Below, piece after piece: positions 1 to 64,000 of a stretch of DNA of 64,000 bases (position 1 is its first letter; each line of letters starts with the position of its first letter). The DNA lies in contig JAJEKV010000026.1 in the NCBI GenBank assembly GCA_021234155.1, positions 17,839,147 through 17,903,146 on the forward strand, given 5' to 3'. This DNA is from Isoetes taiwanensis. Lineage: Eukaryota; Streptophyta; Lycopodiopsida; Isoetales; Isoetaceae. Position numbers and translations under genes: made by a program. The notes beneath the pieces are model-generated. The model was not told the origin of the DNA. It made no database searches and saw only the letters and a list, made by a program, of their open reading frames with translations.

Positions 1-44
1 AGGTTCCAAAAGTGGTACACCCTAACATGCTTTTACCCAACACG

Positions 45-184
45 AAAGTGTATTCCGGAATACACTTTGAGGCACATCTGGTAAAGTGTATTCCGAATAC
101 ACTTTCGCTCGAAGTGGAGGGCGAAAGTGTATCGGGAATACACTTTCGCCTTCGAAAGGGAGGCAAAAGTGTATTCGGAATAAG
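45..184. repeat. Cluster of AAAGTGTATTC palindromes
   Basis: Positions 45-68 are a perfect 24-nt palindrome made of AAAGTGTATTCC and its reverse complement. Positions 83-105 repeat it with one central unpaired base. Positions 121-149 hold a third, imperfect copy, and 167-184 a fourth half copy. Further half sites of the GTGTATTCGGAATA type occur near 413 and 487. The copies are separated by unrelated sequence of 15-20 bases, so this is a palindrome cluster and not a simple tandem array. Confidence 0.8.
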
Positions 185-189
185 AAATG

Positions 190-1479
190 CATACGCAAAT
201 GATTGCACGTTGTACTTTCAATCGACCGCCCATGGTTTCTATGTGAATGGAATACAGTCACGAATATAATAATCGAAGCGCTTGGCGCCGGGCGATTTGA
301 GCTCGAGACTGGAATACACTGGCTGGCTGCGCAAATTTCCTTTTAAAGGTATCATTTCGGGTTTGTTCTTTTCTATGTGATCCGAATACGCTTTTGCTTT
401 ACTATCCTACTCTTGTGTATTCGAGAATAGCTTTTATTTTGACTTTCACTTGATTAGTTTGGAACTTCTACTTGTACCCACGCGGGTGTATTCGGAAATA
501 AGAAAAGCTCGCATTACTGTAAAGTTTCTTAAATCTCTTTACTATTTTGCGCTTGTCAAGATGACGAACCGCCGTGGAACAAGCTTCCACCACCTTTTGT
601 TGTCTCAAGCTGCCTCTGGTTCTCGAGGGACACGCTTGGGAACAACGTCATTTCTAGTGAAGACCCGGAGATTCTCCTCCTTACCTACCGCTTCATCGTT
701 GTTGCTTCGAAGACACACCCAGGAGTCCAAAGACATACCGGATTTCCACCACCCTTCCAAATAGTCACCAAGTCCACAGAGACAAAGATTAATCGGCATC
801 TCCTTCCAAAGAATCACCACCAGTTCGGAGCAGGTTGCCACCACCCTTTGTTCCATCCCCGGGACCTACAGAAGCTCCACAACAAAGGGTGCTCAAGAAC
901 AAGCTACCCCCTTTTTTTGTAGTTTCGCCTTCGTTGCAAACATACAAGGAACACAGAAAACACAGAAGACTGTGAGATTCAGTACAATTTCTCTCACCAG
1001 GACTTCACTACAAATGAGGACGACGCTCCAGCATGCACTCCTCTTCACACAACAACGGTTGTGACACATGGATTTGCAGAATTCCAAATCCGCTCCTAAA
1101 GGAGATGTTTGCAAGAACTCCTTTTCAAGATGGTATGAAGAAAGCCTGATGCCACAACCTCTTATGGGCCATCACCATCCTTTAACACCATACTCGCCTA
1201 TTCCGGGAACAACTTCACGTGGTCTGTTTTTCCTCTACAAGCACACCACTCGTGACAGAGGGAAGTCACCCCCGTGAGTAGAAGTTTCATCGAAGATGAA
1301 GACACCAACGAGGAACAAAGAGATTACATGTTCTCAAGCCAATCTTCAAAGAAATTCAAGGTGGATTTTGGTTTGAGGGCGTGCTCCTCTCAAGAAGAAG
1401 AAGAAATCTTATGGATGAACACAAAATGAGGAGACTTTTTGAGAACTAAATGCTGCTCATTAGGTTGCATCAACAGATT
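190..1479. other. Unassigned stretch before the first element; weak ORF
   Basis: No gene is recognised here. An open frame at 450-764 (+) has an internal ATG at 561 and is rich in Ser, Leu and Arg, but resembles nothing I know. It could be the 5' part of the element that follows. The sequence from about 560 to 1300 has fairly even base composition, unlike the AT-rich flanks, which is the only hint of former coding. Confidence 0.3.
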
Positions 1480-3604
1480 TAATATGGCTAAATTACGAAA
1501 GCGCTAGAGACAACTACAGGTTCCATGACATTGGCGAGACCGTAATGCCTACTTAGCTTATCATGTAAGACCAGACCGCAACACCTTCTTGCACTACATT
1601 AACCGCCAAGAAGTTTGCCGAAATGCTTTATGGTTGTCCACCGTTTAGGGTCCACCGTAATGTCTAGAATACACAAAAGATCGACAAAAATCCAGCAATC
1701 GATGATCATTGTGGACCAAGAAGAGTTGTAACCATGCATGCCCTTGCTTTGTGTCATGGATGGAGAAATATTTTAGAGAAACATGTGAGAAGCTACCTAA
1801 CAAAGAACATGTATCATTTAACCGATAACATCACCAAAAAAGATGTTTTTAATGAGTACAAAGAGACTTGCACTCAGCCAAAGACATCTCTTACTCACAC
1901 TTCACCGTGAGTGGAAAAGTGAATTCGGTCTTGTGAAAATTCCTAGAAAACATAGAATGTCCATTTTGCTCGAGGTGTGCGTAATTAAAGAGTCAACGAA
2001 ACCGCAAAGACAGAGGTCTAAAGAAGTAAGCTCATGTTCTCCAATCTCTCACTTGTTTAGGAGAAAATGTTTTGACCTGATTTCTTCTACAGATATTGTG
2101 CAATGTAACCTTGCCGCGACATCGTGAACAACAAAGCCAGAGAGAAGAAAGCTTGCCAAGCATAGAAAAAAAGCTCTTGAACGCCCAATCCAATACATGT
2201 CCGCATTGTGATTGATGGAATGGACCAAAAAACAACTCTACCACATTTCTTGAACATTCCTAAGGATGTGCCAGAGGAATGTTTTGTTAAGGTCCACCTT
2301 GTAGGAGCTATGGTCTTCAAAGGAAGTCTAAAGTGCAAAGTATTTTTGACGTATCCAAACTTGCATGGTGACCCGAACCTCACAATTACAATTCTTAACA
2401 AGGTCCTGTGCGAGCAAGAGCAATTACCACCAGTGCTTTATCTGCAACTTGACAATACTACAAGGGAGAACAAGAATCAAACACTCTTTGCGTACTGTGC
2501 CATGTTAGTGGAGCTAGGGATCTTTAGAAAAGTGAAGCTTGGTTTCTTACTTGTAGGCCACACTCATGATCAGATTGACCAAATGTTCAGCAGATTTTCT
2601 GTGCGCCTTAGAAGGAAGAAGGCTTTTCTGTCTTCCTTCTTTTAGTTCGAATTATTGAAGATTCTTACACTCCTACCCAAAGGGTCGATCTTCTTAAAGA
2701 GACTGCTGATTTTAGAGAGTTTGTTTTTCTCAACGCTCAAACAGAGAACAAGGCGTGAACAAGTTGAATGATCTCACCTTCAAAGATCATATCAAGTTCT
2801 ACTTGAAGGATGGCCAAAGCTTCTTCTGTGGGAAGAAGTATACCACAACTAAGGACTGAGTCCAAACAGAGGGATTACGCTTCCTTAAATATATTCCAGA
2901 CACTTCCTTCATAGAGCGTCTTTGAACAACTTCCTCTCAAAAAATCCTAAGGAGTCCAAGGTAAGAAAAGTACCCGAGTCATCCTTAAAAGCCATTGAAA
3001 ATGGAATTTCCTCAGTTTTAAGTACTTCTTAGAAGAAGATCGGATGTGGTGGAGTAATTTCTTTCTCTAACAAAAATTGTTGTACAACATATAGCTCTAA
3101 GACAGTTGCAAGAACCATTTCAATGGCCTAACACCTTCCATCAACCCCAAAGACCAAGCAGGTCCAAGCAGTGCTACATTTGCACCTGCAATAGAAGACG
3201 AGGAGGACCGAGTCATGTACCTCGGACCAAGACGCAGGAATGAGCCTCAAGGTTATATCACAGAAATTACCAAAGGTATGCTAATTGCTCTTCCGACTGA
3301 GGAGGATGACAAAGGTCGCACTCGCTCGATAGCAAAAGTGCTTGACATACAGGTCAAGGAGGAAGGCTTAGTCACTAAACTCAAGATTCATTGGCTTGCA
3401 ACACGCTCAGAAAATGCTTTTGAAGGTAGATATGAGTTAGAAATGAGAAGCCAAGGAAAAGGGAGAAAGTCCAAGAAGGTGGGTTGTAGGGACGAGCTGA
3501 ACCTTAATGACGTGACTATTTTGTGCTATGATTTTAAATTGAAATCTGACAATCGTCACGCCCGGAAGACTATCAATTTGCTTAAAAAAGCTTGTAATTA
3601 TTAA
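1480..3604 (+). pseudogene. Decayed DUF7869-type mobile-element protein (copy 1)
   Basis: No single frame spans the region, but successive frames read like one protein. An N-terminal part lies at about 1600-1910, including NITKKDVFNEYK. A linker at about 1900-2040 contains WKSEFGLVKIPRKHRMS. A core runs from 2208 to 2645 with IDGMDQKTTLPHF, LQLDNTTRENKNQ and GFLLVGHTHDQIDQMFS. A C-terminal part at 3215-3604 includes KGMLIALP and an HWLATRSE segment. The DN..ENKN and VGHTHD.ID.MF signatures match the domain I know as DUF7869, common in repeat-rich plant and other eukaryotic genomes and thought to derive from mobile elements; its catalytic role is not established to my knowledge. Frameshifts and stops separate the parts, for example between 2645 and 3215. 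A second, diverged copy lies on the - strand at 28.8-31.4 kb. Confidence 0.6.
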
Positions 3605-4269
3605 GAAGATGATGAAGAAGGTGGTGACAATGCTTCACCGTCTGTTGATAGTGATGAGGAAGATAACTCAAGCACTTCCTCGGATGACAAATGAAAGAAG
3701 TGAAGGTGATGACGATGGCATAAAATGAATATGAAGACGCCCCGATCCCTCTCTCATCACTCCTCACACTTTTGCACATAACCGAGTCTTAGAAAAAGAT
3801 CAGAATTTTGCATGTGAATATGAAGATTCTATCTTCAAATTTTGAGAATACTAGTTTAGCCATTCATTAGACTTACTTCAATTTTTTGTTAAATATTTTA
3901 TCCTCCTGAAATTAGAGTTTCTCTCTTTAAACATACTTGAAGAACATTCTATTTGCTAAGAAAAGTGACACTTTAAAAAGTCAATTCTTTCAAGGCAAAA
4001 AAAAATTAGTCATTTGGGGGTCAAAATACAATTTCATGCATCTTTTTTTTTTTTAACCTCGTTTTACCCCCTTTTTGTAAAAAAAAAGGGAATCTTTGAG
4101 GAATATTCCTTTTGCTCTCGTTTCAATGATTTGCTCCCGTTTAATACGCAATCTTGTTCTACTTTCAAAGAATCCTACATGTGGATTTGTGGAGGTATGG
4201 TTTTGTTCGATAATGGTGTTCTTTTTTCAGTGGACTAAAACATCCACTGTTGTTTTGTAGTTTCTTCTA
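3605..4269. other. AT-rich spacer, nothing recognised
   Basis: AT-rich sequence with homopolymer runs (T run near 4040, A run near 4080). A GATGATGAAGAAG purine-rich stretch directly follows the end of copy 1 and may be its acidic C-terminal tail. No other gene or repeat is seen. Confidence 0.5.
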
Positions 4270-4810
4270 TTGTGACATGTCATTTTATAATACAATCCAA
4301 TCAGAGGAAAGAATACTTGAATTTCTACATGTCTAATAATTCTATTGTCACATGTCTTTATAGATGTAGGAAAGAATATTTGATTCTCTACATGTCCTAT
4401 ACTTCCATTCACATGTCTTTATAGTAGTAGGATAGAGTACTTTATTTGTTAAGGCATTGTAGGAAAGAATACATGAATTACGACATGTGTAATACTTCTA
4501 TTGTCACATGTCTTTATAGAAGTAGGAAAGAATACTTGATTCTCTACATGTCGTATGCTTCCATGACATATGTCTTTATAGTAGTAGGACATAGTACTTT
4601 ATTTACTAAGGCATCGTAGGAAAGAATACATGAATTACGACATGTGTAATACTTCTATTGTCACATGTCTTTATAGAAGTAAGAAAGAATATTTGATTCT
4701 CTACATGTCCTATCCTTCCATATCACGGGTCTTTATAGTGGTAGAACAGAGTACTTGATTTGCTACATGTGATGCACGCACGCACATCACATGTCCTTAT
4801 ACTAGTATTC
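4270..4810. repeat. Tandem repeat, unit about 157 bp, about 3 copies
   Basis: The phrase TCTATTGTCACATGTC recurs at 4341, 4497 and 4654, a spacing of 156-157 bases. Each unit carries CACATGTC-TTTATAG motifs and ends with a GAATTACGACATGTG segment. The copies differ by substitutions and small indels. No coding frame crosses the units. Confidence 0.85.
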
Positions 4811-4854
4811 CATGTAAGACAAGTTACTTCAACTACTTCAATTACTTAACACCT

Positions 4855-5370
4855 ATTTTTGCATAACAAAACCATCAAGAATTTGATTTGTATTCCTTGA
4901 GGGGGTGCAGGATTGCTGCAACAAATCCCTAAGCATTAATGTCATAGGACCACGCAAAATCCTAACAATATCCTAACATTTTGGATATTGTTAGAGAAAG
5001 ACCATTAAACCACGCCTACATTTTTTGCATAACAAACCATTAAGAATTGTGAGATGTATTTCTTTATGGAGGAAAGGACCATTGCAACAAATCCCCAAGC
5101 ATTAAAATGGCAAGACCATGCAATATCCCAACATTATTCCCCATTTTGATATCGTTAGTGGACCATTAAACCGTTCCTACATCTTGGTATAATTTAGACC
5201 ATTAAGAATTTGAGATGTAATTGTTTATGGGGAATAGGACCATTGCAACAAATCCCCAAGCATTATAAAATGGCAAGACTACGCAATATCCTAACATTAT
5301 CCCCCCATTTTGGATATCATTAGTGGAACACCATTAAACCATGCCTACATCTAGTTGGTACTAAGGTTCG
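4855..5370. repeat. Tandem repeat, unit about 163 bp, about 3 copies
   Basis: ACAAATCC occurs at 4921, 5087 and 5248, embedded in a repeated block with GGACCATTGCAACAA, AAGCATTA, CCTAACATTAT and CCATTAAACC. The spacing is 161-166 bases. It is unrelated in sequence to the arrays on either side. Confidence 0.85.
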
Positions 5371-5439
5371 CTATAGATGATCCAATAGTTATCCACGTCA
5401 TCCAATGGTTTTAATTGTATCTAATTTATCTTATCCAAT

Positions 5440-5692
5440 GGTTCTTTCTAAGAATGCAATGGTTCTTTGAAAAACAAGATAACTTATTGCACTTAGACGA
5501 TTTGCACTAAGAATCCAATGGTTCTTTGAAAAACAAAATAACTTATTGCACTTAGACGATTTGCACTAAGAATCCAATGGTTCTTTTGAAAAAGATAACT
5601 TATTGCACTTAGACGATTTGCACTAAGAATCCAATGGTTGTTTGAAAACAAGATAACTTATTGCACTTAGACGATTTGCACTAAGAATTAGA
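5440..5692. repeat. Tandem repeat, unit about 60 bp, about 4 copies
   Basis: The unit contains CCAATGGTTCTTTGAAAA, then GATAACTTATTGCAC, then TTAGACGATTTGCACTAAGA. Four near-identical copies follow each other, differing by a few bases. No coding frame. Confidence 0.9.
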
Positions 5693-5929
5693 GATGTAAT
5701 TGTTGGAGCCATCAAGCAAAAATACCACAGCCTAACACCTTAAACCTAAACACAAACTCTGGAAAACCTTGCTCGGGAAAACCTTGCTTCCGAAGTCATG
5801 TGCACGGAAGGTATCGTGAGCCAACACGCCCAACATGCCAAGTTCTCCAACATGCCAATGTGGGTCAGGCATGGCACCTAGGCTCAAGCATGCCATCTAG
5901 GCACTCCGAGTGGGGATATGGCACGTAAA
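5693..5929. repeat. Flank with first minisatellite motifs
   Basis: From about 5825 the sequence contains CATGCCAAG and GGCATGGCACCTAGG motifs of the minisatellite found at 9.4-10.4 and 12.1-12.75 kb. This suggests that the satellite block that follows was also once flanked by this minisatellite on its left. Confidence 0.5.
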
Positions 5930-8900
5930 CCCTATGCCTTGCCAGGTTATTGTAGGGTTTGTGTTATGGAGGTCGGGCTTTGGTCCATTGCACTTGGGAC
6001 ATGGTCGAGCAGCTGCTTTTGAAAACACGAGGCAATAGAAATTGCAAGAATGGGGTTTGGATTTATTCTCCTCCTAGTTTTGCAATTAAAAGTGTAGAGC
6101 GCCTTATGCAGTAGCAAAATTGTTTGGGGTCACTCGGATTGGCGACTAGATCGAAACTCTGTTATTTCAGTTCTCATGGCTCCCCATGCATGTTTAGAAA
6201 TGGTCCACCTAGTTATCAAAGAAGTCGACCACGTTTTGGCCTCCAAAACGTAAACCCTGTGTGTTGCTAGGTTATTGTAGGGTTTACGTTATGGAGGTCG
6301 AGTTTTATTCAGTTGCACTTGAGACGTGGTCCAGAAGCTGCAGTTGAAAACAAGAAGCAATAGAAACTAACGAAATGGGGTTTGGATTTACCGAGGCAGG
6401 CTTTCCTACCAGTGCTCCTCCGGGAGGGCAAATGCAAATGCCTCCCTTCCCGGAACCCGGTTTCCCTATCCGACCATTGAATCCACGCTTCAAGTAACTT
6501 GCTTCGAGCAGGTTCAAAAAAATTCAAGATCTGTCCGGGACAACATATCAAACCGCAAAGTGTCCTGCAGTCGACCGTGTAGAAACCCAAGTGTTTTGTC
6601 GTTCGGGTAGTACAGAGGCTCCGGAATGGAGAGTTGACTTTGCCATGTCGTCCGAAACAGCGAAATGACCCTAGGGACCAAGTTACACGGTCATTTTTTG
6701 CAGCAAAAGAAACACGAACCCTCTACATGGCAGTATTCTGCACCCTCCACTAAGGCCAATTCACTACGAACGTGTTGGACATGAGCTACTTTGGCGCTTC
6801 CTGGAGCAGGGGTTGTCTTCTGCCCACGAAACTTGGTCTCCAAGGTAATGTCGATGTTTCGAGTCCATTGGCAGAGTCAGATCACAGTTCCGAGGTGGGA
6901 GAGTTGCCCGTCCGTGGCCAGGGACCTTCCAGAGAGGACCTTTGGATCGAACTGCTTCTGGAAGGTTTTAGGGCTCCGTCCTCTGGCGGCAATGCCCTCC
7001 CACTACCTCATGACATTGTGAAAGATCCTGGTCCAATCTGACTAGGGTATGGCCTCCAAAACGTAAACCCTGTGCCTTGCCAGGTTATTGTAGGGTTTAC
7101 GTTATGGAGGTCGAGTTTTATTCAGTTGCACTTGAGACGTGGTCCAGAAGCTGCAGTTGAAAACAAGAAGCAATAGAAACTGACGAAATGGGGTTTGGAT
7201 TTACCGAGGCAGGCTTTCCTACCATTGCTCCTCCGGGAGGGCAAATGCCAATGCCTCCCTTCCCGGAACCCGGTTTCCCTATCCGACCATTGAATCCACG
7301 CTTCAAGTAACTTGCTTCGAAGAAAGGTTCAAAAAATTCAAGATCTGTCCCGACAACATATCAAACCGCAGTGTCCTGCGTAAATAATCGTAGAAACCCA
7401 AGTGTTTTGTCGTTCGGGTAGTACAGAGGCTCCGGAATGGAGAGTTGACTTTGCCATGTCGTCCGAAACAGCGAAATTACCCTAGGGACCAAGTTACACG
7501 GTCATTTTTTGCAGCAAAAGAAACACGATCCCTCTACATGGCAATATTCTGGACCCTCCGCTAAGGCCAATTCACTACGAACGTGTTGGACATGAGCTAC
7601 TTTGGCGCCTCGAGCAGGGTGGTCTTCGCCCAACCTAAACTTGGTCTCCGTGGTAATGTCGATGTTTCGAGTCCGCTGGCGAGTCCGATCACAGCCCCGA
7701 GGTGGGAGAGTTGCCCGTCTGCGGGCCGTGGACCTTCCGGAGAGGACCTTTGGATCGAACCGCCTCGGAAGGTTTTAGGGCTCTATCTTCCTCAAGGCAA
7801 TGCCCCTCCCACTACCTCATGACATTGTGCAAGATCCTGGTCCAATCGGACTAGGGTATGGCCTTGCCAAAGTTATTGTAGAGTTTTTATGGAGGTCGAA
7901 GTTTTATTCATTTTGCACTTGAGACATGGTCGAGAAGCCGCAGCTTGAAAACAAGAAGCAATAGAAACCCATTTAAATGGGGTTTGATTTATCGAGGCAA
8001 AGCTTTCCTACCGTTGCTCCCGGAGGGCAAATGCCAATGCCTCCCTTCCCCGAACCCGGTTTCCCTATCCGACCGCTGAATCCACGCTTCAAGTAACTTG
8101 CTTCGAAAGGTGTCAAAAAAATTCAAGATCCGTCCGGACAACATATCAAACCGCAGTGTCCTCGCAATGACCGTAGAAACCCAAGTGTTTTGTCGTCGGA
8201 GTCCTTTAAATTACCCTAGGGACCAAGTTACACGGTCATTTTTTGCAGCAAAGAAAAGAAACATCTAACCCTCTACATGGCAAGATTCTCGCACCTCCGC
8301 TAAGGCCAATTCACTACTTAACGTGTTGGACATGAGCTACTTTGGCGCTTCCCGAGTGGATGGTCTTCCGCCCACGAAACTTGGTCTCCGTGGTAATGTC
8401 GATGTTTTCGAGTCCGCTGGCGTAGTCGATCAGGGGGCCCGAGGTGGGAGAGTTGTGCCCGCCCATGGCCAAAGCCGCAGCTTGAAAACAAGAAGCAATA
8501 GAAACCCATTTTAAATGGGGTTTGGATTTACCGAGGCGTGCTTTCCTACCGAAAAGCTCCTCCGGGAGGGCAAATGCCAATGCCTCCCTTCCGGGAACCC
8601 GTTTCTATCCCGGGCAGATTGAATCCACGCCTTTCAAGTAACTTGTTTCGGAAAAGGTGTTCAAAAGAATTCAAGATTTTGGTCCGGACAACATATCAAA
8701 CCGCTTGAAAAACAAGAAAAGTGTCCCGCAATGATCGTAGAAACCCAAGTGTTTTGTCGCTCGGCAGTACAAAGGTTGGGGAATGGAGAGTTGACTTCGC
8801 CATGTCATCCTAAACAAATAAAATTACCCTAGGGACCAAGTTGGTCTGGCCATTTTTTGCAAAAAAAAAGAAACATTTTAACCCTCTACATGGCAAGATT

Positions 8901-9443
8901 CTCGCAACCTCCGCTAAGGCCAATTCAATTACCCTAGGGAAACGTTGGACATGAGCTACTTTGGCGCTTCCCCCGAGCAGGGTTGGTCTTCTCGCCTACC
9001 TAAACTTGGTCTCTAGGGTAATGTCGATGTTTCGAACCGCTGGCGCAGTCGATCACGCCCGGGTGGGAGAGTTGCCCGCTCGGGCCGTGGACCTTTGAGA
9101 GGACCTTTGGGTCGAATCGCTCGGAAGGTTTTAGGGCTCCGCCTTTCAAGGCCAACGCCCCACTACCTCATGACATTGTGCAAGATCCCTGGTCCAACTG
9201 GATTGGGGTATATTTCCAAAACGAAACCCCGCGGCCTTGCCGACATTATTGTAGGGTTTACGCTATGGAGGTCTGGGCTTTGGTCCATTGCACTTGGGAC
9301 ATGGTCGAACAAACCGCTTTGAAAACACGATGCAAAGAGAAACCGCCGTAATGGGGTTTGGATTTAATCTCCTCCTAGTTTTGCAATTAAAAGTCTAGAG
9401 CGCCTTATGCAGTAGCAAAATCGTTTGGGATCACTCGGACTGA
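5930..9443. repeat. Satellite array A, unit about 0.8 kb, four-plus degraded copies
   Basis: The anchor TTGGACATGAGCTAC occurs at 6775, 7586, 8326 and 8945, giving spacings of 811, 740 and 619 bases; the shorter units carry deletions. Each unit has in order a dyad with AACGTAAACCC and GGGTTTACGTT, a GGGGTTTGGATTTA block, CCTATCCGACC, CAAGTGTTTTGTCG, CCCTAGGGACCAAGTTA, the anchor, and GAGAGTTGCCCG. The same order occurs in array B at 43.2-51.4 kb, so the two are diverged subfamilies of one repeat. ORFs in the units are not conserved in frame and I do not call them genes. Confidence 0.85.
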
Positions 9444-10434
9444 CCTTGCTTACTTGGCATGCCATGTCACCACTTGGAGTGCCCAAGTGGCCTAGGTGGC
9501 ATATTGGTGCCTAGGTGGCATGCCTGAGCCACCTTGGCATGTTGGAGCCTAGGTGGCATGTTGGAAACGACATGGCATGTTTGAGCCACCTAGGTTCAAA
9601 CATGCCACCTAGGCTCCAACATGCCACCTAGGCTCAAACATGCCAAGGTGGCTCAAACATGCTACGTGGGCTCCAAACATGCCAAGGTGGCTCAAACATG
9701 CCATGTGGGCTCCAACGTGCCACCTAGGCTCTAACATGCCAAGGTGGCTCAGGCATGCTAAGGTGGCTCAAACATGCCACATGGACTCCAACATGACAAG
9801 GTGGCTCAAACATGTCACGTGGGCTCTAACATGCCACCTAGGCTCCAACATGCCAAGGTGGCTCAAACATTCCACATGGACTCCAACATGCCAAGGTGGC
9901 TCAAACATGCCACGTGGCTCCAACATGCCACCTAGGCTCCAAATGCCAAGGTGGCTCAAGCATGCCACCTAGGCACCAACATGCCACCTAGGCTCAAACA
10001 TGCCAAGGTGGCTCAAACATGTCAAGGTGGCTCAAAAACGCCATGCGGGTCTCCAACATGCCAAGGTGGCTCAAACATGCCATATGGGCTCCAAACACAT
10101 GGCCAAACATGGTAGGCTCAAACATGCCAAGGTGGCTCAAACATGACACGCTGGAAGCTCCAACACGCCACCTAGGCTCCAACATGCCAAGGTGGCTCAA
10201 ACATGCTATGTGGGTTTCCAACATGCCACCTAGGCTCCAACATGCCAAGGTGGCTCAAGCATGCCACATGGGTCCAACATGTCAAGGTGGCTCAAACATG
10301 CCACCGAGCTCTAACATGCCACCTAGGCTCAAACATGATAGTCGGGGCTCCAACATGCCACCCAGTCCAACATGCCAAGGTGGCTCAAGCATGCCACCTA
10401 GGTCCAAGTGGTGACATGGCATGCCCAAGCAAGG
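9444..10434. repeat. CATGCC minisatellite block with inverted termini
   Basis: About 20-22 bp units alternate between two types: CATGCCAAGGTGGCTCAAA and CATGCCACCTAGGCTCCAA. From 9480 to about 9590 the units run in reverse orientation, and from about 9595 to 10400 in forward orientation, flipping around a CCTAGG centre. The block is bounded by near-identical inverted ends, CCTTGCTT..GGCATGCC at 9444-9477 and its reverse complement at 10404-10434, both including CCATGTCACCACTTGG or its complement. Long arms built of short direct repeats bounded by inverted ends are typical of foldback-type elements. No transposase is present. ORFs in it are periodic artefacts. Confidence 0.8.
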
Positions 10435-11700
10435 CCAAGTTTTGACTAGGCTAAAAATGAAAAAATGTCCATCTTTTGTCTTTTCATTGGGTGATGTTGG
10501 TAAATTTTGGGTGACATGGCTAGATGATGGTGACATGGAGATGATGACTAGGACTTTATGCAAGAAATATGATAACCTTTGAAATTTTGGTAGACGAAGT
10601 TTGGCAAGGGATATAATAGAGGGATCTTACCGACACACCCTTCCCCAAATCGAACCGTGCCAGGACTTTATGAGGTTCCTCTCCGTGATGGGAGAGGCTA
10701 GACCCTAGGAGACGGACCTCAGAAGGGTTGTCGAGGCAGCCTTTCTTGCCAGCACTCCTCCGGGAGGGCAAATGCTAATGCCCCCCCCCGAGCTCGATTT
10801 CCTATCCAACCGCTGAACTGATGTTCAAGTAATCGCCGAGTAGGTTCAAAAAATCCAAGATCGGCCCGAGAACTTATCAAACCGCCAAGCATCCCGCGGG
10901 TTGTCGTAGAAACCCAAGTGTTTTGTCGTCGGGCAAGATGTAGGTCCTAATGGAGATTCGACTTCACCATGTTGTCCGAAATGGTGAAATTACCCTAGGG
11001 ACTAAGTTATACAGTCATTGCTGGCAGCGAAAGAAACACGAACCCTCTACATGGCAGTATTCCGCAACCACCTCTTGGGCCAATTGACTATGAACGTGTT
11101 GGACATGAGCTACTTTGGCGCTTATTGGAGAAAGAGTCGTCTGCCCACAAAACTTGGTCTCTAGGCTAATATCGATGTTTTGAGTCCATTGGCAAAGTCA
11201 GTTCATAGTTCCGGAGTGGGAGAGTTGCCCGTCCGTGGCCAGGGGCCTTCGGGAAAGGACCTTTGGGGCTTAACCGCCCCGAAGGTTTTAGGGAGTCCGA
11301 TATTCCGGTGCCAATACGCTCCCCACGTGATGACATTGTGCAAGATCCCGGCCGAATATGATCAGGATATGGCCTCGAAATATAAACCCCGGTGTTGTTA
11401 GGTTATTGAAGGGTTTACATTATGGAGGTCGAGTTTTAGTCGGTTGTACCTGACATGGTCGAAGTCGCAGTTAAAACACTGATGGCAATAGGGAATCGAC
11501 GGAATGGGTTTTGATTTATCCTCCTCCCAACGCAATTAGAAGTCAAGAGCTTTTTGCAAGAGCAAAATTGTTTGGGATGGGATGGCAATAGATCCAAGCT
11601 CTGGTTATTTCAGCTTTGCTATGGCTCCACATGCATGTTTAGAAAAGGTACACCTAGCTATCCAAGAAAACAAACCATGCTTTTTGCCTCCCAAAATGTA
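10435..11700. repeat. Detached satellite A copy
   Basis: About 120 bases of spacer are followed by another satellite unit. It has CTCCTCCGGGAGGGCAAATGC near 10755, CAAGTGTTTTGTCG near 10913, TTACCCTAGGGAC near 10990, the TTGGACATGAGCTAC anchor at 11099 and GAGAGTTGCCCG near 11221. A dyad-type AGGGTTTACATTATGG lies at about 11409. It shares GGCAGCCTTTCTTGCCAGC (about 10735) with array B, linking the two subfamilies. Confidence 0.75.
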
Positions 11701-12055
11701 AACCCTACAATAACCTAGCAATACACGTGGTTTACGCTTTCGCAGGGCAAAAACACGCATCGCTTTTTTAGATAACTAGGTGTACCTTTTATAAACATGC
11801 ATACAAAGCCATGGCAATCGAAATAACAGAGTTTTGAATCTATTGGCCATCCTGAATGATCCCAAACAATTTTGCTACCGCAAAAGGCACTCTTTGACTT
11901 CTAATTGCTATTAATCGGGAGGAAGATAAATCCAAAACCCATTCCATCGGGCCTATTGCTTCGCGGTTTTCAACTGCTCCCAACCATGTCCTAAGTGCAA
12001 CCGACCAAAACTCGACCTCCATAACAAAACCCTTCAATAACCGCCATATCCTAGT
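11400..12055. repeat. Large inverted repeat (arms about 310-330 bp)
   Basis: Sequence from about 11405 to 11708 returns as its reverse complement from about 11715 to 12050. Matching landmarks are GGAGGTCGAGTTTT (about 11433) with AAAACTCGACCTCC (about 12008), ACATGCATGTTTAGAAAAGG with CCTTTTATAAACATGCAT, and AAAATTGTTTGGGAT with ATCCCAAACAATTTTG. The turn lies near 11710. The arms are satellite A sequence, so this is a head-to-head junction of two units. Confidence 0.8.
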
Positions 12056-12065
12056 CGATTCGACC

Positions 12066-12755
12066 TAGGCTAAAACATGCCAAGATCTTGCACAATGTCA
12101 AGGTGGACGAGGGAATGCCGGTTGGCACCAAGGTGGATGCAACCTAGGCTCCATCATGTCAAGGTGGCTCAAACATGGCAAGGTGGTCAAACATGCCACG
12201 GGTTCAACATGCCACCTAGGGCTCCAACATGCAAGGTGGCTCCAACATGCCACCTATGCTCAAATATGCCAAGGTGGGTCAAACATGCCACGCGGGCTCC
12301 AACATGCCACCTAGGCTCAAACATGCCAAGGTGGCTCACAACATGCCACCAAGGCTCCAACATGCCAAGTTGGCTCCAACATGCCACCTAGGCTCAAACA
12401 TGCCAAGGTGGCTAAAACATGCCAAGGTGGCTCAAACATGCCAAGATGGCTCAAACATGCCATGTGGCTCCAACATGCCACCTAGGCTCCAACATGCAAG
12501 GTGGCCCAAGCATGCCACTTAGGGTCCAATATGCCACCTAGGATAAAACATGCCAAGGTGGCTGAAACATACCACGCGGGCTCCAACATGCCAAGGTGGC
12601 TCAAACATGCCATCTAGGCTCCAACATGCCACCTAGGCTCCAACGTGCCACCTAGGCTTCAACATGCCAAGGTGGCTCAAACATGCCACACGGGCTCCAA
12701 CATGCCACCTAGGTTTCAACACGCCAAAGTGGCTCAAACATGCCACGCGGGCTAA
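12066..12755. repeat. CATGCC minisatellite, second block
   Basis: The same alternating 20-22 bp units as at 9.5-10.4 kb run here in forward orientation only. Variant units carry CACGCGGGCTCC. No matching inverted ends are seen. The block begins directly after the inverted repeat and stops at 12755, where unique sequence begins. Confidence 0.85.
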
Positions 12756-15090
12756 AGATTAATATATGTAGTGCCGAGATGGATGGCCTAGATCTCGGTC
12801 GAGATTGCGATCACCGCAGTATAATCCTACTGGTTGAAGTAATGGGATGGACGACATAGATTTTGGCCAAGATAAACAGCTGAGATTGCAATCCTTGTAT
12901 TCTCGTCCTATTGGCCACATCATCTTTCCCATGCTATTTGTTGGTGCCAGAAGGGTAACGACATGCCCTGCCAAATTCTGGCCACTTGTGGCAAAGGGAG
13001 CAACTCGTAACATCGAAAATGAGATCATTTAACCGAGCATAGCCAAAAGGATGCACAACGTGATGATGGAACTGGAGAAATAGAGTAAAAGTGCCTAAAT
13101 CAATGAACATTATACTAAAGAATAAATAAACGGGTGCCTGACATTGTCAGACATAAATAGTTGTATGTTAACTAAAATCACACAGGTCTCATCCATCTTG
13201 GAGTGTTCAAAATGGTTGAAATTGCTTGTGAATAGTGGTAGTGTGAGATTGCCCAAACGACAATAAGCAATCGAGGTGGCTAAGATGTTGGCATAGTTGT
13301 TCTCTTTGTATTTATAGGAATTAGTAAACGGAGCATGATTCCAAAATTATAGTTGGAATGGGATTATATATACCTTCAAGCAACTCAATACTTTGTGCCT
13401 GTTATGTGTTTGGCTAAAATTCTACGTAATGTTATCTACACATTAGGTTTTATACGTTTGTGATAAAGTCGGGCCTAGATGAACGGCCATGATCTTGATC
13501 TCCGTCCCGCGATTTTATTGGTTTTGTTTTTAACGCTTTAGATTGACCGCAATGGAGATGAGCTTGTAAAGATCTTGATCCTCGCCCCTCCTCGTTCTTA
13601 TTGGCCCAAAATTAACGGCTCAGATTGACAGAGAGGTTACGATCCCACCATGCTTTCCCTCTCCACTCTCCAGCCTATGGCGATTCCCTCTCCAGCCTAT
13701 GGGCCATCTTTTCTCTCCAAATTTATGGCGATCTCTCCAATTTATGGCACATCTATTCCGCCATTGCTTCCCTCTATGGTGCTATGGCGCTTATGCCACC
13801 GCAGATTCCCCTAGGAGCGGTGCAAAACGTAAAGCTGTGGGACGGCATAATATCATTCCCAAGATCCGGATTACGAGATGAGCTGCGCTTTAGCACAATG
13901 GCAGACCTTGAAGCCCAACTAAAAGATCGAGGCAAATCGGCCGGAGTTGCTCACGATTGTTATGAAGGCGCACCTATAAGCCCTCAGATGATCGAGAGAA
14001 GCGCTTATAGAAAATCCTCGAAGATGCGTGGGTAGCCTAAGTTATCCGCTTCTGACGGGCTGGTCTCTATTTGGTGGCCGATCGCTTCCCAAAGATAGCT
14101 TAATAGACCTCAAGGCCCTTTTCATTTAAGGCTCGGAAGAGGAGCGCCGACATCACCGATGAAGGTCGCCCCATTCAATATCATCGGCCCCTACCTACCA
14201 TGTTGTTCCCGCTACCATGTTGTTCCCCGCGAAATCGAACTTGTGTTCTTTTATCCAGCTTCTACCGGATAAGATGCGATGCCTTCTTGAGACTTGTCCA
14301 AATCGTAAGTCCAGCTTTGTTTGTTTTTCACCGCTTAGCTTTTTCTAAAATCTTTTTTTTCTAAATTGTTTATTTTGATCCGCATAGATGTCTTCAATAG
14401 GGCAGGATTACTTCCAAGAAAAGGGGTTTTCAAGTTCGTATTGAAAATTTAGTATAAGTAAGTTTACTTTCTTTCAAACTTGCGGCAGATGGCAAAACAG
14501 AGTCTGCTCTAGGTGTTTTTTCTGTATTCAATGCATTGAAAGGAGCTAAAATCAACACACTATTGCTGAAGGCAACACTTTAAGTATAAATTATTTTTGC
14601 TAAAAGACAAATCCTCACGCATACATTTGTATGCTTTAGACTTTTTTATGTTTTACACGATGTTACAAAGGACAACAAGGGCCATTGGCACAATACTAAC
14701 TATGCTACAAGCATCGAAGTCAATACCGGGCTATATGAGTAATGTTGCTTTCAAATTATATTAATCTCATGTTTTGATACTTCACCGTTAATTTAATTAT
14801 TCTGAACCTTTAACCATTAATCAATTATGAGTTTTACCGATTTACCAATTAATGGAGAAACTTGTGATAGTTGGCTTGTGTCCCAAGTTGTCTATACCTT
14901 CTTATTACTCATTGAATGTTTCAATGTAATGTTAAAATATTAGATTGCAATCTAATAATATTTGTCTTAATTTTTGGGCTTGATTCTTAAAGCCTTCTTA
15001 AAGCCTTTCTTAAAAGGCCGGATTCATTTTGTTTGTGTTTGTATTCAAATTTTGCGGTGCTCTATATTTTGCAGATTGAAATTATCATTA
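12756..15090. other. Unassigned region with recurring GATCTTGATC/TATTGG motifs
   Basis: No gene is recognised. Short imperfect repeats of a GATCT(T/C)G(A/G)TC motif followed by a TATTGG motif occur near 12790-12915, 13490-13520 and 13565-13605. ATTGG is the complement of a CCAAT box, so these could be upstream regulatory sequence. An open frame at 13625-14035 (+, 136 codons) follows. It contains a hydrophobic repetitive start and a more hydrophilic end, and matches nothing I know. I consider it a weak candidate and list it separately. Confidence 0.4.
13625..14035 (+). CDS. Weak hypothetical ORF
   Basis: This 136-codon frame lies just after the motif-rich stretch above. The first 60 residues contain a repeated L-x-x-AxxxSxQ / YGDLSNLWHI pattern produced by repeats of TATGGCGATCTCTCC-type DNA, so part of it may be a low-complexity artefact. 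The second half (MADLEAQLKDRGKSAG) is more protein-like. There is no known domain, no signal peptide and no convincing splice structure. The same stretch contains another ORF in a shifted frame. Function unknown; it may not be expressed. Confidence 0.2.
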   Translation: MTERLRSHHAFPLHSPAYGDSLSSLWAIFSLQIYGDLSNLWHIYSAIASLYGAMALMPPQIPLGAVQNVKLWDGIISFPRSGLRDELRFSTMADLEAQLKDRGKSAGVAHDCYEGAPISPQMIERSAYRKSSKMRG

Positions 15091-15770
15091 GGCATAAAGA
15101 AAAAAGTAGGTGTGCTTTTTTTTTTTAAAGAATTAGTGCCATGTGTCAAGGTTTGATTAGTTAAAAAGATATCCATGTATAAAGAATGAGCCACGGTCAA
15201 AAAATTTGATTGCCTAAAAAGATGTCCACATGGAACCAAACATGTTGTTTTTGTAAACTTAAAAAAGTCCACCTGGATATTTTATTTTAATTTTCTTGCA
15301 AAAAACAACACTTGAAACAACTAATTTAAAAAATAACGGTCTACTTTTTAATAGCTACATATAATATTGAGGAAAACAATGTTTAAAAATAGCAATTATT
15401 TTAGATGCTACATGTGGATTTCTTTAAAACTATGTATCTTTTCTAAGAAAACAATGACAACTTTTAAAAAACTACAAGTAGAGGAAAAAAATAAAAACGA
15501 TAGAAAAAGAAAAAAGATCCGTTTTTTTTTACTTCTTCATGTGTAGTAATACGTGAAATCACGCATGTACTTTTCAAAAAAACAACGATGACTTTTTAAA
15601 AAAACAACAATTGACAAAAAAGAACCACACGAGAAAAACAACCGATAAAAACAACAAAGGCAAAAAAGGACACGCTGACAAAAATCACAAAACTATGTCA
15701 ATTTTTCCTACGCTGCGGATTTTTCCGCTAAAAAAACCACCGTGGAAAATTTATGCCAAAACCACCTGGC
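15091..15770. repeat. A-rich low-complexity tract
   Basis: The + strand is strongly A-rich, with recurrent AAAAACAAC and AAAAAAGA words. AACAACxxTGACTTTTTAAA-like phrases recur near 15440 and 15585. No gene is seen. Confidence 0.6.
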
Positions 15771-16049
15771 TCTTTGTGCAAATCCGATAAACGGGCCATG
15801 GACTTTTGGGGCCATTATGGTGTTGTTTTTGGCATAAAACAATACTTCCGACAACTAAAAAACAACTGTGGACCAAAAATTGGGGTTAGTGTGTTGTGTT
15901 GCGTAACCCTTGTCTTTGTTAAATATTGTTGCGTCGTACAAGCAAGAGACCAAAAGAAAAGAAGAAACAAACTCAAGTAAATGGTAAATGTAAAAAAGAA
16001 GAACAAACTCAAGTACTTGATAAATGTGACAAGTGTTTTGATACATATG
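15771..16049. other. Short unassigned spacer
   Basis: Mixed sequence; overlapping ORFs of 60-75 codons on both strands without recognisable content. AAGAAACAAACTCAAGTA is repeated near 15962 and 16000 as a small local duplication. Confidence 0.4.
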
Positions 16050-18420
16050 AGTCATAAAACCCCGGCCTTGTTATGAGACGTACCCACAATGCATACAATA
16101 ATGTAATAATAGCGGAGGAGAGGACTTGTCGCTTCTCCCTCGATCTCGCGAGGAAGGGTTAAACCAATTCCATCCAACCTATAAAAGAAAATCATATGAA
16201 GTGGTTAGTATGGATACTTTCCAAGTCGTATGCAAAAAGAAGAAAAATTCAAGGGTTTATTGTGATGTACCTGAGCAGCACTAGACGAGGCTCCATCAAT
16301 GTAATCCTTAATGAAGAAACTATTTGCCAACAAAGCATGGTCAAAGCCACGGACGCCCATAACGGGTTGCATCAACCCGCTAGGCACATCCATATCCCGG
16401 ATAACGAGGTGTAAGCCCATCCCGTGTCTAGCCTCAACTGGGATAGGGCCCGAAGCTACGCCTCTCGCCTCCAAGCTCCATCCTCTCAAAGGGACAAAGA
16501 CTGCGGCTAGATAGAAAGTCCCGCAGGCGACGCTCGCGTACATAATGCCATGATCGCCTCAAGGTCCTATCAAATGTCCATGCCTCACGACCGATCTCTG
16601 CCCAATCCCGCGCCGATGGGGGCATAAGGCGCGACAAGCCCATGTCTCCCCCATGTGACCCTCCACACTAATGGGGTCCATGCACATCGCCTCCCCGGTC
16701 ACCTCGACTCGGGCCTCTACATCCCCGACCAAAGCCTACCGCCTCGCCCCGGTAGCCTACCTCTACCTCTACCCCCGCCTACCGTGGCCTCGCTCTCTAC
16801 CTCGCCTCTCTCCCTCCGCCGCTTCCCTCGCTTATCGCCATCGCGCCCTCATGTCCATCCCCAGACATCTTGGCGAAGGGGGCGCAGGAGCTCAATCGGG
16901 TCTCTATGCCTATCCCGCCTGCGGCTCTCGTGGAAAGCTCGGCCCTCAGACCTATAAATGGCTCAAGGGTGTCGAGCCCCGAGGGCACTGGTACATCCAC
17001 ATCCCCCACAATGGTCTCGCGACAAAGAGAAGAACTCGCTGCATGGTCCATCGGAGTGGAGCTCGTCAAGGTGATGGCTCATGGAAAGAAGCCCACACGC
17101 CGCTAGGGTCCAGTATGCACTTCCACAACAACGCCACCAATGTCGCCTAAGGAAAGCTGGTGTGGGAGGTACGTAACAAGGTAGTGCATTGGGCAGTGAC
17201 GGGGCATGGGAAAAGGAAGTGGGAGGAAGTGGAGGTACGTGGGGGGAAAGGGGAGTAAGTGTGCAAAAAGGAGGTGAGCCGGTACACGTGACAGGCATGG
17301 TGCTAACATATGGTGGTGGCACTGGTGGGGAGGGGGGTGGTCCACATGGTAGGAAGGGGGATGGTCCACATGGCAACGTGAAGGGGGGTGGTGGCACGGA
17401 TGCTACAATAGAAGAGTAGGGGCTGGAAAACAAACGAGGAAAGAATGGTCGAAACTTCGGAGATGCGAATGATGGTGGCACATATGGGAGCGATGTGACA
17501 AGGGGTGGTCGCATGGAGTATGGGAAAGAGAACGGGTGGTGGGAGAAAGAGGTATAGCAGGCTGAGTGGTCGATGCTAGTGCATCATGGATGGGCACCCT
17601 CCCTAGGCTGAGGTCCACATCGCAAGATGTGGATGGCATGAGTGACGCGGCTCCCCTCGTAGCAAAGGCAAAACACCGCTAGATGAACCGTAACCCTAAC
17701 GGGCACGGCCAAGTCCGCAAGAAACCCTAATCCATGCGCCCTGGCCACCTCGCGACATCCTCCTTTCCTACCAACCCCGGGTCACAGCCTCATCCTCAAT
17801 AGGGCTGTGATTCTCCTCCTCAACAATACCTCCGCCTCCACCCAACCTAACTCGTGGTCCGCCGAATCGGACCTCTAGGCCCTCATCACGCAACCTAGTG
17901 AGCCTGTGACTCGATTCCGCCATCCAACGTGGTCCTCTCTCCAGGGGTATCTCTTAGCTAACTCCTCCTGCGGGAGAAGGACCTCTCAATGGCCTCCCAC
18001 TCGCTACAACCCGGCTCCTGTGGGAGTCCGGTCGTAAGTGTGTCTCCTGGCCGGGACACTAGAAACTCGGCCCGCACATCTATCCCCGACCAATGGCGGC
18101 TCCTCTCCCCAAGGCGGTCGCTGGGCCATCCCTCCTCATCCCCTGACACACTCTGCGTGCACCATGAGGCCGAGGGCACCCATGGTACCTCCCCATGCCT
18201 ACCATGTGGTGCTTCTTCATGCATCCATGCCTAGACCCCAACCACCCCGGTCTCCCCGGAAGCATGTGTGTGCACCCCTCGTGCCCACAAAACCATCTAT
18301 CCTGGGACCTCGTAGGAGTCCCAGGGATGGTGATCAGTAATCGACGTATTCTCCAATGCCCATGGAGCTCGTCCCTAAAGAATTCTAAATTCTAAGATCA
18401 CACAACTCTAAATCGATGAA
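16050..18420 (-). other. GC-rich ORF-dense block, possible decayed gene
   Basis: This block is far richer in G and C than its flanks and carries many overlapping ORFs of 60-180 codons on both strands. The - strand frames at 16205-16543, 16797-17069 and 17958-18224 share a loose motif (DMDVPSGL, GDVDVPVPSGL, GIDVRAEF), which hints at a repeated protein or element. The first frame ends at a CAG|GTACAT splice-donor-like site. The stretch 17150-17560 is a G-rich GGTGG/GGGG low-complexity run; its 183-codon - strand Pro/Ser-rich ORF is best seen as compositional. I recognise no family. Confidence 0.3.
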
Positions 18421-21400
18421 AAATAAATAAATAATAAACTCGACTTAAGGGAATAACACTACGTTCCATCTACATCTAAAAGAACAAGATCTAAAATTAA
18501 AAGACAACCTATATTTATGTCCATGACTAGATACTGAACAATAGAAACCTATGCTTATACTAGAGACTAACCCGTCGGGCGCAAACGTCCTAAACGGCTG
18601 TGCAACCGGGGGCGCTGCAATCACTGCGTCCTAGCCCGTGCCTATACCCACAACAGAAGCGTAAGCATGTAATCTACTAGAAACATGTAAAAAAATTACT
18701 AACAAAAAACACATAGCGATTATTGAGCAATCAATGACATGCAACAAAGAAGAGCGTCATGCCGAACAAATTCTAAATTCCAGGAGAATTGAATTCGCTA
18801 GTTCACGTTTGACTTATAACTATACACTACAATCTGTCAAAGACAGAATCCATTTGGGTGGATATAGAGAACCCTTTTTTAGAACAGCCTTAGGCTTTTC
18901 TTATTGCCACGACCATTTACATAAGCAAAAGAAGAACTAGAGATGTAATGAAAGGAAAAAAATTGCACTTTGAGTGCTTTTATTTATAACATTTGGACAC
19001 AATACATTTGGAGTTCTTGATTGGGTTAAAACCCAAGCGTTTCTAATATTCATCAAAAGAAATAAGAATGTCGTAGAGGATTCATGATCTGCCCAATTGG
19101 TAAATGCGCTCCACCTTCAAGCATTCAAGATGAAAAGGATTCAAAAAAATTTCACTAGAATTAAGCTATTCTTCAAGGAAATAGATGCAATTATTTACAT
19201 GCTAATTACATGCGCTAATTATCTGTATGCTATAATGAACAAGATGGAGAAAGTTTTCTAACCTTATATTGTGCTCCAAGCTGCAGAGAAACACGGGCTC
19301 TAAAAAAGTTAAAACGCCGCCTTAGATATTGCAAAGGGAACCTGTTCAAAGCCCAGTAAATTTAGAATCTATATGCCATATAAAATGTAGTACCATCGTC
19401 CCTAAACAAAATACTTACCAATTTCAAGCAATACTCAGGTAAAACCGTTCTTTAATTCCTCCAATTCGAATTCAATTAACCTCGATGTTTTTTCAATCAA
19501 GAAAAGCAAAACAAAAAGAAATTGAAGCAACGGAATCTTAATGCATCTTCAATTTTTATCGTCCGGATCAAGCATGAACTGACCTTGAAATCTAAGCTTT
19601 TAATCTAAAATGAGGGGCAGAAAATTAAGCTCAAATTTAAGCTTTTAATCTAAAATGAGAGGTTTCACCACTAGAATCAGCCCAGAAACAACTAAAACAG
19701 CCTTAATCCAAGCAGAAGCGCCACAATAAAACCTAATGCATGCTTGAACAAGCATTTAATTGGTAGAAAAATCAAGATCCGCTTTTCAACTTTGGGTCGT
19801 TAAAAAGCTAATCCGACCATTGGGCAAATGAAAATAGGTCAAAATCCTTACTCCATTCCATGCTTTTCTTAGTCCGAAATCTGCATTCAATCGGCCGTCT
19901 AATTGCATTCAATCTGCATTCAATCGGCTTTTCCTTTGTCACGCTTAGAATCCAATCGGTAGAGGTGCTAAACCCTTCAAACCTGCAAATCCGATCAGAA
20001 AAAACAATTAAATCAAGCAGTTCAACGGTTTCAGAAATCGACAAGGAAACGATGTCCATGTGAAAGTTTGGTTTCATTCGGGCGTGGAGGCCACTCTGCA
20101 TTGCAGGGCGCAATCATCTTGTCGCGACTGAATTCAACAAAAAAGAATTCATCCCACCGTGCCAATTTCGCCATTTTGTAATCTTTTCTTTTCACAATTT
20201 GTCGGATAGAGATGATTGCTTTCCCCTACCAAATGAACCCGGCGCTTTGTCCGATTCTTGTTCTAATCTATAATTTTTCCTCCAAAAAAGTGCTTTGTGC
20301 TTCCCAAAGCTTCCCACTTTGTGCTATAAAGCTTAGATAATTTAAACTTTCCTACTCATGATTTGTATAACTCTTGCAGCTTTGGCTCGATGGCTTAAAT
20401 TCCTTTGCTCGTTGTTTATGGGCTTATGATCCTTGCAGGTTTTAGCTAACACAGTTTGTCTTTGGAATACCAGAAAAAATACGCGGGGATGCAAATTCAT
20501 TCTCAAAGTGGGTGAATAGCGCACAGGAACTACATAGTAGAGGTATATCGCTTGCATCAGTTTTTAAAATACACGAGTATTTGGGTCAATTTTTTGAATT
20601 GATTCATACCTTGCCCCTGATTTTTCCCCAACTCAATGGTCGGGATCGCTGTGTTCTTCGCCGCTTAGGTAGTAAAATAGCTCTCTTTGCTCGCTTTTAA
20701 TACAAAAATCTAGCCTCAGAAACTCGAATTTAGGGCTTAGTTTTAAAACTTGATATGGGCTTTTCAAAAGCAATCGATCCGCCAATTTCTTGAAACCCGC
20801 TTGGGCCTTTTATTTTTTGATATGAAAATTTTATTGCCAATCGATCCCTAATAGAACACTCGATTAGGTAATAGAACACGCCGATTAGGTAGAAGGACAA
20901 TCTCTCACAATCGCTTAATCGCTTAAACGAAGCAAAAACAAAAAAATTGAAGCAAAACCGCTTACAGAGCCCTCGAACTACCCGTGTTTCCTACAGAACT
21001 ATAACCCTGTCTTTCTATAAAACGCCTTCTTGATCGCGATCAACTGTAGGAGTTCCTCAATCCGACACAATCTCCATGCAAGAAGGAAAACCGATCCGCC
21101 AGAGGAAGAGGAAGAACGAAAATAAATTGCTTTTCTTGAAAAGCTCTTAAATCAAAGCCGTAGAAACTTAATTACAAGCATTAATTAACGGTTGTTGTCT
21201 TGGATATCTAAAACTATAATATTTTTGCGGAAACCCTACCGTGCTTCAATGGAAACCAGGGTTTCCATTTTGAAATTTGGAAGCGTTTCAATTTTTTTTT
21301 TTAATAACCCCAATCGGGAATCGGGGGGAGATAGTGTGAGCGAAGGGCTATGGTTGGAGCAGGGGCTGCAAATGCGCTTACAGAAAGAGCAAATGCGCTT

Positions 21401-21430
21401 ACAGAAAGAGCCCTAACGTGCCCGGTCTGG
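18421..21430. other. AT-rich unassigned region upstream of the transporter gene
   Basis: No gene recognised. A TTTTAATCTAAAATGAG phrase recurs near 19599 and 19643, and GCATTCAATCGGC recurs at about 19883 and 19917, both small local duplications. ORFs (for example 18734-18940 and 19808-20113) lack known domains. The 20.1-21.4 kb part lies directly 5' of the transporter gene and may hold its promoter and first exon, but I cannot place either. CTTACAGAAAGAGC is tandemly doubled at about 21375-21410. Confidence 0.4.
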
Positions 21431-21810
21431 CTTCCGAAACAGTGCGCGGATAGAAGCTGCAGACGGCATTATATTGGAAGATGGAATCCGCACAAACAGG
21501 TCAAAGTTTCTTTCTAACGTGAAATTTGCATTAGCAGACCTGTTGGACCAAACATTCCCATGTCTGATTAACAGATGCACTAGCGTCCTGGTTGTGGGGT
21601 TAATCTCATCTGCTCTTATGCCATTTCAAATGGTACTCTAAGATTAAAAAAAGGGACGCATCTTATTATTGAATTGATTATATCTTGTTCACGAGATCGT
21701 GTAGATGGAATCAGCTACCTGAACTCAAATTCTCTTTCGTTGGAAATGCATTAGAAAGTCATCTCAATTGTTAAGTGGAGAAAGATACCTGAACCCTTAT
21801 TTCAATTTCA

Positions 21811-24252
21811 ATGCAGGACCGGAGGTTGCAAATGATCTTGCATCCAAATTCTCGAGGGGGTATACGCATCCCTGAAAGACTGAAAACGTTGAAAACAAGC
21901 TTATTAGCAGTCCCAGTCTCAGTTGGAGATTTTGGAGAGTCACTTAACAGGCATGGAATGCAGCCAGGGACTTACCTCCTTATCAATATGGGACCCCACT
22001 TGAGCCACTTACCAATAAAACGTACTATAGTATGGGCATTGGTAGCTTTCAGCATGTTTCAGCTGCGTGATTTTGTTGGGGTATGACCTCTTACACATTA
22101 TTTCATTTGCGGGTTAGGATAGGTGTAAAAATAACTCTGGTTCTGTAAATAAATACCATATTGGTTTTGTCTTGCTCAATCCAACGTTCCGGGGCTAAAG
22201 TCTCCATTCCACAGCAGAGAAACGTCATAGAAAACTCAAAAGTTAAGGTTCTAAGCTCAGTTTTGGACTACTTTATAAGCCACGTATTCTTGCATTTTAG
22301 AGGATCACCAATCAAAAAGTATGCATACTTATTCTTGGTTGGGGGCTACGTTGGCCTTGACTTGTTTGAATATATGCCTTATTTCTTGCACCATGAGACG
22401 TTGGAAATTTCTTTGTATGAAACGTTGGACCACTTTACTCCCATATCCTTGCCTGTACCAATTACTTTACGGTCTTCATCTCAAAAGGGCCACGATAATA
22501 CATGGACACAGTCACAGGGGGTTTTATATTGAAATGCTTCATGATCCTGATTTTTATCCTAAAGATGAAACTACAATAAATTAAATGCTTTTTGAAATGC
22601 TATCATGAGTCAGAATGTAATTTTCAGGAGGTTGATTGTAGACACCAATGTGTGTATACATGTTTCATGTGGCTAGGTAATAATGGGGACGTTTGTATTA
22701 TCTATGGTTGGGAACTCATTAGTTGCTTGGGCAGAAGAGTATTTTCCCGGACGGAGGCATCTTTTTGTAGCAGCAATGTATGCAGTGATTATTGCAGTTC
22801 TCGCTGGCTTGGGTTTCATGTATGTGCCCGGCTGTTACAAGAAGGTGCTAAAATAATCTCGCAGATACAGGTACTGCTTTCCTTAGAAAAGATCATATAC
22901 AGTTGTACTGAGCAGATTTTAATGTGATCCAGCAAAATGAGGATCCATATGCCCTCCTTTCAGAAAAGCCTCAAGTGGTTTTGGAGAACAAATTACAGAT
23001 CAGGTTTATTTAGCTGGCGCGGTTGTTCTATTACATGTGAAAATCATTGTTCCTGCCATGTATTTAACTTGTTACCTTTTCTTTAACAAATAAACAGCTA
23101 GAACGATTTTTCCTTGCCCTTATGAAGCCAGACACTGTCGTCTTGGTAAGATTTTTTCATGCAAAAAAAGAAAAAGAGAAAAAACTACCAGGCGAAGTAT
23201 GTGAATTGAGACATTCTAGTTGCTTAGGAATCCATGGCTGGAAGCAGAACACAAAGATCCACTATCTTCCAACAATTGATAAAAGATTATTCAGGGGCTA
23301 TGGTTGCATGGCTGGCGGCCTTTATCTCTGCAACTAGTCGATTTGCTCTGCAGGTATAACGAGGCTTGTACCAAGCAATAGATACTGTAGTGCTTGTATC
23401 TTGAGGCTTGTTGAGACCCATAAGTTTACCTTTGAACGTCTGGCTATTGTGGTTACAGAGTCTTGTGAGCCTCATATTCTCTTTTATTCTAGTCTGGGAT
23501 ATGCCTTCTATAAGATCAGGAATTCAGTCCCTTAAATCATCCCGTCTTTCATTGATCTATGAAGAAATTGCACCAGTGGTGAGTGTGTACCTTAGTATGA
23601 AGGTGCTATGTTATCATGACTATAAAAAGTACTAACATTTTTACTGCTTTTTCTCAGGTGGCAACATTTGCTCGTATTTGTGGCAAAGCAATTCAGGCTC
23701 AGAGCACCATTGCCATTGTGAACACGCTTTCACCACATTGGGACTACTCATATTAAGAGTATCTGGAGTTGGATGGCTGTCTCTTTGTCTTCTTTATCTT
23801 CGTTTATTCCTGTGGCAGGGGTTATTATCTCAACAGTTCCTATTGGTATTGTCGCCCTTATGGAGTGAGCTTAAATCATTTAACGTTTCTATTATTTATA
23901 CTATATAGGGTTGTTCTTAAAATATGAATGGTCCTAAACAGATCTGGCCTCCTAAAGTTACTTTTGGTGGTTATACTGGTAATCTTAATTCATGCTGTTG
24001 AAGCATACGTTTTAAACCCAGCTATATATTCAGGTAAGATGCAACCTTTAACTGTCTTTGCTTTTTTACAATGGTGTGTACCTGAAGATTTCTTATGCAG
24101 CTCATTTGAAGTTGCACCCACTTTTGGCACTTGGAGTGCTTGTGTTTGCTGAGCATGCTTTAGGTGTTTGGGGTCTCATGGTAGCAGTTCCTGCAGCTGT
24201 GTTCGTCATTGACTACATCATTAAGAGGAATTCATGCTATCAAGATGGTTAA
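21811..24252 (+). pseudogene. AI-2E family (DUF20/UPF0118) plant membrane transporter, multi-exon, frameshifted
   Basis: Exons that fit canonical splice sites are ..-22080, 22677-22870, 22933-23003, 23098-23145, about 23286-23353, 23459-23578, 23658-23864, 23942-24033 and 24101-24252. Recognisable pieces in order are VAFSMFQLRDFVG, GTFVLSMVGNSLVAWAE, EGAKIISQIQ, LERFFLALMKPDTVVL, SGAMVAWLAAFISA, ARICGKAIQAQSTIAIVNT, HAVEAYVLNPAIYS and HLKLHPLLALGVLVFAEH with GVWGLMVAVPAAVF. These match the AI-2E transporter fold: polytopic membrane proteins of unclear substrate in plants. Frameshifts consistent with one missing base occur near 22837, 22985, 23728, 23787 and 23805. The last exon ends IIKRN plus a short tail at TAA, which may itself follow a frameshift. 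The 5' exons are not resolved; an open stretch at about 21460-21632 ending at a GTACTC donor-like site may be one. Either a pseudogene or a real gene with consensus errors. Confidence 0.8.
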
Positions 24253-25080
24253 TGACATTATACTTGCTGATCCATTTTGTTGGGCTGCAGCTGTAAGGTG
24301 TTCCATCTATTTACAAGCTTGGGCAAAAGTTGCAACTGCAAGGATGTTTCTGCAGATAAATTATGCAGCGCCACGCAGATACCTGCATCGGATCCAAGTG
24401 CAAGCCTTTACAATTGTGGCATTGCTCATAAGCATGTTTATAAACATCCCTGAACGTTGGTGGATCTTGTATTGGAAGTTTTGAAATGCGAGAAATGTCA
24501 TACACATTGATGAATAAGATGGCGGCAGTCATGGAATTCCTACAATTTATAAGAGCTTTGTTAACGGCCCTTTGTTAAGGGGAATTTGTCGTAGGACTTG
24601 TCTTAATCATGTTTTTGTTGATGGGAATGGGAACTCGTCGCAGGGCTTGCTTTAATCATGAAGTTCTTGTGGCTATTTCCTGTGTTGAAATTATTTGCTG
24701 TTTATCAGAACAAAAACAAATGCAAGGGCTGGCGATAATACTACCATGTGATACTATCCCATTTTCTTGAATTTTAGGTAAGACAGCCTAATTGTACAGC
24801 TTTAAGGTCCTTGAGAATATGTATGCTAGTATGCTTGGAAAAGGTCAACTAGAAGGTTCAATAAAGCCTTCTTTTACCAATTATGAAAACACACAAGAAA
24901 TGCTAGAGAGAACTAGTTAATTGACAACAAGTTCACAAGCTACAGTCTTAGTAAACTAGAAACTGCATTTTAAATTTCAGCCAGTATTCTTGTGCATACT
25001 TGTATGTAATAGTAAAAATCAATCAGATTCCGCAATTTCAATTGGCGCCTCCCGCAAGTTCCCTGGGTTGGGTCAGACCG
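24253..25080. other. Intergenic, nothing recognised
   Basis: AT-rich sequence. A local duplication of a GTCG(T/C)AGG(A/G)CTTG..TTAATCATG phrase lies at about 24587-24610 and 24635-24660. It may include the 3' UTR of the transporter gene, but I see no diagnostic polyadenylation signal I would rely on. Confidence 0.4.
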
Positions 25081-25089
25081 ACACTTTGC

Positions 25090-26050
25090 ACCTTGAACAT
25101 TTTATCGCTTATCACCCCTCAATAGATGATCTTATTCTCCTCTTCTTAGGTTGCCCTGGCAATCAATTTCACCACTATGAACCACATGGGAGATAACCCC
25201 TTCGTAAGTTGCATAGTACACGCACAACCAATATGCCTAATAGGTGTACATCTGCACTTGCTGTTTTTTGAATAGAATTCATGCAACAGCATGGGCATAA
25301 GGAATTCCAGACATCTGCCATCTCAAGCAAGAGCATGTACCGCTGCAAATTGACCACATGCTCAGATTTTGCGCTACTAGCTTGAACATACATTTCAATG
25401 GAAGGACTCAGAATAACGCAGTAAGAGCAATAGCGTGTTTGATCGCATCATCCACCCTTTTCACAACTACAAAAAGGCTCTGTCTAGTAGCCATCCATGC
25501 ATCAAATCCTTCTAACGGTCATAAAACCATGTCATCATCTTGTCATAAATCATAGTCAACATGGACAAGTATAAAATTATGGCCCAGGAGTCAATCCTCG
25601 GCCAGATTGCAGATAATCATAGGCATATATTCCTTTTGTCAAGGATGGGCATGTAGCAGTGCTCAACAAACTCGATGATTGGATTCATTTTGCCCGCAAA
25701 TTTTTCTCGAGATAAATGGAAATGCAAGGCAGCCAAAATTGGAGCCTCCAATGCGGCAACCCACCAAGATATCGTGAACTTCCCCACAAGATCCATTTGG
25801 AGTAAGGCCTCCTCTCCAATTAATAGTACATGGTTGAGTACACCGCCAAGTGCATACCGTATCCTTGTTCCGCCATTGCAAACTCGACCGACCTCGATAT
25901 TGCTACTCCTGTGCTACCTGTGTGTGTCCTTGTCTTTCTCAAGTATTGCACACCCCCTTTGTCCCGAAGATGGGAGACGGATATACCTCCGCACCCCGTG
26001 TCTTCATCATAGATTTCCTATATGGTTTTTGGTCATATGAAGCTCAAGAC
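25090..26050 (-). pseudogene. MULE (Mutator-like) transposase fragment with SWIM zinc finger
   Basis: Read on the - strand, the region contains MLTMIYDKMMTWFYDR (around 25520-25570) and then TCSCLRWQMSGIPYAHAVA (around 25290-25345). This order and spacing match the C-terminal half of MuDR-type transposases: a helical stretch, then a SWIM finger of form CxC...CxH. Here the third cysteine position is Tyr (GIPYAH where GIPCxH is usual), which would weaken zinc binding. The part further left matches the post-SWIM Tyr-rich segment (YWLCVYYATYEGVI) in another frame. The upstream DDE catalytic region is only partly visible at 25.7-26.0 kb and is broken. No terminal inverted repeats were found by eye. 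Confidence 0.65.
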
Positions 26051-26924
26051 TTGCCAAACCTAGCATCCCATCACCGTAGAATTAGTAGAGAATAGAAACT
26101 ACTAACTTTTTGTACTAATATTAGCATTCATTTCACCATAGATTCATAAAGTTTTAACTACCTAAGATGTCGCTAATTTATAACAAGTGATGCCTAATCT
26201 CAAATAATTAGTACCTAAGATTTTCTTTCAATGTAATGCGTAGAATTTTAAGAAATGTATCCGGACACCGCACTTGAGATTGAAGACAAAACAAGCAAAT
26301 GCAAGTGCACTTCCCCACCGACCAAAGCACCGCCTCCCGCTTGTTAGACATTTGTATCCTCAGAAAAGAAGACATGCAAAAACTATTACATCTAGCCCAA
26401 AGAAATAGTTTTTTTATTTAGCAAAGAAATATTCTACCATGTATTTGCACTAAGTCGGGCTTATATCCGAGAAAGACACCTGAATGAAGGATTATATCAT
26501 CATGCATGATGAGGCCATAACACAACTTCATTATTAAATCACCATTACCGGCCCCATTATGGTATTACATGTGTTGAGTCCCAATAGGTCGCATATAAAC
26601 TAAACTTGTGCCAAAATGATAAAAGGCCAATAGCTACAGTCTGTTATGAAGGTATATCCATTTGCCTATCACAATACTTAATCAAAGCTGAAAGCATCCA
26701 CGGTACAAGCACACCTATTGTATGCCTGCATTCAAGGTTAAACTATCTGTAACTTAAACCGGCGCCTTAGCCTCCCAAATACAATGAAGCATTCTATTAG
26801 GCTGCCCCTTGACATAACCAGCAGGCCTATCTGGAAAAAACCTTATGGGAAAACGCTAAGAAGCAGAGTTTCATTAAAGTTGGAATTCTGAAGACAAGTT
26901 GGAATAATTTTTATATAGTATACC
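26051..26924. other. Unassigned AT-rich spacer
   Basis: No gene or repeat recognised. It could contain the 5' part of the MULE, but no frame supports this. Confidence 0.4.
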
Positions 26925-27240
26925 TTGGAGGGTTATGTATACCTCAATACTTATAGTATGGTTATGTGTATTACAAAAGGTTATGTATACCTGTTGCATA
27001 CTAGTATACCTCAATACATATAGTATGGTTATGTGTATTACAAAAGGTTATGTATACCTGATAACAATAAGATTACAATAAGTACAACCAGATTACAATA
27101 AGAAAACAAGTACTATTATTTTACTATTACTTATATTACGGTTATGTGTATTACAAAAGGTTATGTGTACCTGTTGTATACTAACACAACCAGATTACAA
27201 TAAGATAACAAGTAATATTATTCTTCTACTATTACTCGAA
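26925..27240. repeat. Tandem/dispersed GGTTATGTGTATTAC repeats
   Basis: GGTTATGTGTATTACAAAAG occurs at about 26959, 27026 and 27138, each followed by GTTATGT(A/G)TACCTG. The intervening segments share CCAGATTACAATAAGA. This forms two close direct copies and a third one 110 bases on. Confidence 0.8.
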
Positions 27241-27519
27241 TGATCGAACCAGCGTAAGGCCTCGAGAGATCCTTTCGATCATGAACATTTGATACCCCTA
27301 TTCCCACGTGAGATGGATGATAACATCGACGGATCGTGGATAATGGCGAGGATTGAGAGCAACAAGCAGGTGAGCCAGCCTTCAAGCGGTATATCTCGCC
27401 AAGGCACCGCTTGAAGTCCTCATGATTCATCTTGCAAGTGATAGAATCACGCTCAAGACCGAATACGCCATAGCTAGACGGAGGCCAATGTTGTCGCGAC
27501 TCGGCAATTTGATGTATAT
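27241..27519 (-). other. Short weak ORF between repeats
   Basis: A 104-codon - strand frame (27218-27532) covers this stretch. It is Ser/Cys/His containing and matches no family I know. The stretch has higher GC than its flanks, so it could be a fragment of an element gene. I see no start or splice context that supports it. Confidence 0.2.
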
Positions 27520-27626
27520 TTATACCCACCAAAATTATTGATGGTATATACCCACCAAAATTATTGATGGTATATACTCACCTAAATTATTGATAGTATA
27601 TACATAGAAATTATTGGATCATATAC
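27520..27626. repeat. Short tandem repeat, about 29 bp unit
   Basis: ACCCACCAAAATTATTGATGG followed by TATAT recurs two times with little change, then twice more in degenerate form (ACTCACCTAAATTATTGATAG and a shorter copy). Confidence 0.8.
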
Positions 27627-27639
27627 ATGTATGGTACTC

Positions 27640-27840
27640 AGATAAAGGCAATGAACACCAATAATTCACATCAATAATCTTACTTCACTATAAAAGCAGC
27701 TCCATCCTAGGTGGTAGAGCTCATTCATCTCCCATGGCTTCCTTGCCCGATCGCCCGTGAGAACATCCGATCCTTCGTGTGCTACCTTAGCTATAATGAT
27801 CCGTGTGAATGCTACGAAATGGTATCAAACTTGATCCATG
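27640..27840 (+). mobile_element. LTR-like TATA module with possible primer-binding site
   Basis: A TATA box (TATAAAA at 27689-27695) sits in the context TACTTCACTATAAAAGCAGC. About 130 bases later comes TGGTATCAAACTTGATCC at 27820-27837. That resembles the initiator-Met primer-binding site of plant LTR retrotransposons (TGGTATCAGAGC) with mismatches. A related module without an obvious primer site lies at 28305-28400. I infer remnants of a small LTR element family; no gag or pol is seen. Confidence 0.4.
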
Positions 27841-28304
27841 GTCGCAGTCCAAAGCAGATGGTCCCATGAAAAGTGCTTGCAAGAAGCTCACTCGTGTTAA
27901 GGTCCACCTTTATTGGCTTCCCCGATCAGGGAGATCTATGAGCTGAATAGCATCACGCGGCTTTGATGTTGATGATGAGTGAATCAGATCCGCTAAGGAT
28001 ATAATAATGACATGAGTACCTAACTATGCAAGTCGCCTTTAATTTCAATCACACCTATATTAGTCAAGCAAAGAATGACGCAGTGAATCATCGATGATAT
28101 GTATACTGTTAAGGATATAATAATATAAGCACTTATGATTTGTGTATCCGTTAAGGATATATATAATATAAGCATAGTGAATATTAGTTGATGTATAGAA
28201 TCTGAGTACATGATAGAATCGCACTGCACGAAAGTACATGATACTTGTATACGCCCGCATTTGAAAGTACATGATACTTGTATACGCCAATGATGGCGCC
28301 ACAC

Positions 28305-28590
28305 CCACCCCAATAATTCACATCAATAATTTTACTTCACTATAAAACAGCTCCATTCGGGGCTAGAGGTCATTCATCTCCCATGGATTATTTGCCTTCT
28401 TCTATTCACCACATCGAGGCGCATTAAGTGCTCAATGAGCCACTCGATCTTGTTGGTTGCCTAGATGTGCATCTTCTTCTTGATCCCTACCCGGGAAGAA
28501 AAGCTTTGGGCTGAGATTCATTGCCCTCCAATTCGTGTTATGATCCATCCTGATTTGGCTCCCTCGAGCGCATGAGCTATGAGATATCAG
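28305..28590 (+). mobile_element. Second LTR-like TATA module
   Basis: It aligns with the module at 27640: CAATAATTCACATCAATAAT, then TTACTTCACTATAAAA (TATA box at 28341-28347), CAGCTCCAT and TCATTCATCTCCCATGG. Downstream similarity returns at about 28525-28590 (GTTATGATCCA against GTTAAGGTCCA, then TTTGGCTCCC and ATGAGCTATGAG). The two modules are about 660 bases apart in the same orientation. Between them (28180-28290) a GAAAGTACATGATACTTG phrase is directly repeated. Confidence 0.5.
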
Positions 28591-28599
28591 GGATCACTA

Positions 28600-28839
28600 C
28601 TACAGATCCTGAAGATGAATGAATCACCTGTTCAACATATAAGCACTTCTGACCATCTTATCTATGAATCATGTATGCATTTATATATTAAAGATGTAAG
28701 CAGTTATATATGATCACAAATATAGTAATGTACAAGATCTTATGTATTAAGATGAAAGATATGTATTACAAGTACAAGATCTCATGTATTAAGATGAACA
28801 ATGTGCTATTTCTTTCCACATGTCTATAATATATTTTTC
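28600..28839. other. AT-rich spacer with small repeats
   Basis: ACAAGATCT(T/C)ATGTATTAAG occurs twice, at about 28732 and 28782. Nothing else seen. Confidence 0.4.
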
Positions 28840-31320
28840 GAATTTGACTGTTTTTGGCCTCTTGCCATTGGCATCCCTGCATAATGAATAGCATCTAAAT
28901 TTTCATACCTTGAAGGATCGGAAGGATTAGGCCGCCAACGCTTAGTCAACAGTTTTGTAGTCCCTCCAAAGAGGCTTCCACCACGATACAAAAATATGGC
29001 CAAAATATGTAGATTCTGGATCAAGAACAGCATTCTCCTCTGCATATCCTAACCAAGTGGCAGTGTTATCATCTCCAGGTCTGACTAGAACAAACATACC
29101 CTTTGTCACATGTAACGTGAGGATCAAACTCTTCAAGAGGCAACACCGACGCCATCCGACGGCCACAATAAGATGGTAAAGGTCGTGGTGACCAAGGCAG
29201 ATATCGCCGACCTCCTCCGAACAAATGTCGCTTTGTTCTAGAGGAGCTTGTCTTGTTTGTGGCCAAAATGCATCATTTTGAGGACGCCCCGAGCAACATC
29301 CTCCAAAGAGATAAGAAGCTGGTTCCAATACTCAACACTTGCCGTATTGCCTTGCAAACAAGCTACTTTCTTTGATTCTTACATATGTCCTTCCATAGGG
29401 AGATGTATTTGTTGATGCTATCCTTCAACCCCGGAAGATCTTTCAATGTTGGTCTAGGAGGAATATTTTGTGGCACACCACTTGGTATCATTGGCTGACC
29501 ATGTTCATCCTCTTTCCACATTCTAACTCCCCGAGAATCACTGAAGCCACTCTTTATGTGTGGGACGATTTTGTATTGCATAACAGCCAATCTCCCGCCA
29601 TCTTAAATTTGAAGAGCAATGGTTCAAGATGCCCAACCAAAGTGCTATTCCCTTATCGTGGATGAATCCCTTCACATAATCCTTCCAATTTGGAACTTCA
29701 TCAATAAAGTATGGAATTGGGGATTTTGCATTGCATTTGCTAAACAAGTAAAGTAGCTCGTAGTGTCAAAGCATCCGATTTAACTCATCAAGGTTGAAAA
29801 ATTTCCAAATAAAGCATCAATATCATCATGGGTGTGGCCGACCATCATAAAGCCCACTTGGATCTCATCAAAGACCTTAAGCCAAGTCAAATAAGATAAG
29901 TATGAAAAGACATACCTATTTTTGTTTTGCCCTCACGCATTATCAAGTTGCAAATAGAGATTTCGGGGAAGAGGGTTGAACACCTCAGATTCGTTGTAGT
30001 TGAAGTATTTGGCAATACTTCTCCCATGGAAGCAAGTTTGTTCTTCAAAGGATTGATGTCCTTGATCGCTTGCATCCATTTGCAATCTGCAGCTTACTTC
30101 CACATAAGTCACCTATCTTGTCCTCTTGCACCAATTCCAAGTTATGCAATATTCTAGAAAGTGAACCAATGTGGAAGTTTGAATCATCTTTCCATAAATC
30201 AAGTGAAAATGACCATAGGCACACGACCACCATGCCCATGAGTCAAAGCTCCTCACAAACCGCTTCTTCAAGCTTATCACCTCTCCATACAGATTTTGCT
30301 AGATGATGACTTCTAGGCACTAAAGTCTTAACCCGATCCATCTTATCATGTATTATACATAGATGATTTTCGTGAGACATTTGTGACAATGCTCTCCAAT
30401 GCCAATATTGACTTCTGCAAGAGTTGCTCTTTAGCATATGAGCCCGACGTTGAATTGCAAGATTTCATCTCTCTTGTATCTTTTGTTTTTCCAGCTTTTT
30501 GCTTAATTACCACGCCAGATGTTGCATTTAGAGAAGGTCTGTATTTTTGCAATGCTAACATCTGGAAATTCCCTTTTCCATATACTATAAAAGAGTTCAA
30601 GGCTACGCTTGTTCCCCGTAAGCTCTTCAACGATCGCTTCCAACTTCTTTATGTATAAGCTTCTTATTAAGAATGGAAGGAAGCTTATGTACATTTTCTC
30701 TTACATCATCTCTACCTCTTTTTGCTCCTATGGGGAATACTTTCAAAGATTCTCACGAATGAATTGCCTAGCACACATTCGTATGGGCCAATGTAGTGGA
30801 TCCGGGCTTCTTAGAGCCAAGATACCATGTTCGCCTACCTTTGCACCTCGCTTCATATCTCTTTCTCCAATTGTAAAATGTTGATCGACCGATACCTAAA
30901 GCCATGCGCCACCCAAAATGCATTTAATTCCATCCCCTTGAGCACTATCCCTGTCCTCTCCTTCTCCCGTAAGTCACACTCAAAGACGCCAAAAATACGT
31001 AACCCTTGCATTGTATGGTTGCGATAAAAATTCTTTTCTTAATTCACATACTTGATGCTTCGTAAGTTTCTTGTTGCAAGTATTTTGCAAAGCAGCTTTG
31101 TCTTCATGAACTTATTGATTGAAGTTGTGGAGCATAGCCTTCCTCTTTGCTCTTTCCCTTGGGTTGTCTTGGAATCCTATGTGTGTAAGTATACTTCCTT
31201 TTTCGTTTGAATTGAACCTGAATGTTGTCCTCAAATGATTCTATTTCCATATCCTCATTTTCTTTAGCTTCTCGAGCTTGCGTGATGTTGTGAGACAAAT
31301 TCTTCCATCCCGCAAAGATC
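28840..31320 (-). pseudogene. Decayed DUF7869-type mobile-element protein (copy 2)
   Basis: Read on the - strand from right to left: a leader at 31104-31320 with Lys/Arg-rich KRKRKYTYTHR; a middle part at 30500-30694 with FYSIWKREFPDVSIAKIQ; an RILHNLELVQEDK segment near 30130; then VGFMMVGHTHDDIDALFG near 29820-29860. These are followed by EVPNWKDYVKGFIHDKG (29538-29747), RMWKEDEHGQPMIPSG (29363-29590) and a C-terminal KGMFVLVRPGDDN...SWWKP part (28942-29328). The VGHTHDDID signature matches copy 1 (VGHTHDQID), and both end in a KGM(F/L) domain. The core lies in several frames with stops. It is a separate, diverged lineage, not a recent duplicate. Confidence 0.65.
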
Positions 31321-31791
31321 ACATCGCTATTTTCCCATTGTACAAGTGCATTTTCTCACTGGCCTTTCTGCACAAGCATGACATTTGAGATCCTCTCAGA
31401 ATTAGTGCAGAAGGATCTTTCCCACACGAGCCCCACCTTTGAGTCTCCTAAAATTCATCGCCAACAAAGATCCCGGGATCATCAAGACAATTATGGCCTC
31501 TGATATTTTTTCCGGGTCACATGCATGAAGAATGTGGCAATGCTTATCCAAGAGATCAGTTCTTGAGAAACTAGGTGGTGGTTCATCATCATCCGATGCT
31601 ATCCTGCGAGGAAAAAACGTGTACCTAGATCCACCGTAGGATCAATTTCTTCATCTCAGATCCGACACGCTTCTACATGATTCTACATTCGAGGTCGCTG
31701 ATGGAGTAGCTAAATCAATGGCATGATATCTTATATCCCCGCCAAGGCCATTCGATAAACGTGCCCACGCCTCTTCAATGTTGTCGCGCCA

Positions 31792-32418
31792 TCACATGGA
31801 ATCTAAGGATGTGGGTAGGCACCACGACCTCTGTGAACTTGCACCGCTACGTTGAGCGCCAACATTCTTCCCATGGATGCAAGTTCTATTCACCAAGACA
31901 CCCTTACCAACCACGATATTATCGACAAGGTTCACCATATTCTCTCGTGGCCGCCATCGCTTGAAGGAGCGAGGTCGACACCGAAAGTATGATGATGTTG
32001 TGGAGGGACTACTAGGCAAGTTGGGGGTTTCAAGATCGACGCGTTTTCGATGACATAGTTGGGCTCCTTCACAAAAGAGGTTCACTTGATTTCGAGGCCA
32101 TTCGATAAATGTCCCCATCGGCCAAAGAATGTTATCCGCCTCCCTCACACGAATGGGAAGCACATGGGTGGTGGGCACTATGGCTTCAAAGTGACCTCCA
32201 CCCACCACATTGCACCATGGAATGTTCCTGCCATGCAGATGGCCTCTATGCAATTCATGTCCCCTGGCAACTACCACATCCCCATCGACAAGGTTACGCA
32301 GGGGCCTTTTCCTGTGAGAATCAATACACATATATATATACTTGTTAGAGACATGCAACCCTCGATGACATATACTTAGTAAAAATAGCGCGAAAATGTG
32401 AAAGAAATTATACGACAT
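31792..32418 (-). CDS. 208-codon frame resembling the C-terminal repeats of CACTA (En/Spm) transposase proteins
   Basis: One uninterrupted frame contains two related units. The first runs from NLVDGDVVVARG through VLPIRVREADNILWP to GTFIEWPRNQV. The second restarts with VNLVDNIVVGKGVLVN and HGKNVG, but is shortened. The pattern V-A-x-G ... V ... L-x-P ... I-x-W-P is what I remember from repeated C-terminal units in plant En/Spm-like transposase proteins, where a GT(F) and I-A/E-W-P motif recurs. The duplication is also visible in DNA: GGCCATTCGATAAA(C/T)GT occurs on the + strand at about 31747 and 32097. There is no catalytic domain in the window. The alternative is an unrelated duplicated ORF. 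Confidence 0.4.
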   Translation of the reverse strand: MSYNFFHIFALFLLSICHRGLHVSNKYIYMCIDSHRKRPLRNLVDGDVVVARGHELHRGHLHGRNIPWCNVVGGGHFEAIVPTTHVLPIRVREADNILWPMGTFIEWPRNQVNLFCEGAQLCHRKRVDLETPNLPSSPSTTSSYFRCRPRSFKRWRPRENMVNLVDNIVVGKGVLVNRTCIHGKNVGAQRSGASSQRSWCLPTSLDSM

Positions 32419-32481
32419 GAGACAAATGGAAATTTCTGCTCCATTTATTTAAATGGTAGCAGCGCCATTTACCTTTAAATG

Positions 32482-32680
32482 GCGCAATGCGCCATTTATT
32501 TCAATGGGCCATTTCCCTTTAATTTAAAGAGCGCCATTTTCCTTGAAATGGAGCGCTGCGCCCATTTTCCTTTAGATGGCGCCATCTAAAGGAAAATGGC
32601 GCAGCTGCTCCATTTCAAGGAAAATGGCGCTACTGCTCCATTTAAAGGGAAATGGCCCATTGACAGGTAAATGGCATCTT
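32482..32680. repeat. Near-perfect 200-bp palindrome of ATGGCGC/GCGCCAT words
   Basis: The centre lies exactly between 32580 and 32581 (TTTAGATGGC and GCCATCTAAA). The first 50 bases of each arm match except for one or two changes in the GCGCAGCG / GCGCAGCTG segment. Similarity continues outwards through AAAGGGAAATGGCCCATTGA to ATGGC at about 32673, with small indels. Within each arm, GCGCCATTT-type words recur, so the hairpin is built from the same words as the palindromes in the introns of the downstream gene. Confidence 0.85.
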
Positions 32681-32689
32681 TATTCTAAA

Positions 32690-33559
32690 TGCTATATCTA
32701 ATAGCTAGAGTTATGGATTCCTATTACTACAAGATTCAGCAAGACATCAATTGTTGAGAACTTATCTACTGAACAAGATAGAGAAGATCTACCCTTAAAC
32801 ATATTAAAACATTTAACATCCTACATCCTACATTAAACATACTAAAACATTTTACTAGAACTGAATAGCCTATAACCCGAGGTCATTGATGATTCCGGAT
32901 CCGCTATATATCGAATGTACCAAGAATTTGGTCAAGCTCAATAACTGGACAAGTCCGACAAGCGCTTTTGAGAATCCGGACAAGCCGAAAAATGAAGACG
33001 AAGCCACTAGAATGAAGCCAAGCTACCAAGAATGAAGCCGAAATTTAAGAACGGTGGCGCTCAAGAATGAAGACAAGGGCTAAGCGCCGCGAAAAGAAAG
33101 ACAAGCGCCAAGCCGGGCAACCGGCCGCTATCGACTAAGGAACCAACGCCTAAGACGGAATAGACGTCTGAGAATACCGCTTTGTCGACCAAGAGATCTC
33201 AAAGAAATACCCTATTTAATATTGAAACGAGGACGAGGTGCATAAAATCGCGAACCGTCTGAGTCGGTATATAGCCTTCTAATGACCATGTCCGCCCCGA
33301 CAAACAGAGACAATAAAAGCTTCCCATTATGAAGTGGGAGGCGGGCAAATTCAAAGTTCAAAATACGGCAAGGCAAATTCAAATTTCAAATTTGAGCAAG
33401 CAAGGCGGAAGCGGAACAGGCGGCGTGCATGGGCGGAATGACTTAAACTACCTAAAATTTATAATGGCGAACGGGCGGGAGAAACGGACGGGCGGGAAAA
33501 TTCAAAATTTTTAAAATTTGTAGAGACGGACTGGCGGGCGGGAAAAATCGAAATTTTCA
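32690..33559. other. Region upstream of the ParB-like gene
   Basis: 32.7-32.9 kb is AT-rich. 32.95-33.2 kb contains a short repeated AAGAATGAAG(C/A)C and GACAAGC pattern (imperfect tandem words of about 20-30 bases). 33.3-33.6 kb contains recurrent GGGCGGGA(G/A)AAA..TTCAAAATTT words. A TATATAG at about 33264 could serve as a TATA element, but it lies 600 bases from the start codon. No coding feature seen. Confidence 0.4.
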
Positions 33560-33599
33560 AAATTTCGAGACGGACGGCGCCAAGAAATTTGAAGAGACG

Positions 33600-33863
33600 G
33601 GCGTAAGGGTAAAATTGGTTTTCTTTTTCTTTCCCGACTTTTTCTTTTCTTTTCTTTCCGGTCCAATTTTCATTTTCAATTTCATTGTTCTTTTCTCCCG
33701 CCCGCCTTTCCACCTTCCGCCCTTCCGCCTTAGCTTCTAGCCTTTGCACACATTCTCTCTCCTATTCAACCATCTTCTCTCTCTAGCGCCTGTTGATCCG
33801 GGAGCGCTCGGAAAAAAAGTGGAGTAGGATTTATACGGTCCTGTACTTTTATACTTTTATACA
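33600..33863 (+). promoter_or_regulatory. Pyrimidine-rich leader before the ParB-like gene
   Basis: The sequence is strongly C/T-rich (TTTTTCTTTTCTTTTC, CTCTCTCTAGCGCC) and runs directly into ACTTTTATACTTTTATACA and the ATG at 33864. Pyrimidine-rich leaders and promoter patches are typical of plant genes. A transcription start somewhere in this stretch is inference; no sharp TATA box was identified here. Confidence 0.4.
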
Positions 33864-36800
33864 ATGGCGCAATCTTCGATCAAAATCCAGGAGCCAGGCT
33901 CAGGTTAGTATCTGTTGTTTCTATTCTTATCGATTTGTAGTGTCTTAGGTAACTGAAATGGCGCGGACGCGCCATTTCATTAGGAGAGGGTGGGCTTGTA
34001 GCAGCCTTTCCTCCTATAGTTTATGAAATGGCGCAGGTGCGCCATTTCCATAATGTCTGTTAATATTCTTGTAGAAGCGGACCCATAGAAGAGCAAATGG
34101 CGCATCTGCGCCATTTGCTTTTCGAAGGGACCCATAATAGAGCAAATGGCGCAGGTGCGCCATTTAGACTAAATGGCGCAGGTGCGCCATTTAGCTTTTA
34201 TATAATAGAGCAAATGGCGCAGGTGCGCCATTTAGACTAAATGGCGCAGCTGCGCCATTTAGTCTAAATGCCGTTTGCTGTTTTAACTTTCTAGCACATG
34301 CCATTTCTCTCACCATGCTTACCTCGCAGCGGCTAGTGCGCCGAAGAAATGGAACGTGGTGACTTCGAGGAGCATAGTCCTCACTGGAAGGTCTTGGTGT
34401 ATGGAGATCGTTAGAGCCATACCCTTGACTGAAGGCGTAGACCCAACCAAGGGAGACAAGAGGCGAGAACTTTGCCTCCTTGTCAAATCAGGTACAGGTG
34501 AAGAAGGAGCTCACCGTGGGCCTGTGATGGGCATCATTGTCAACATGAGGGAAGTCAAGAAACAAGGAAGACTTGACTTTCTTGGTTGCACTGATGGAAG
34601 ATCCGGTCATTGGCAAAGATTGATCTCTATTGCATGGATTGGCAAAGTTTAACGAGCCCGCAATGATGGAGTCCAAAGATGAAGGACCAAGCAACACCGT
34701 CGGCCAAGAAAAAGGTTGGTCACGCCATCTTATGAGTCCAGAGAGCAAGCAGATATCAAAGGCACGGTAGAGATCCTCAAAGGATTCAGTATTCTGCGAG
34801 CGGCAATGGACATGTCCAAAAACTCCGTGTCCTACATTGTAAGAGCGAAGATCTCAGGCAACATGCCAGCAGTAATGGATAGCAGATGGCTGCTGGGAGA
34901 GATGCAGAGAAAAGGTGTAAAAACTAAAAATGCCACCAAAGCTGGCAAAGGAACAAAAACAGGTGGAGGTGGTGAAGTACACAGGGAGACAGAACAAGAA
35001 GAAGGACGAGAAGTTGAGAAAGGGGAGGAGCATAAGGATGAGAAGAGGGATGAGGCTGATGCTCACAAACATGATTCTCCCGTGAAGTCCACTGAGAAGC
35101 CTGCTGATGAGAAGCCTGCTGATAGTGACCGCACTATTAGTGACAATAAGGAGGCTACAAAGCACATAAGAAATGTAGCATCCACAGCAGATAGCACTCC
35201 AGCAAAGAGAAAGCCAGAAACCAAAGCACAGATAAGGGCCAGGAAATTACAAAAGATTGCAGATCTTGAAGTGCCCGAGGAACTAAAGATGGACCGTGAC
35301 GAAGAAGAAGAAATGGCAGAGGAAACACTAAAGAAAATACAAAAGCACGGCCACATGTTCCCCCTTGGAGTCACATACACCAGAAGAATATCTATCTGGG
35401 ATCTAGAAGAGGCCCCACCTAATATGACCACCAGGGTTATTAACCCCGAGCATGTTAGGAGGCTCTGCAAATCATTTGCTGAGGATCCACACCCGGTATT
35501 CACTCCAGCAGATGTAGTGCCCTTTGATCCGGATACAAAGGAGTTGCTGAGCTGGTCACAGGAATCTGATCTGATTCGGAAAAGATTTTATATTATCAAT
35601 GGTAATCATTCTATTCGCCGCCGCCGTCAGGTGCGCATAAGTTGGGGATGAGAGGATGCTAGAGCCGAGCTCGGCAAGATCTATGTCTATAGAATATGCA
35701 CGAGTTCTTTCCGAGAGATCGATTGACTGGACCTTCTTCAGCTCAGTGTGGATGTGAATGATAGTAGCAAAGACTGTCTTCAAGGAACCATATGTGGATC
35801 AGATCCACCATCTTCGCAAGCAGTACCAGGAATGCGGAAGACCAGCCCCTGCTGGTAAAGGACAATCAAGAAGTAACGAGTACAAGGTATGTTTACGTCT
35901 CCTTACCCATACATTTATCGTAATGGCGCAGCTGCGCTATTTACATCAAATGGCGCAGCTGCGCCATTTGATGTAAATAGCGCAGCTGCGCCATTAGATG
36001 TAAATAGCAACATTTGAAATTTAAAATCGCCCGGACTCTCTTGCAAAGACTACCTTGAAATGGCAGACAAGATTCTGAGGGGCAAACACACGAAGGATGT
36101 CAATCGGTTTGTCTTCATGCCAGATGATGTCTATGCACTCTTCCGCCAGATGTGGAACAAATGGAGGAAGGGAGAACTTAAGGACAACAGGGGTCAAGCT
36201 ATAGTAATCAATTTTGCTAAAGACAAAGATTACTTCAGTGACAACTACCTTAGATGCATGAGGGGCTTGGACTATGATGATTGTAGAAAGGTCCTCGAAG
36301 AAGCTTTAAGCGGGGATATATACGCCAAAGTCACCCTCGGATTACAAAGGCGATAATTTCTTCAAGACGAGGGCTTGAACTTAAGAGTACTTGCTTACAT
36401 GAAGAAGGAGATACTGCACTTCATTGCAGATCAAATTGGCACTAAGTACAAGAAATTCGAGGACCTACGGAAAGCCACAGACCACTTCTCAGATAAAGCA
36501 CTTCTGGTTTGGGGGGTATGCCACCATAAGTGGGTACAGGAAGGAATACTCAAAGAGGGAGTTCATGGTAACATGCCATTCTCCTTGGCCAGGTCCATTC
36601 GAAAAATCCTTCAGCCTGAAACAGAAAAGGAGAGTACAACCAGATGGTTTGTGGAGCATGTCACTGCCGGGGGGATTCCGAACGAACATGCAGTTCTACC
36701 TGCCAGCATGATATGTTTAGATGCAAGGCAGCTTACTCCAGTTTGGAAAAGTGAGATCAGAATCAAGGCGTTCTTCGATAAAGTCTCACGATGATGATGT

Positions 36801-37400
36801 AGAGACATCTTTGGATTCTATGTTTCGTCGGTAGGAGCATAACTTACTATTTGCCGGCGCTTGAAAGACTAGAATCCGGTCAAGAGTGTTTGTAGGAATC
36901 TATGAAGAGGAGACTGGAGCTGTGTGGTTCAGGAATCAAAGAGCCACAAGCTCTTCTATTTGCTACGAGGATTTCAAAGACAGACGGAGAGAGCTCGACG
37001 AAGACGGACCTCGTGCTATTTGGCGACCATCCTAGAAAGCTCCCGCAAATTCCTTCTATTCCTAAGGAAGCCATCGGAAGTGAGGGCGATGTTATGGCTA
37101 AAAAACTCATGCAAGATGAGTTTAAGTGGAGTTGGTGGTATGGAGGAGAATATCCGATGCATAAACAGATTGGTCCCGCGAATCTGCGTTCTACCTTGTT
37201 GATAAGCTCGCCCTCAAGGTAACATCGTACTAGATTTCTTCTCGGTGGAGCCTTCTCTAGGGCATCCCTTCATGTAGGAAGAATGGGTGTGACATACGAG
37301 CATGAGTTAGGAAAGATGAAATGCGAGCGGGCATTTCGGTAGGGTCGAAGAACGCCATGTACCCCCGCTTGACCCAAAGGCCATTGACCAACGCCAACGT
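33864..37400 (+). CDS. Multi-exon gene with ParB-like and DNA amino-methyltransferase-like motifs, frameshifted
   Basis: Exon 1 (33864-33903, MAQSSIKIQEPGS) ends at a GTTAGT donor and joins in phase to exon 2 at 34330 (after CTCGCAG), which reads SAPKKWNVVTSRSIVLTG. Later coding blocks are 34716-35651 (Lys/Glu-rich linker, then the ParB-like part), about 35700-35886 (KEPYVDQIHHLRKQYQECG, donor GTATGT), 36049-36356, 36375-36794, about 36890-37170, and 37170-37380 (methyltransferase-like motif). The blocks join only through frameshifts, near 34650, 34710, 35640, 36350, 36800 and 37243. Fusions of ParB-like and DNA methylase domains are known in phages and mobile elements; by analogy this protein may bind or modify DNA. 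Palindromes fill its introns. It could be an unrelated plant protein, but two independent motifs in the expected order support the call. I saw no clear DPPY catalytic motif. Confidence 0.45.
33955..34260. repeat. Intron-1 palindrome cluster (seven copies of the AAATGGCGCA type)
   Basis: Palindromes of 22-26 bases, each made of (G)AAATGGCGC and its reverse complement around a variable 2-4 base centre, lie at 33955-33978, 34025-34048, 34093-34118, 34144-34165, 34171-34192, 34212-34233 and 34239-34260. The last is perfect with centre AGCT. They sit inside intron 1 (33904-34329) of the gene above. The spacers include a TTAGACT link repeated between 34166 and 34238. Outer bases co-vary to keep pairing (GAAAT..ATTTC, GCAAAT..ATTTGC). 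Confidence 0.9.
35395..35640 (+). other. ParB-like (ParB/sulfiredoxin-fold) segment
   Basis: The frame reads RISIWDLEEAPP, then VINPEHVRRLCKSFAEDP, then PVFTPADVVPFDP, then FYIINGNHS. In ParB-like domains an R/I-containing strand is followed by a helix with V..L..S(I/F), a P(I/V)-containing strand, and a (I)(I/V)xGxxR/H motif. The INGNH here corresponds to the last of these. After NHSIR the frame is disturbed near 35630, then DARAELGKIYVYR resumes in another frame. The match is by motif order only. Confidence 0.4.
35920..36010. repeat. Intronic palindromes, including a perfect 36-mer
   Basis: Positions 35941-35976 are a perfect palindrome formed by TTACATCAAATGGCGCAG and its reverse complement. 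It is flanked by partial copies, AATGGCGCAGCTGCGC at 35922 and GCGCAGCTGCGCC near 35980. All lie in an intron between a GTATGT donor (35887) and an acceptor near 36048. Confidence 0.9.
37200..37380 (+). other. Methyltransferase motif-I-like segment
   Basis: One frame reads PQGNIVLDFFS up to about 37243, and the next frame continues GGAFSRASLHVGRMGVTYEH to about 37310. Together these resemble the motif-I region of beta-class DNA amino-methyltransferases (VLDxFxGxG...AA...GR....E). A missing base at about 37243 would account for the break. The preceding AFYLVDKLALK is in the place where such enzymes have a helix before motif I. No DPPY motif IV was found upstream, so activity cannot be claimed. 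Confidence 0.4.
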
Positions 37401-37675
37401 GAAGTCTTGACTTTGCAAGATGGTGAATCTCAGAAGGGGGCAGACGAAGAAGCTTCTCATACATAGAAAGGTGAGACGTCAGGCCAAGCTGGAGCAGAGC
37501 AGGATCAAATTGACCGCAAATAAAATTAACCCTGGATGATTATGAGAAAGTCTCACGATGAACACTTTGGCAATGACTATTAAAAAAATTACGTGTTTTG
37601 AAAAATTGTATCTTATATAATATTTCTATTAATATATATATCTACATGGTCTTCGAAAATATGTGTTATCTATAG

Positions 37676-38065
37676 CAAAATGGCGCGAGAGCACTATTTG
37701 CTTGGTCTTCACGTTCGCGCAAATAGCTACCGCACTATTTGCTCGCTCTTAAATAGCGCGCCTGCACTATTTGCTTGCTTTCACGTTCAAGCAAATAGCG
37801 CGCCTGCACCATTTGCTTCCTTTCACGTTAAAGCAAATATCGCGTTTGCGCTATTTGCTTTGTGGTTATTTCTAAGCTAAAGGAGCGGCCGCGCCATTTT
37901 GTTTGCTTGCTGGGCGCTTTTTGGCAATTTAATATCTGCTTTTGTGGTTCTTGGGCCGCTTTTCCTCATACTTTCCAAGTAAATGGCGCCATAACTAAAA
38001 CCGCGCTGTTTTATATTAAATGTAGCGGTTTTTGCATGATAACTGGTTTCTTTTTAAGCAAATAG
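37676..38065. repeat. 3'-flank array of GCAAATAGCGC palindromic units
   Basis: From 37676 to about 37865, roughly 57-60 bp units combine CACTATTTGC, CTTTCACGTT and (A)GCAAATAGCGC. Adjacent units pair across as GCAAATAGCGCG..TGCACTATTTGC. Isolated words (AAATGGCGCCAT at 37981, GCAAATAGTGCCAT at 38058) continue to about 38070. The word is a variant (AAATAGCGC) of the AAATGGCGC palindromes upstream and within the gene. Confidence 0.75.
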
Positions 38066-38403
38066 TGCCATATCTAGCCATAAATGTGTGATAAAACAGG
38101 GAAGAAACTAATTTCACGAGAAATTGGAATCACGAAATTTCCAACTTTAATGAAACTCTGCTTTAAGGCCATGATTATATCCATTATACCAAAGCAGGCA
38201 ACAATATCCATACAATTGGCCGCCAAGGATGGATCACTGCATTTCCAGCTAGGTACAGATATAATCCAAAGCCACACTTACCATATATTAACCTATTTTT
38301 ACCAGTAATCGGAACACCAGAGCAGTCCAGGCATTATACAGGAAATAAATTCAGAGATGTACGAATCTAGAACCAGTTTATTTAGAAGATAAGAACTATA
38401 AAC

Positions 38404-38574
38404 CTGATTGGAAGCGCCACGATTACCATTCCTTTGCATAGCTCCGCCAGCATTTGGCTTTTCGAACCCACATTCCATGCTTGACCCAAACATACCTCCA
38501 GAAACCCTTAAACGTATCTGCCCGGCAACCAGCAAAGCATCTAACTCCCTTGACGTATTTCTAAGTGCATACCC
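38404..38574 (-). CDS. Isolated 57-codon open exon of an unrecognised gene
   Basis: On the - strand an acceptor (TTTTCCTGCAG) is followed by 171 open bases, starting GYALRNTSRELDALL, continuing GQIRLRVSGGMFG and ending RNGNRGASNQ before a GTTTAT donor. Both ends are phase 0. Its composition and frame are protein-like. No neighbouring exon could be joined: to its right lies the polypyrimidine tract, and to its left only weak pieces such as GNAVIHPWRPIVW (about 38190-38235). It may be a captured gene fragment. Confidence 0.3.
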
Positions 38575-38744
38575 CTGCAGGAAAACCGCACCTCAAACCG
38601 TGGAAATATAGCTCCTCCGACGCCAAAACGTGGGAGACACCTTAGGTATACGTACTTCAAAAACTCAAAAAAACACCTTCATCGCCCACACACATGTTTT
38701 ATACGGAAAAAAGAGGTGAACTCCCCGGGTTTTTCCCATTGATG

Positions 38745-39598
38745 GATTTTTTTCTTTCTGTTTTCCTCCTTTCCTGATCCTTTCCTCGTGCCCTTTTTCC
38801 TTTCTTTCCTTTTCTTTTTCCCTTTTCCCATGCCTTTTACACATTTGTTTTCTTCTCTTATTTTTCTATACCCAATTTCCTCGTTTTTCCACCTTTTCTC
38901 TCTTCCCCCTTTTCTTTTTTCCCTTTCTTCACCATTTTCCTGTTAGTTTTTCTCTCATGCCCTTTCCCCCTTCTCTTTTCTTGTTTCCCTCTTCCTTTGC
39001 GCTTTTCATGTTCCCTTTCCCCTTTTTCGCTTTCCTTTTTTCTTTCTTCTCACTTTCCCTTTCCCTTCCCTTCTCTCCATCATTTTCTTATTCCCCATTT
39101 TCCCTTCCCTCTTCCTCATTTTCCCAACTTTTCACTCTTTCCCTTTTCTCGATGTGCTTTTTCCCTTCCCTTTCCCTCTCTCTTTTTATTTTCCCTTTTT
39201 CTTTTACTTTTCCCATGTTATTTTTCCTCTTTCCTCAATGCTTCTCTTGTTCTCCCTTTTCCCACGCTCTTATTTTCCTCTCTTTCCCATGCTTGTTTCT
39301 CCTCCCTTTTCCCCTTTCTTCAACGTTTCCCTCTTCCTTTTTTTTTTGGTGCCCTTTCCTCTTCCCTTTTCCACTTTACCTCTTCCCTTTTCCCTCGTGC
39401 CCTTTTTCCAGGTTCCTTTTCCCCCTCTCTTTTTCTTTCTTCTTTCCTTTTTCTTTTTTCCATGCCTTTTTTTCTTCTCTTATTCCCACCGTTTCCCTTT
39501 TCTTTTTTCCCTTTTTCCCATGCCTTTTTGCCCTTCATATTCTCTTTTTTCTCTTTCCTTTTCCTTTTCGCTCTTTTTCCTTTACCCTTTCCCCTTAA
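38745..39598. repeat. 850-bp polypyrimidine tract
   Basis: The + strand is almost entirely C and T, built from imperfect CCCTTTTCC and TTTTCCCATGCC words. CATGC(C) interrupts it periodically, near 38827, 39215, 39290, 39460 and 39508. Three overlapping ORFs of 178-224 codons coding Phe/Pro/Ser/Leu are compositional and not genes. Confidence 0.9.
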
Positions 39599-39722
39599 GA
39601 GATCAAAGCATGATCATCACAGTGGTAGTAAGTCGTGCAACAAATCTCGGCCTTCAGATGCACCCAGATGATCTCGACCATTCAAGTTAGGCTTGATCCA
39701 ATCCAAGACTTACGATATAACA

Positions 39723-40170
39723 TTATAATATAAAGATGAAGGGGAACATTTGTGAAGATTCTTGCTTGGTACTATTATATGCAAACTGTACCAAGTGGAT
39801 ATAATCACCCCATTTGGACTGCTTATTCCACACATAGCTTCTCAACATGTCTTCTAGAATTCGATTGGTGCGCTCCGTTTGACCGTCAGTTTGGGGATGA
39901 TAAATCGTGCTCATAGCCAACTTGGACTGGATCGTGTTGAAAAAGTCCTTCCAAAAGGCACTTATAATCCTGGGGTCCCTATCAGAGATAATTTTCCTTG
40001 GCATCCCATGCAATCTAAATATTTCTTTTCCAATGCTGTATCCGTGGTTCAACATGGCAAAAAGTGAGCCATCTTAGATAACTTATCGACCACTACCATT
40101 AAGGTATCATGGCCCCTTGCTATTCTTGAGAGTCTGGTTATAAAATCCATGCTCACAACCTCCCATACAA
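39723..40170 (-). pseudogene. Ty3/gypsy integrase core fragment
   Basis: On the - strand, SMDFITRLSRIARGHDTLMV with VVDKLSKMAHFLP (about 40050-40170) is followed, after a frameshift near 40045, by LHGMPRKIISDRDPR, STIYHPQTDGQTERTNRI and LEDMLRSYV ending at 39723. These are the catalytic core motifs of Ty3/gypsy integrase, with the first D in VVDKLSK, the second in ISDRD and the glutamate in QTER-type context. No reverse transcriptase or chromodomain is attached. An LTR with primer-binding site in the same orientation lies at 41.0-41.66 kb and may be the same element after internal deletion. Confidence 0.8.
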
Positions 40171-41022
40171 TACATATGGATAGAAAACATGCATCTTTAT
40201 TTTTTGATTTTTTGATTGGTTTACGTACGCGTACGTAATGTATTGTAATGTAACATACAATACCATATGTACAATACGTACGATAAAATATTTTCAAAAC
40301 CCCGTTATTTCTCAATAAACACCCTATTTTTTTCCTTTTTCTTTAAATCTTAGTCGAATTTCTCTTTTGTGCAATTTACTGATTTGCTTATTACGGTCAC
40401 AGATGTATGTATCTCATTGTTAGTTTACGTTGGAGTGCTGTGTGATGGTTCCCCAAGTGCGTCTATCCTAGTATTAGAATGTAGATCGGCTGCCTGCCAT
40501 AGACAGAGCTATGTAGATAGGCCTGAACTACACAATTCGAGCTTATCGAAATCTCGCTTGTCTGTTATAGATCGACCTATATAGATAGGATTAAACCACA
40601 CAATTCTGGGTTATGGGAAATACAGAGAACCTATGTAGATGGATTATTTTCTTGCACATAGGCCAGCGATCCAAGAGACATTTCTCCAAGAATGAGAGAT
40701 ATTTTTGTGCATGGATTGTTTCATTCCTGAACCCTCTGGCAATAGAAAGGTGATAAATTATTATGTTAAGAGGAGTAGATTGCCTACACAGATTTGTTTG
40801 GGCATGCCAAATTATTGTGTGAACCCTTGGGCAGTGGAAAGATGGTAAATTATTATGTTAAGAGGAGTGGATTGGTCCAGAGTTTGAACAATCTCCATCA
40901 GTCCTTCTGCATTCAGTACCTCCTGTATCTTCTCTTTTTAAACCTGAAATCCAGGACCACCACAATATACTTCTATTGCATTAAGTAACGTCGCTCCAAA
41001 CCTGGTACTCATAAGTCTATAT
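40171..41022. other. Spacer with a TACGTACGCGTACGTA palindrome and small duplications
   Basis: A perfect 18-base palindrome, TTACGTACG plus its complement, lies near 40220. Two local duplications follow: a TAGAT(C)GGC..CACACAATTC segment near 40480-40545 and 40565-40605, and AAATTATTATGTTAAGAGGA at about 40755 and 40848. Open frames are short. It may be internal sequence of the LTR element. Confidence 0.45.
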
Positions 41023-41035
41023 GGCTCTGATACCA
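41023..41035 (-). other. Primer-binding site (initiator-Met tRNA type)
   Basis: The - strand reads TGGTATCAGAGCC, the classical plant LTR-retrotransposon primer-binding site complementary to initiator methionine tRNA. It is one base from the end of the LTR at 41037-41661. Confidence 0.8.
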
Positions 41036-41036
41036 C

Positions 41037-41661
41037 TGTTAGATATTTTACAATAAGAGACAGCCACCACTACAATATATAGCTTCCACAATCACTCCTT
41101 TATATTCAATAAAAGACCATCGATGCAATAATAAAATAGATTGAATGCTTTCAAACTTACAGTCACAATACGTGCTGCCGAACCAGACAACCAATCCTTA
41201 TAAAAACACTGTATAATTGCTACAGGAAGATCTGCACCAGTAATCCTTTCGAATTCCAAAAACTCTAATTTATTCTTCATAGACAGCGAGCATCAGCTGC
41301 CTACTGCCGAGCGATTCATTGTAACAAAGCTTTCCAGCTAGAAAACGCCAGAGCACGAATGATAAGGCGATTCATTCCAATTATTGAAATTTGGCTAGCA
41401 AAACCAGAGCAACGCCAAAATCTGGAGTATCAAACTCTCCAGGCCGATTCCAGCTCTGCGACAGTCCAGTGGCAGCTTCCGATCAGATCATGATACCACC
41501 AAGCTTTAATAGATCTTACCATCATTGTTGAATCATCAGCAGACATCTCTTGATCAATCGATCGCCACTAATTCAATTCCAAACCCTTGATGTACTGAAT
41601 CCGTCTGCTACAGATGTGTCTGTTTCGTCCCCCCTTTTTTTATAAACCCTTACCACCAACA
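41037..41661 (-). mobile_element. LTR (5' LTR of a - strand element), 625 bp
   Basis: On the - strand the segment begins TGTTGGTGG and ends CTAACA, i.e. TG...CA with matching TGTTrG/CTAACA ends, directly before the primer-binding site. A TTTATAAAA-type TATA sequence lies near its start on this strand (about 41640). The partner LTR was not found, so the element is truncated. No target-site duplication was checked. Confidence 0.65.
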
Positions 41662-41995
41662 TGCATATGTTTTACACGTAATTTTTCTTTTTTTCTTTTT
41701 TTTTTTCATACCAACACCGGTGACTCGCTCTCTAGTAACACCGGTCGTCGGGCCCAGGGAATGTGGTTCAGAAAACCTTGAATTCATACATCGTGACTTG
41801 ACATGACAATATGGTGTCTCGTTGCATAATGACGTCAAGTTATAGAAAGAGCAAAGACCTAGAATAGGCCATTTCAGAATGTACGAGTGTCATTAGCCTG
41901 TTAGGGCGAACTGGGCCCGAACATCCTGAAACGACATGTTCTTTGATGTAAACTCGGCATGACTCGCAAATCTTGAACACAATTGTCAGTATACA

Positions 41996-42740
41996 CTAGT
42001 AATTACAGTGCCTAGCATTGCTGGGCATTAGTTGGAAACCTGTAAATTATACCAAGATAGTGTCCATGTTTGTATTTATGTTATCCATTTCTACAAAAGT
42101 ACACATTGCATAGCTAGGGCATAGTACAGTATAAGAGATCTATAGGAACTAAGGGGCTATTTCATCCCGTAGGATCTCTTTGTAGACTATATTCGGAGTG
42201 AACCTCCTATTTGTTTTTTAGTAGTGCTCCTTGTCTTGAGGTGTCTTGGATGTATACCTTCACTCCATGTTGTGTGATGCACCTTGAGAATGCGATATAG
42301 AGCTGGCCGTGGGCAAAGACTGGCATTGGTAGGTAGATGCCAATGGAGGAGGTCATGGACTGGCCTTGTGACTTGTTTATGGTCATCGAGAATGCGAGTC
42401 GCACGGGAAACTGCTTCGCGTGAAGGGGAGGAGGTCTTTGTCTGATGGCTCTAGAGTTATCCTTGGTATGAGGACCCTTGTTCCTTTGTAGGTTTCTGTG
42501 AGTATCTCTGCATCTATGATTCTTGGGTGCACTTTGATAACGCGGAGGCGGGTGCCATTACATAGACCGGACTTTGGGTTCATGTTTCTGAGCAGGATGA
42601 TGATGGCACCGTCCTTGATGTGCAGCTTATGCGGTGGCATGCCAGAAGGGGTGAGATGGTTGATGAACTCGATTGGAAAGTCCCTTGTGGGCATAAAATT
42701 GATACTGGGTAGCAGAAATCATCGTCGGGACGTCGCTTAA
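41996..42740 (-). mobile_element. Helitron, 3' end and helicase C-terminus, 5'-truncated
   Basis: The - strand ends with a short hairpin (GCCCAGCAATGCTAGGC, 42026-42010), ten bases, then CTAG (41999-41996) followed by T. That is the structure of a plant Helitron 3' terminus: hairpin, CTRR, insertion before T. The helicase reading frame lies upstream in the same orientation. Two more copies of the same terminus lie at 57195 and 58355. The 5' TC end was not found. Confidence 0.8.
42207..42735 (-). pseudogene. Helitron PIF1-like helicase, C-terminal fragment
   Basis: The first frame (42735-42383) has [38 protein letters not shown] and GTRLRVIKV. The second (42404-42207) has [17 protein letters not shown] and [11 protein letters not shown]. 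These are the last helicase motifs of PIF1-like proteins. A one-base frameshift near 42405 separates them, inside what should read [12 protein letters not shown]. The N-terminal Rep domain and Walker motifs are missing. Confidence 0.8.
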
Positions 42741-43169
42741 AGTGCTTAAACGCAGCGATTTTTCAGCACATAATAAGCATTTAACGTGCGGTGCTTATTT
42801 AGACAAGCACCTGATGAAATATTTTTTGGTTGATTCACAATAATTCTTCACGAAAGTGACTCAAATTTGATCTCCTAATACGTTTTTGCATCTCCAATCT
42901 AATGGAAGAGACGACATTAGATTTTATGAAGCCGTTTGTGAGATATAAGCTTTTCCCTTATAGATACCAGAAATCGTTTTTTAGCTTTTTTCACTATCAA
43001 TCCTCTATGGAATGATCTGAAACTTGACCTCCAAAGACGTTTTTGCATCACGAATCCAATGGAATAGACGGCATCAAATTCTGTATTGTAATTTGTAAGA
43101 TATTAGGCTTTTACCTAATATCTGCTGGACGTCTAGGTAAAAGACACGTGACGTCTGCTGGACGTCGTG
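42741..43169. repeat. About 155-bp tandem duplication, then GACGTC-rich stretch
   Basis: TCAAATTTGATCTCC..ACGTTTTTGCATC..CCAATCTAATGGAA (about 42866) and TGAAACTTGACCTCC..ACGTTTTTGCATC..GAATCCAATGGAATAG (about 43020) are two diverged copies, both followed by AGATAT(A/T)AG(C/G)CTTT. At 43115-43170 GCTGGACGTC occurs twice. No gene. Confidence 0.65.
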
Positions 43170-46100
43170 TACTTTGTTCTTTTTGGAGAACAAGGGTGGT
43201 CTTCTGGCCACGAAAGTTGGTCCCCAGGGTAATGTCGATATTCTGAGTCCATTGGAAGAGCCAAATCATGGTTTTGGAGAGGGGAAATTGCTCGTCCATC
43301 GCCGGGGGCTCGTAGAAGAGAACTTTTGTGGCAGCATGTGAGCTCTGGAAGACTCGGAGCTATTTCATCGTGCACCAACACTGCATATCCTAGTGAAATG
43401 TTTTTCTCATGTCGCATTCCCAAGACGTTGCACCGCTTTGTCAAAATTCCACCTTTTTCGATGCAGAAGTTTTTTAGTTATCGTTCTTTTTTGCATTACG
43501 CTTCATAAATTCGTAATTAATGCATGGTATGGAATTAAATTCTGATTTTTTGTCAGCTGGCTTCCTAGGTCATCCCCATCATACAGGCAAATTTTTATAA
43601 TTTCCGGATAAAGTTCTGATCAAATAGATAGCATTGGAACGGTCTAGGCAGCCTGTTGTTGGGCAGTAGCAAGACATTCATAAATTCGGAATTAATGCAT
43701 AGTAAGGAATTAATTAATGCATAGCGATGATGACGACCACCTCCTAGGCCAATTGACTACGAAAGTGTGTTGGACATGAGATAGTTTGACGCTTCCTCGA
43801 GAAGGGGGTGGTCTTCGGCCCGCGAAACTTGGTCCCCTGGGGCAATGTCGGCGTTCGGAGTCCATTGGCAGAGCCGAATCACGATTCCGGAGAGGGGAAG
43901 TTGCCCGTCCGTCGCCAGGGCCTTCGGGAGAGGACTTTTGGGGCAAGCTGCTTCCGGATGGGTTTTAGGGTTACGTGCTTCGGCGTCAACACCCCCTACG
44001 TCAAGACACGCCTAAGGTTCTAGTTGAATCGACAAGGATAGAGCCTGCAAAAGCGTAAACCCTATGAGTTGCCGGGTTCTAGCGGGGTTTGCGTTTTGGG
44101 TGCGAAGTTTTGGTCTTTTGCGCCGGACTTGGCGATAAGATGCGATTGAGAACGCGAAGCAAGGGGAGGCTGCGGAATGGAGTTTGGATCTGTACTCCTC
44201 CTGTTGTGGCGGTTAGAAGTAAAGGGCAGCTTTGCGGTAGCAAGACATTCATAAATTTGTAATTAATGCATAGTACGGAATTAAATTCTGATTTTTTGTC
44301 TTGCAGCTTCCTAAGTCATCGCCAACCTCAGGCCAGTTTTCAAAATTTTCGGACAAGGTTTAGATCAAAGTGTTTGCATTAGAACGGTCATAGGGCAGCT
44401 GTTGTTGGGCAGCCGAGCTGGCACACTTGCCCAAGTCAAACAAGGCGGGGACCTTGCAAGGCCGACTCATTAGAGGGAGAGTCAGAACCCCAAGAGGCGA
44501 GCCCCAAAAATTTCCCGAGATAGCCTTTTTCGCTCCAGGGGGGGAATTACACTAAAGACCACACTCCGGGATCTCGGTTCCCCTATCCGACCGTTGAATC
44601 GCCGTTCAAGGGCCCGGCTCGATAAGGTCCAAAACAATCCAACATCTGTCCGGGAGAACTTATCAAACCCGAAGCGTTCTGCGATGGCCGGTGTAGAAAC
44701 CAAAGTGTTTTGTCGTTCGGACATTGCGGAGGCTCGAATGGCGATTCGACCGCCACATCGTCCGAGAGGCGAAATTACCCTAGAGACCAAGTTGCCGCGG
44801 TCAGTTTTGCAAAAGAAAGAAACACTAAGCGCCCTACGTTAAAAGATTTAACGACCACCTCCTAGGCCAATTGACTACGAGTGTGTTGGACATGAGATAG
44901 TTTGACGCTTCCTCGAGAAGGGGTGGCCTTCGGCCACGAAACTTGGTCCCCGGGGCAATGTCGGCGTTCGAGTCCATTGGCGAGCGAATCACGATTCGGA
45001 GGGGAAGTTGCCCGTCCGTCGCCGGGGCCTTGAGGAGAGGACTTTTGGGGCAAGCCGCTTCCGGATGGTTTTAGGGTCCGTGCTGCGGCGTCAACACCCC
45101 CTCACGTCAAGACACGGCCCAAGGTCCTAGTCGAATCGACAAGGATAGAGCCAAAAGCGTAAACCCTATGAGTTGCCGGGTTCTAGCGGGGTTTTGCGTT
45201 TTGGGTGCCGAAGTTTTGGTCTTTTGCGCCGGACTTGGCGATAAGATGCGATTGAGAACGAAGCAAGGGAACCCAGCGGAATGGAGTTTGGATCCGTACT
45301 CCTCCCGTTGTGGCGGTTAGAAGTAAAGGGCAGCTTTTGCAAAGATAGCAAGACATTCATAAATTTGTAATTAATGCATAGTACGGAATTAAATTCTGAT
45401 TTTTTTGTGCAGGCTTCCTAAGTCATCGCCAACATCTGGGCCATTTTTCAAAATTTCCGGACAAGGTTTAGATCAAAGTGTTTGCATTAGAGCGGTCCGC
45501 AAAGCTGTTGTTGGGCAGCCGAGCTGGCACACTTGCCCAAGTCAAACAAGGCCAGGACCTTGCAAGGCCGACTCATTAGAGGGGAGAGTCCAAACCCCAA
45601 GAGGCGAGCCCCAAAAAATTTCCCGAGGTAGCCTTTCCTGGCAGCGCTCCCCCGGGGGGCCGTACGCTAAAGACCACACTCCCGGATCTCGGTTCCCCTA
45701 TCCGACCGTTGAATCCTTCGTTCAAGGGCCCTGGCTCGATAAGGTCCAAAAAAATCCAACATCCGTCAGGGAGAACTTATCAAACCGCATGGCGTCCCCG
45801 GTCGGCGAGGTGTAGAAACCAAAGTGTTTTGTCGTTCGGACATTGCGGAGGCTCCGGAATGGCGATTCGACTTCGCCACATCGTCCGAGAGGCCAAAATT
45901 ACCCTAGAGACCAAGTTGACGGTCAATTTTGCAAAAGAAAGAAACACTTACGCCCTACGTTGCAGTATTCGACAGAGCACCTCCTAGGCCAATTGACTAC
46001 GAGTGTGTTGGACATGAGATAGTTTGACGCTTCCTCGAGAAGGGGTGGCCTTACGGCCCGCTAAACTTGGTCCCCGGGGCAATGTCGACGTTCGAGTCCA

Positions 46101-49100
46101 TTGGCGAGCGAATCATGATTAGGAGAGGGAAGTTGCCCGTCCGTCGCCAGGGCCCGGGAGAGGACGTTTGGGGCAAGCTGCTTCCGGATGGTTTTTAGGG
46201 TCCGTGCTCTGGCGTCAACACCCCCCCTCTACGTCAAGACACGGCCCAAGGTCCTAGTCGAATCTGACAAGGATAGAGCCTCTGAAACGTAAACCCTATG
46301 AGTTGCCAGGTTCTAGCAGGGTTTGCGTTTTGGGTGCCGAGTTTTGGTCTTTTGCTCTTGGGACTTGGCCGATAAGATGCATTTGAGAAAGCGAAGCAAG
46401 GGGAACTGGCGGAATGGAGTTTGGATGCACTCCTCCCGTTGTGGCGGTTAGAAGTAAAGGGCGACTTTTGCGATAGCAAGACATTCATAAATTTGTAATT
46501 AATGCATAGTACGGAATTAAATTCTGATTTTTTGTCAGCAGGCTTCCTAAGTCATCGCCAACATACAGGCCAGTTTTCAAAATTTTCGGACAAGGTTTAG
46601 ATCAAAGTGTTTGCATTAGAACGGTCCGGGCAGCCTGTTGTTGGGCAGCCGAGCTGGCACACTTGCCCAAGTCAAACAAGGCCAGGACCTTGCAAGGCCG
46701 ACTCATTAGAGGGGAGAGTCCGAACCCCAAGAGGCGAGCCCCAAAAAATTTCCCGAGATAGCCTTTCCTGGCAGCGCTCCCCCGGGGGGCCGTACGCTAA
46801 AGACCACACTCCCGGATCTCGGTTCCCCTATCCGACCGTTGAATCCTTCGTTCAAGGGCCCTGGCTCGATAAGGTCCAAAAAAATCCAACATCCGTCCGG
46901 GAGAACTTATCAAACCGCTGCCGCTGCGGTCGGCCGACCGTAGAAACCAAAGTGTTTTGTCGTTTGGGACATTGCGGAGGCTCCGGAATGGCGATTCGAC
47001 TTCGCCACATCGTCCGAGAGGCGAAATTACCCTAGAGACCAAGTTGCACGGTCGGTTTTGCAAAGAAAGAAACACTTACGCCCCTACGTTGATTCGGTAT
47101 ACCCACCACCTCCTAGGCCAATTGACTACGCAGTGTGTTGGACATGAGATAGTTTGACGCTTCCTCGAGAAGGGGTGGCCTTCCGGCCCTTTAAACTTGG
47201 TCCCCGGGGCAATGTCGACGTTCGAGTCCATTGGCGAGCGAATCCGCGATTCCGAGAGGGAAGTTGCCCGGTCGCCCGGGGTGGCCCGGGAGAGGACTTT
47301 TGGGGCAAGCTGCTTCGGATGGTTTTAGGGTCCGGTGCTCAAGGTCAACACCCCCGCTTACGTCAAGACACGGCCCAAGGTCCTAGTCGAATCGACAAGG
47401 ATAGAGCCTCAAACGTAAACCCTATGAGTTGCCGGGTTCTAGCGGGGTTTGCGTTTTGGGTGCCGAGTTTTGGTCTTTTGCACGCCGGACTTGGCCGATA
47501 AGATGCGATTGAGCCTTGAAGCAAGGGAAATCGCCGGAATGGAGTTTGGATACGTACTCCTCCCGTTGTGGCGGTTAGAAGTAAAGGGCGACTTTGCGAG
47601 TAGCAAGACATTCATAAATTTGTAATTAATGCATAAAACGGAATTAAATTCTGATTTTTTGTCAGCAGGCTTCCTAAGTCATCGCCAACATACAGGCAGT
47701 TTTCAAAATTTCCGGACAAGGTTTAGATCAAAGTGTTTGCATTAGAGCGGTAAGGGCGCTTTGTTGTTGGGCAGCCGGTGGCACACTTGCCCAAGTCAAA
47801 CAAGGCCAGGACCTTGCAAGGCCGACTCATTAGAGGGGAGAGTCCAAACCCCAAGAGGCGAGCCCAAAAAAAATGCCCCCGAGGTAGCCTTTCTGGGCGC
47901 TCCGGGGGGCGATGCGCTAAAGACCACACTCCGGATCTCGGTTCCCCTATCCGACCGTTGAATCGCCGTTCAAGGGCCCCGGCTCGATAAGGTCCAAAAA
48001 TCCAACATCCGTCCGGGAGAACTTATCAAACCGCTGGCGCCCTGCGGTGGCCAGGTGTAGAAACCAAAGTGTTTTGTCGTTCGGACATTGCGGAGGCTCG
48101 GAATGGCGATTCGACTTCCGCCACATCGTCCGGAAGCCGAAATTACCCTAGAGACCAAGTTGGCGGTCAATTTTGCAAAAGAAAGAAACACTTACGCCCA
48201 CGTTTGCGGTATTGACCGAGCACCTCCTAGGCCAATTGACTACGAGTGTGTTGGACATGAGATAGTTTGACGCTTCCTCGAGAAGGGGTGGCCTTACTCG
48301 CCGCGAAACTTGGTCCCCGGGGCAATGTCGGCGCTCGAGTCCATTGGCAGAGCAGAATCATGATTCCGGAGAGGAAGTTGCCCGTCCCGTCGCCCGGAGC
48401 CGCCGGGAGAGGCGTTTGGGGCAAGCTGCTTCGGATGGTATTTAGGTCCGTGCTCGGCGTCAACACCCCCTCTACGTCAAGACACGGCCCAAGGTCCTAG
48501 TCGAATCTGACAAGGATAGAGCCTCTGAAACGTAAACCCTATGAGTTGCCAGGTTCTAGCAGGGTTTGCGTTTTGGGTGCCGAGTTTTGGTCTTTTTGCT
48601 CTTGGGACTTGGCGATAAGATGCATTTGAGAAAACGAAGCAAGGGGAACCCGGCGGAATGGAGTTTGGATCTGTACTCCTCTCCGTTGTGGCAGATTAGA
48701 AGTAAAAAGGCAGCTTTTGCATTAGCAAGACATTCATAAATTTGTAATTAATGCATAGTACGGAATTAAATTCTGATTTTTTGTCATTGAGGCTTCCTAA
48801 GTCATCGCCAACATACAAGTTTTTTCAAAATTTCTGGACAAGGTTTAGATCAAAGTGTTTGCATTAGAACGGTCCGGGCAGCCTGTTGTTGAGCAGCCGA
48901 GCTGGCACACTTGCCCAAGTCAAACAAGGCCAGGACCTTGCAAGGCTGTCTCATTAGAGGAGAGAGTCCGAACCCCAAGAGGCGAGCCCCAAAAAATTTC
49001 CCGAGGTAGCCTTTCCTGGCAGCGCTCCCCCGGGGGGCCGTACGCTAAAGACCACACTCCCGGATCTCGGTTCCCCTATCCGACCGTTGAATCCTTCGTT

Positions 49101-51404
49101 CAAGGGCCCTGGCTCGATAAGGTCCAAAAAAATCCAACATCCGTCCGGGAGAACTTATCAAACCGCGAAGCGTCCTGCGGTCGACCGTGTAGAAACCAAA
49201 GTGTTTTGTCGTTCGGACATTGCGGAGGCTCCGGAATGGCGATTCGACTTCGCCACATCGTCCGAGAGGCCGAAATTACCCTAGAGACCAAGTTGCACGG
49301 TCAGTTTTGCAAAAGAAAGAAACACTTACGCCCTACGTTGCAATATTCGACATCCACCTCCTAGGCCAATTGACTACGAGTGTGTTAGACATGAGATAGT
49401 TTGACGCTTCCTCGAGAAGGGATGGCCTTCTGGCCACGAAACTTGGTCCCCAGGGCAATGTCGACGTTCTGAGTCCATTGGCAGAGCCGAATCACGATTC
49501 CGGAGAGGGGAAGTTGCCCGTCCGTCGCCAGGGCCTTCGGGAGAGGACTTTTGGGGCAAGCTGCTTCCGGATGGTTTTTAGGGTCCGTGCTCTGGCGTCA
49601 ACACCCCCCCTCTACGTCAAGACACGGCCCAAGGTCCTAGTCGAATCTGACAAGGATAGAGCCTCTGAAACGTAAACCCTATGAGTTGCCAGGTTCTAGC
49701 AGGGTTTGCGTTTTGGGTGCCGAGTTTTGGTCTTTTGCTCTTGGGACTTGGCCGATAAGATGCATTTGAGAAAACGAAGCAAGGGGAACTGACGGAATGG
49801 AGTTTGGATCTGTACTCCTCCCGTTGTGGCAGTTAGAAGTAAAGGGCGCCTTTTGTGTAAAGACATTCATAAATTTGTAATTAATGCATAGTACGGAATT
49901 AAATTCTGATTTTTTTTTGTGTGAGGCTTCCTAAGTCATCGCCAACATACTGAGCCAGTTTTCAAAATTTCCGGACAAGGTTTAGATCAAAGTGTTTGCA
50001 TTAGAACGGTCCAGGGCACCGTTGTTGGGCAGCCGAAATGGCACACTTGCTTCAAGTCAAACAAGGCCGGGGACCTTGCAAGGCCGACTCATTAGAGGGG
50101 AGAGTCCAGAACCCCAAGAGGCGAGCCCCAAAAATTTCGAGGTAGCCTTTCACGGCAGCGAGGGGGGGCCAGACGAGATCTCGGTTCCCCTATCCCGGCC
50201 GTTGAATCGCCGTTCAAGGGCCCCGCCTCGATAAGGTCCAAAAATCCAACATTCGTCAGGAGAACTTATCAAACCCATGCCCGTCTGCGGTGAACCGTGT
50301 AGAAACCAAAGTGTTTTGTCGTTCGAACATTGCGGAGGCTCGGAATAGCGATTCGACCGCCACATCGTCCGGGAGGCCGAATTACCCTAGAGACCAAGTT
50401 GCGGTCGGTTTTGCAAAAGAAAGAAACACTACGCCCCACGTTGCGGTATTCTCGATGACCACCTCCTAGGCCAATTGACTACGAAAGTGTGTTGGACATG
50501 AGATAGTTTGACGCTTCCTCGAGAAGGGGTGGCCTTTTTGGCACGAAACTTGGTCCCGGGGCAATGTCGGCGTTACGAGTCCATTGGCGAGCGAATCCGC
50601 GATTTCGGAGGGAAAGTTGCCCGTCCGTCGCCGAGGGGCCGGGGAGAGGACTTTTGGGGCAAGTCGCTTCGGATGGTTTTAGGGTCCGGTGCTCGGCGTC
50701 AACACCCCCTCTACGTCAAGACACGGCCCAAGGTCCTAGTCGAATCGACAAGGATAGAGCCTCAAAAGCGTAAACCCTATGAGTTGCGAGGGTTCTAGCG
50801 AGGGTTTGCGTTTTGGGGTGCCGAGTTTTTGGTCTTTTGCTCTTGGGACTTGGCCATAAGATGCGATTGAGAACGCGAAGCAAGGGAACAGCGGAATGGA
50901 GTTTGGATCTGTACTCCTCCCGTTGTGGCGGTTAGAAGTAAAGGGCGCCTTTTGCAAAGTAGCAAGACATTCATAAATTTGTAATTAATGCATAGTACGG
51001 AATTAAATTCTGATTTTTTTGTCGCAGGCTTCCTAAGTCATCGCCAACATATGAGGCCGATTTTCAAAATTTCTGGACAAGGTTTAGATCAAAGTGTTTG
51101 CATTAGAACGGTCCGGGCAGCTTTGTTGTTGAGCAGCCGAAATGGCACACTTGCCCAAGTCAAACAAGGCGGGACCTTGCAAAATTTGTCTCATTACTCA
51201 TTAGAGAGAGTCCAACCCCGTGAGGCGAGCCCCAAAAAAGTTTTCGAGGCAGCCTTTCTGGCGGCGCTCCCGGGGACCATACGCTAAAGACCACACTCAC
51301 GGATCTCGGTTCCCCTATCCAACCGTTGAATCCTTTTCGTTCAAGGGCCCTCGCTCGATAAGGGCCAAAAAAATCCAACATCCGTCAGGAGAACTTATCA
51401 AACC
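43170..51404. repeat. Satellite array B, unit about 1.12 kb, seven-plus copies
   Basis: The anchor TTGGACATGAGATAG (one copy TTAGACATGAG) lies at 43770, 44886, 46008, 47138, 48251, 49385 and 50492, giving spacings of 1116, 1122, 1130, 1113, 1134 and 1107 bases. A truncated partial unit precedes it at about 43185-43330 and the array stops at 51404. Each unit contains a dyad (CGTAAACCCTATGAG and GGGTTTGCG), an AT-rich block (TTTGTAATTAATGCATAG), a GC-rich block with CAAGTCAAACAAGG, CCTATCCGACCGTTGAA, GTGTTTTGTCGTTCGG and CCTAGAGACCAAGTT. Apart from the AT-rich and following block it has the same order as array A. ORFs of 100-170 codons recur between copies but break at indels. Confidence 0.95.
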
Positions 51405-51445
51405 GCCACCCTGGGCTCAAACATGCCACCCCTGTGCTCAAACAT
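51405..51445. repeat. Minisatellite remnant at the edge of array B
   Basis: Directly after the last satellite unit come two copies of GGGCTCAAACATGCCACCC / TGTGCTCAAACATCCC type, the same CATGCC minisatellite found around array A. Confidence 0.75.
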
Positions 51446-51740
51446 CCCGCTTACATTCGTAAGTAGTAGCAATAGAAGATTGGTTAAATCGAATGTGATT
51501 TTGATCGCATATATGGCTCGGGAATGTCCAAATTAGCATAAGGACAAAATTTCATGACCATCGGATGAAAAAAAGGCACCAAAAAAATTAAAAGTGTTAG
51601 GCGTCGCTATAACAAAATATCGTCGGCGGACGTCGCATGCGACGTTAAGCCAGATATTCAAATCGTATATACGATTTCAAAATTACGTCAAGATGCGGAC
51701 GTCGCTGACGTCGCATGCGACGCCGTCTTTTACGATCCAG
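51446..51740. repeat. GTCGCATGCGAC-rich spacer
   Basis: GACGTCGCATGCGACG occurs near 51627 and 51708 with further GGACGTCG words. The motif is palindromic (GTCGCATGCGAC) and recurs in longer form at 53.36-53.56 kb. No gene. Confidence 0.6.
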
Positions 51741-52365
51741 CGGGCCGTCTTTTTCCGGGACCATTCCTAGGCTTCCTTCTATCGACTATTTTGGGCGATC
51801 TTGGCCACGACCTTGAGCGACTTGCAAGCACTCTTTTTAAGGTTAGTAGATCATGGTTTTGGATTGAATGGTTTTGGATTGAATGATTTAGTGTAGATTT
51901 CAATTTTTTTTTTTCTATCTCTTTCCTTCTTTTTCTTCTTCTTGTTTCTTCATTCTTCTTCTTTTTCCTTCTTTCCTCATTTCTTTCTTCGATTCTTCCC
52001 TCATTTCACTCTTCCATTCTTCCATTCTTCTATCTTCTTCCATTTCATTCTCTTATTTCTTCCATTCTTCTCTTTCTTTCCTAATTTCTTTTTTTCTCCT
52101 CTTTCCCCTTCTCTTCTTTCTCCCACCCTTCTCTTCTTCTTTGATTCATTCATTTTTTTTCTTTCTTGTTTTACTATTTCTTCATTTTTTTTTTTTTTTT
52201 TTTGTTTCTTCTTCGATCTTTTTTTTCGTTGTTCTTATTCTTCTAACTCTTTGTTGCTTTCTATTTCGATTTGGACCCGTGGGATCTTGTTACACACGCC
52301 CTTCTTTTTTGGTAAGTTGATCGCACTTGCATTTTATTTTTATAATTTTAAGTAGGTTAAAAAAA
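51741..52365. repeat. Pyrimidine-rich (TTCTTCCATTC) tract
   Basis: From about 51905 to 52240 the + strand is mostly T and C with imperfect TTCTTCCATTCTTC words and a T run at 52185-52203. The 137-codon ORF through it is a compositional artefact (Phe/Ser/Leu). Before it lies a GGTTTTGGATTGAATG direct duplication near 51853 and 51871. Confidence 0.75.
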
Positions 52366-52369
52366 ATTG

Positions 52370-52650
52370 ATGGAGTGGCTTGTTCAAGGGCACGGGTCGG
52401 CTCCACCTAGAGTGGGGAGGACCATGTACCCGGGTTCGAAGTCCACTTCACTACGATCATATATTTTTCCTAGGTTAAGGAGTGGCTTGTTCAAGGGCAC
52501 GGCCGGCTCCATCTAGAGTGGAGAGGGCCCAAGTCCACAGCCATTTGTTATTTTTTAGATTTAAAATGAAATTGTAGTGGCTTGTTCAAGGGCACGGTAG
52601 GCTCCACTACGAGTGGAGACGACCAGGTGTTCGGGTCCAAGTCGACTTTT
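52370..52650 (+). repeat. Three tRNA-like (SINE-like) tandem copies
   Basis: AGTGGCTTGTTCAAGGGCAC starts at about 52374, 52490 and 52576. Each is followed by GGCTCCA(C/T).., (G)AGTGGAG/GGGGAGG, and in copies 1 and 3 by a box-B-like element (GGGTTCGAAGTCC and TTCGGGTCCAAGTC). The first TGGCTTGTTCAAGGG resembles an A box. Spacing of the two boxes suits a tRNA-derived RNA polymerase III promoter. Copy 2 has lost part of the B box. They are tRNA-derived repeats rather than functional tRNA genes; I could not fold a clover leaf. Confidence 0.5.
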
Positions 52651-52761
52651 CTTGTAATTCTTAGGTAGAGGTGGCCAAATCTAGCTTATAATCCTAAAGC
52701 CTATGTTAGCCAACTCTAGCTTTTAATCCGACTAATCCAGATTTGGAAGGGGCTCATTTCG

Positions 52762-53254
52762 ATGATGGGGGGAGCTGCTTCGAAAAAGAAGGTACATGAC
52801 CTAGTCATAGTCTTATTTTTACTCTTTTGTTTTGTGTTAATCTATCGATTTATAGAAAAGGCAAAGAGTGATTGCAAAATTGAAGTCGAATGCCAAAAAA
52901 TTGGGAGGCGATTGGTCAAAGGTCCCTAAACCACTTAATCTATCCATAAGAAAGATATCAAGGTATTTGTTATTTGTTGCCATTCGTTCAATTCGAAATA
53001 AGACATTTAACTTGTCATGTTGTATTCCTTGCAATCAGATCACTTTTCGAGCGTTCAAAGGATTCCAAGAAAAACATCGCCTCCTGGTGCCAAGGCAACT
53101 TCAAGCAAAAGCGAATTAGTCCGCTTGGGTTTCGGCGAAAAGGCTTTTACATAGATTCGTAAGTGCTATAAACTCTTAGTTCACGTTAACTTTCAATGTC
53201 ATTGTCTAATATTGGTCGTATTGTTATAGAATTGGCTATACGGGTTTTCCCTAA
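52762..53254 (+). CDS. Small four-exon gene for a basic protein, no frameshift
   Basis: Exon 1 52762-52791 (MMGGAASKKK, donor GTACAT), exon 2 52856-52962 (acceptor TTTATAG, donor GTATTT), exon 3 53039-53158 (acceptor CAATCAG, donor GTAAGT), exon 4 53230-53254 (acceptor GTTATAG) ending at TAA. All junctions keep phase. The product is about 95 residues, very rich in Lys and Arg, with KLGGDWSKVPKPLNL, FERSKDSKKNIASWC and GFRRKGFYIDSIGYTG. If exon 3 is read through, it ends at TAA 53160-53162 instead. I recognise no domain; basic composition suggests nucleic-acid binding or a gene fragment. It stands out because the other spliced genes here are frameshifted. Confidence 0.45.
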
Positions 53255-53335
53255 CGGGGGAACACGTAAAGATAGCCACTACCGCCTCTTGCCTCTTGTA
53301 TATGATATTGTAATTAACTATTAAAATTCTTTCCA

Positions 53336-53560
53336 TTTTTTTTTTTTTTTTTTTTTTTTTGGCGTCCGCCGCATGCGGCGCCCGAGTCACGTCTGGCGTC
53401 CGTCTCAAGGCGGCGCCGGGAGGCGTCTGCGACGGCCGCGCATCACGCGACGCGTCGCATGCGGCGGTCTGCGGCGGCGATGCGATGCGGCGACGCGCGG
53501 CGGCAAATAGGTAAGACGTCGCATAGGCGTCGCATAGGCGTCGCTATAGGCGTCGCTAAA
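53336..53560. repeat. T run followed by CpG-rich GCATGCGGCG sequence
   Basis: A T homopolymer (about 53335-53360) is followed by 200 bases of extreme CpG density built from GGCGTC, GCATGCGGCG and GCGACG words, ending in GGCGTCGCATA(G/A) and GGCGTCGCTATA direct repeats. No gene is in it. Confidence 0.7.
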
Positions 53561-53564
53561 TGGC

Positions 53565-55505
53565 CTTTCTCATATACAAAGCGAGGGGGACCCTCAATGT
53601 CAGGCCAACTACCGCACTATTATGGTCAGCTCTCTCTTTGCAAAATTGTTGGTCGGCATCCTTGGCGGCCGGTGACAATATGGGCGGAGGAAGCGGAGGT
53701 GCGAGCTCTTACGAAGGCGGTTTTCGCCCGGACATTCCACCATTGATCATATCTTCACTCTGCGCACATTGATTGAAGATAGCGAGGAATCGCCCGGCCG
53801 AGAACACATCTTGTTGTTTCGTGGATTTTGCAAAGGCATTCGACCGCGATTACCCGCTTAATAAGCTATGGGGCGGCGGCAATTTGGGGAACCCCTGGAC
53901 TTGCGAGAATCACATTATATAAATTTGCATGCGAGGCATGCTTTCGGGCCGTATCACATCGCCGGACCGCGGCCCGGTGACGGTAGCATTGGAGTGCGTC
54001 GGGGTTGCCCCTCTCCCCACACTCTTTGGCTGTACATTGATCGGTTGGAAGATTGGCTCTCACGAGCATGGAGGTGCAGGCGCACATATCATGCATCACA
54101 CAATCCGGCAACTCATATATCTTGACGATGTCAACCTCATGGCCTATACTCCGGAGGACATGCAGCGTCACACTGGATGCTCTTGACACTTTTGCCAATT
54201 CAGCGGCATGCAAGTTAACTTGGCCAAAACTAGGTCTTTGCTAGTTGCATCATCCCGTCGACCAAGGCTTCCACATTCACTTACCGGGGGCAAGAGGTAG
54301 AGGTGGCTCAGGCCTACAAGTACTTAGGGATTGAGTTCTCAACTACCACCCATTGGGATGCGGCTATCGGGTTGCGGGTCACTGCTGCGGGTTGGAAAGC
54401 ACTATATGCCATGCGGAGAACAACGACCACAAGGCAGAGTTGTATGCACGGGGTCACTAAATCACATTTGTTTCGGCCTTGGTTGAGGCCCTTTTGTATG
54501 GGGCAGAAGTTTGGGGTCGGTGATATCCCTCAACACACGGAATGACCTCGGCGGTCAGAGAAGGCCTTCTTGGCACGGGCTTTGGGGGTGAAGTCCGCGG
54601 TTCCGTGCGGATCCTACTCCAGAGACAGATTTCTACCCCTTCACGGGCTGCATTGGAGCGCCATATCGTTTTACTTCCAAAAAGGTGGTCGCTATGGCTG
54701 ATACACGCTTGCCCCCGCTTTGCTTTGGCCCGCGGCAATGGGTCCCTAGCGCTGAAATCCTCTTTGGAAAGACAAGCGTGCGGTGGTTCTCACTTATTTG
54801 GGGTGTGCAGCAAGCAGATGTGTCAGTCGGGACAAAGAAAGATCGCGAGGCACTTAAACTATACCTTGATGCTACTTTCCTTCGGGCTGTGGGATGCAGA
54901 GGCTCGACACATGTTAAGCGGCACACTATCGCCAGCAAGTCAATCCTAGGCTCACAAGAGGCCCACACGGTACTTGTACACCCGGCTACCCATGAAGAAA
55001 CGCAGGCTTATAGCTTCCATTCGCCCACGGGGCACATCGCCCGCATTGAAAGCGAGGCGTTGGGCTCGTGAAGCCACGGGGAGCAAAGGCTTTGCCGATG
55101 TTGCCACCGGTAGCGATTGAGGATGAATGTCATGCCCCCTCGGACCTGCAAACATTTGCCTATATCAGGAGGCGATATGTTCGATTACTAGTGCACGGCG
55201 GCCGTTGCATCGATTATTGGCTCTGGCGTCGGTGGGTTTGTTGGGGTCATACCTCCGGGGAGGTTATGGATGCACGGACTTCGTTTGTGTCCTACGGGGA
55301 CGGTATTGAACTGTCCTATGCAATTTATGCAGTGTGCCGGCCGGGCTTATTATCGCTAAGGTTTTTCCCTCGAAAACCCTTCGGGGCGGGGGTTTTTTAA
55401 TCCTGTCAGTAATATGCTTGCTGCTCTCTTTTTTGTTTGGGTCCCATAGGCCAATTGGTCTCCGTGGACGCTAAAAACCTATTCTATTCTATTCTATTCC
55501 TATTG
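53565..55505 (+). pseudogene. LINE (non-LTR) reverse transcriptase, decayed, with TATTC tail
   Basis: Pieces in changing frames read as an RT: GGFRPxHSTIDHIFTLRTLI (about 53720-53780), FVDFAKAFDR (about 53820), RRGCPxSPTLFGLYIDRLEDWL (about 54000-54060), then LIYLDDVNLMAYTPEDMQRH (about 54100-54170) with the [FY]xDD catalytic motif, and YKYLGIEFS (54300s). A C-terminal stretch includes KCHL..VLLYGAEVWG-like sequence near 54500. The region 54540-55400 holds further ORFs with LLGTGFGGEVRGSVRILLQ. The element ends at (TTCTA)n near 55481-55500, typical of a LINE tail. The N-terminal endonuclease is not visible. Confidence 0.65.
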
Positions 55506-55509
55506 TGTC

Positions 55510-57000
55510 CTGCACCCAATATCTAACCAATTTTAGAGCTGGGGATGAGGAGTTATTCTGGATGGCTCTCCAAATCATCTTGGCTGCCAAAGCCTGGGCT
55601 TGTATAAACAGATCTTTGCACCCCAAATTCCCTTCCTTCCTGGATTTAGTAAGGTCACCCTAAGCTACTTTGTGTACCCCTTGCCATATGAATTTCCTAA
55701 TGGCTACTTCTATCTTGGCATATGAGGCTTTGTCTCCAACAATTGCAGAGGCAAAGTAAACATGAGTACTGCCTATGACAGCATTTGCAATCTGAATTCT
55801 ACCAGCCAAGAAAAGGGAGGAGGAATACAGACCCAATTTTCTCTTGATCCGATGGTTCCCACAACCCCCTGAGAGAAGAATTTAAGGTTAATGCAATGCC
55901 TAGAATTGCTGTTCTAGCATTTTTATTCAAAACCTTAATTCCTTGCATTTCTACATCCTGTGAATCCAAAATAATAGCACATTTGCCTTTATTGAGACAG
56001 ACCCCTGATACTTGGCCAAACTTCTCCATTGCTGTGAGGAAATTTAAAAGACTCCTATCATCCTTTTAAAAAAAAATGAAGGTATCGTCAGCATATTGCA
56101 TAAGAGAGAAGGTACCTTCCCCTCCTGGTAGCTGAAGATATTGGATTTCACCCTTAGCATGCATATGCATTACTAATTTTGTCATCATTTCTGCAAATAT
56201 CAAGAAGAGGTAAGGGGCTAAAGGACAGCCCTGCCTTACCCCCCTTCTACAAGGAAATTGATCTGAAGGAGATCCATTAATTATCAGTGCTGAAGATGTT
56301 GTGATGTTAAAGCCAAATAGCTTCTGGTACACCATTTCTAATAGCCCTAGATGAGCCATAGCCTTTTCCAGGAATTGCCAACTAATGGTGTCATATGCTC
56401 TTTTAAAATCTAACTTAAGAAGCATACAGTTTTGGTTGGATAATTTATTCCAGTGCAATCCCTCAACAACACCTATATAGTGTTCCTTTGGGGAAGAAAA
56501 GCAGACTAACAAGGGTTAATTACCTTGATTAAACACGTTTTCAGTCTATTTGCCAGGATTTTAGCCAATACTTTATAAGTGGTGTTGGTTAGAGAAATTG
56601 GCCTCCAGTCCCCAATGTTCACAGGGCTATCAACTTTGGAGATAAGAGTAATATGAGCAGCATTGATTGCTGGATGTAGATATCTGGCTTGCCAAGCTCC
56701 CTGGATAAAAGTAGTGAAGTCGTCTTTCATAATTTCCCAAAATCCAGATAGAATTCTGCCTGAAATCCATCAGGGCCTGGGCTTTTACCATGAGCCATTG
56801 ACTGGAGGGTCTCCTTGATTTCCTTCTCCTCAGGGGTTATCAGAATTTCCTCATCCTCAATTTGTGGCCCCTTAGGAATTTCTGTAAAAAACTTACTTAT
56901 CACCATATCATCTACCTGATAGTTGTTGAACAAATTTTGTTATTCCTTATGAAAGAAAGCCTGGATCTCCTTCTGACAGACCAAGGATTTCCCATCCCCA
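55510..57000 (-). pseudogene. Second LINE reverse transcriptase (L1-like), opposite strand
   Basis: On the - strand, right to left: ETLQSMAHGKSPGPDGFQAE (56727-56933), ISLTNTTYKVLAKILANRL (56506-56730), LKLDFKRAYDTISWQFL, GVRQGCPLAPYLFLIF and LMQYADDTFIFF (56066-56512), and VSGVCLNKGKCAI (55799-56029). The zinc-binding and C-terminal part continues in broken frames to about 55520 (KLVRYWVQDT-like). SPGPDGF, TISWQFL and YADD identify the fingers, palm and catalytic core. At least three frameshifts break it. The 5' half with endonuclease is missing; it is cut near 57000. Confidence 0.8.
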
Positions 57001-57194
57001 TCTGTAACCTGTACTAGTCCATTTCTGATTCGTTTTCATTTTAGGGAAACAATGGGCACTATCAATTGGCTGAGTTTTATCAGAAGCATTTCCAGGTACT
57101 TGTCTATTTCTTTTCATTGTTCTTCTTTCTATTTTTGTTGTTAGTAATTGGTAAAATGCTAGTAATTTCTTGTATTTTTTAGTTTATTAATGTA

Positions 57195-57222
57195 CTAGAA
57201 AAAGTGCCCAGCGTTGCTGGGC
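57195..57222 (-). mobile_element. Helitron 3' terminus
   Basis: Read on the - strand, the hairpin GCCCAGC-AAC-GCTGGGC (57222-57206) is followed by seven bases and CTAG (57198-57195), then T. The stem is a perfect 7 bp. Identical in plan to the termini at 41996 and 58355. Confidence 0.75.
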
Positions 57223-58354
57223 TTTTTGATGGGATATAGTCAAAAAGTGATAAAAATATAGTTGAATGCTAGATGATACAAAGGGTATAGTGCATAATCT
57301 TAAATATTAGGCAATACAAACAAATGTTACAAGCTTTAGAATTTGAAGTGTAAGTATTTGCTCTCTAGCCTTTGGGAAGCTTTAGAATTTGAAGTGTAAG
57401 TATTTGCTCTCTAGCCTTTGGGATAAATGGGATGCCATAATTGCACAAAATATGTAATCGCAAATAGGTAACCTAAAATGTGTGATCGCATAATAGGCAT
57501 GACCATATTTGAGGTCACTCATTTTATGCAAGAATGGTATACCACTTTTCCTTCCACTTTTCAAGGAAAGTAGCTAGGATTGCAATATCAAACAGTAGAA
57601 AACTCATAGAAATGAGGATTATCATTCTTTTCTTCAAATCCAAGAATGGTGAACCCTCTTGTACTCTCACAAATGGGCATTCATGAAATGGAGATTATCA
57701 TCGTTTAATTCATCATTGGCTCAAATCCAAAAATGGTGAATCCACATGCTGTGAAGTGTGCCTGTTGTGTTGGGCTACTAAATAGAAAGTTCTAGCTACT
57801 AAAGATACATGCTGCTTGCTTTCAGTTACCGACCAAGAGTGTGCATGCCTCTAGAAGCTTTTAGACATTATTAGAAAAGACAAAATTAAGTTGCTTATCC
57901 TTCATATCCCCAATAGAAATGTCCTTAACTTTGCACTTAGATATCATTCACTTTCTATATTCTTCTTAGGGCACACACAATTTGTCAAAAAACAATGGAT
58001 AATGATTAATCCAATGCCACGCTATGGACAAGCTTTTTACTTGAAATAACTTCAATTACAAGCTTCATTTCTTATAAACAAGACAAAGTCAAATACCACA
58101 TCAACAACTTTCATGAATATCATTTAAATTATACATTATGTGGAAATATTTCAAAATTTCCACTGAAAAAGGGTAGGCTAGAGAGAAATAGACTAAAGTG
58201 CTTTCCCTTTAACGCATTCTGGATAGATGTAGGTGTTGCGTGTGACTTCAAGTTAAATGGAGTCAGATATTTTTGGGATGCACTTTGGTTGTTTTTTATC
58301 ACGTTTACTGAAAAATTATGTCTTTCACTTCACGTCCTTCTATTTTATCGTAAA
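57223..58354. other. AT-rich interval between two Helitron ends; 46-bp tandem duplication
   Basis: No gene seen. Positions 57331-57376 and 57377-57422 are identical 46-base copies beginning AAGCTTTAGAATTTG. A degenerate GGTGCC(T/C)AGC word and a GAGCGTTGCTGGGC word also appear at about 58431 and 58455, just beyond the next Helitron end. Confidence 0.6.
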
Positions 58355-58382
58355 CTAGTAATGGTGCCCAGCGTTGCTGGGC
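58355..58382 (-). mobile_element. Helitron 3' terminus
   Basis: On the - strand, a perfect hairpin GCCCAGC-AAC-GCTGGGC (58382-58366) is followed by seven bases and CTAG (58358-58355), then T. A degraded copy of the hairpin word lies at 58431-58468, suggesting nested or tandem Helitron ends. Confidence 0.75.
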
Positions 58383-59405
58383 ATAAGTTCGGCCTGTAAA
58401 TGTTTTGGCTGATAGTTATGGTGCCTAGCAATAACATGTTTTTTCTTGGCGGTATTGAGCGTTGCTGGGCTATAAAGATTGAATTGAATGGGTTGAGGTG
58501 AACGTAATTCTTAGGCTAGAAGGTGGTTGACCGTAGTTGTTAATATATAATAATTAAAAGCTTATGTAGCAACAGTGCATGGAAGAGGTCGTATATCAGA
58601 TGGGTTTAAAACACTATGAAGCTTCGCGTTAAAATGTTTCAAGCAGTCATTGTATCAGGGAAAATTTTACGGTGCACATTCTAATTAAAATAAATTGGTC
58701 ATTTCCCTTGTATTTTATTCAGTCATGAAGGCCATTTTCTGGGCAAGTTTTCATCTACTCTCCTACTAAAGTTGGAACTTAATCGAAAAGCTTCAATTGA
58801 ACTTGTTTATAGAAGTTCCACAACAAAATTATATAGTTGAAATCTTATATTCACTGGATCATTACAATGTATTGAAAATGCTACATCAAGAATAATGAGG
58901 CAAGTAAAACGAACTCATGCAATATCCTACCAAGATGCATTGGGGCACAGGCGAAGGTCTTACCTACCATAGGTTGTGATTTGAATTGATTATTACAAAT
59001 TGCTCTGGTACCAAATTATCTTATATGGTCAATGCTTTCTCTAGACAACGGACCTAAATTTGCAATTGTAAAGGCGGATAATGCTCTCTCAAATATGCAT
59101 CTCTAACATGCTGGGATAGTGGATAGACAATTATTTATGGTGTTGCTTATCTGATGTTTAGTACCAACCACCTGATTATTTGTAGTGTTGTTTGTCTGAT
59201 GTTAAGACCTGGTGTCTGGTGGTTCCTTGCTCTTGTAGCAAATTGACAGATAGATTTGTGACTTTGGTACCAATTTGATAGACAGAAGCATAAATATTGA
59301 TAGCAAAGATAGCAAATCAATATATTGATCAATGACCAGAAAAGGCTATGAAATACAAAGTGAACAATGTTGAGTTGGACATTATTGGTCAAGTTAATCT
59401 TTTAG
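58383..59405. other. Unassigned AT-rich region
   Basis: No gene recognised. CCACCTGATTATTTGTAGTGTTG and GGATAGACAATTATTTATGGTGTTG-type phrases near 59110-59195 form a small duplication (TTGTC/CTTATCTGATGTTTAG...). It may hold non-autonomous Helitron body. Confidence 0.35.
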
Positions 59406-59662
59406 TCAGTAGGTAGGAAGATCTGCAGAAGGACCTGGAAGAATCTAATCTGTATTATTTCCATTCCAAACAATAAAGACAGCCCCCATTTCCCAACTCA
59501 TATGCATCACAATGATATATACCAACAGCATAAATACTATGCCCTTAGTATCAAAACTGTAAAAAAATCGAACCTGGATTATCAGCTTTCCATCTCAAAG
59601 CAGTCCATCCAGTATTAGTTAACATTGCGGTGTTTCTTTTAGCAGGATCAACCAAGTTGAAA
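59406..59662 (-). pseudogene. Multicopper oxidase (laccase/ascorbate-oxidase-like) C-terminal exons, decayed
   Basis: Exon A (59662-59574, after a TTGCAAG acceptor, before a GTTCGA donor) reads NLVDPAKRNTAML, then TGWTALRWKADNPG. This matches the multicopper oxidase C-terminal strand before the HCH copper site. Exon B (59520-59406) reads HMSWEMGAVFIVWNGNNTD, a stop, then ILPGPSADLPTY and TGA, i.e. the (D)WHMSWG..VFIV and LP.P..DLP ending of the family. The HCHIDWH copper-ligand motif is damaged (CATTGTGAT, then a frame break). No upstream exons with HLHGH were found, so only the tail remains. Confidence 0.55.
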
Positions 59663-59783
59663 CTTGCAAGATCAGAAGAGTGATGGCTTCATGAACTCTT
59701 GATTTTCATATTTACTTCTGCCAATTCAATATGCAAAAATAGCTAAGCTGGACTTCCTTTTGCATTTGAGATATCAATATAGC

Positions 59784-60503
59784 TCACTTTTTTCTATCAG
59801 TATCTTCCTCATCTCTAAGATCTCTGAGCTCCATCAATTATTCTTCTACATCATTTGCTGTAGGAATAGGGAAGCCAATGATAAAAGAAACTTACAGGTA
59901 ATAATAACGATCTAGAAAGTGAAATGATCAAACCAGCTTAAATCTAGAAAGCAAATTGCCTTTAGAATTGTGACTTACCAAGTGTATGGGCAGTTAGTGA
60001 CTTAACTTCGTAGTCCTTCATGCATTTTTGGGCCTTCATCCTTATCCGAACATGTAGAACAAAAATAAAAACTACCTTCTATACAAAGGAAAACCCACCC
60101 GTCCAATAAGTTGGATACAAAACCTTACCTATTTCTGGTGCAGAATGAATACATATAGCAGAAATGGTGGGGCTTCTAATTATACCTCTTGATGCTAGAG
60201 TTAGTATGTCGTCCTTTATCCAAAAGTCCTTCTCTGCATCATTCTGGCATAGTAGTAATATGACTGAGTCACTGTTATATCTTCTCCTTCCAAAGCTCCA
60301 CAAGCTCTGCAAAACGGCAAGCTCCCAGCTGTATAACTCTGCACACTGCATTCTTGCTGTGTCTATTTTGGGCGCCAAAAATATTCTGTGAAGATACCAC
60401 AGAGTTGTAGAATACCTTGCCAGAGATTCGACCTCTTCTGAGCCTTCTAACGTGTTTTTTTTAGGAGCTCCAGATGCATCTGCCCCAGCTCCTCCTCTGC
60501 CAT
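59784..60503 (-). CDS. Three-exon gene of unknown function, interrupted
   Basis: Exon 1 60503-60129: ATG at 60503 (MAEEELGQMHLELLKK); after an A8 run the frame shifts by one, continuing EGSEEVESLARYSTTLWYL and WSFGRRRYNSDSVILLLC and ending at CAGAAATAG|GTAAGG. Exon 2 ends at 59979 (about 60040-59979, MKAQKCMKDYEVKSLTAHT, donor GTAAGT). Exon 3 59857-59784 (acceptor TTCCTACAG) reads ANDVEE, an in-frame TAA, then LMELRDLRDEEDTDRKK and TGA. Phases of exons 2 and 3 match. The acidic end and neat splice sites look like a real housekeeping-type gene, but I do not recognise the family. The A8 shift and the TAA suggest decay or consensus errors. Confidence 0.4.
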
Positions 60504-61290
60504 GCAGCAATTCCAATGGAGCCCTACCCTCACCGAGGAAAAACGAAGGGAGGGTTTAGAAAAAATAGAGTTCTGTCACGATTGATGCTATGTTGCCACC
60601 ATGCGTTTCTTCCAAAAGGGCCACGTTAGAGGCAAAGCTCTTCTAGGGTTCGCAAACCATAGCCAGGCTACAACCAATAGATTAAACTGCACAACCATCC
60701 TCTGCACAAAATGCGACGGAACACATCCGAACTATAGCCTTGAACTGAAGGAAGCCCAAAGCTGTAACACGAAATGGAAGCAAAAAAAACCCTTAAAAAA
60801 GGTCGCGAAAATACCCATCCGTCCGATCTAGGCAAAATAATATAGACCGTCAGATTTAGGGCGTGGTCCATTACTTGCACTAAAACATTATAATATAAGA
60901 TAAGATAAGATGAGAGTAAGATGGTCTAAGAAGTGGGGTTTTTCAGACGACAACTCCATAGCTGTTACTGATTCGTAAGGCAGCTCCACAATTAGGACAT
61001 TTAGAATCAAGCCTAGGAAGCATGAAGTACCTGAGGCAATTCACTTAATTGGTAGGAGTGCTTTCTGACAATAAACATAGCAAAAATAGAAGGGAGAGAT
61101 CGTTCTTTTAAATGGTGATATATGTGCTCCAACACCACGACTATTTCCTGGCGTGGATGCCAATGCATGGTCGTAATCTCCATCATGTATAAACTTGATG
61201 ACAAAATGCATATAGTATGATCTTTGCATACGAGAATACTCCAAGGGGAGAAATATCAATAACCGCGAGGAACCGGTGATTATAATTAAA
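60504..61290. other. Intergenic region upstream of the unknown gene
   Basis: Contains no recognised gene. TAAACCCTCCC just upstream of the start is a candidate telo-box-like promoter word (AAACCCT). ORFs of 63-85 codons on the - strand at 61013-61298 have no known domain. GATAAGATAAGATGAGAGTAAGATG near 60898 is a short purine repeat. Confidence 0.35.
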
Positions 61291-61950
61291 GGCCACACTC
61301 ATAGTTCACATTAAAGACATTGCCACAACGAAGCAAGTTCTCAATTTCACGCAAGCCATTTGAATTGAGGTAAGCATTAACCAAAAACAACCTAAAATGC
61401 TAAAAAGGATAACATAAATACATCTAATGGAAATATGCTGACATATCCTTCCACCGCATTGCATTGAGCCTAGCTTTGGCCTCCTCTCGCATTATCATTA
61501 TTGTGGCGTGATGCTACTTTATTTATGTCAAATTCATCGGACTCCAAACCTGTCATCGGGCTATGATTTTTCTTCAAGGTAGAAAGGATACATAATCAAT
61601 GTCATTAAGACTTGGGCATCCGCTAGGTCAATCTCCTATTTTCTAAGTATTTCTATCTCCTTCTTAAGCCTACAATGAACCCACGAGCTTACTCAAAAGG
61701 AAGAGAAAATCCAATGGTTCAGGTATGATTCCATCACATTGCGATAATTAATATTTGGTATGATCAAGTTAACCACAATTTCACGAGCAAACTTATAGTT
61801 CCCATTAAAGACATTGTCACAAAGAAGCAAGTTGACAATTTCACGCAAGCCGATTGAATTGAGGTAAGCATTAATCGAGAACAACCTAAAATGCTAAAAG
61901 GATAACATAAATACATCTAATAGAAAACATGTGCGGTATATTCTCATCCG
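61291..61950. repeat. Direct duplication of about 140 bp, 490 bp apart
   Basis: CATAGTTCACATTAAAGACATTG..TTTCACGCAAGCC..GAATTGAGGTAAGCATTAA..AACATAAATACATCTAAT at about 61298-61430 returns at about 61791-61922. On the - strand both encode LNS(N/I)GLREI(E/V)NLL..NVFN-like peptides, so the source may have been coding. Region between them is unassigned. Confidence 0.75.
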
Positions 61951-61984
61951 GACTCCAAACTATCAGCATTACTTGAAGCCTAAG

Positions 61985-62445
61985 CTCTCAAAAGATGATG
62001 TGACATGGAACACCATGATCAACGCCTTTGTCGAGAATGGCCAAGCTAAGCGACTCTTTAACTCTTTCAACAAATGAATAATGCAGGCGTAAGGGCAAAA
62101 CAAAATTACTTTTGTCGGTGTGCTTGATGCATGTGCGGGTCTTTTCAAAGCACTTGGGATTTGCGAGCGGTGCATCATTCCATAATTCGAGGAGGGAATT
62201 TGAATCGGATGTTGTTGTGGGTCTTTGCTCTTATCAATATATATGGAAAATCTGGTAATTTAGAAGGCGGCTCATAAAGCTTTTTAACAAAATTTGCAAT
62301 AGGGATGTTGTTTCACGGATCGCAATGATAGCATCCTATGCACATAATGGTCATCTTTGAAGAGGTTCTAAATCTGTATGAACAAATGTGTATAGAAGAA
62401 GTAAAGCCGAATAGGGTTACATTTGTCCATGTCCTTTCGTGAAGC
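61985..62445 (+). pseudogene. PPR (pentatricopeptide repeat) protein fragment, PLS-type
   Basis: The + strand frames read DDVTWNTMINAFVENGQAK, then NKITFVGVLDACAGLFKA, then (frames shift) FESDVVVG-like, LINIYGKSGNLE-like, DVVSRIAMIASYAHNGH and EVKPNRVTFVHVLS. These are three PPR motifs with the D-V-x-W-N-x-M-I hallmark. Stops and frameshifts break every motif. Such proteins bind organelle RNA; this copy is dead. Confidence 0.65.
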
Positions 62446-62639
62446 CATTCGGCCCGCAATGAGAGGTGTCATTATTTTTTTTTCTCTGCTGGCGATTATA
62501 GAAAAGCACCTACAAACACATCGTGCGGATCCCGGTATCAATGAGACATTGACGGATCATTTTACCCGTTCCGGTGTTTGAGGACCAATACTGAGTAGAC
62601 AAAATTATAGAAAATGCGATTATACGGTTTAAATCCGCC

Positions 62640-63025
62640 GCCTTTGCATCTTCACGAAAGTCCACGAGCTCGTTTGGCCTGCCCATCTTTGGACATAAAA
62701 GGCATAATCGCGCATTCCAGGAACATACATTGGGCTTGGGTATTTTCTCGGTTTTCTTTGCAATGGCTTCATCTAAGCTACCACATTTGCCATAAATATC
62801 AACCAACAAATTCCCCAGCAAAGTATTCCTCCTAAACCTACCCTTGTCTATAAGGCGATGCACTGTCTCAGATAATGCTTTTAGATTGCCACTGGTCCCC
62901 AAACAAACAGCATAAGTAGCACAATCTGTTGTGCCCTTCTTCTTCAAACCAATCCGGTCTATAAGAAGATCCATGTTCTGGTCCATAACAGAAATTCCTT
63001 GCTGGAGGAAAAAGGCAAAAGTCAA
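62640..63025 (-). pseudogene. PPR protein fragment, opposite strand
   Basis: On the - strand a single open frame (62510-63025) contains ALSETVHRLIDKGRFRR, NTLLGNLLVDIYGKCGSLDE and KIPKPNVCSWNARL, typical PLS-type PPR motifs. The expected E following SWNAxLxx has degenerated to unrelated sequence. The repeat array stops after two motifs, so the remainder is lost. It faces the + strand PPR fragment tail to tail, about 70-200 bases away. Upstream (63022-63258) the frame has no PPR content. Confidence 0.65.
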
Positions 63026-63345
63026 ATGTGAAGAAAAGGCAAGGCAGGGCAGAGGATGGCTATGGCGTCAGAAAAACTCCTGGCCCAGTGCTCCAGCCGG
63101 AAAAACCCTAAAGAAAGATAAAACTCTAAAGAAAGATAACGGATCAAATATTTCTTTACCTTGAAATCTGATGGCGTTGTTTGCACAAAGATGGCAATGT
63201 AGCTAGAATATATATCATCATTCAATTTCTTCACTGCAAATCCCACAGAGAATGACATGCTAAGATGGATTAATAAAGAAATGAGAGTATATTGACATTA
63301 AACTCAGCTTGCTCTCCATTTGTCAACAGTAATAACATATAAGCA

Positions 63346-63635
63346 CTTTTTTAGCCATGAAATTGATAATGCTTCAAATTTATTTAAAAAGGTGAATCAA
63401 ACACACAACTTGGAGGGAGCTTTTGGAAATAAAAATTGAAACTCATAACGTGGAAGGAGCTTTCGAGAAGGCAAAATGCCATAGCATGTACTTTTTTAGC
63501 CATCAAACTGATAATGCTTCAGATTTATTTAAAAAGGTGAATCAAACACACAACTTGGAGGGAGCTTTTGGAAATAAAAATTGAAACTCATAACCTGGAA
63601 GGAGCTTTCGAGAAGGCAAAATGCCATAGCATGTA
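63346..63635. repeat. 145-bp tandem duplication
   Basis: Positions 63346-63490 and 63491-63635 are near-identical (CTTTTTTAGCCAT..AACTTGGAGGGAGC..CATAGCATGTA), differing at a handful of bases. The high identity suggests a recent event. No coding frame. Confidence 0.9.
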
Positions 63636-64000
63636 GATGTGACTAAAATACCCACTGTGAGCCTTGACATTCATTTGATCATATATGCCTGATGCACTTG
63701 AGCTTCTTTCTATGTTGCCTAAAGTCACAGGCATGCATATAGACTGTAAGGAATTCATTCCACAAAATCAAATGGCAGAAGATGAGAAACATGCATTCAA
63801 AACTCTATAAATACAAGGAAAGACGGTGTAGGATAACTTAATGAGTGATACTTGAAGTCATGATTCTTTTGCAATCTGATCTAAGAATGTCGTTTTAAAG
63901 CACAAATGTAAATAAGTCCAAGCCAAATCTTACGAGGAGCGAAACATATGAGAAGAATGGTGTAGAAAAGCTATGCCTTTCATTTGTGAGGAGAAACAAT
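63636..64000. other. Right edge, nothing recognised
   Basis: AT-rich sequence without a recognised gene or repeat up to the end of the window. Confidence 0.4.

Follow-up and report, generated by a model that had tools for sequence, protein, structure and literature searches.

We analyzed a stretch of 64,000 nucleotides from Isoetes taiwanensis (hereafter, the window) and found that it holds a spliced accessory gene, carried as cargo by a DNA transposon of a DUF7869 lineage, whose predicted product would join a ParB-like module to a degenerate methylase-like module. Our preferred reading is that this product may be a sequence-specific DNA-binding factor of the element with an anti-silencing role similar to that of VANC in VANDAL transposons, to which we assign a probability of roughly 45%.

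The accessory gene is cargo of a DUF7869 DNA transposon

The whole transposon spans 11,303 bp (26861-38163), as delimited by its terminal repeats and by blocks of 82-92% identity that extend over nearly its full length to the copies in C907 and C1036. It is flanked by the target site duplication TAAG on the left (26857-26860) and on the right (38164-38167), and comparison of its ends identified 25-bp terminal inverted repeats at 26861-26885 (forward strand) and 38139-38163 (reverse strand). Terminal inverted repeats were present in all four copies having both ends, some with one mismatch, and exact 4-bp target duplications in three of these (TAAG in the window, ATAA and TGTA in two others), the fourth being offset by one base. 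A target duplication of 4 bp is also found in Sola transposons.

On the reverse strand, the element encodes a broken DUF7869 transposase-like gene (28792-30911), located by tblastn with a 730 amino acid frame of the C1036 copy (P0009), and the upstream part of the transposase-side gene (31191-32337), located with the first 382 residues (P0010) of a 458 amino acid frame in the same copy. P0009 matches PF25273 (E = 5.8e-40; 137.4 bits against a cutoff of 26), while helix-turn-helix models fell below cutoff. The transposase-like gene or its remnants, divergent from the accessory gene, were identified in the window, C907, C1036, L015 and L019 copies. A CACTA element, considered as a candidate for the reverse-strand protein, was ruled out by the DUF7869 match together with the element ends.

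The original prediction had taken the locus for a plant host gene, a view that we abandon since the accessory gene belongs to a repeated transposon. The element ends, the target duplications and the many copies of the element, decayed ones among them, speak against a host gene. A domesticated family of host genes, which we regard as extremely improbable, could appeal to L014, the most diverged copy, which stands alone and showed no transposase in the 10 kb upstream of it, but this copy, too, has a broken frame in exon 3.

Structure and reading frames of the accessory gene

As originally predicted, both blocks fall within one multi-exon gene, with the ParB-like block upstream of the block resembling methylase motif I in a splice model built from the sequence. 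All three predicted exons lie on the forward strand: exon 1 (33864-33903) opens with the ATG at 33864, which was correctly placed from the outset; exon 2 (34330-35886) encodes an N-terminal domain, a charged linker and the ParB-like region; and exon 3 (36049 to approximately 37524) encodes a long region of unknown fold followed by the degenerate methylase-like domain. Exon 1 is predicted to join exon 2 in frame over a GT...AG intron. The window copy is frameshifted, as had been noted: an open frame of 322 amino acids (34683-35651) contains INGNHS (35595-35612) and breaks shortly downstream, and in exon 3 the methylase block is split between IVLDFFS (37224-37244) and GGAFSRASLHVGR (37244-37282), which lie in different frames.

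Relatives of the ParB exon were found at at least 150 places, as were relatives of the methylase region (E < 1e-35 each), and two fetched copies, L019 (exon 2 at 6050-7645 and exon 3 at 4427-6019, reverse strand) and L015 (2403-4145 and 4138-5829), in which both long exons are open, retain the two blocks. The two-block arrangement is therefore more than chance. A comparison of L019 with L013 indicates that the amino acid sequence is conserved, with a dN/dS of 0.097 over exon 2 and of 0.069 over the ParB region and synonymous sites near saturation; the close pair L019-L017, with 0.62 over exon 2, runs counter to this.

The ParB-like region

The ParB-like region (35265-35886, forward strand), whose frame is broken after INGNHS in the window copy, was delimited by family-level profile comparison. 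Using hhalign, the plant family aligned to 63 ParB proteins with a score of 29.8 (P = 5.1e-4), higher than all 100 shuffles (at most 18.5); reverse and cross controls were used alongside the shuffled ones. The alignment places the ParB boxes in order, with EHV..L..SF, INGNH and the following block corresponding to those of the ParB/Srx family (PF02195), from which the plant protein differs by having NGNH where ParB has its GERR box, by inserts, by the lack of a Pfam match and by its setting in a eukaryotic transposon. A search of the genome with PF02195 returned nothing, and none of six family members matched this model; their weak Pfam matches disagree with one another (IntS14_C, 0.21; a poxvirus IL18BP model, 0.026; DUF1015, 0.032; EF-hand, 0.15). 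Single copies had no ParB match in Pfam, PHROG or NCBIfam, a PDB profile search with the ParB region returned no match, and a single-sequence AlphaFold prediction of the window piece was a poor model (pLDDT 51). Scans with the ParB-region alignment detected 21 pattern stretches in viral contigs and 14 in prokaryotic contigs, none of them confirmed. Taken at the level of the family profile, the exon 2 module is likely a ParB homolog.

The methylase-like region

The block resembling methylase motif I (37224-37282, forward strand, in two frames) was identified by matches to PF01555 and PHROG 3008 and by hhalign. In one copy, PF01555 was matched at E = 0.0017 with 18.8 bits, below the curated cutoff of 26.7, and PHROG 3008 at E = 3.4e-4; the L015 copy had no Pfam match to PF01555 and reached only 0.44 with PHROG 3008. 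Methylase-family matches at E up to 1 were obtained for 4 of 10 pieces. The hhalign comparison, for which 28 methylases were listed as references, scored 38.4, above all 60 shuffles (at most 24.0). A PDB profile search with this region gave weak matches to methionyl-tRNA synthetase (0.19), RsrI methylase (0.56) and the nucleoporin SEH1 (1.3), and none of 50,697 phage records was matched at E up to 1 when each exon of one copy (L019) served as a tblastn query.

The plant DFFSGGAF.RA.L...R...E block corresponds to motif I and the part following it in class-beta N6/N4 methylases (PF01555, RsrI, YhdJ), and the C-terminal module very likely derives from this class. By similarity, the motif I (FxGxG)-like region stands after the proposed place of motif IV. 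In contrast to these methylases, the plant protein has an altered motif I loop, one residue short in the alignment, and a replaced DPPY motif: the catalytic (D/N/S)PP(Y/F/W) is absent from all nine exon 3 pieces checked, which have LDAR or LDTR at its proposed place (LDAR at 36717-36728, forward strand, in the window; the motif assignment is inferred). The absence of DPPY reported in the original prediction extends beyond the window copy, and the replacement speaks against an intact methylase, including a working adenine methylase, and suggests that the module is probably a pseudo-methylase that has lost catalysis. The still recognizable motif I region would fit a functional DNA methyltransferase that modifies the element at its palindromes, but the replaced catalytic motif and the shortened loop make such an enzyme very improbable.

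Relation to viral ParB-methylase fusions

Four of 64 ParB-motif loci in viral contigs (L135, L140, L145 and L162) carry the two methylase motifs in frame with ParB, L135 and L145 being nearly the same protein. It should be noted that a DPPY-like word occurs in 12 of 62 ParB frames, and that only the four also passing the motif I pattern were counted as fusions. In these, as in the plant protein, the ParB part comes first and the methylase after it, whereas the viral frames are 439-501 amino acids long, prokaryotic in type and intact in DPPY. Compared over its whole length, the plant protein showed no significant similarity to the four fusions (P = 0.24), so its descent from a viral fusion does not follow.

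Accidental resemblance of the motifs, in a transposon protein related to neither family, would be compatible with two homologies that both lie below Pfam cutoffs and with plant profiles that are shallow (Neff 1.8 and 1.7 for the methylase and ParB comparisons, respectively). Against this, the two blocks match only their respective families, at scores above every shuffle, and the order of the blocks is that of the ParB-methylase fusions; we consider chance improbable. The proposed kinship with both families accordingly stands at the level of profile matches and domain order, and falls short at the level of curated Pfam cutoffs.

Palindrome arrays within the element

Our analysis identified a 22-bp palindrome, AAATGGCGC-N4-GCGCCATTT, newly described here, with 2,385 exact copies genome-wide against none for a permuted control. 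Because the search was for the exact word, conservation of the palindrome between clades is partly built into this number. In the window, all 28 half-sites lie inside the element (half-site counts by copy were de-duplicated, with the same place counted once), and 18 of them fall in the introns of the accessory gene. Exact-word searches located seven palindromes in intron 1 (33956-34260) and one, together with further half-sites, in intron 2 (35921-35996), and half-sites with one imperfect palindrome lie between the two divergent genes (32462-32630). One half-site overlaps the start codon of the window copy, whose exons are otherwise free of them.

Parts of the accessory gene were present in all four palindrome clusters fetched, while the gene and the palindrome were both absent from the 9 kb fetched around the best three DUF7869 loci among the matches, which are distant controls (27-35% identity where matching, with one piece at 19%). 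L014 has only degenerate palindromes and no exact one. The central four bases vary by clade, and the matching of centre bases to clade may reflect shared ancestry of tandem units. The clade groups were set by hand: in the ParB region, eight copies labeled as L019-like lie at much the same distance from the window-like reference as from that of L019, and in another comparison five of the eight were nearest the window-like reference.

The distribution of half-sites bears on two further explanations. TNPA of En/Spm binds repeated sites and brings the ends together for the transposase, and a similar transposition cofactor would be in keeping with a gene encoded beside a transposase-like gene and with the three half-sites in the rightmost 500 bp; yet the left 5.6 kb contains no half-site, and 14 of the 18 intronic half-sites lie 3.9 to 4.2 kb away from that right end. 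We regard this role as unlikely. An autoregulator, that is, a ParB/KorB-like repressor or activator that sets transposase dose, would agree with palindromes placed between the divergent genes and in its own introns, but half-site density is higher in the introns (33 and 25 per kb) than in the intergenic region (5 per kb), and we hold this explanation to be doubtful.

Comparison with known transposon systems

According to two reports, VANC of Arabidopsis is an accessory protein of VANDAL transposons for which binding was shown, and its target motifs, with subfamily-specific variants and, for VANC21, a 9-base word, are arrayed in introns and upstream regions (PMC5735166, PMC10398659). Both systems combine a transposon-encoded accessory protein with a short motif arrayed in introns and upstream regions of the element, varying by clade here and by subfamily there; they differ in that the VANC21 word has 9 bases as against 22 bp for the palindrome of the window element. 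Element-specific motif arrays in non-coding parts, as in VANC systems, are thus present in this element. Acquisition of DNA methylase genes by transposons has a parallel in retrotransposons bearing DNMT genes, although the enzymes encoded there are C5-cytosine methylases with the ability to modify CG, in contrast to an N6/N4-like module in a DNA transposon (PMC5890265). Our literature search found no paper on DUF7869 transposons, on ParB in transposons or plants, or on a transposon-encoded N4-methylcytosine methylase.

Proposed function and implications

In the proposed model, a protein composed of an N-terminal domain, a charged linker, the ParB-like module and the degenerate class-beta N6/N4 methylase module would bind the palindromes, perhaps as a dimer; on balance, recognition of the 22-bp palindrome by this element-encoded protein appears the better supposition. 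ParB loads and spreads on parS, and the bound protein may load or spread in a similar manner and would keep copies of the element unsilenced, as VANC does for VANDAL. The VANDAL transposase belongs to a different family from that of the DUF7869 element, and VANC is not known to contain a ParB or methylase domain. An anti-silencing role rather than another role is a tentative assignment. A parS-like system in a eukaryotic transposon, in which a ParB-like protein with a retired methylase loads at the palindromes, spreads, and blocks host methylation through a self-made chromatin state, is a speculative extension that we think unlikely.

If the protein reads the palindrome, plant transposons would have a second, independently built system of sequence-specific self-recognition, put together from components of bacterial type, and the escape of transposons from silencing in non-seed plants could be tested directly on it. 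Such a system would also involve a methylase fold reused without catalysis and would account for a large family of repeated genes that might be annotated as host genes by mistake.

Transposon carrying the accessory gene

The accessory gene is cargo of an 11,303-bp transposon located at positions 26861-38163 of the window. Comparison with two long copies, C907 and C1036, showed blocks of approximately 82 to 92% identity spanning almost the whole interval from 26.86 to 38.16 kb, and the element ends in 25-bp inverted repeats flanked by a 4-bp duplication (TAAG for the window copy, ATAA for C907, TGTA for C1036). In L019, the fourth copy with both ends, the flanking four bases read GTTT and TGTT; therefore, the target duplication is offset by one base or is 5 bp long. 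These four copies measure 11,303, 11,299, 10,961 and 11,355 bp. Searches with the ParB-like exon scored at least 150 genomic places from 3,840 first-look candidates (weakest scored, 3.3e-36), and searches with the methylase-like region of L014, the most diverged copy, scored at least 150 from 2,285 (weakest, 5.6e-36).

The left half of the element encodes, on the strand opposite to the accessory gene, a putative transposase, so named from its location, its family and the number of its copies. In C1036 this gene comprises two frames of 458 and 730 amino acids, the latter matching DUF7869 at 5.8e-40, with N-terminal HTH models below cutoff. The window retains remnants at 28792-30911 and 31191-32337, both on the minus strand, and the divergent two-gene layout is also found in the L015 and L019 copies. 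A gene arranged in this way next to a transposase-like gene might encode a transposition cofactor, which is one alternative to the anti-silencing role proposed below. DUF7869 is very numerous in this genome (at least 150 loci scored from 9,909 first-look candidates). For L014 (C1058:6491500-6501499), a lone diverged copy with a frame-broken exon 3, the upstream 10 kb gave no match to the transposase-like gene at E up to 1e-4.

Other sequences were noted around these copies. The window holds a second, separate DUF7869-like fragment at 2424-2627 (plus strand; 46% identity to the C1036 protein), a long T/C-rich stretch directly right of the transposon (38720-39600) that stays open over long distances in each of the three plus-strand reading frames, and a 116 amino acid frame at 39723-40073 (minus strand) that by eye resembles a Ty3/gypsy integrase piece. 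On the reverse complement of L019, frames judged by eye to be of Gypsy-type Gag-Pol occupy 6409-10000, starting about 350 bp past the right end of the transposon. L018 carries an unrelated 260 amino acid frame upstream of the accessory gene (923-1702), with a cysteine-rich stretch that looks RING-like by eye, and, at about 6299-6739, another incomplete copy of exon 3.

Structure and domains of the accessory protein

Both motif blocks of the original prediction are real and could be placed on the plus strand of the window: INGNHS at 35595-35612, inside a 322 amino acid open frame (34683-35651), and IVLDFFS at 37224-37244, followed by GGAFSRASLHVGR at 37244-37282. The frameshifts it described were likewise borne out, as the reading frame of this copy is broken at several points, with IVLDFFS and GGAFSRASLHVGR in different frames. 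Splice sites predicted from sequence define exon 1 (33864-33903), exon 2 (34330-35886) and an exon 3 starting at 36049, all on the plus strand; the predicted splice joins exons 1 and 2 in frame to give MAQSSIKIQEPGSAASAPKKW. Both long exons are open in two fetched copies, L019 (532 + 531 amino acids) and L015 (581 + 564 amino acids), and exon 3 is also open in L029 (523 amino acids), L030 (529 amino acids) and L032 (522 amino acids). By alignment, exon 2 encodes an N-terminal domain followed by a low-complexity charged linker, and its C-terminal part is conserved.

PF02195 was matched by none of six family members, by none of the copies searched singly and nowhere in the genome search. Profile comparison (hhalign) of the plant ParB part from six sequences against 63 ParB proteins (N15 SopB and 62 drawn from 64 pattern loci in viral contigs) gave a score of 29.8 (P 5.1e-4), against a maximum of 18.5 in 100 column shuffles and 11.4 for the reversed profile. 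Cross controls scored 15.9 (plant ParB part with the methylase profile) and 16.4 (plant exon 3 with the ParB profile). The alignment sets EHVKDLCKSF opposite the ParB helix and NGNH opposite the GERR box.

Exon 3 of L019 matched PF01555 (0.0017, under the curated cutoff) and PHROG 3008 (3.4e-4); that of L015 gave no PF01555 match and 0.44 for PHROG 3008, each model being matched by four of ten plant pieces (E up to 1). When the ten pieces were compared by hhalign with 28 class-beta methylases, only the motif I region aligned, with a score of 38.4 (P 2.3e-4), compared with a maximum of 24.0 in 60 shuffles and 17.3 for the reversed profile. The original prediction had found no DPPY motif, and indeed (D/N/S)PP(Y/F/W) occurs in none of nine exon-3 pieces; all nine read LDAR or LDTR at the expected place, which from order and spacing would correspond to motif IV. 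That the protein acts as an active methylase is the least likely of the three alternatives considered here.

ParB-methylase fusions exist in viral contigs, where four of the 64 loci have the two methylase motifs in frame with ParB (a pair among the four being nearly one protein). The whole plant protein showed no significant match to these fusions (P 0.24).

Selection on the accessory gene

Simple pairwise counts between L019 and L013 gave dN/dS values of 0.097 for exon 2 and 0.069 for the ParB region. The dS of this pair exceeds 2, and synonymous sites are saturated in the majority of distant pairs. Close pairs gave 0.29 to 0.49 for exon 3, and 0.31 (L015-L016) and 0.62 (L019-L017) for exon 2. 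These values suggest long-term preservation of both halves as protein, which would be expected for a gene the element needs, and the L019-L017 value shows that part of the family is under relaxed constraint or has recently decayed.

A palindrome specific to the element

The 22-bp palindrome AAATGGCGC-N4-GCGCCATTT has 2,385 exact genomic occurrences, whereas a permuted control (AAATGCGGC-N4-GCCGCATTT) and a reversed control have none. All 28 copies of its 8-base half-site in the 64-kb window fall within the element: 14 in intron 1, four in intron 2, seven between the genes and three in the 3' part. One of the seven (33863-33870) overlaps the start codon; the rest of the three exons and the transposase half contain no half-site. 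The accessory protein could alternatively be an autoregulator.

Parts of the accessory gene were present in all four palindrome clusters fetched (C17, C9, C26 and C28), each with at least four palindromes among the matches listed first (11 contigs) and on contigs outside the earlier gene-search matches. The best three DUF7869 loci had neither the gene nor the palindrome in the 9 kb retrieved from their upstream flanks; being distant relatives, they show only that the two are not general to DUF7869.

The central bases differ between copy groups, which were assigned by hand, L019-like copies lying at similar distances from two references when the ParB region is compared. Window-like copies have ACCT/AGCT in 51 of 63 sites (sites in 12 of 13 copies), L015-like copies CATG/CATC in 35 of 48 (7 of 7 copies) and L019-like copies AGTG/AGCG in 10 of 13 (6 of 8 copies); L014 has degenerate versions only and no exact palindrome. 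Tandem-unit inheritance could produce such group-specific centres, which are not proof of co-evolution.

Possible role in the transposon

DIRS elements, with their DAM-like domain, are one case of a methylase in transposons. Others are already known, such as the DNMTs carried by retrotransposons (PMC5890265). For a transposon combining ParB-like and methylase-like regions, no paper was found among the open-access articles searched.

Since the palindrome is element-specific, non-coding and adjoins a conserved ParB-like gene, it is most simply a candidate binding site for the ParB-like protein of the element. The nearest described behavior is that of VANC, encoded by VANDAL elements, which is reported to bind arrays of a motif located upstream and within introns and to remove silencing, with target motifs that differ between VANDAL subfamilies (PMC5735166, PMC10398659). 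The palindromes of the window element likewise lie in introns and between genes, with centers differing by group. By analogy, the ParB-like protein may exert a VANC-like anti-silencing activity on the transposon that encodes it.
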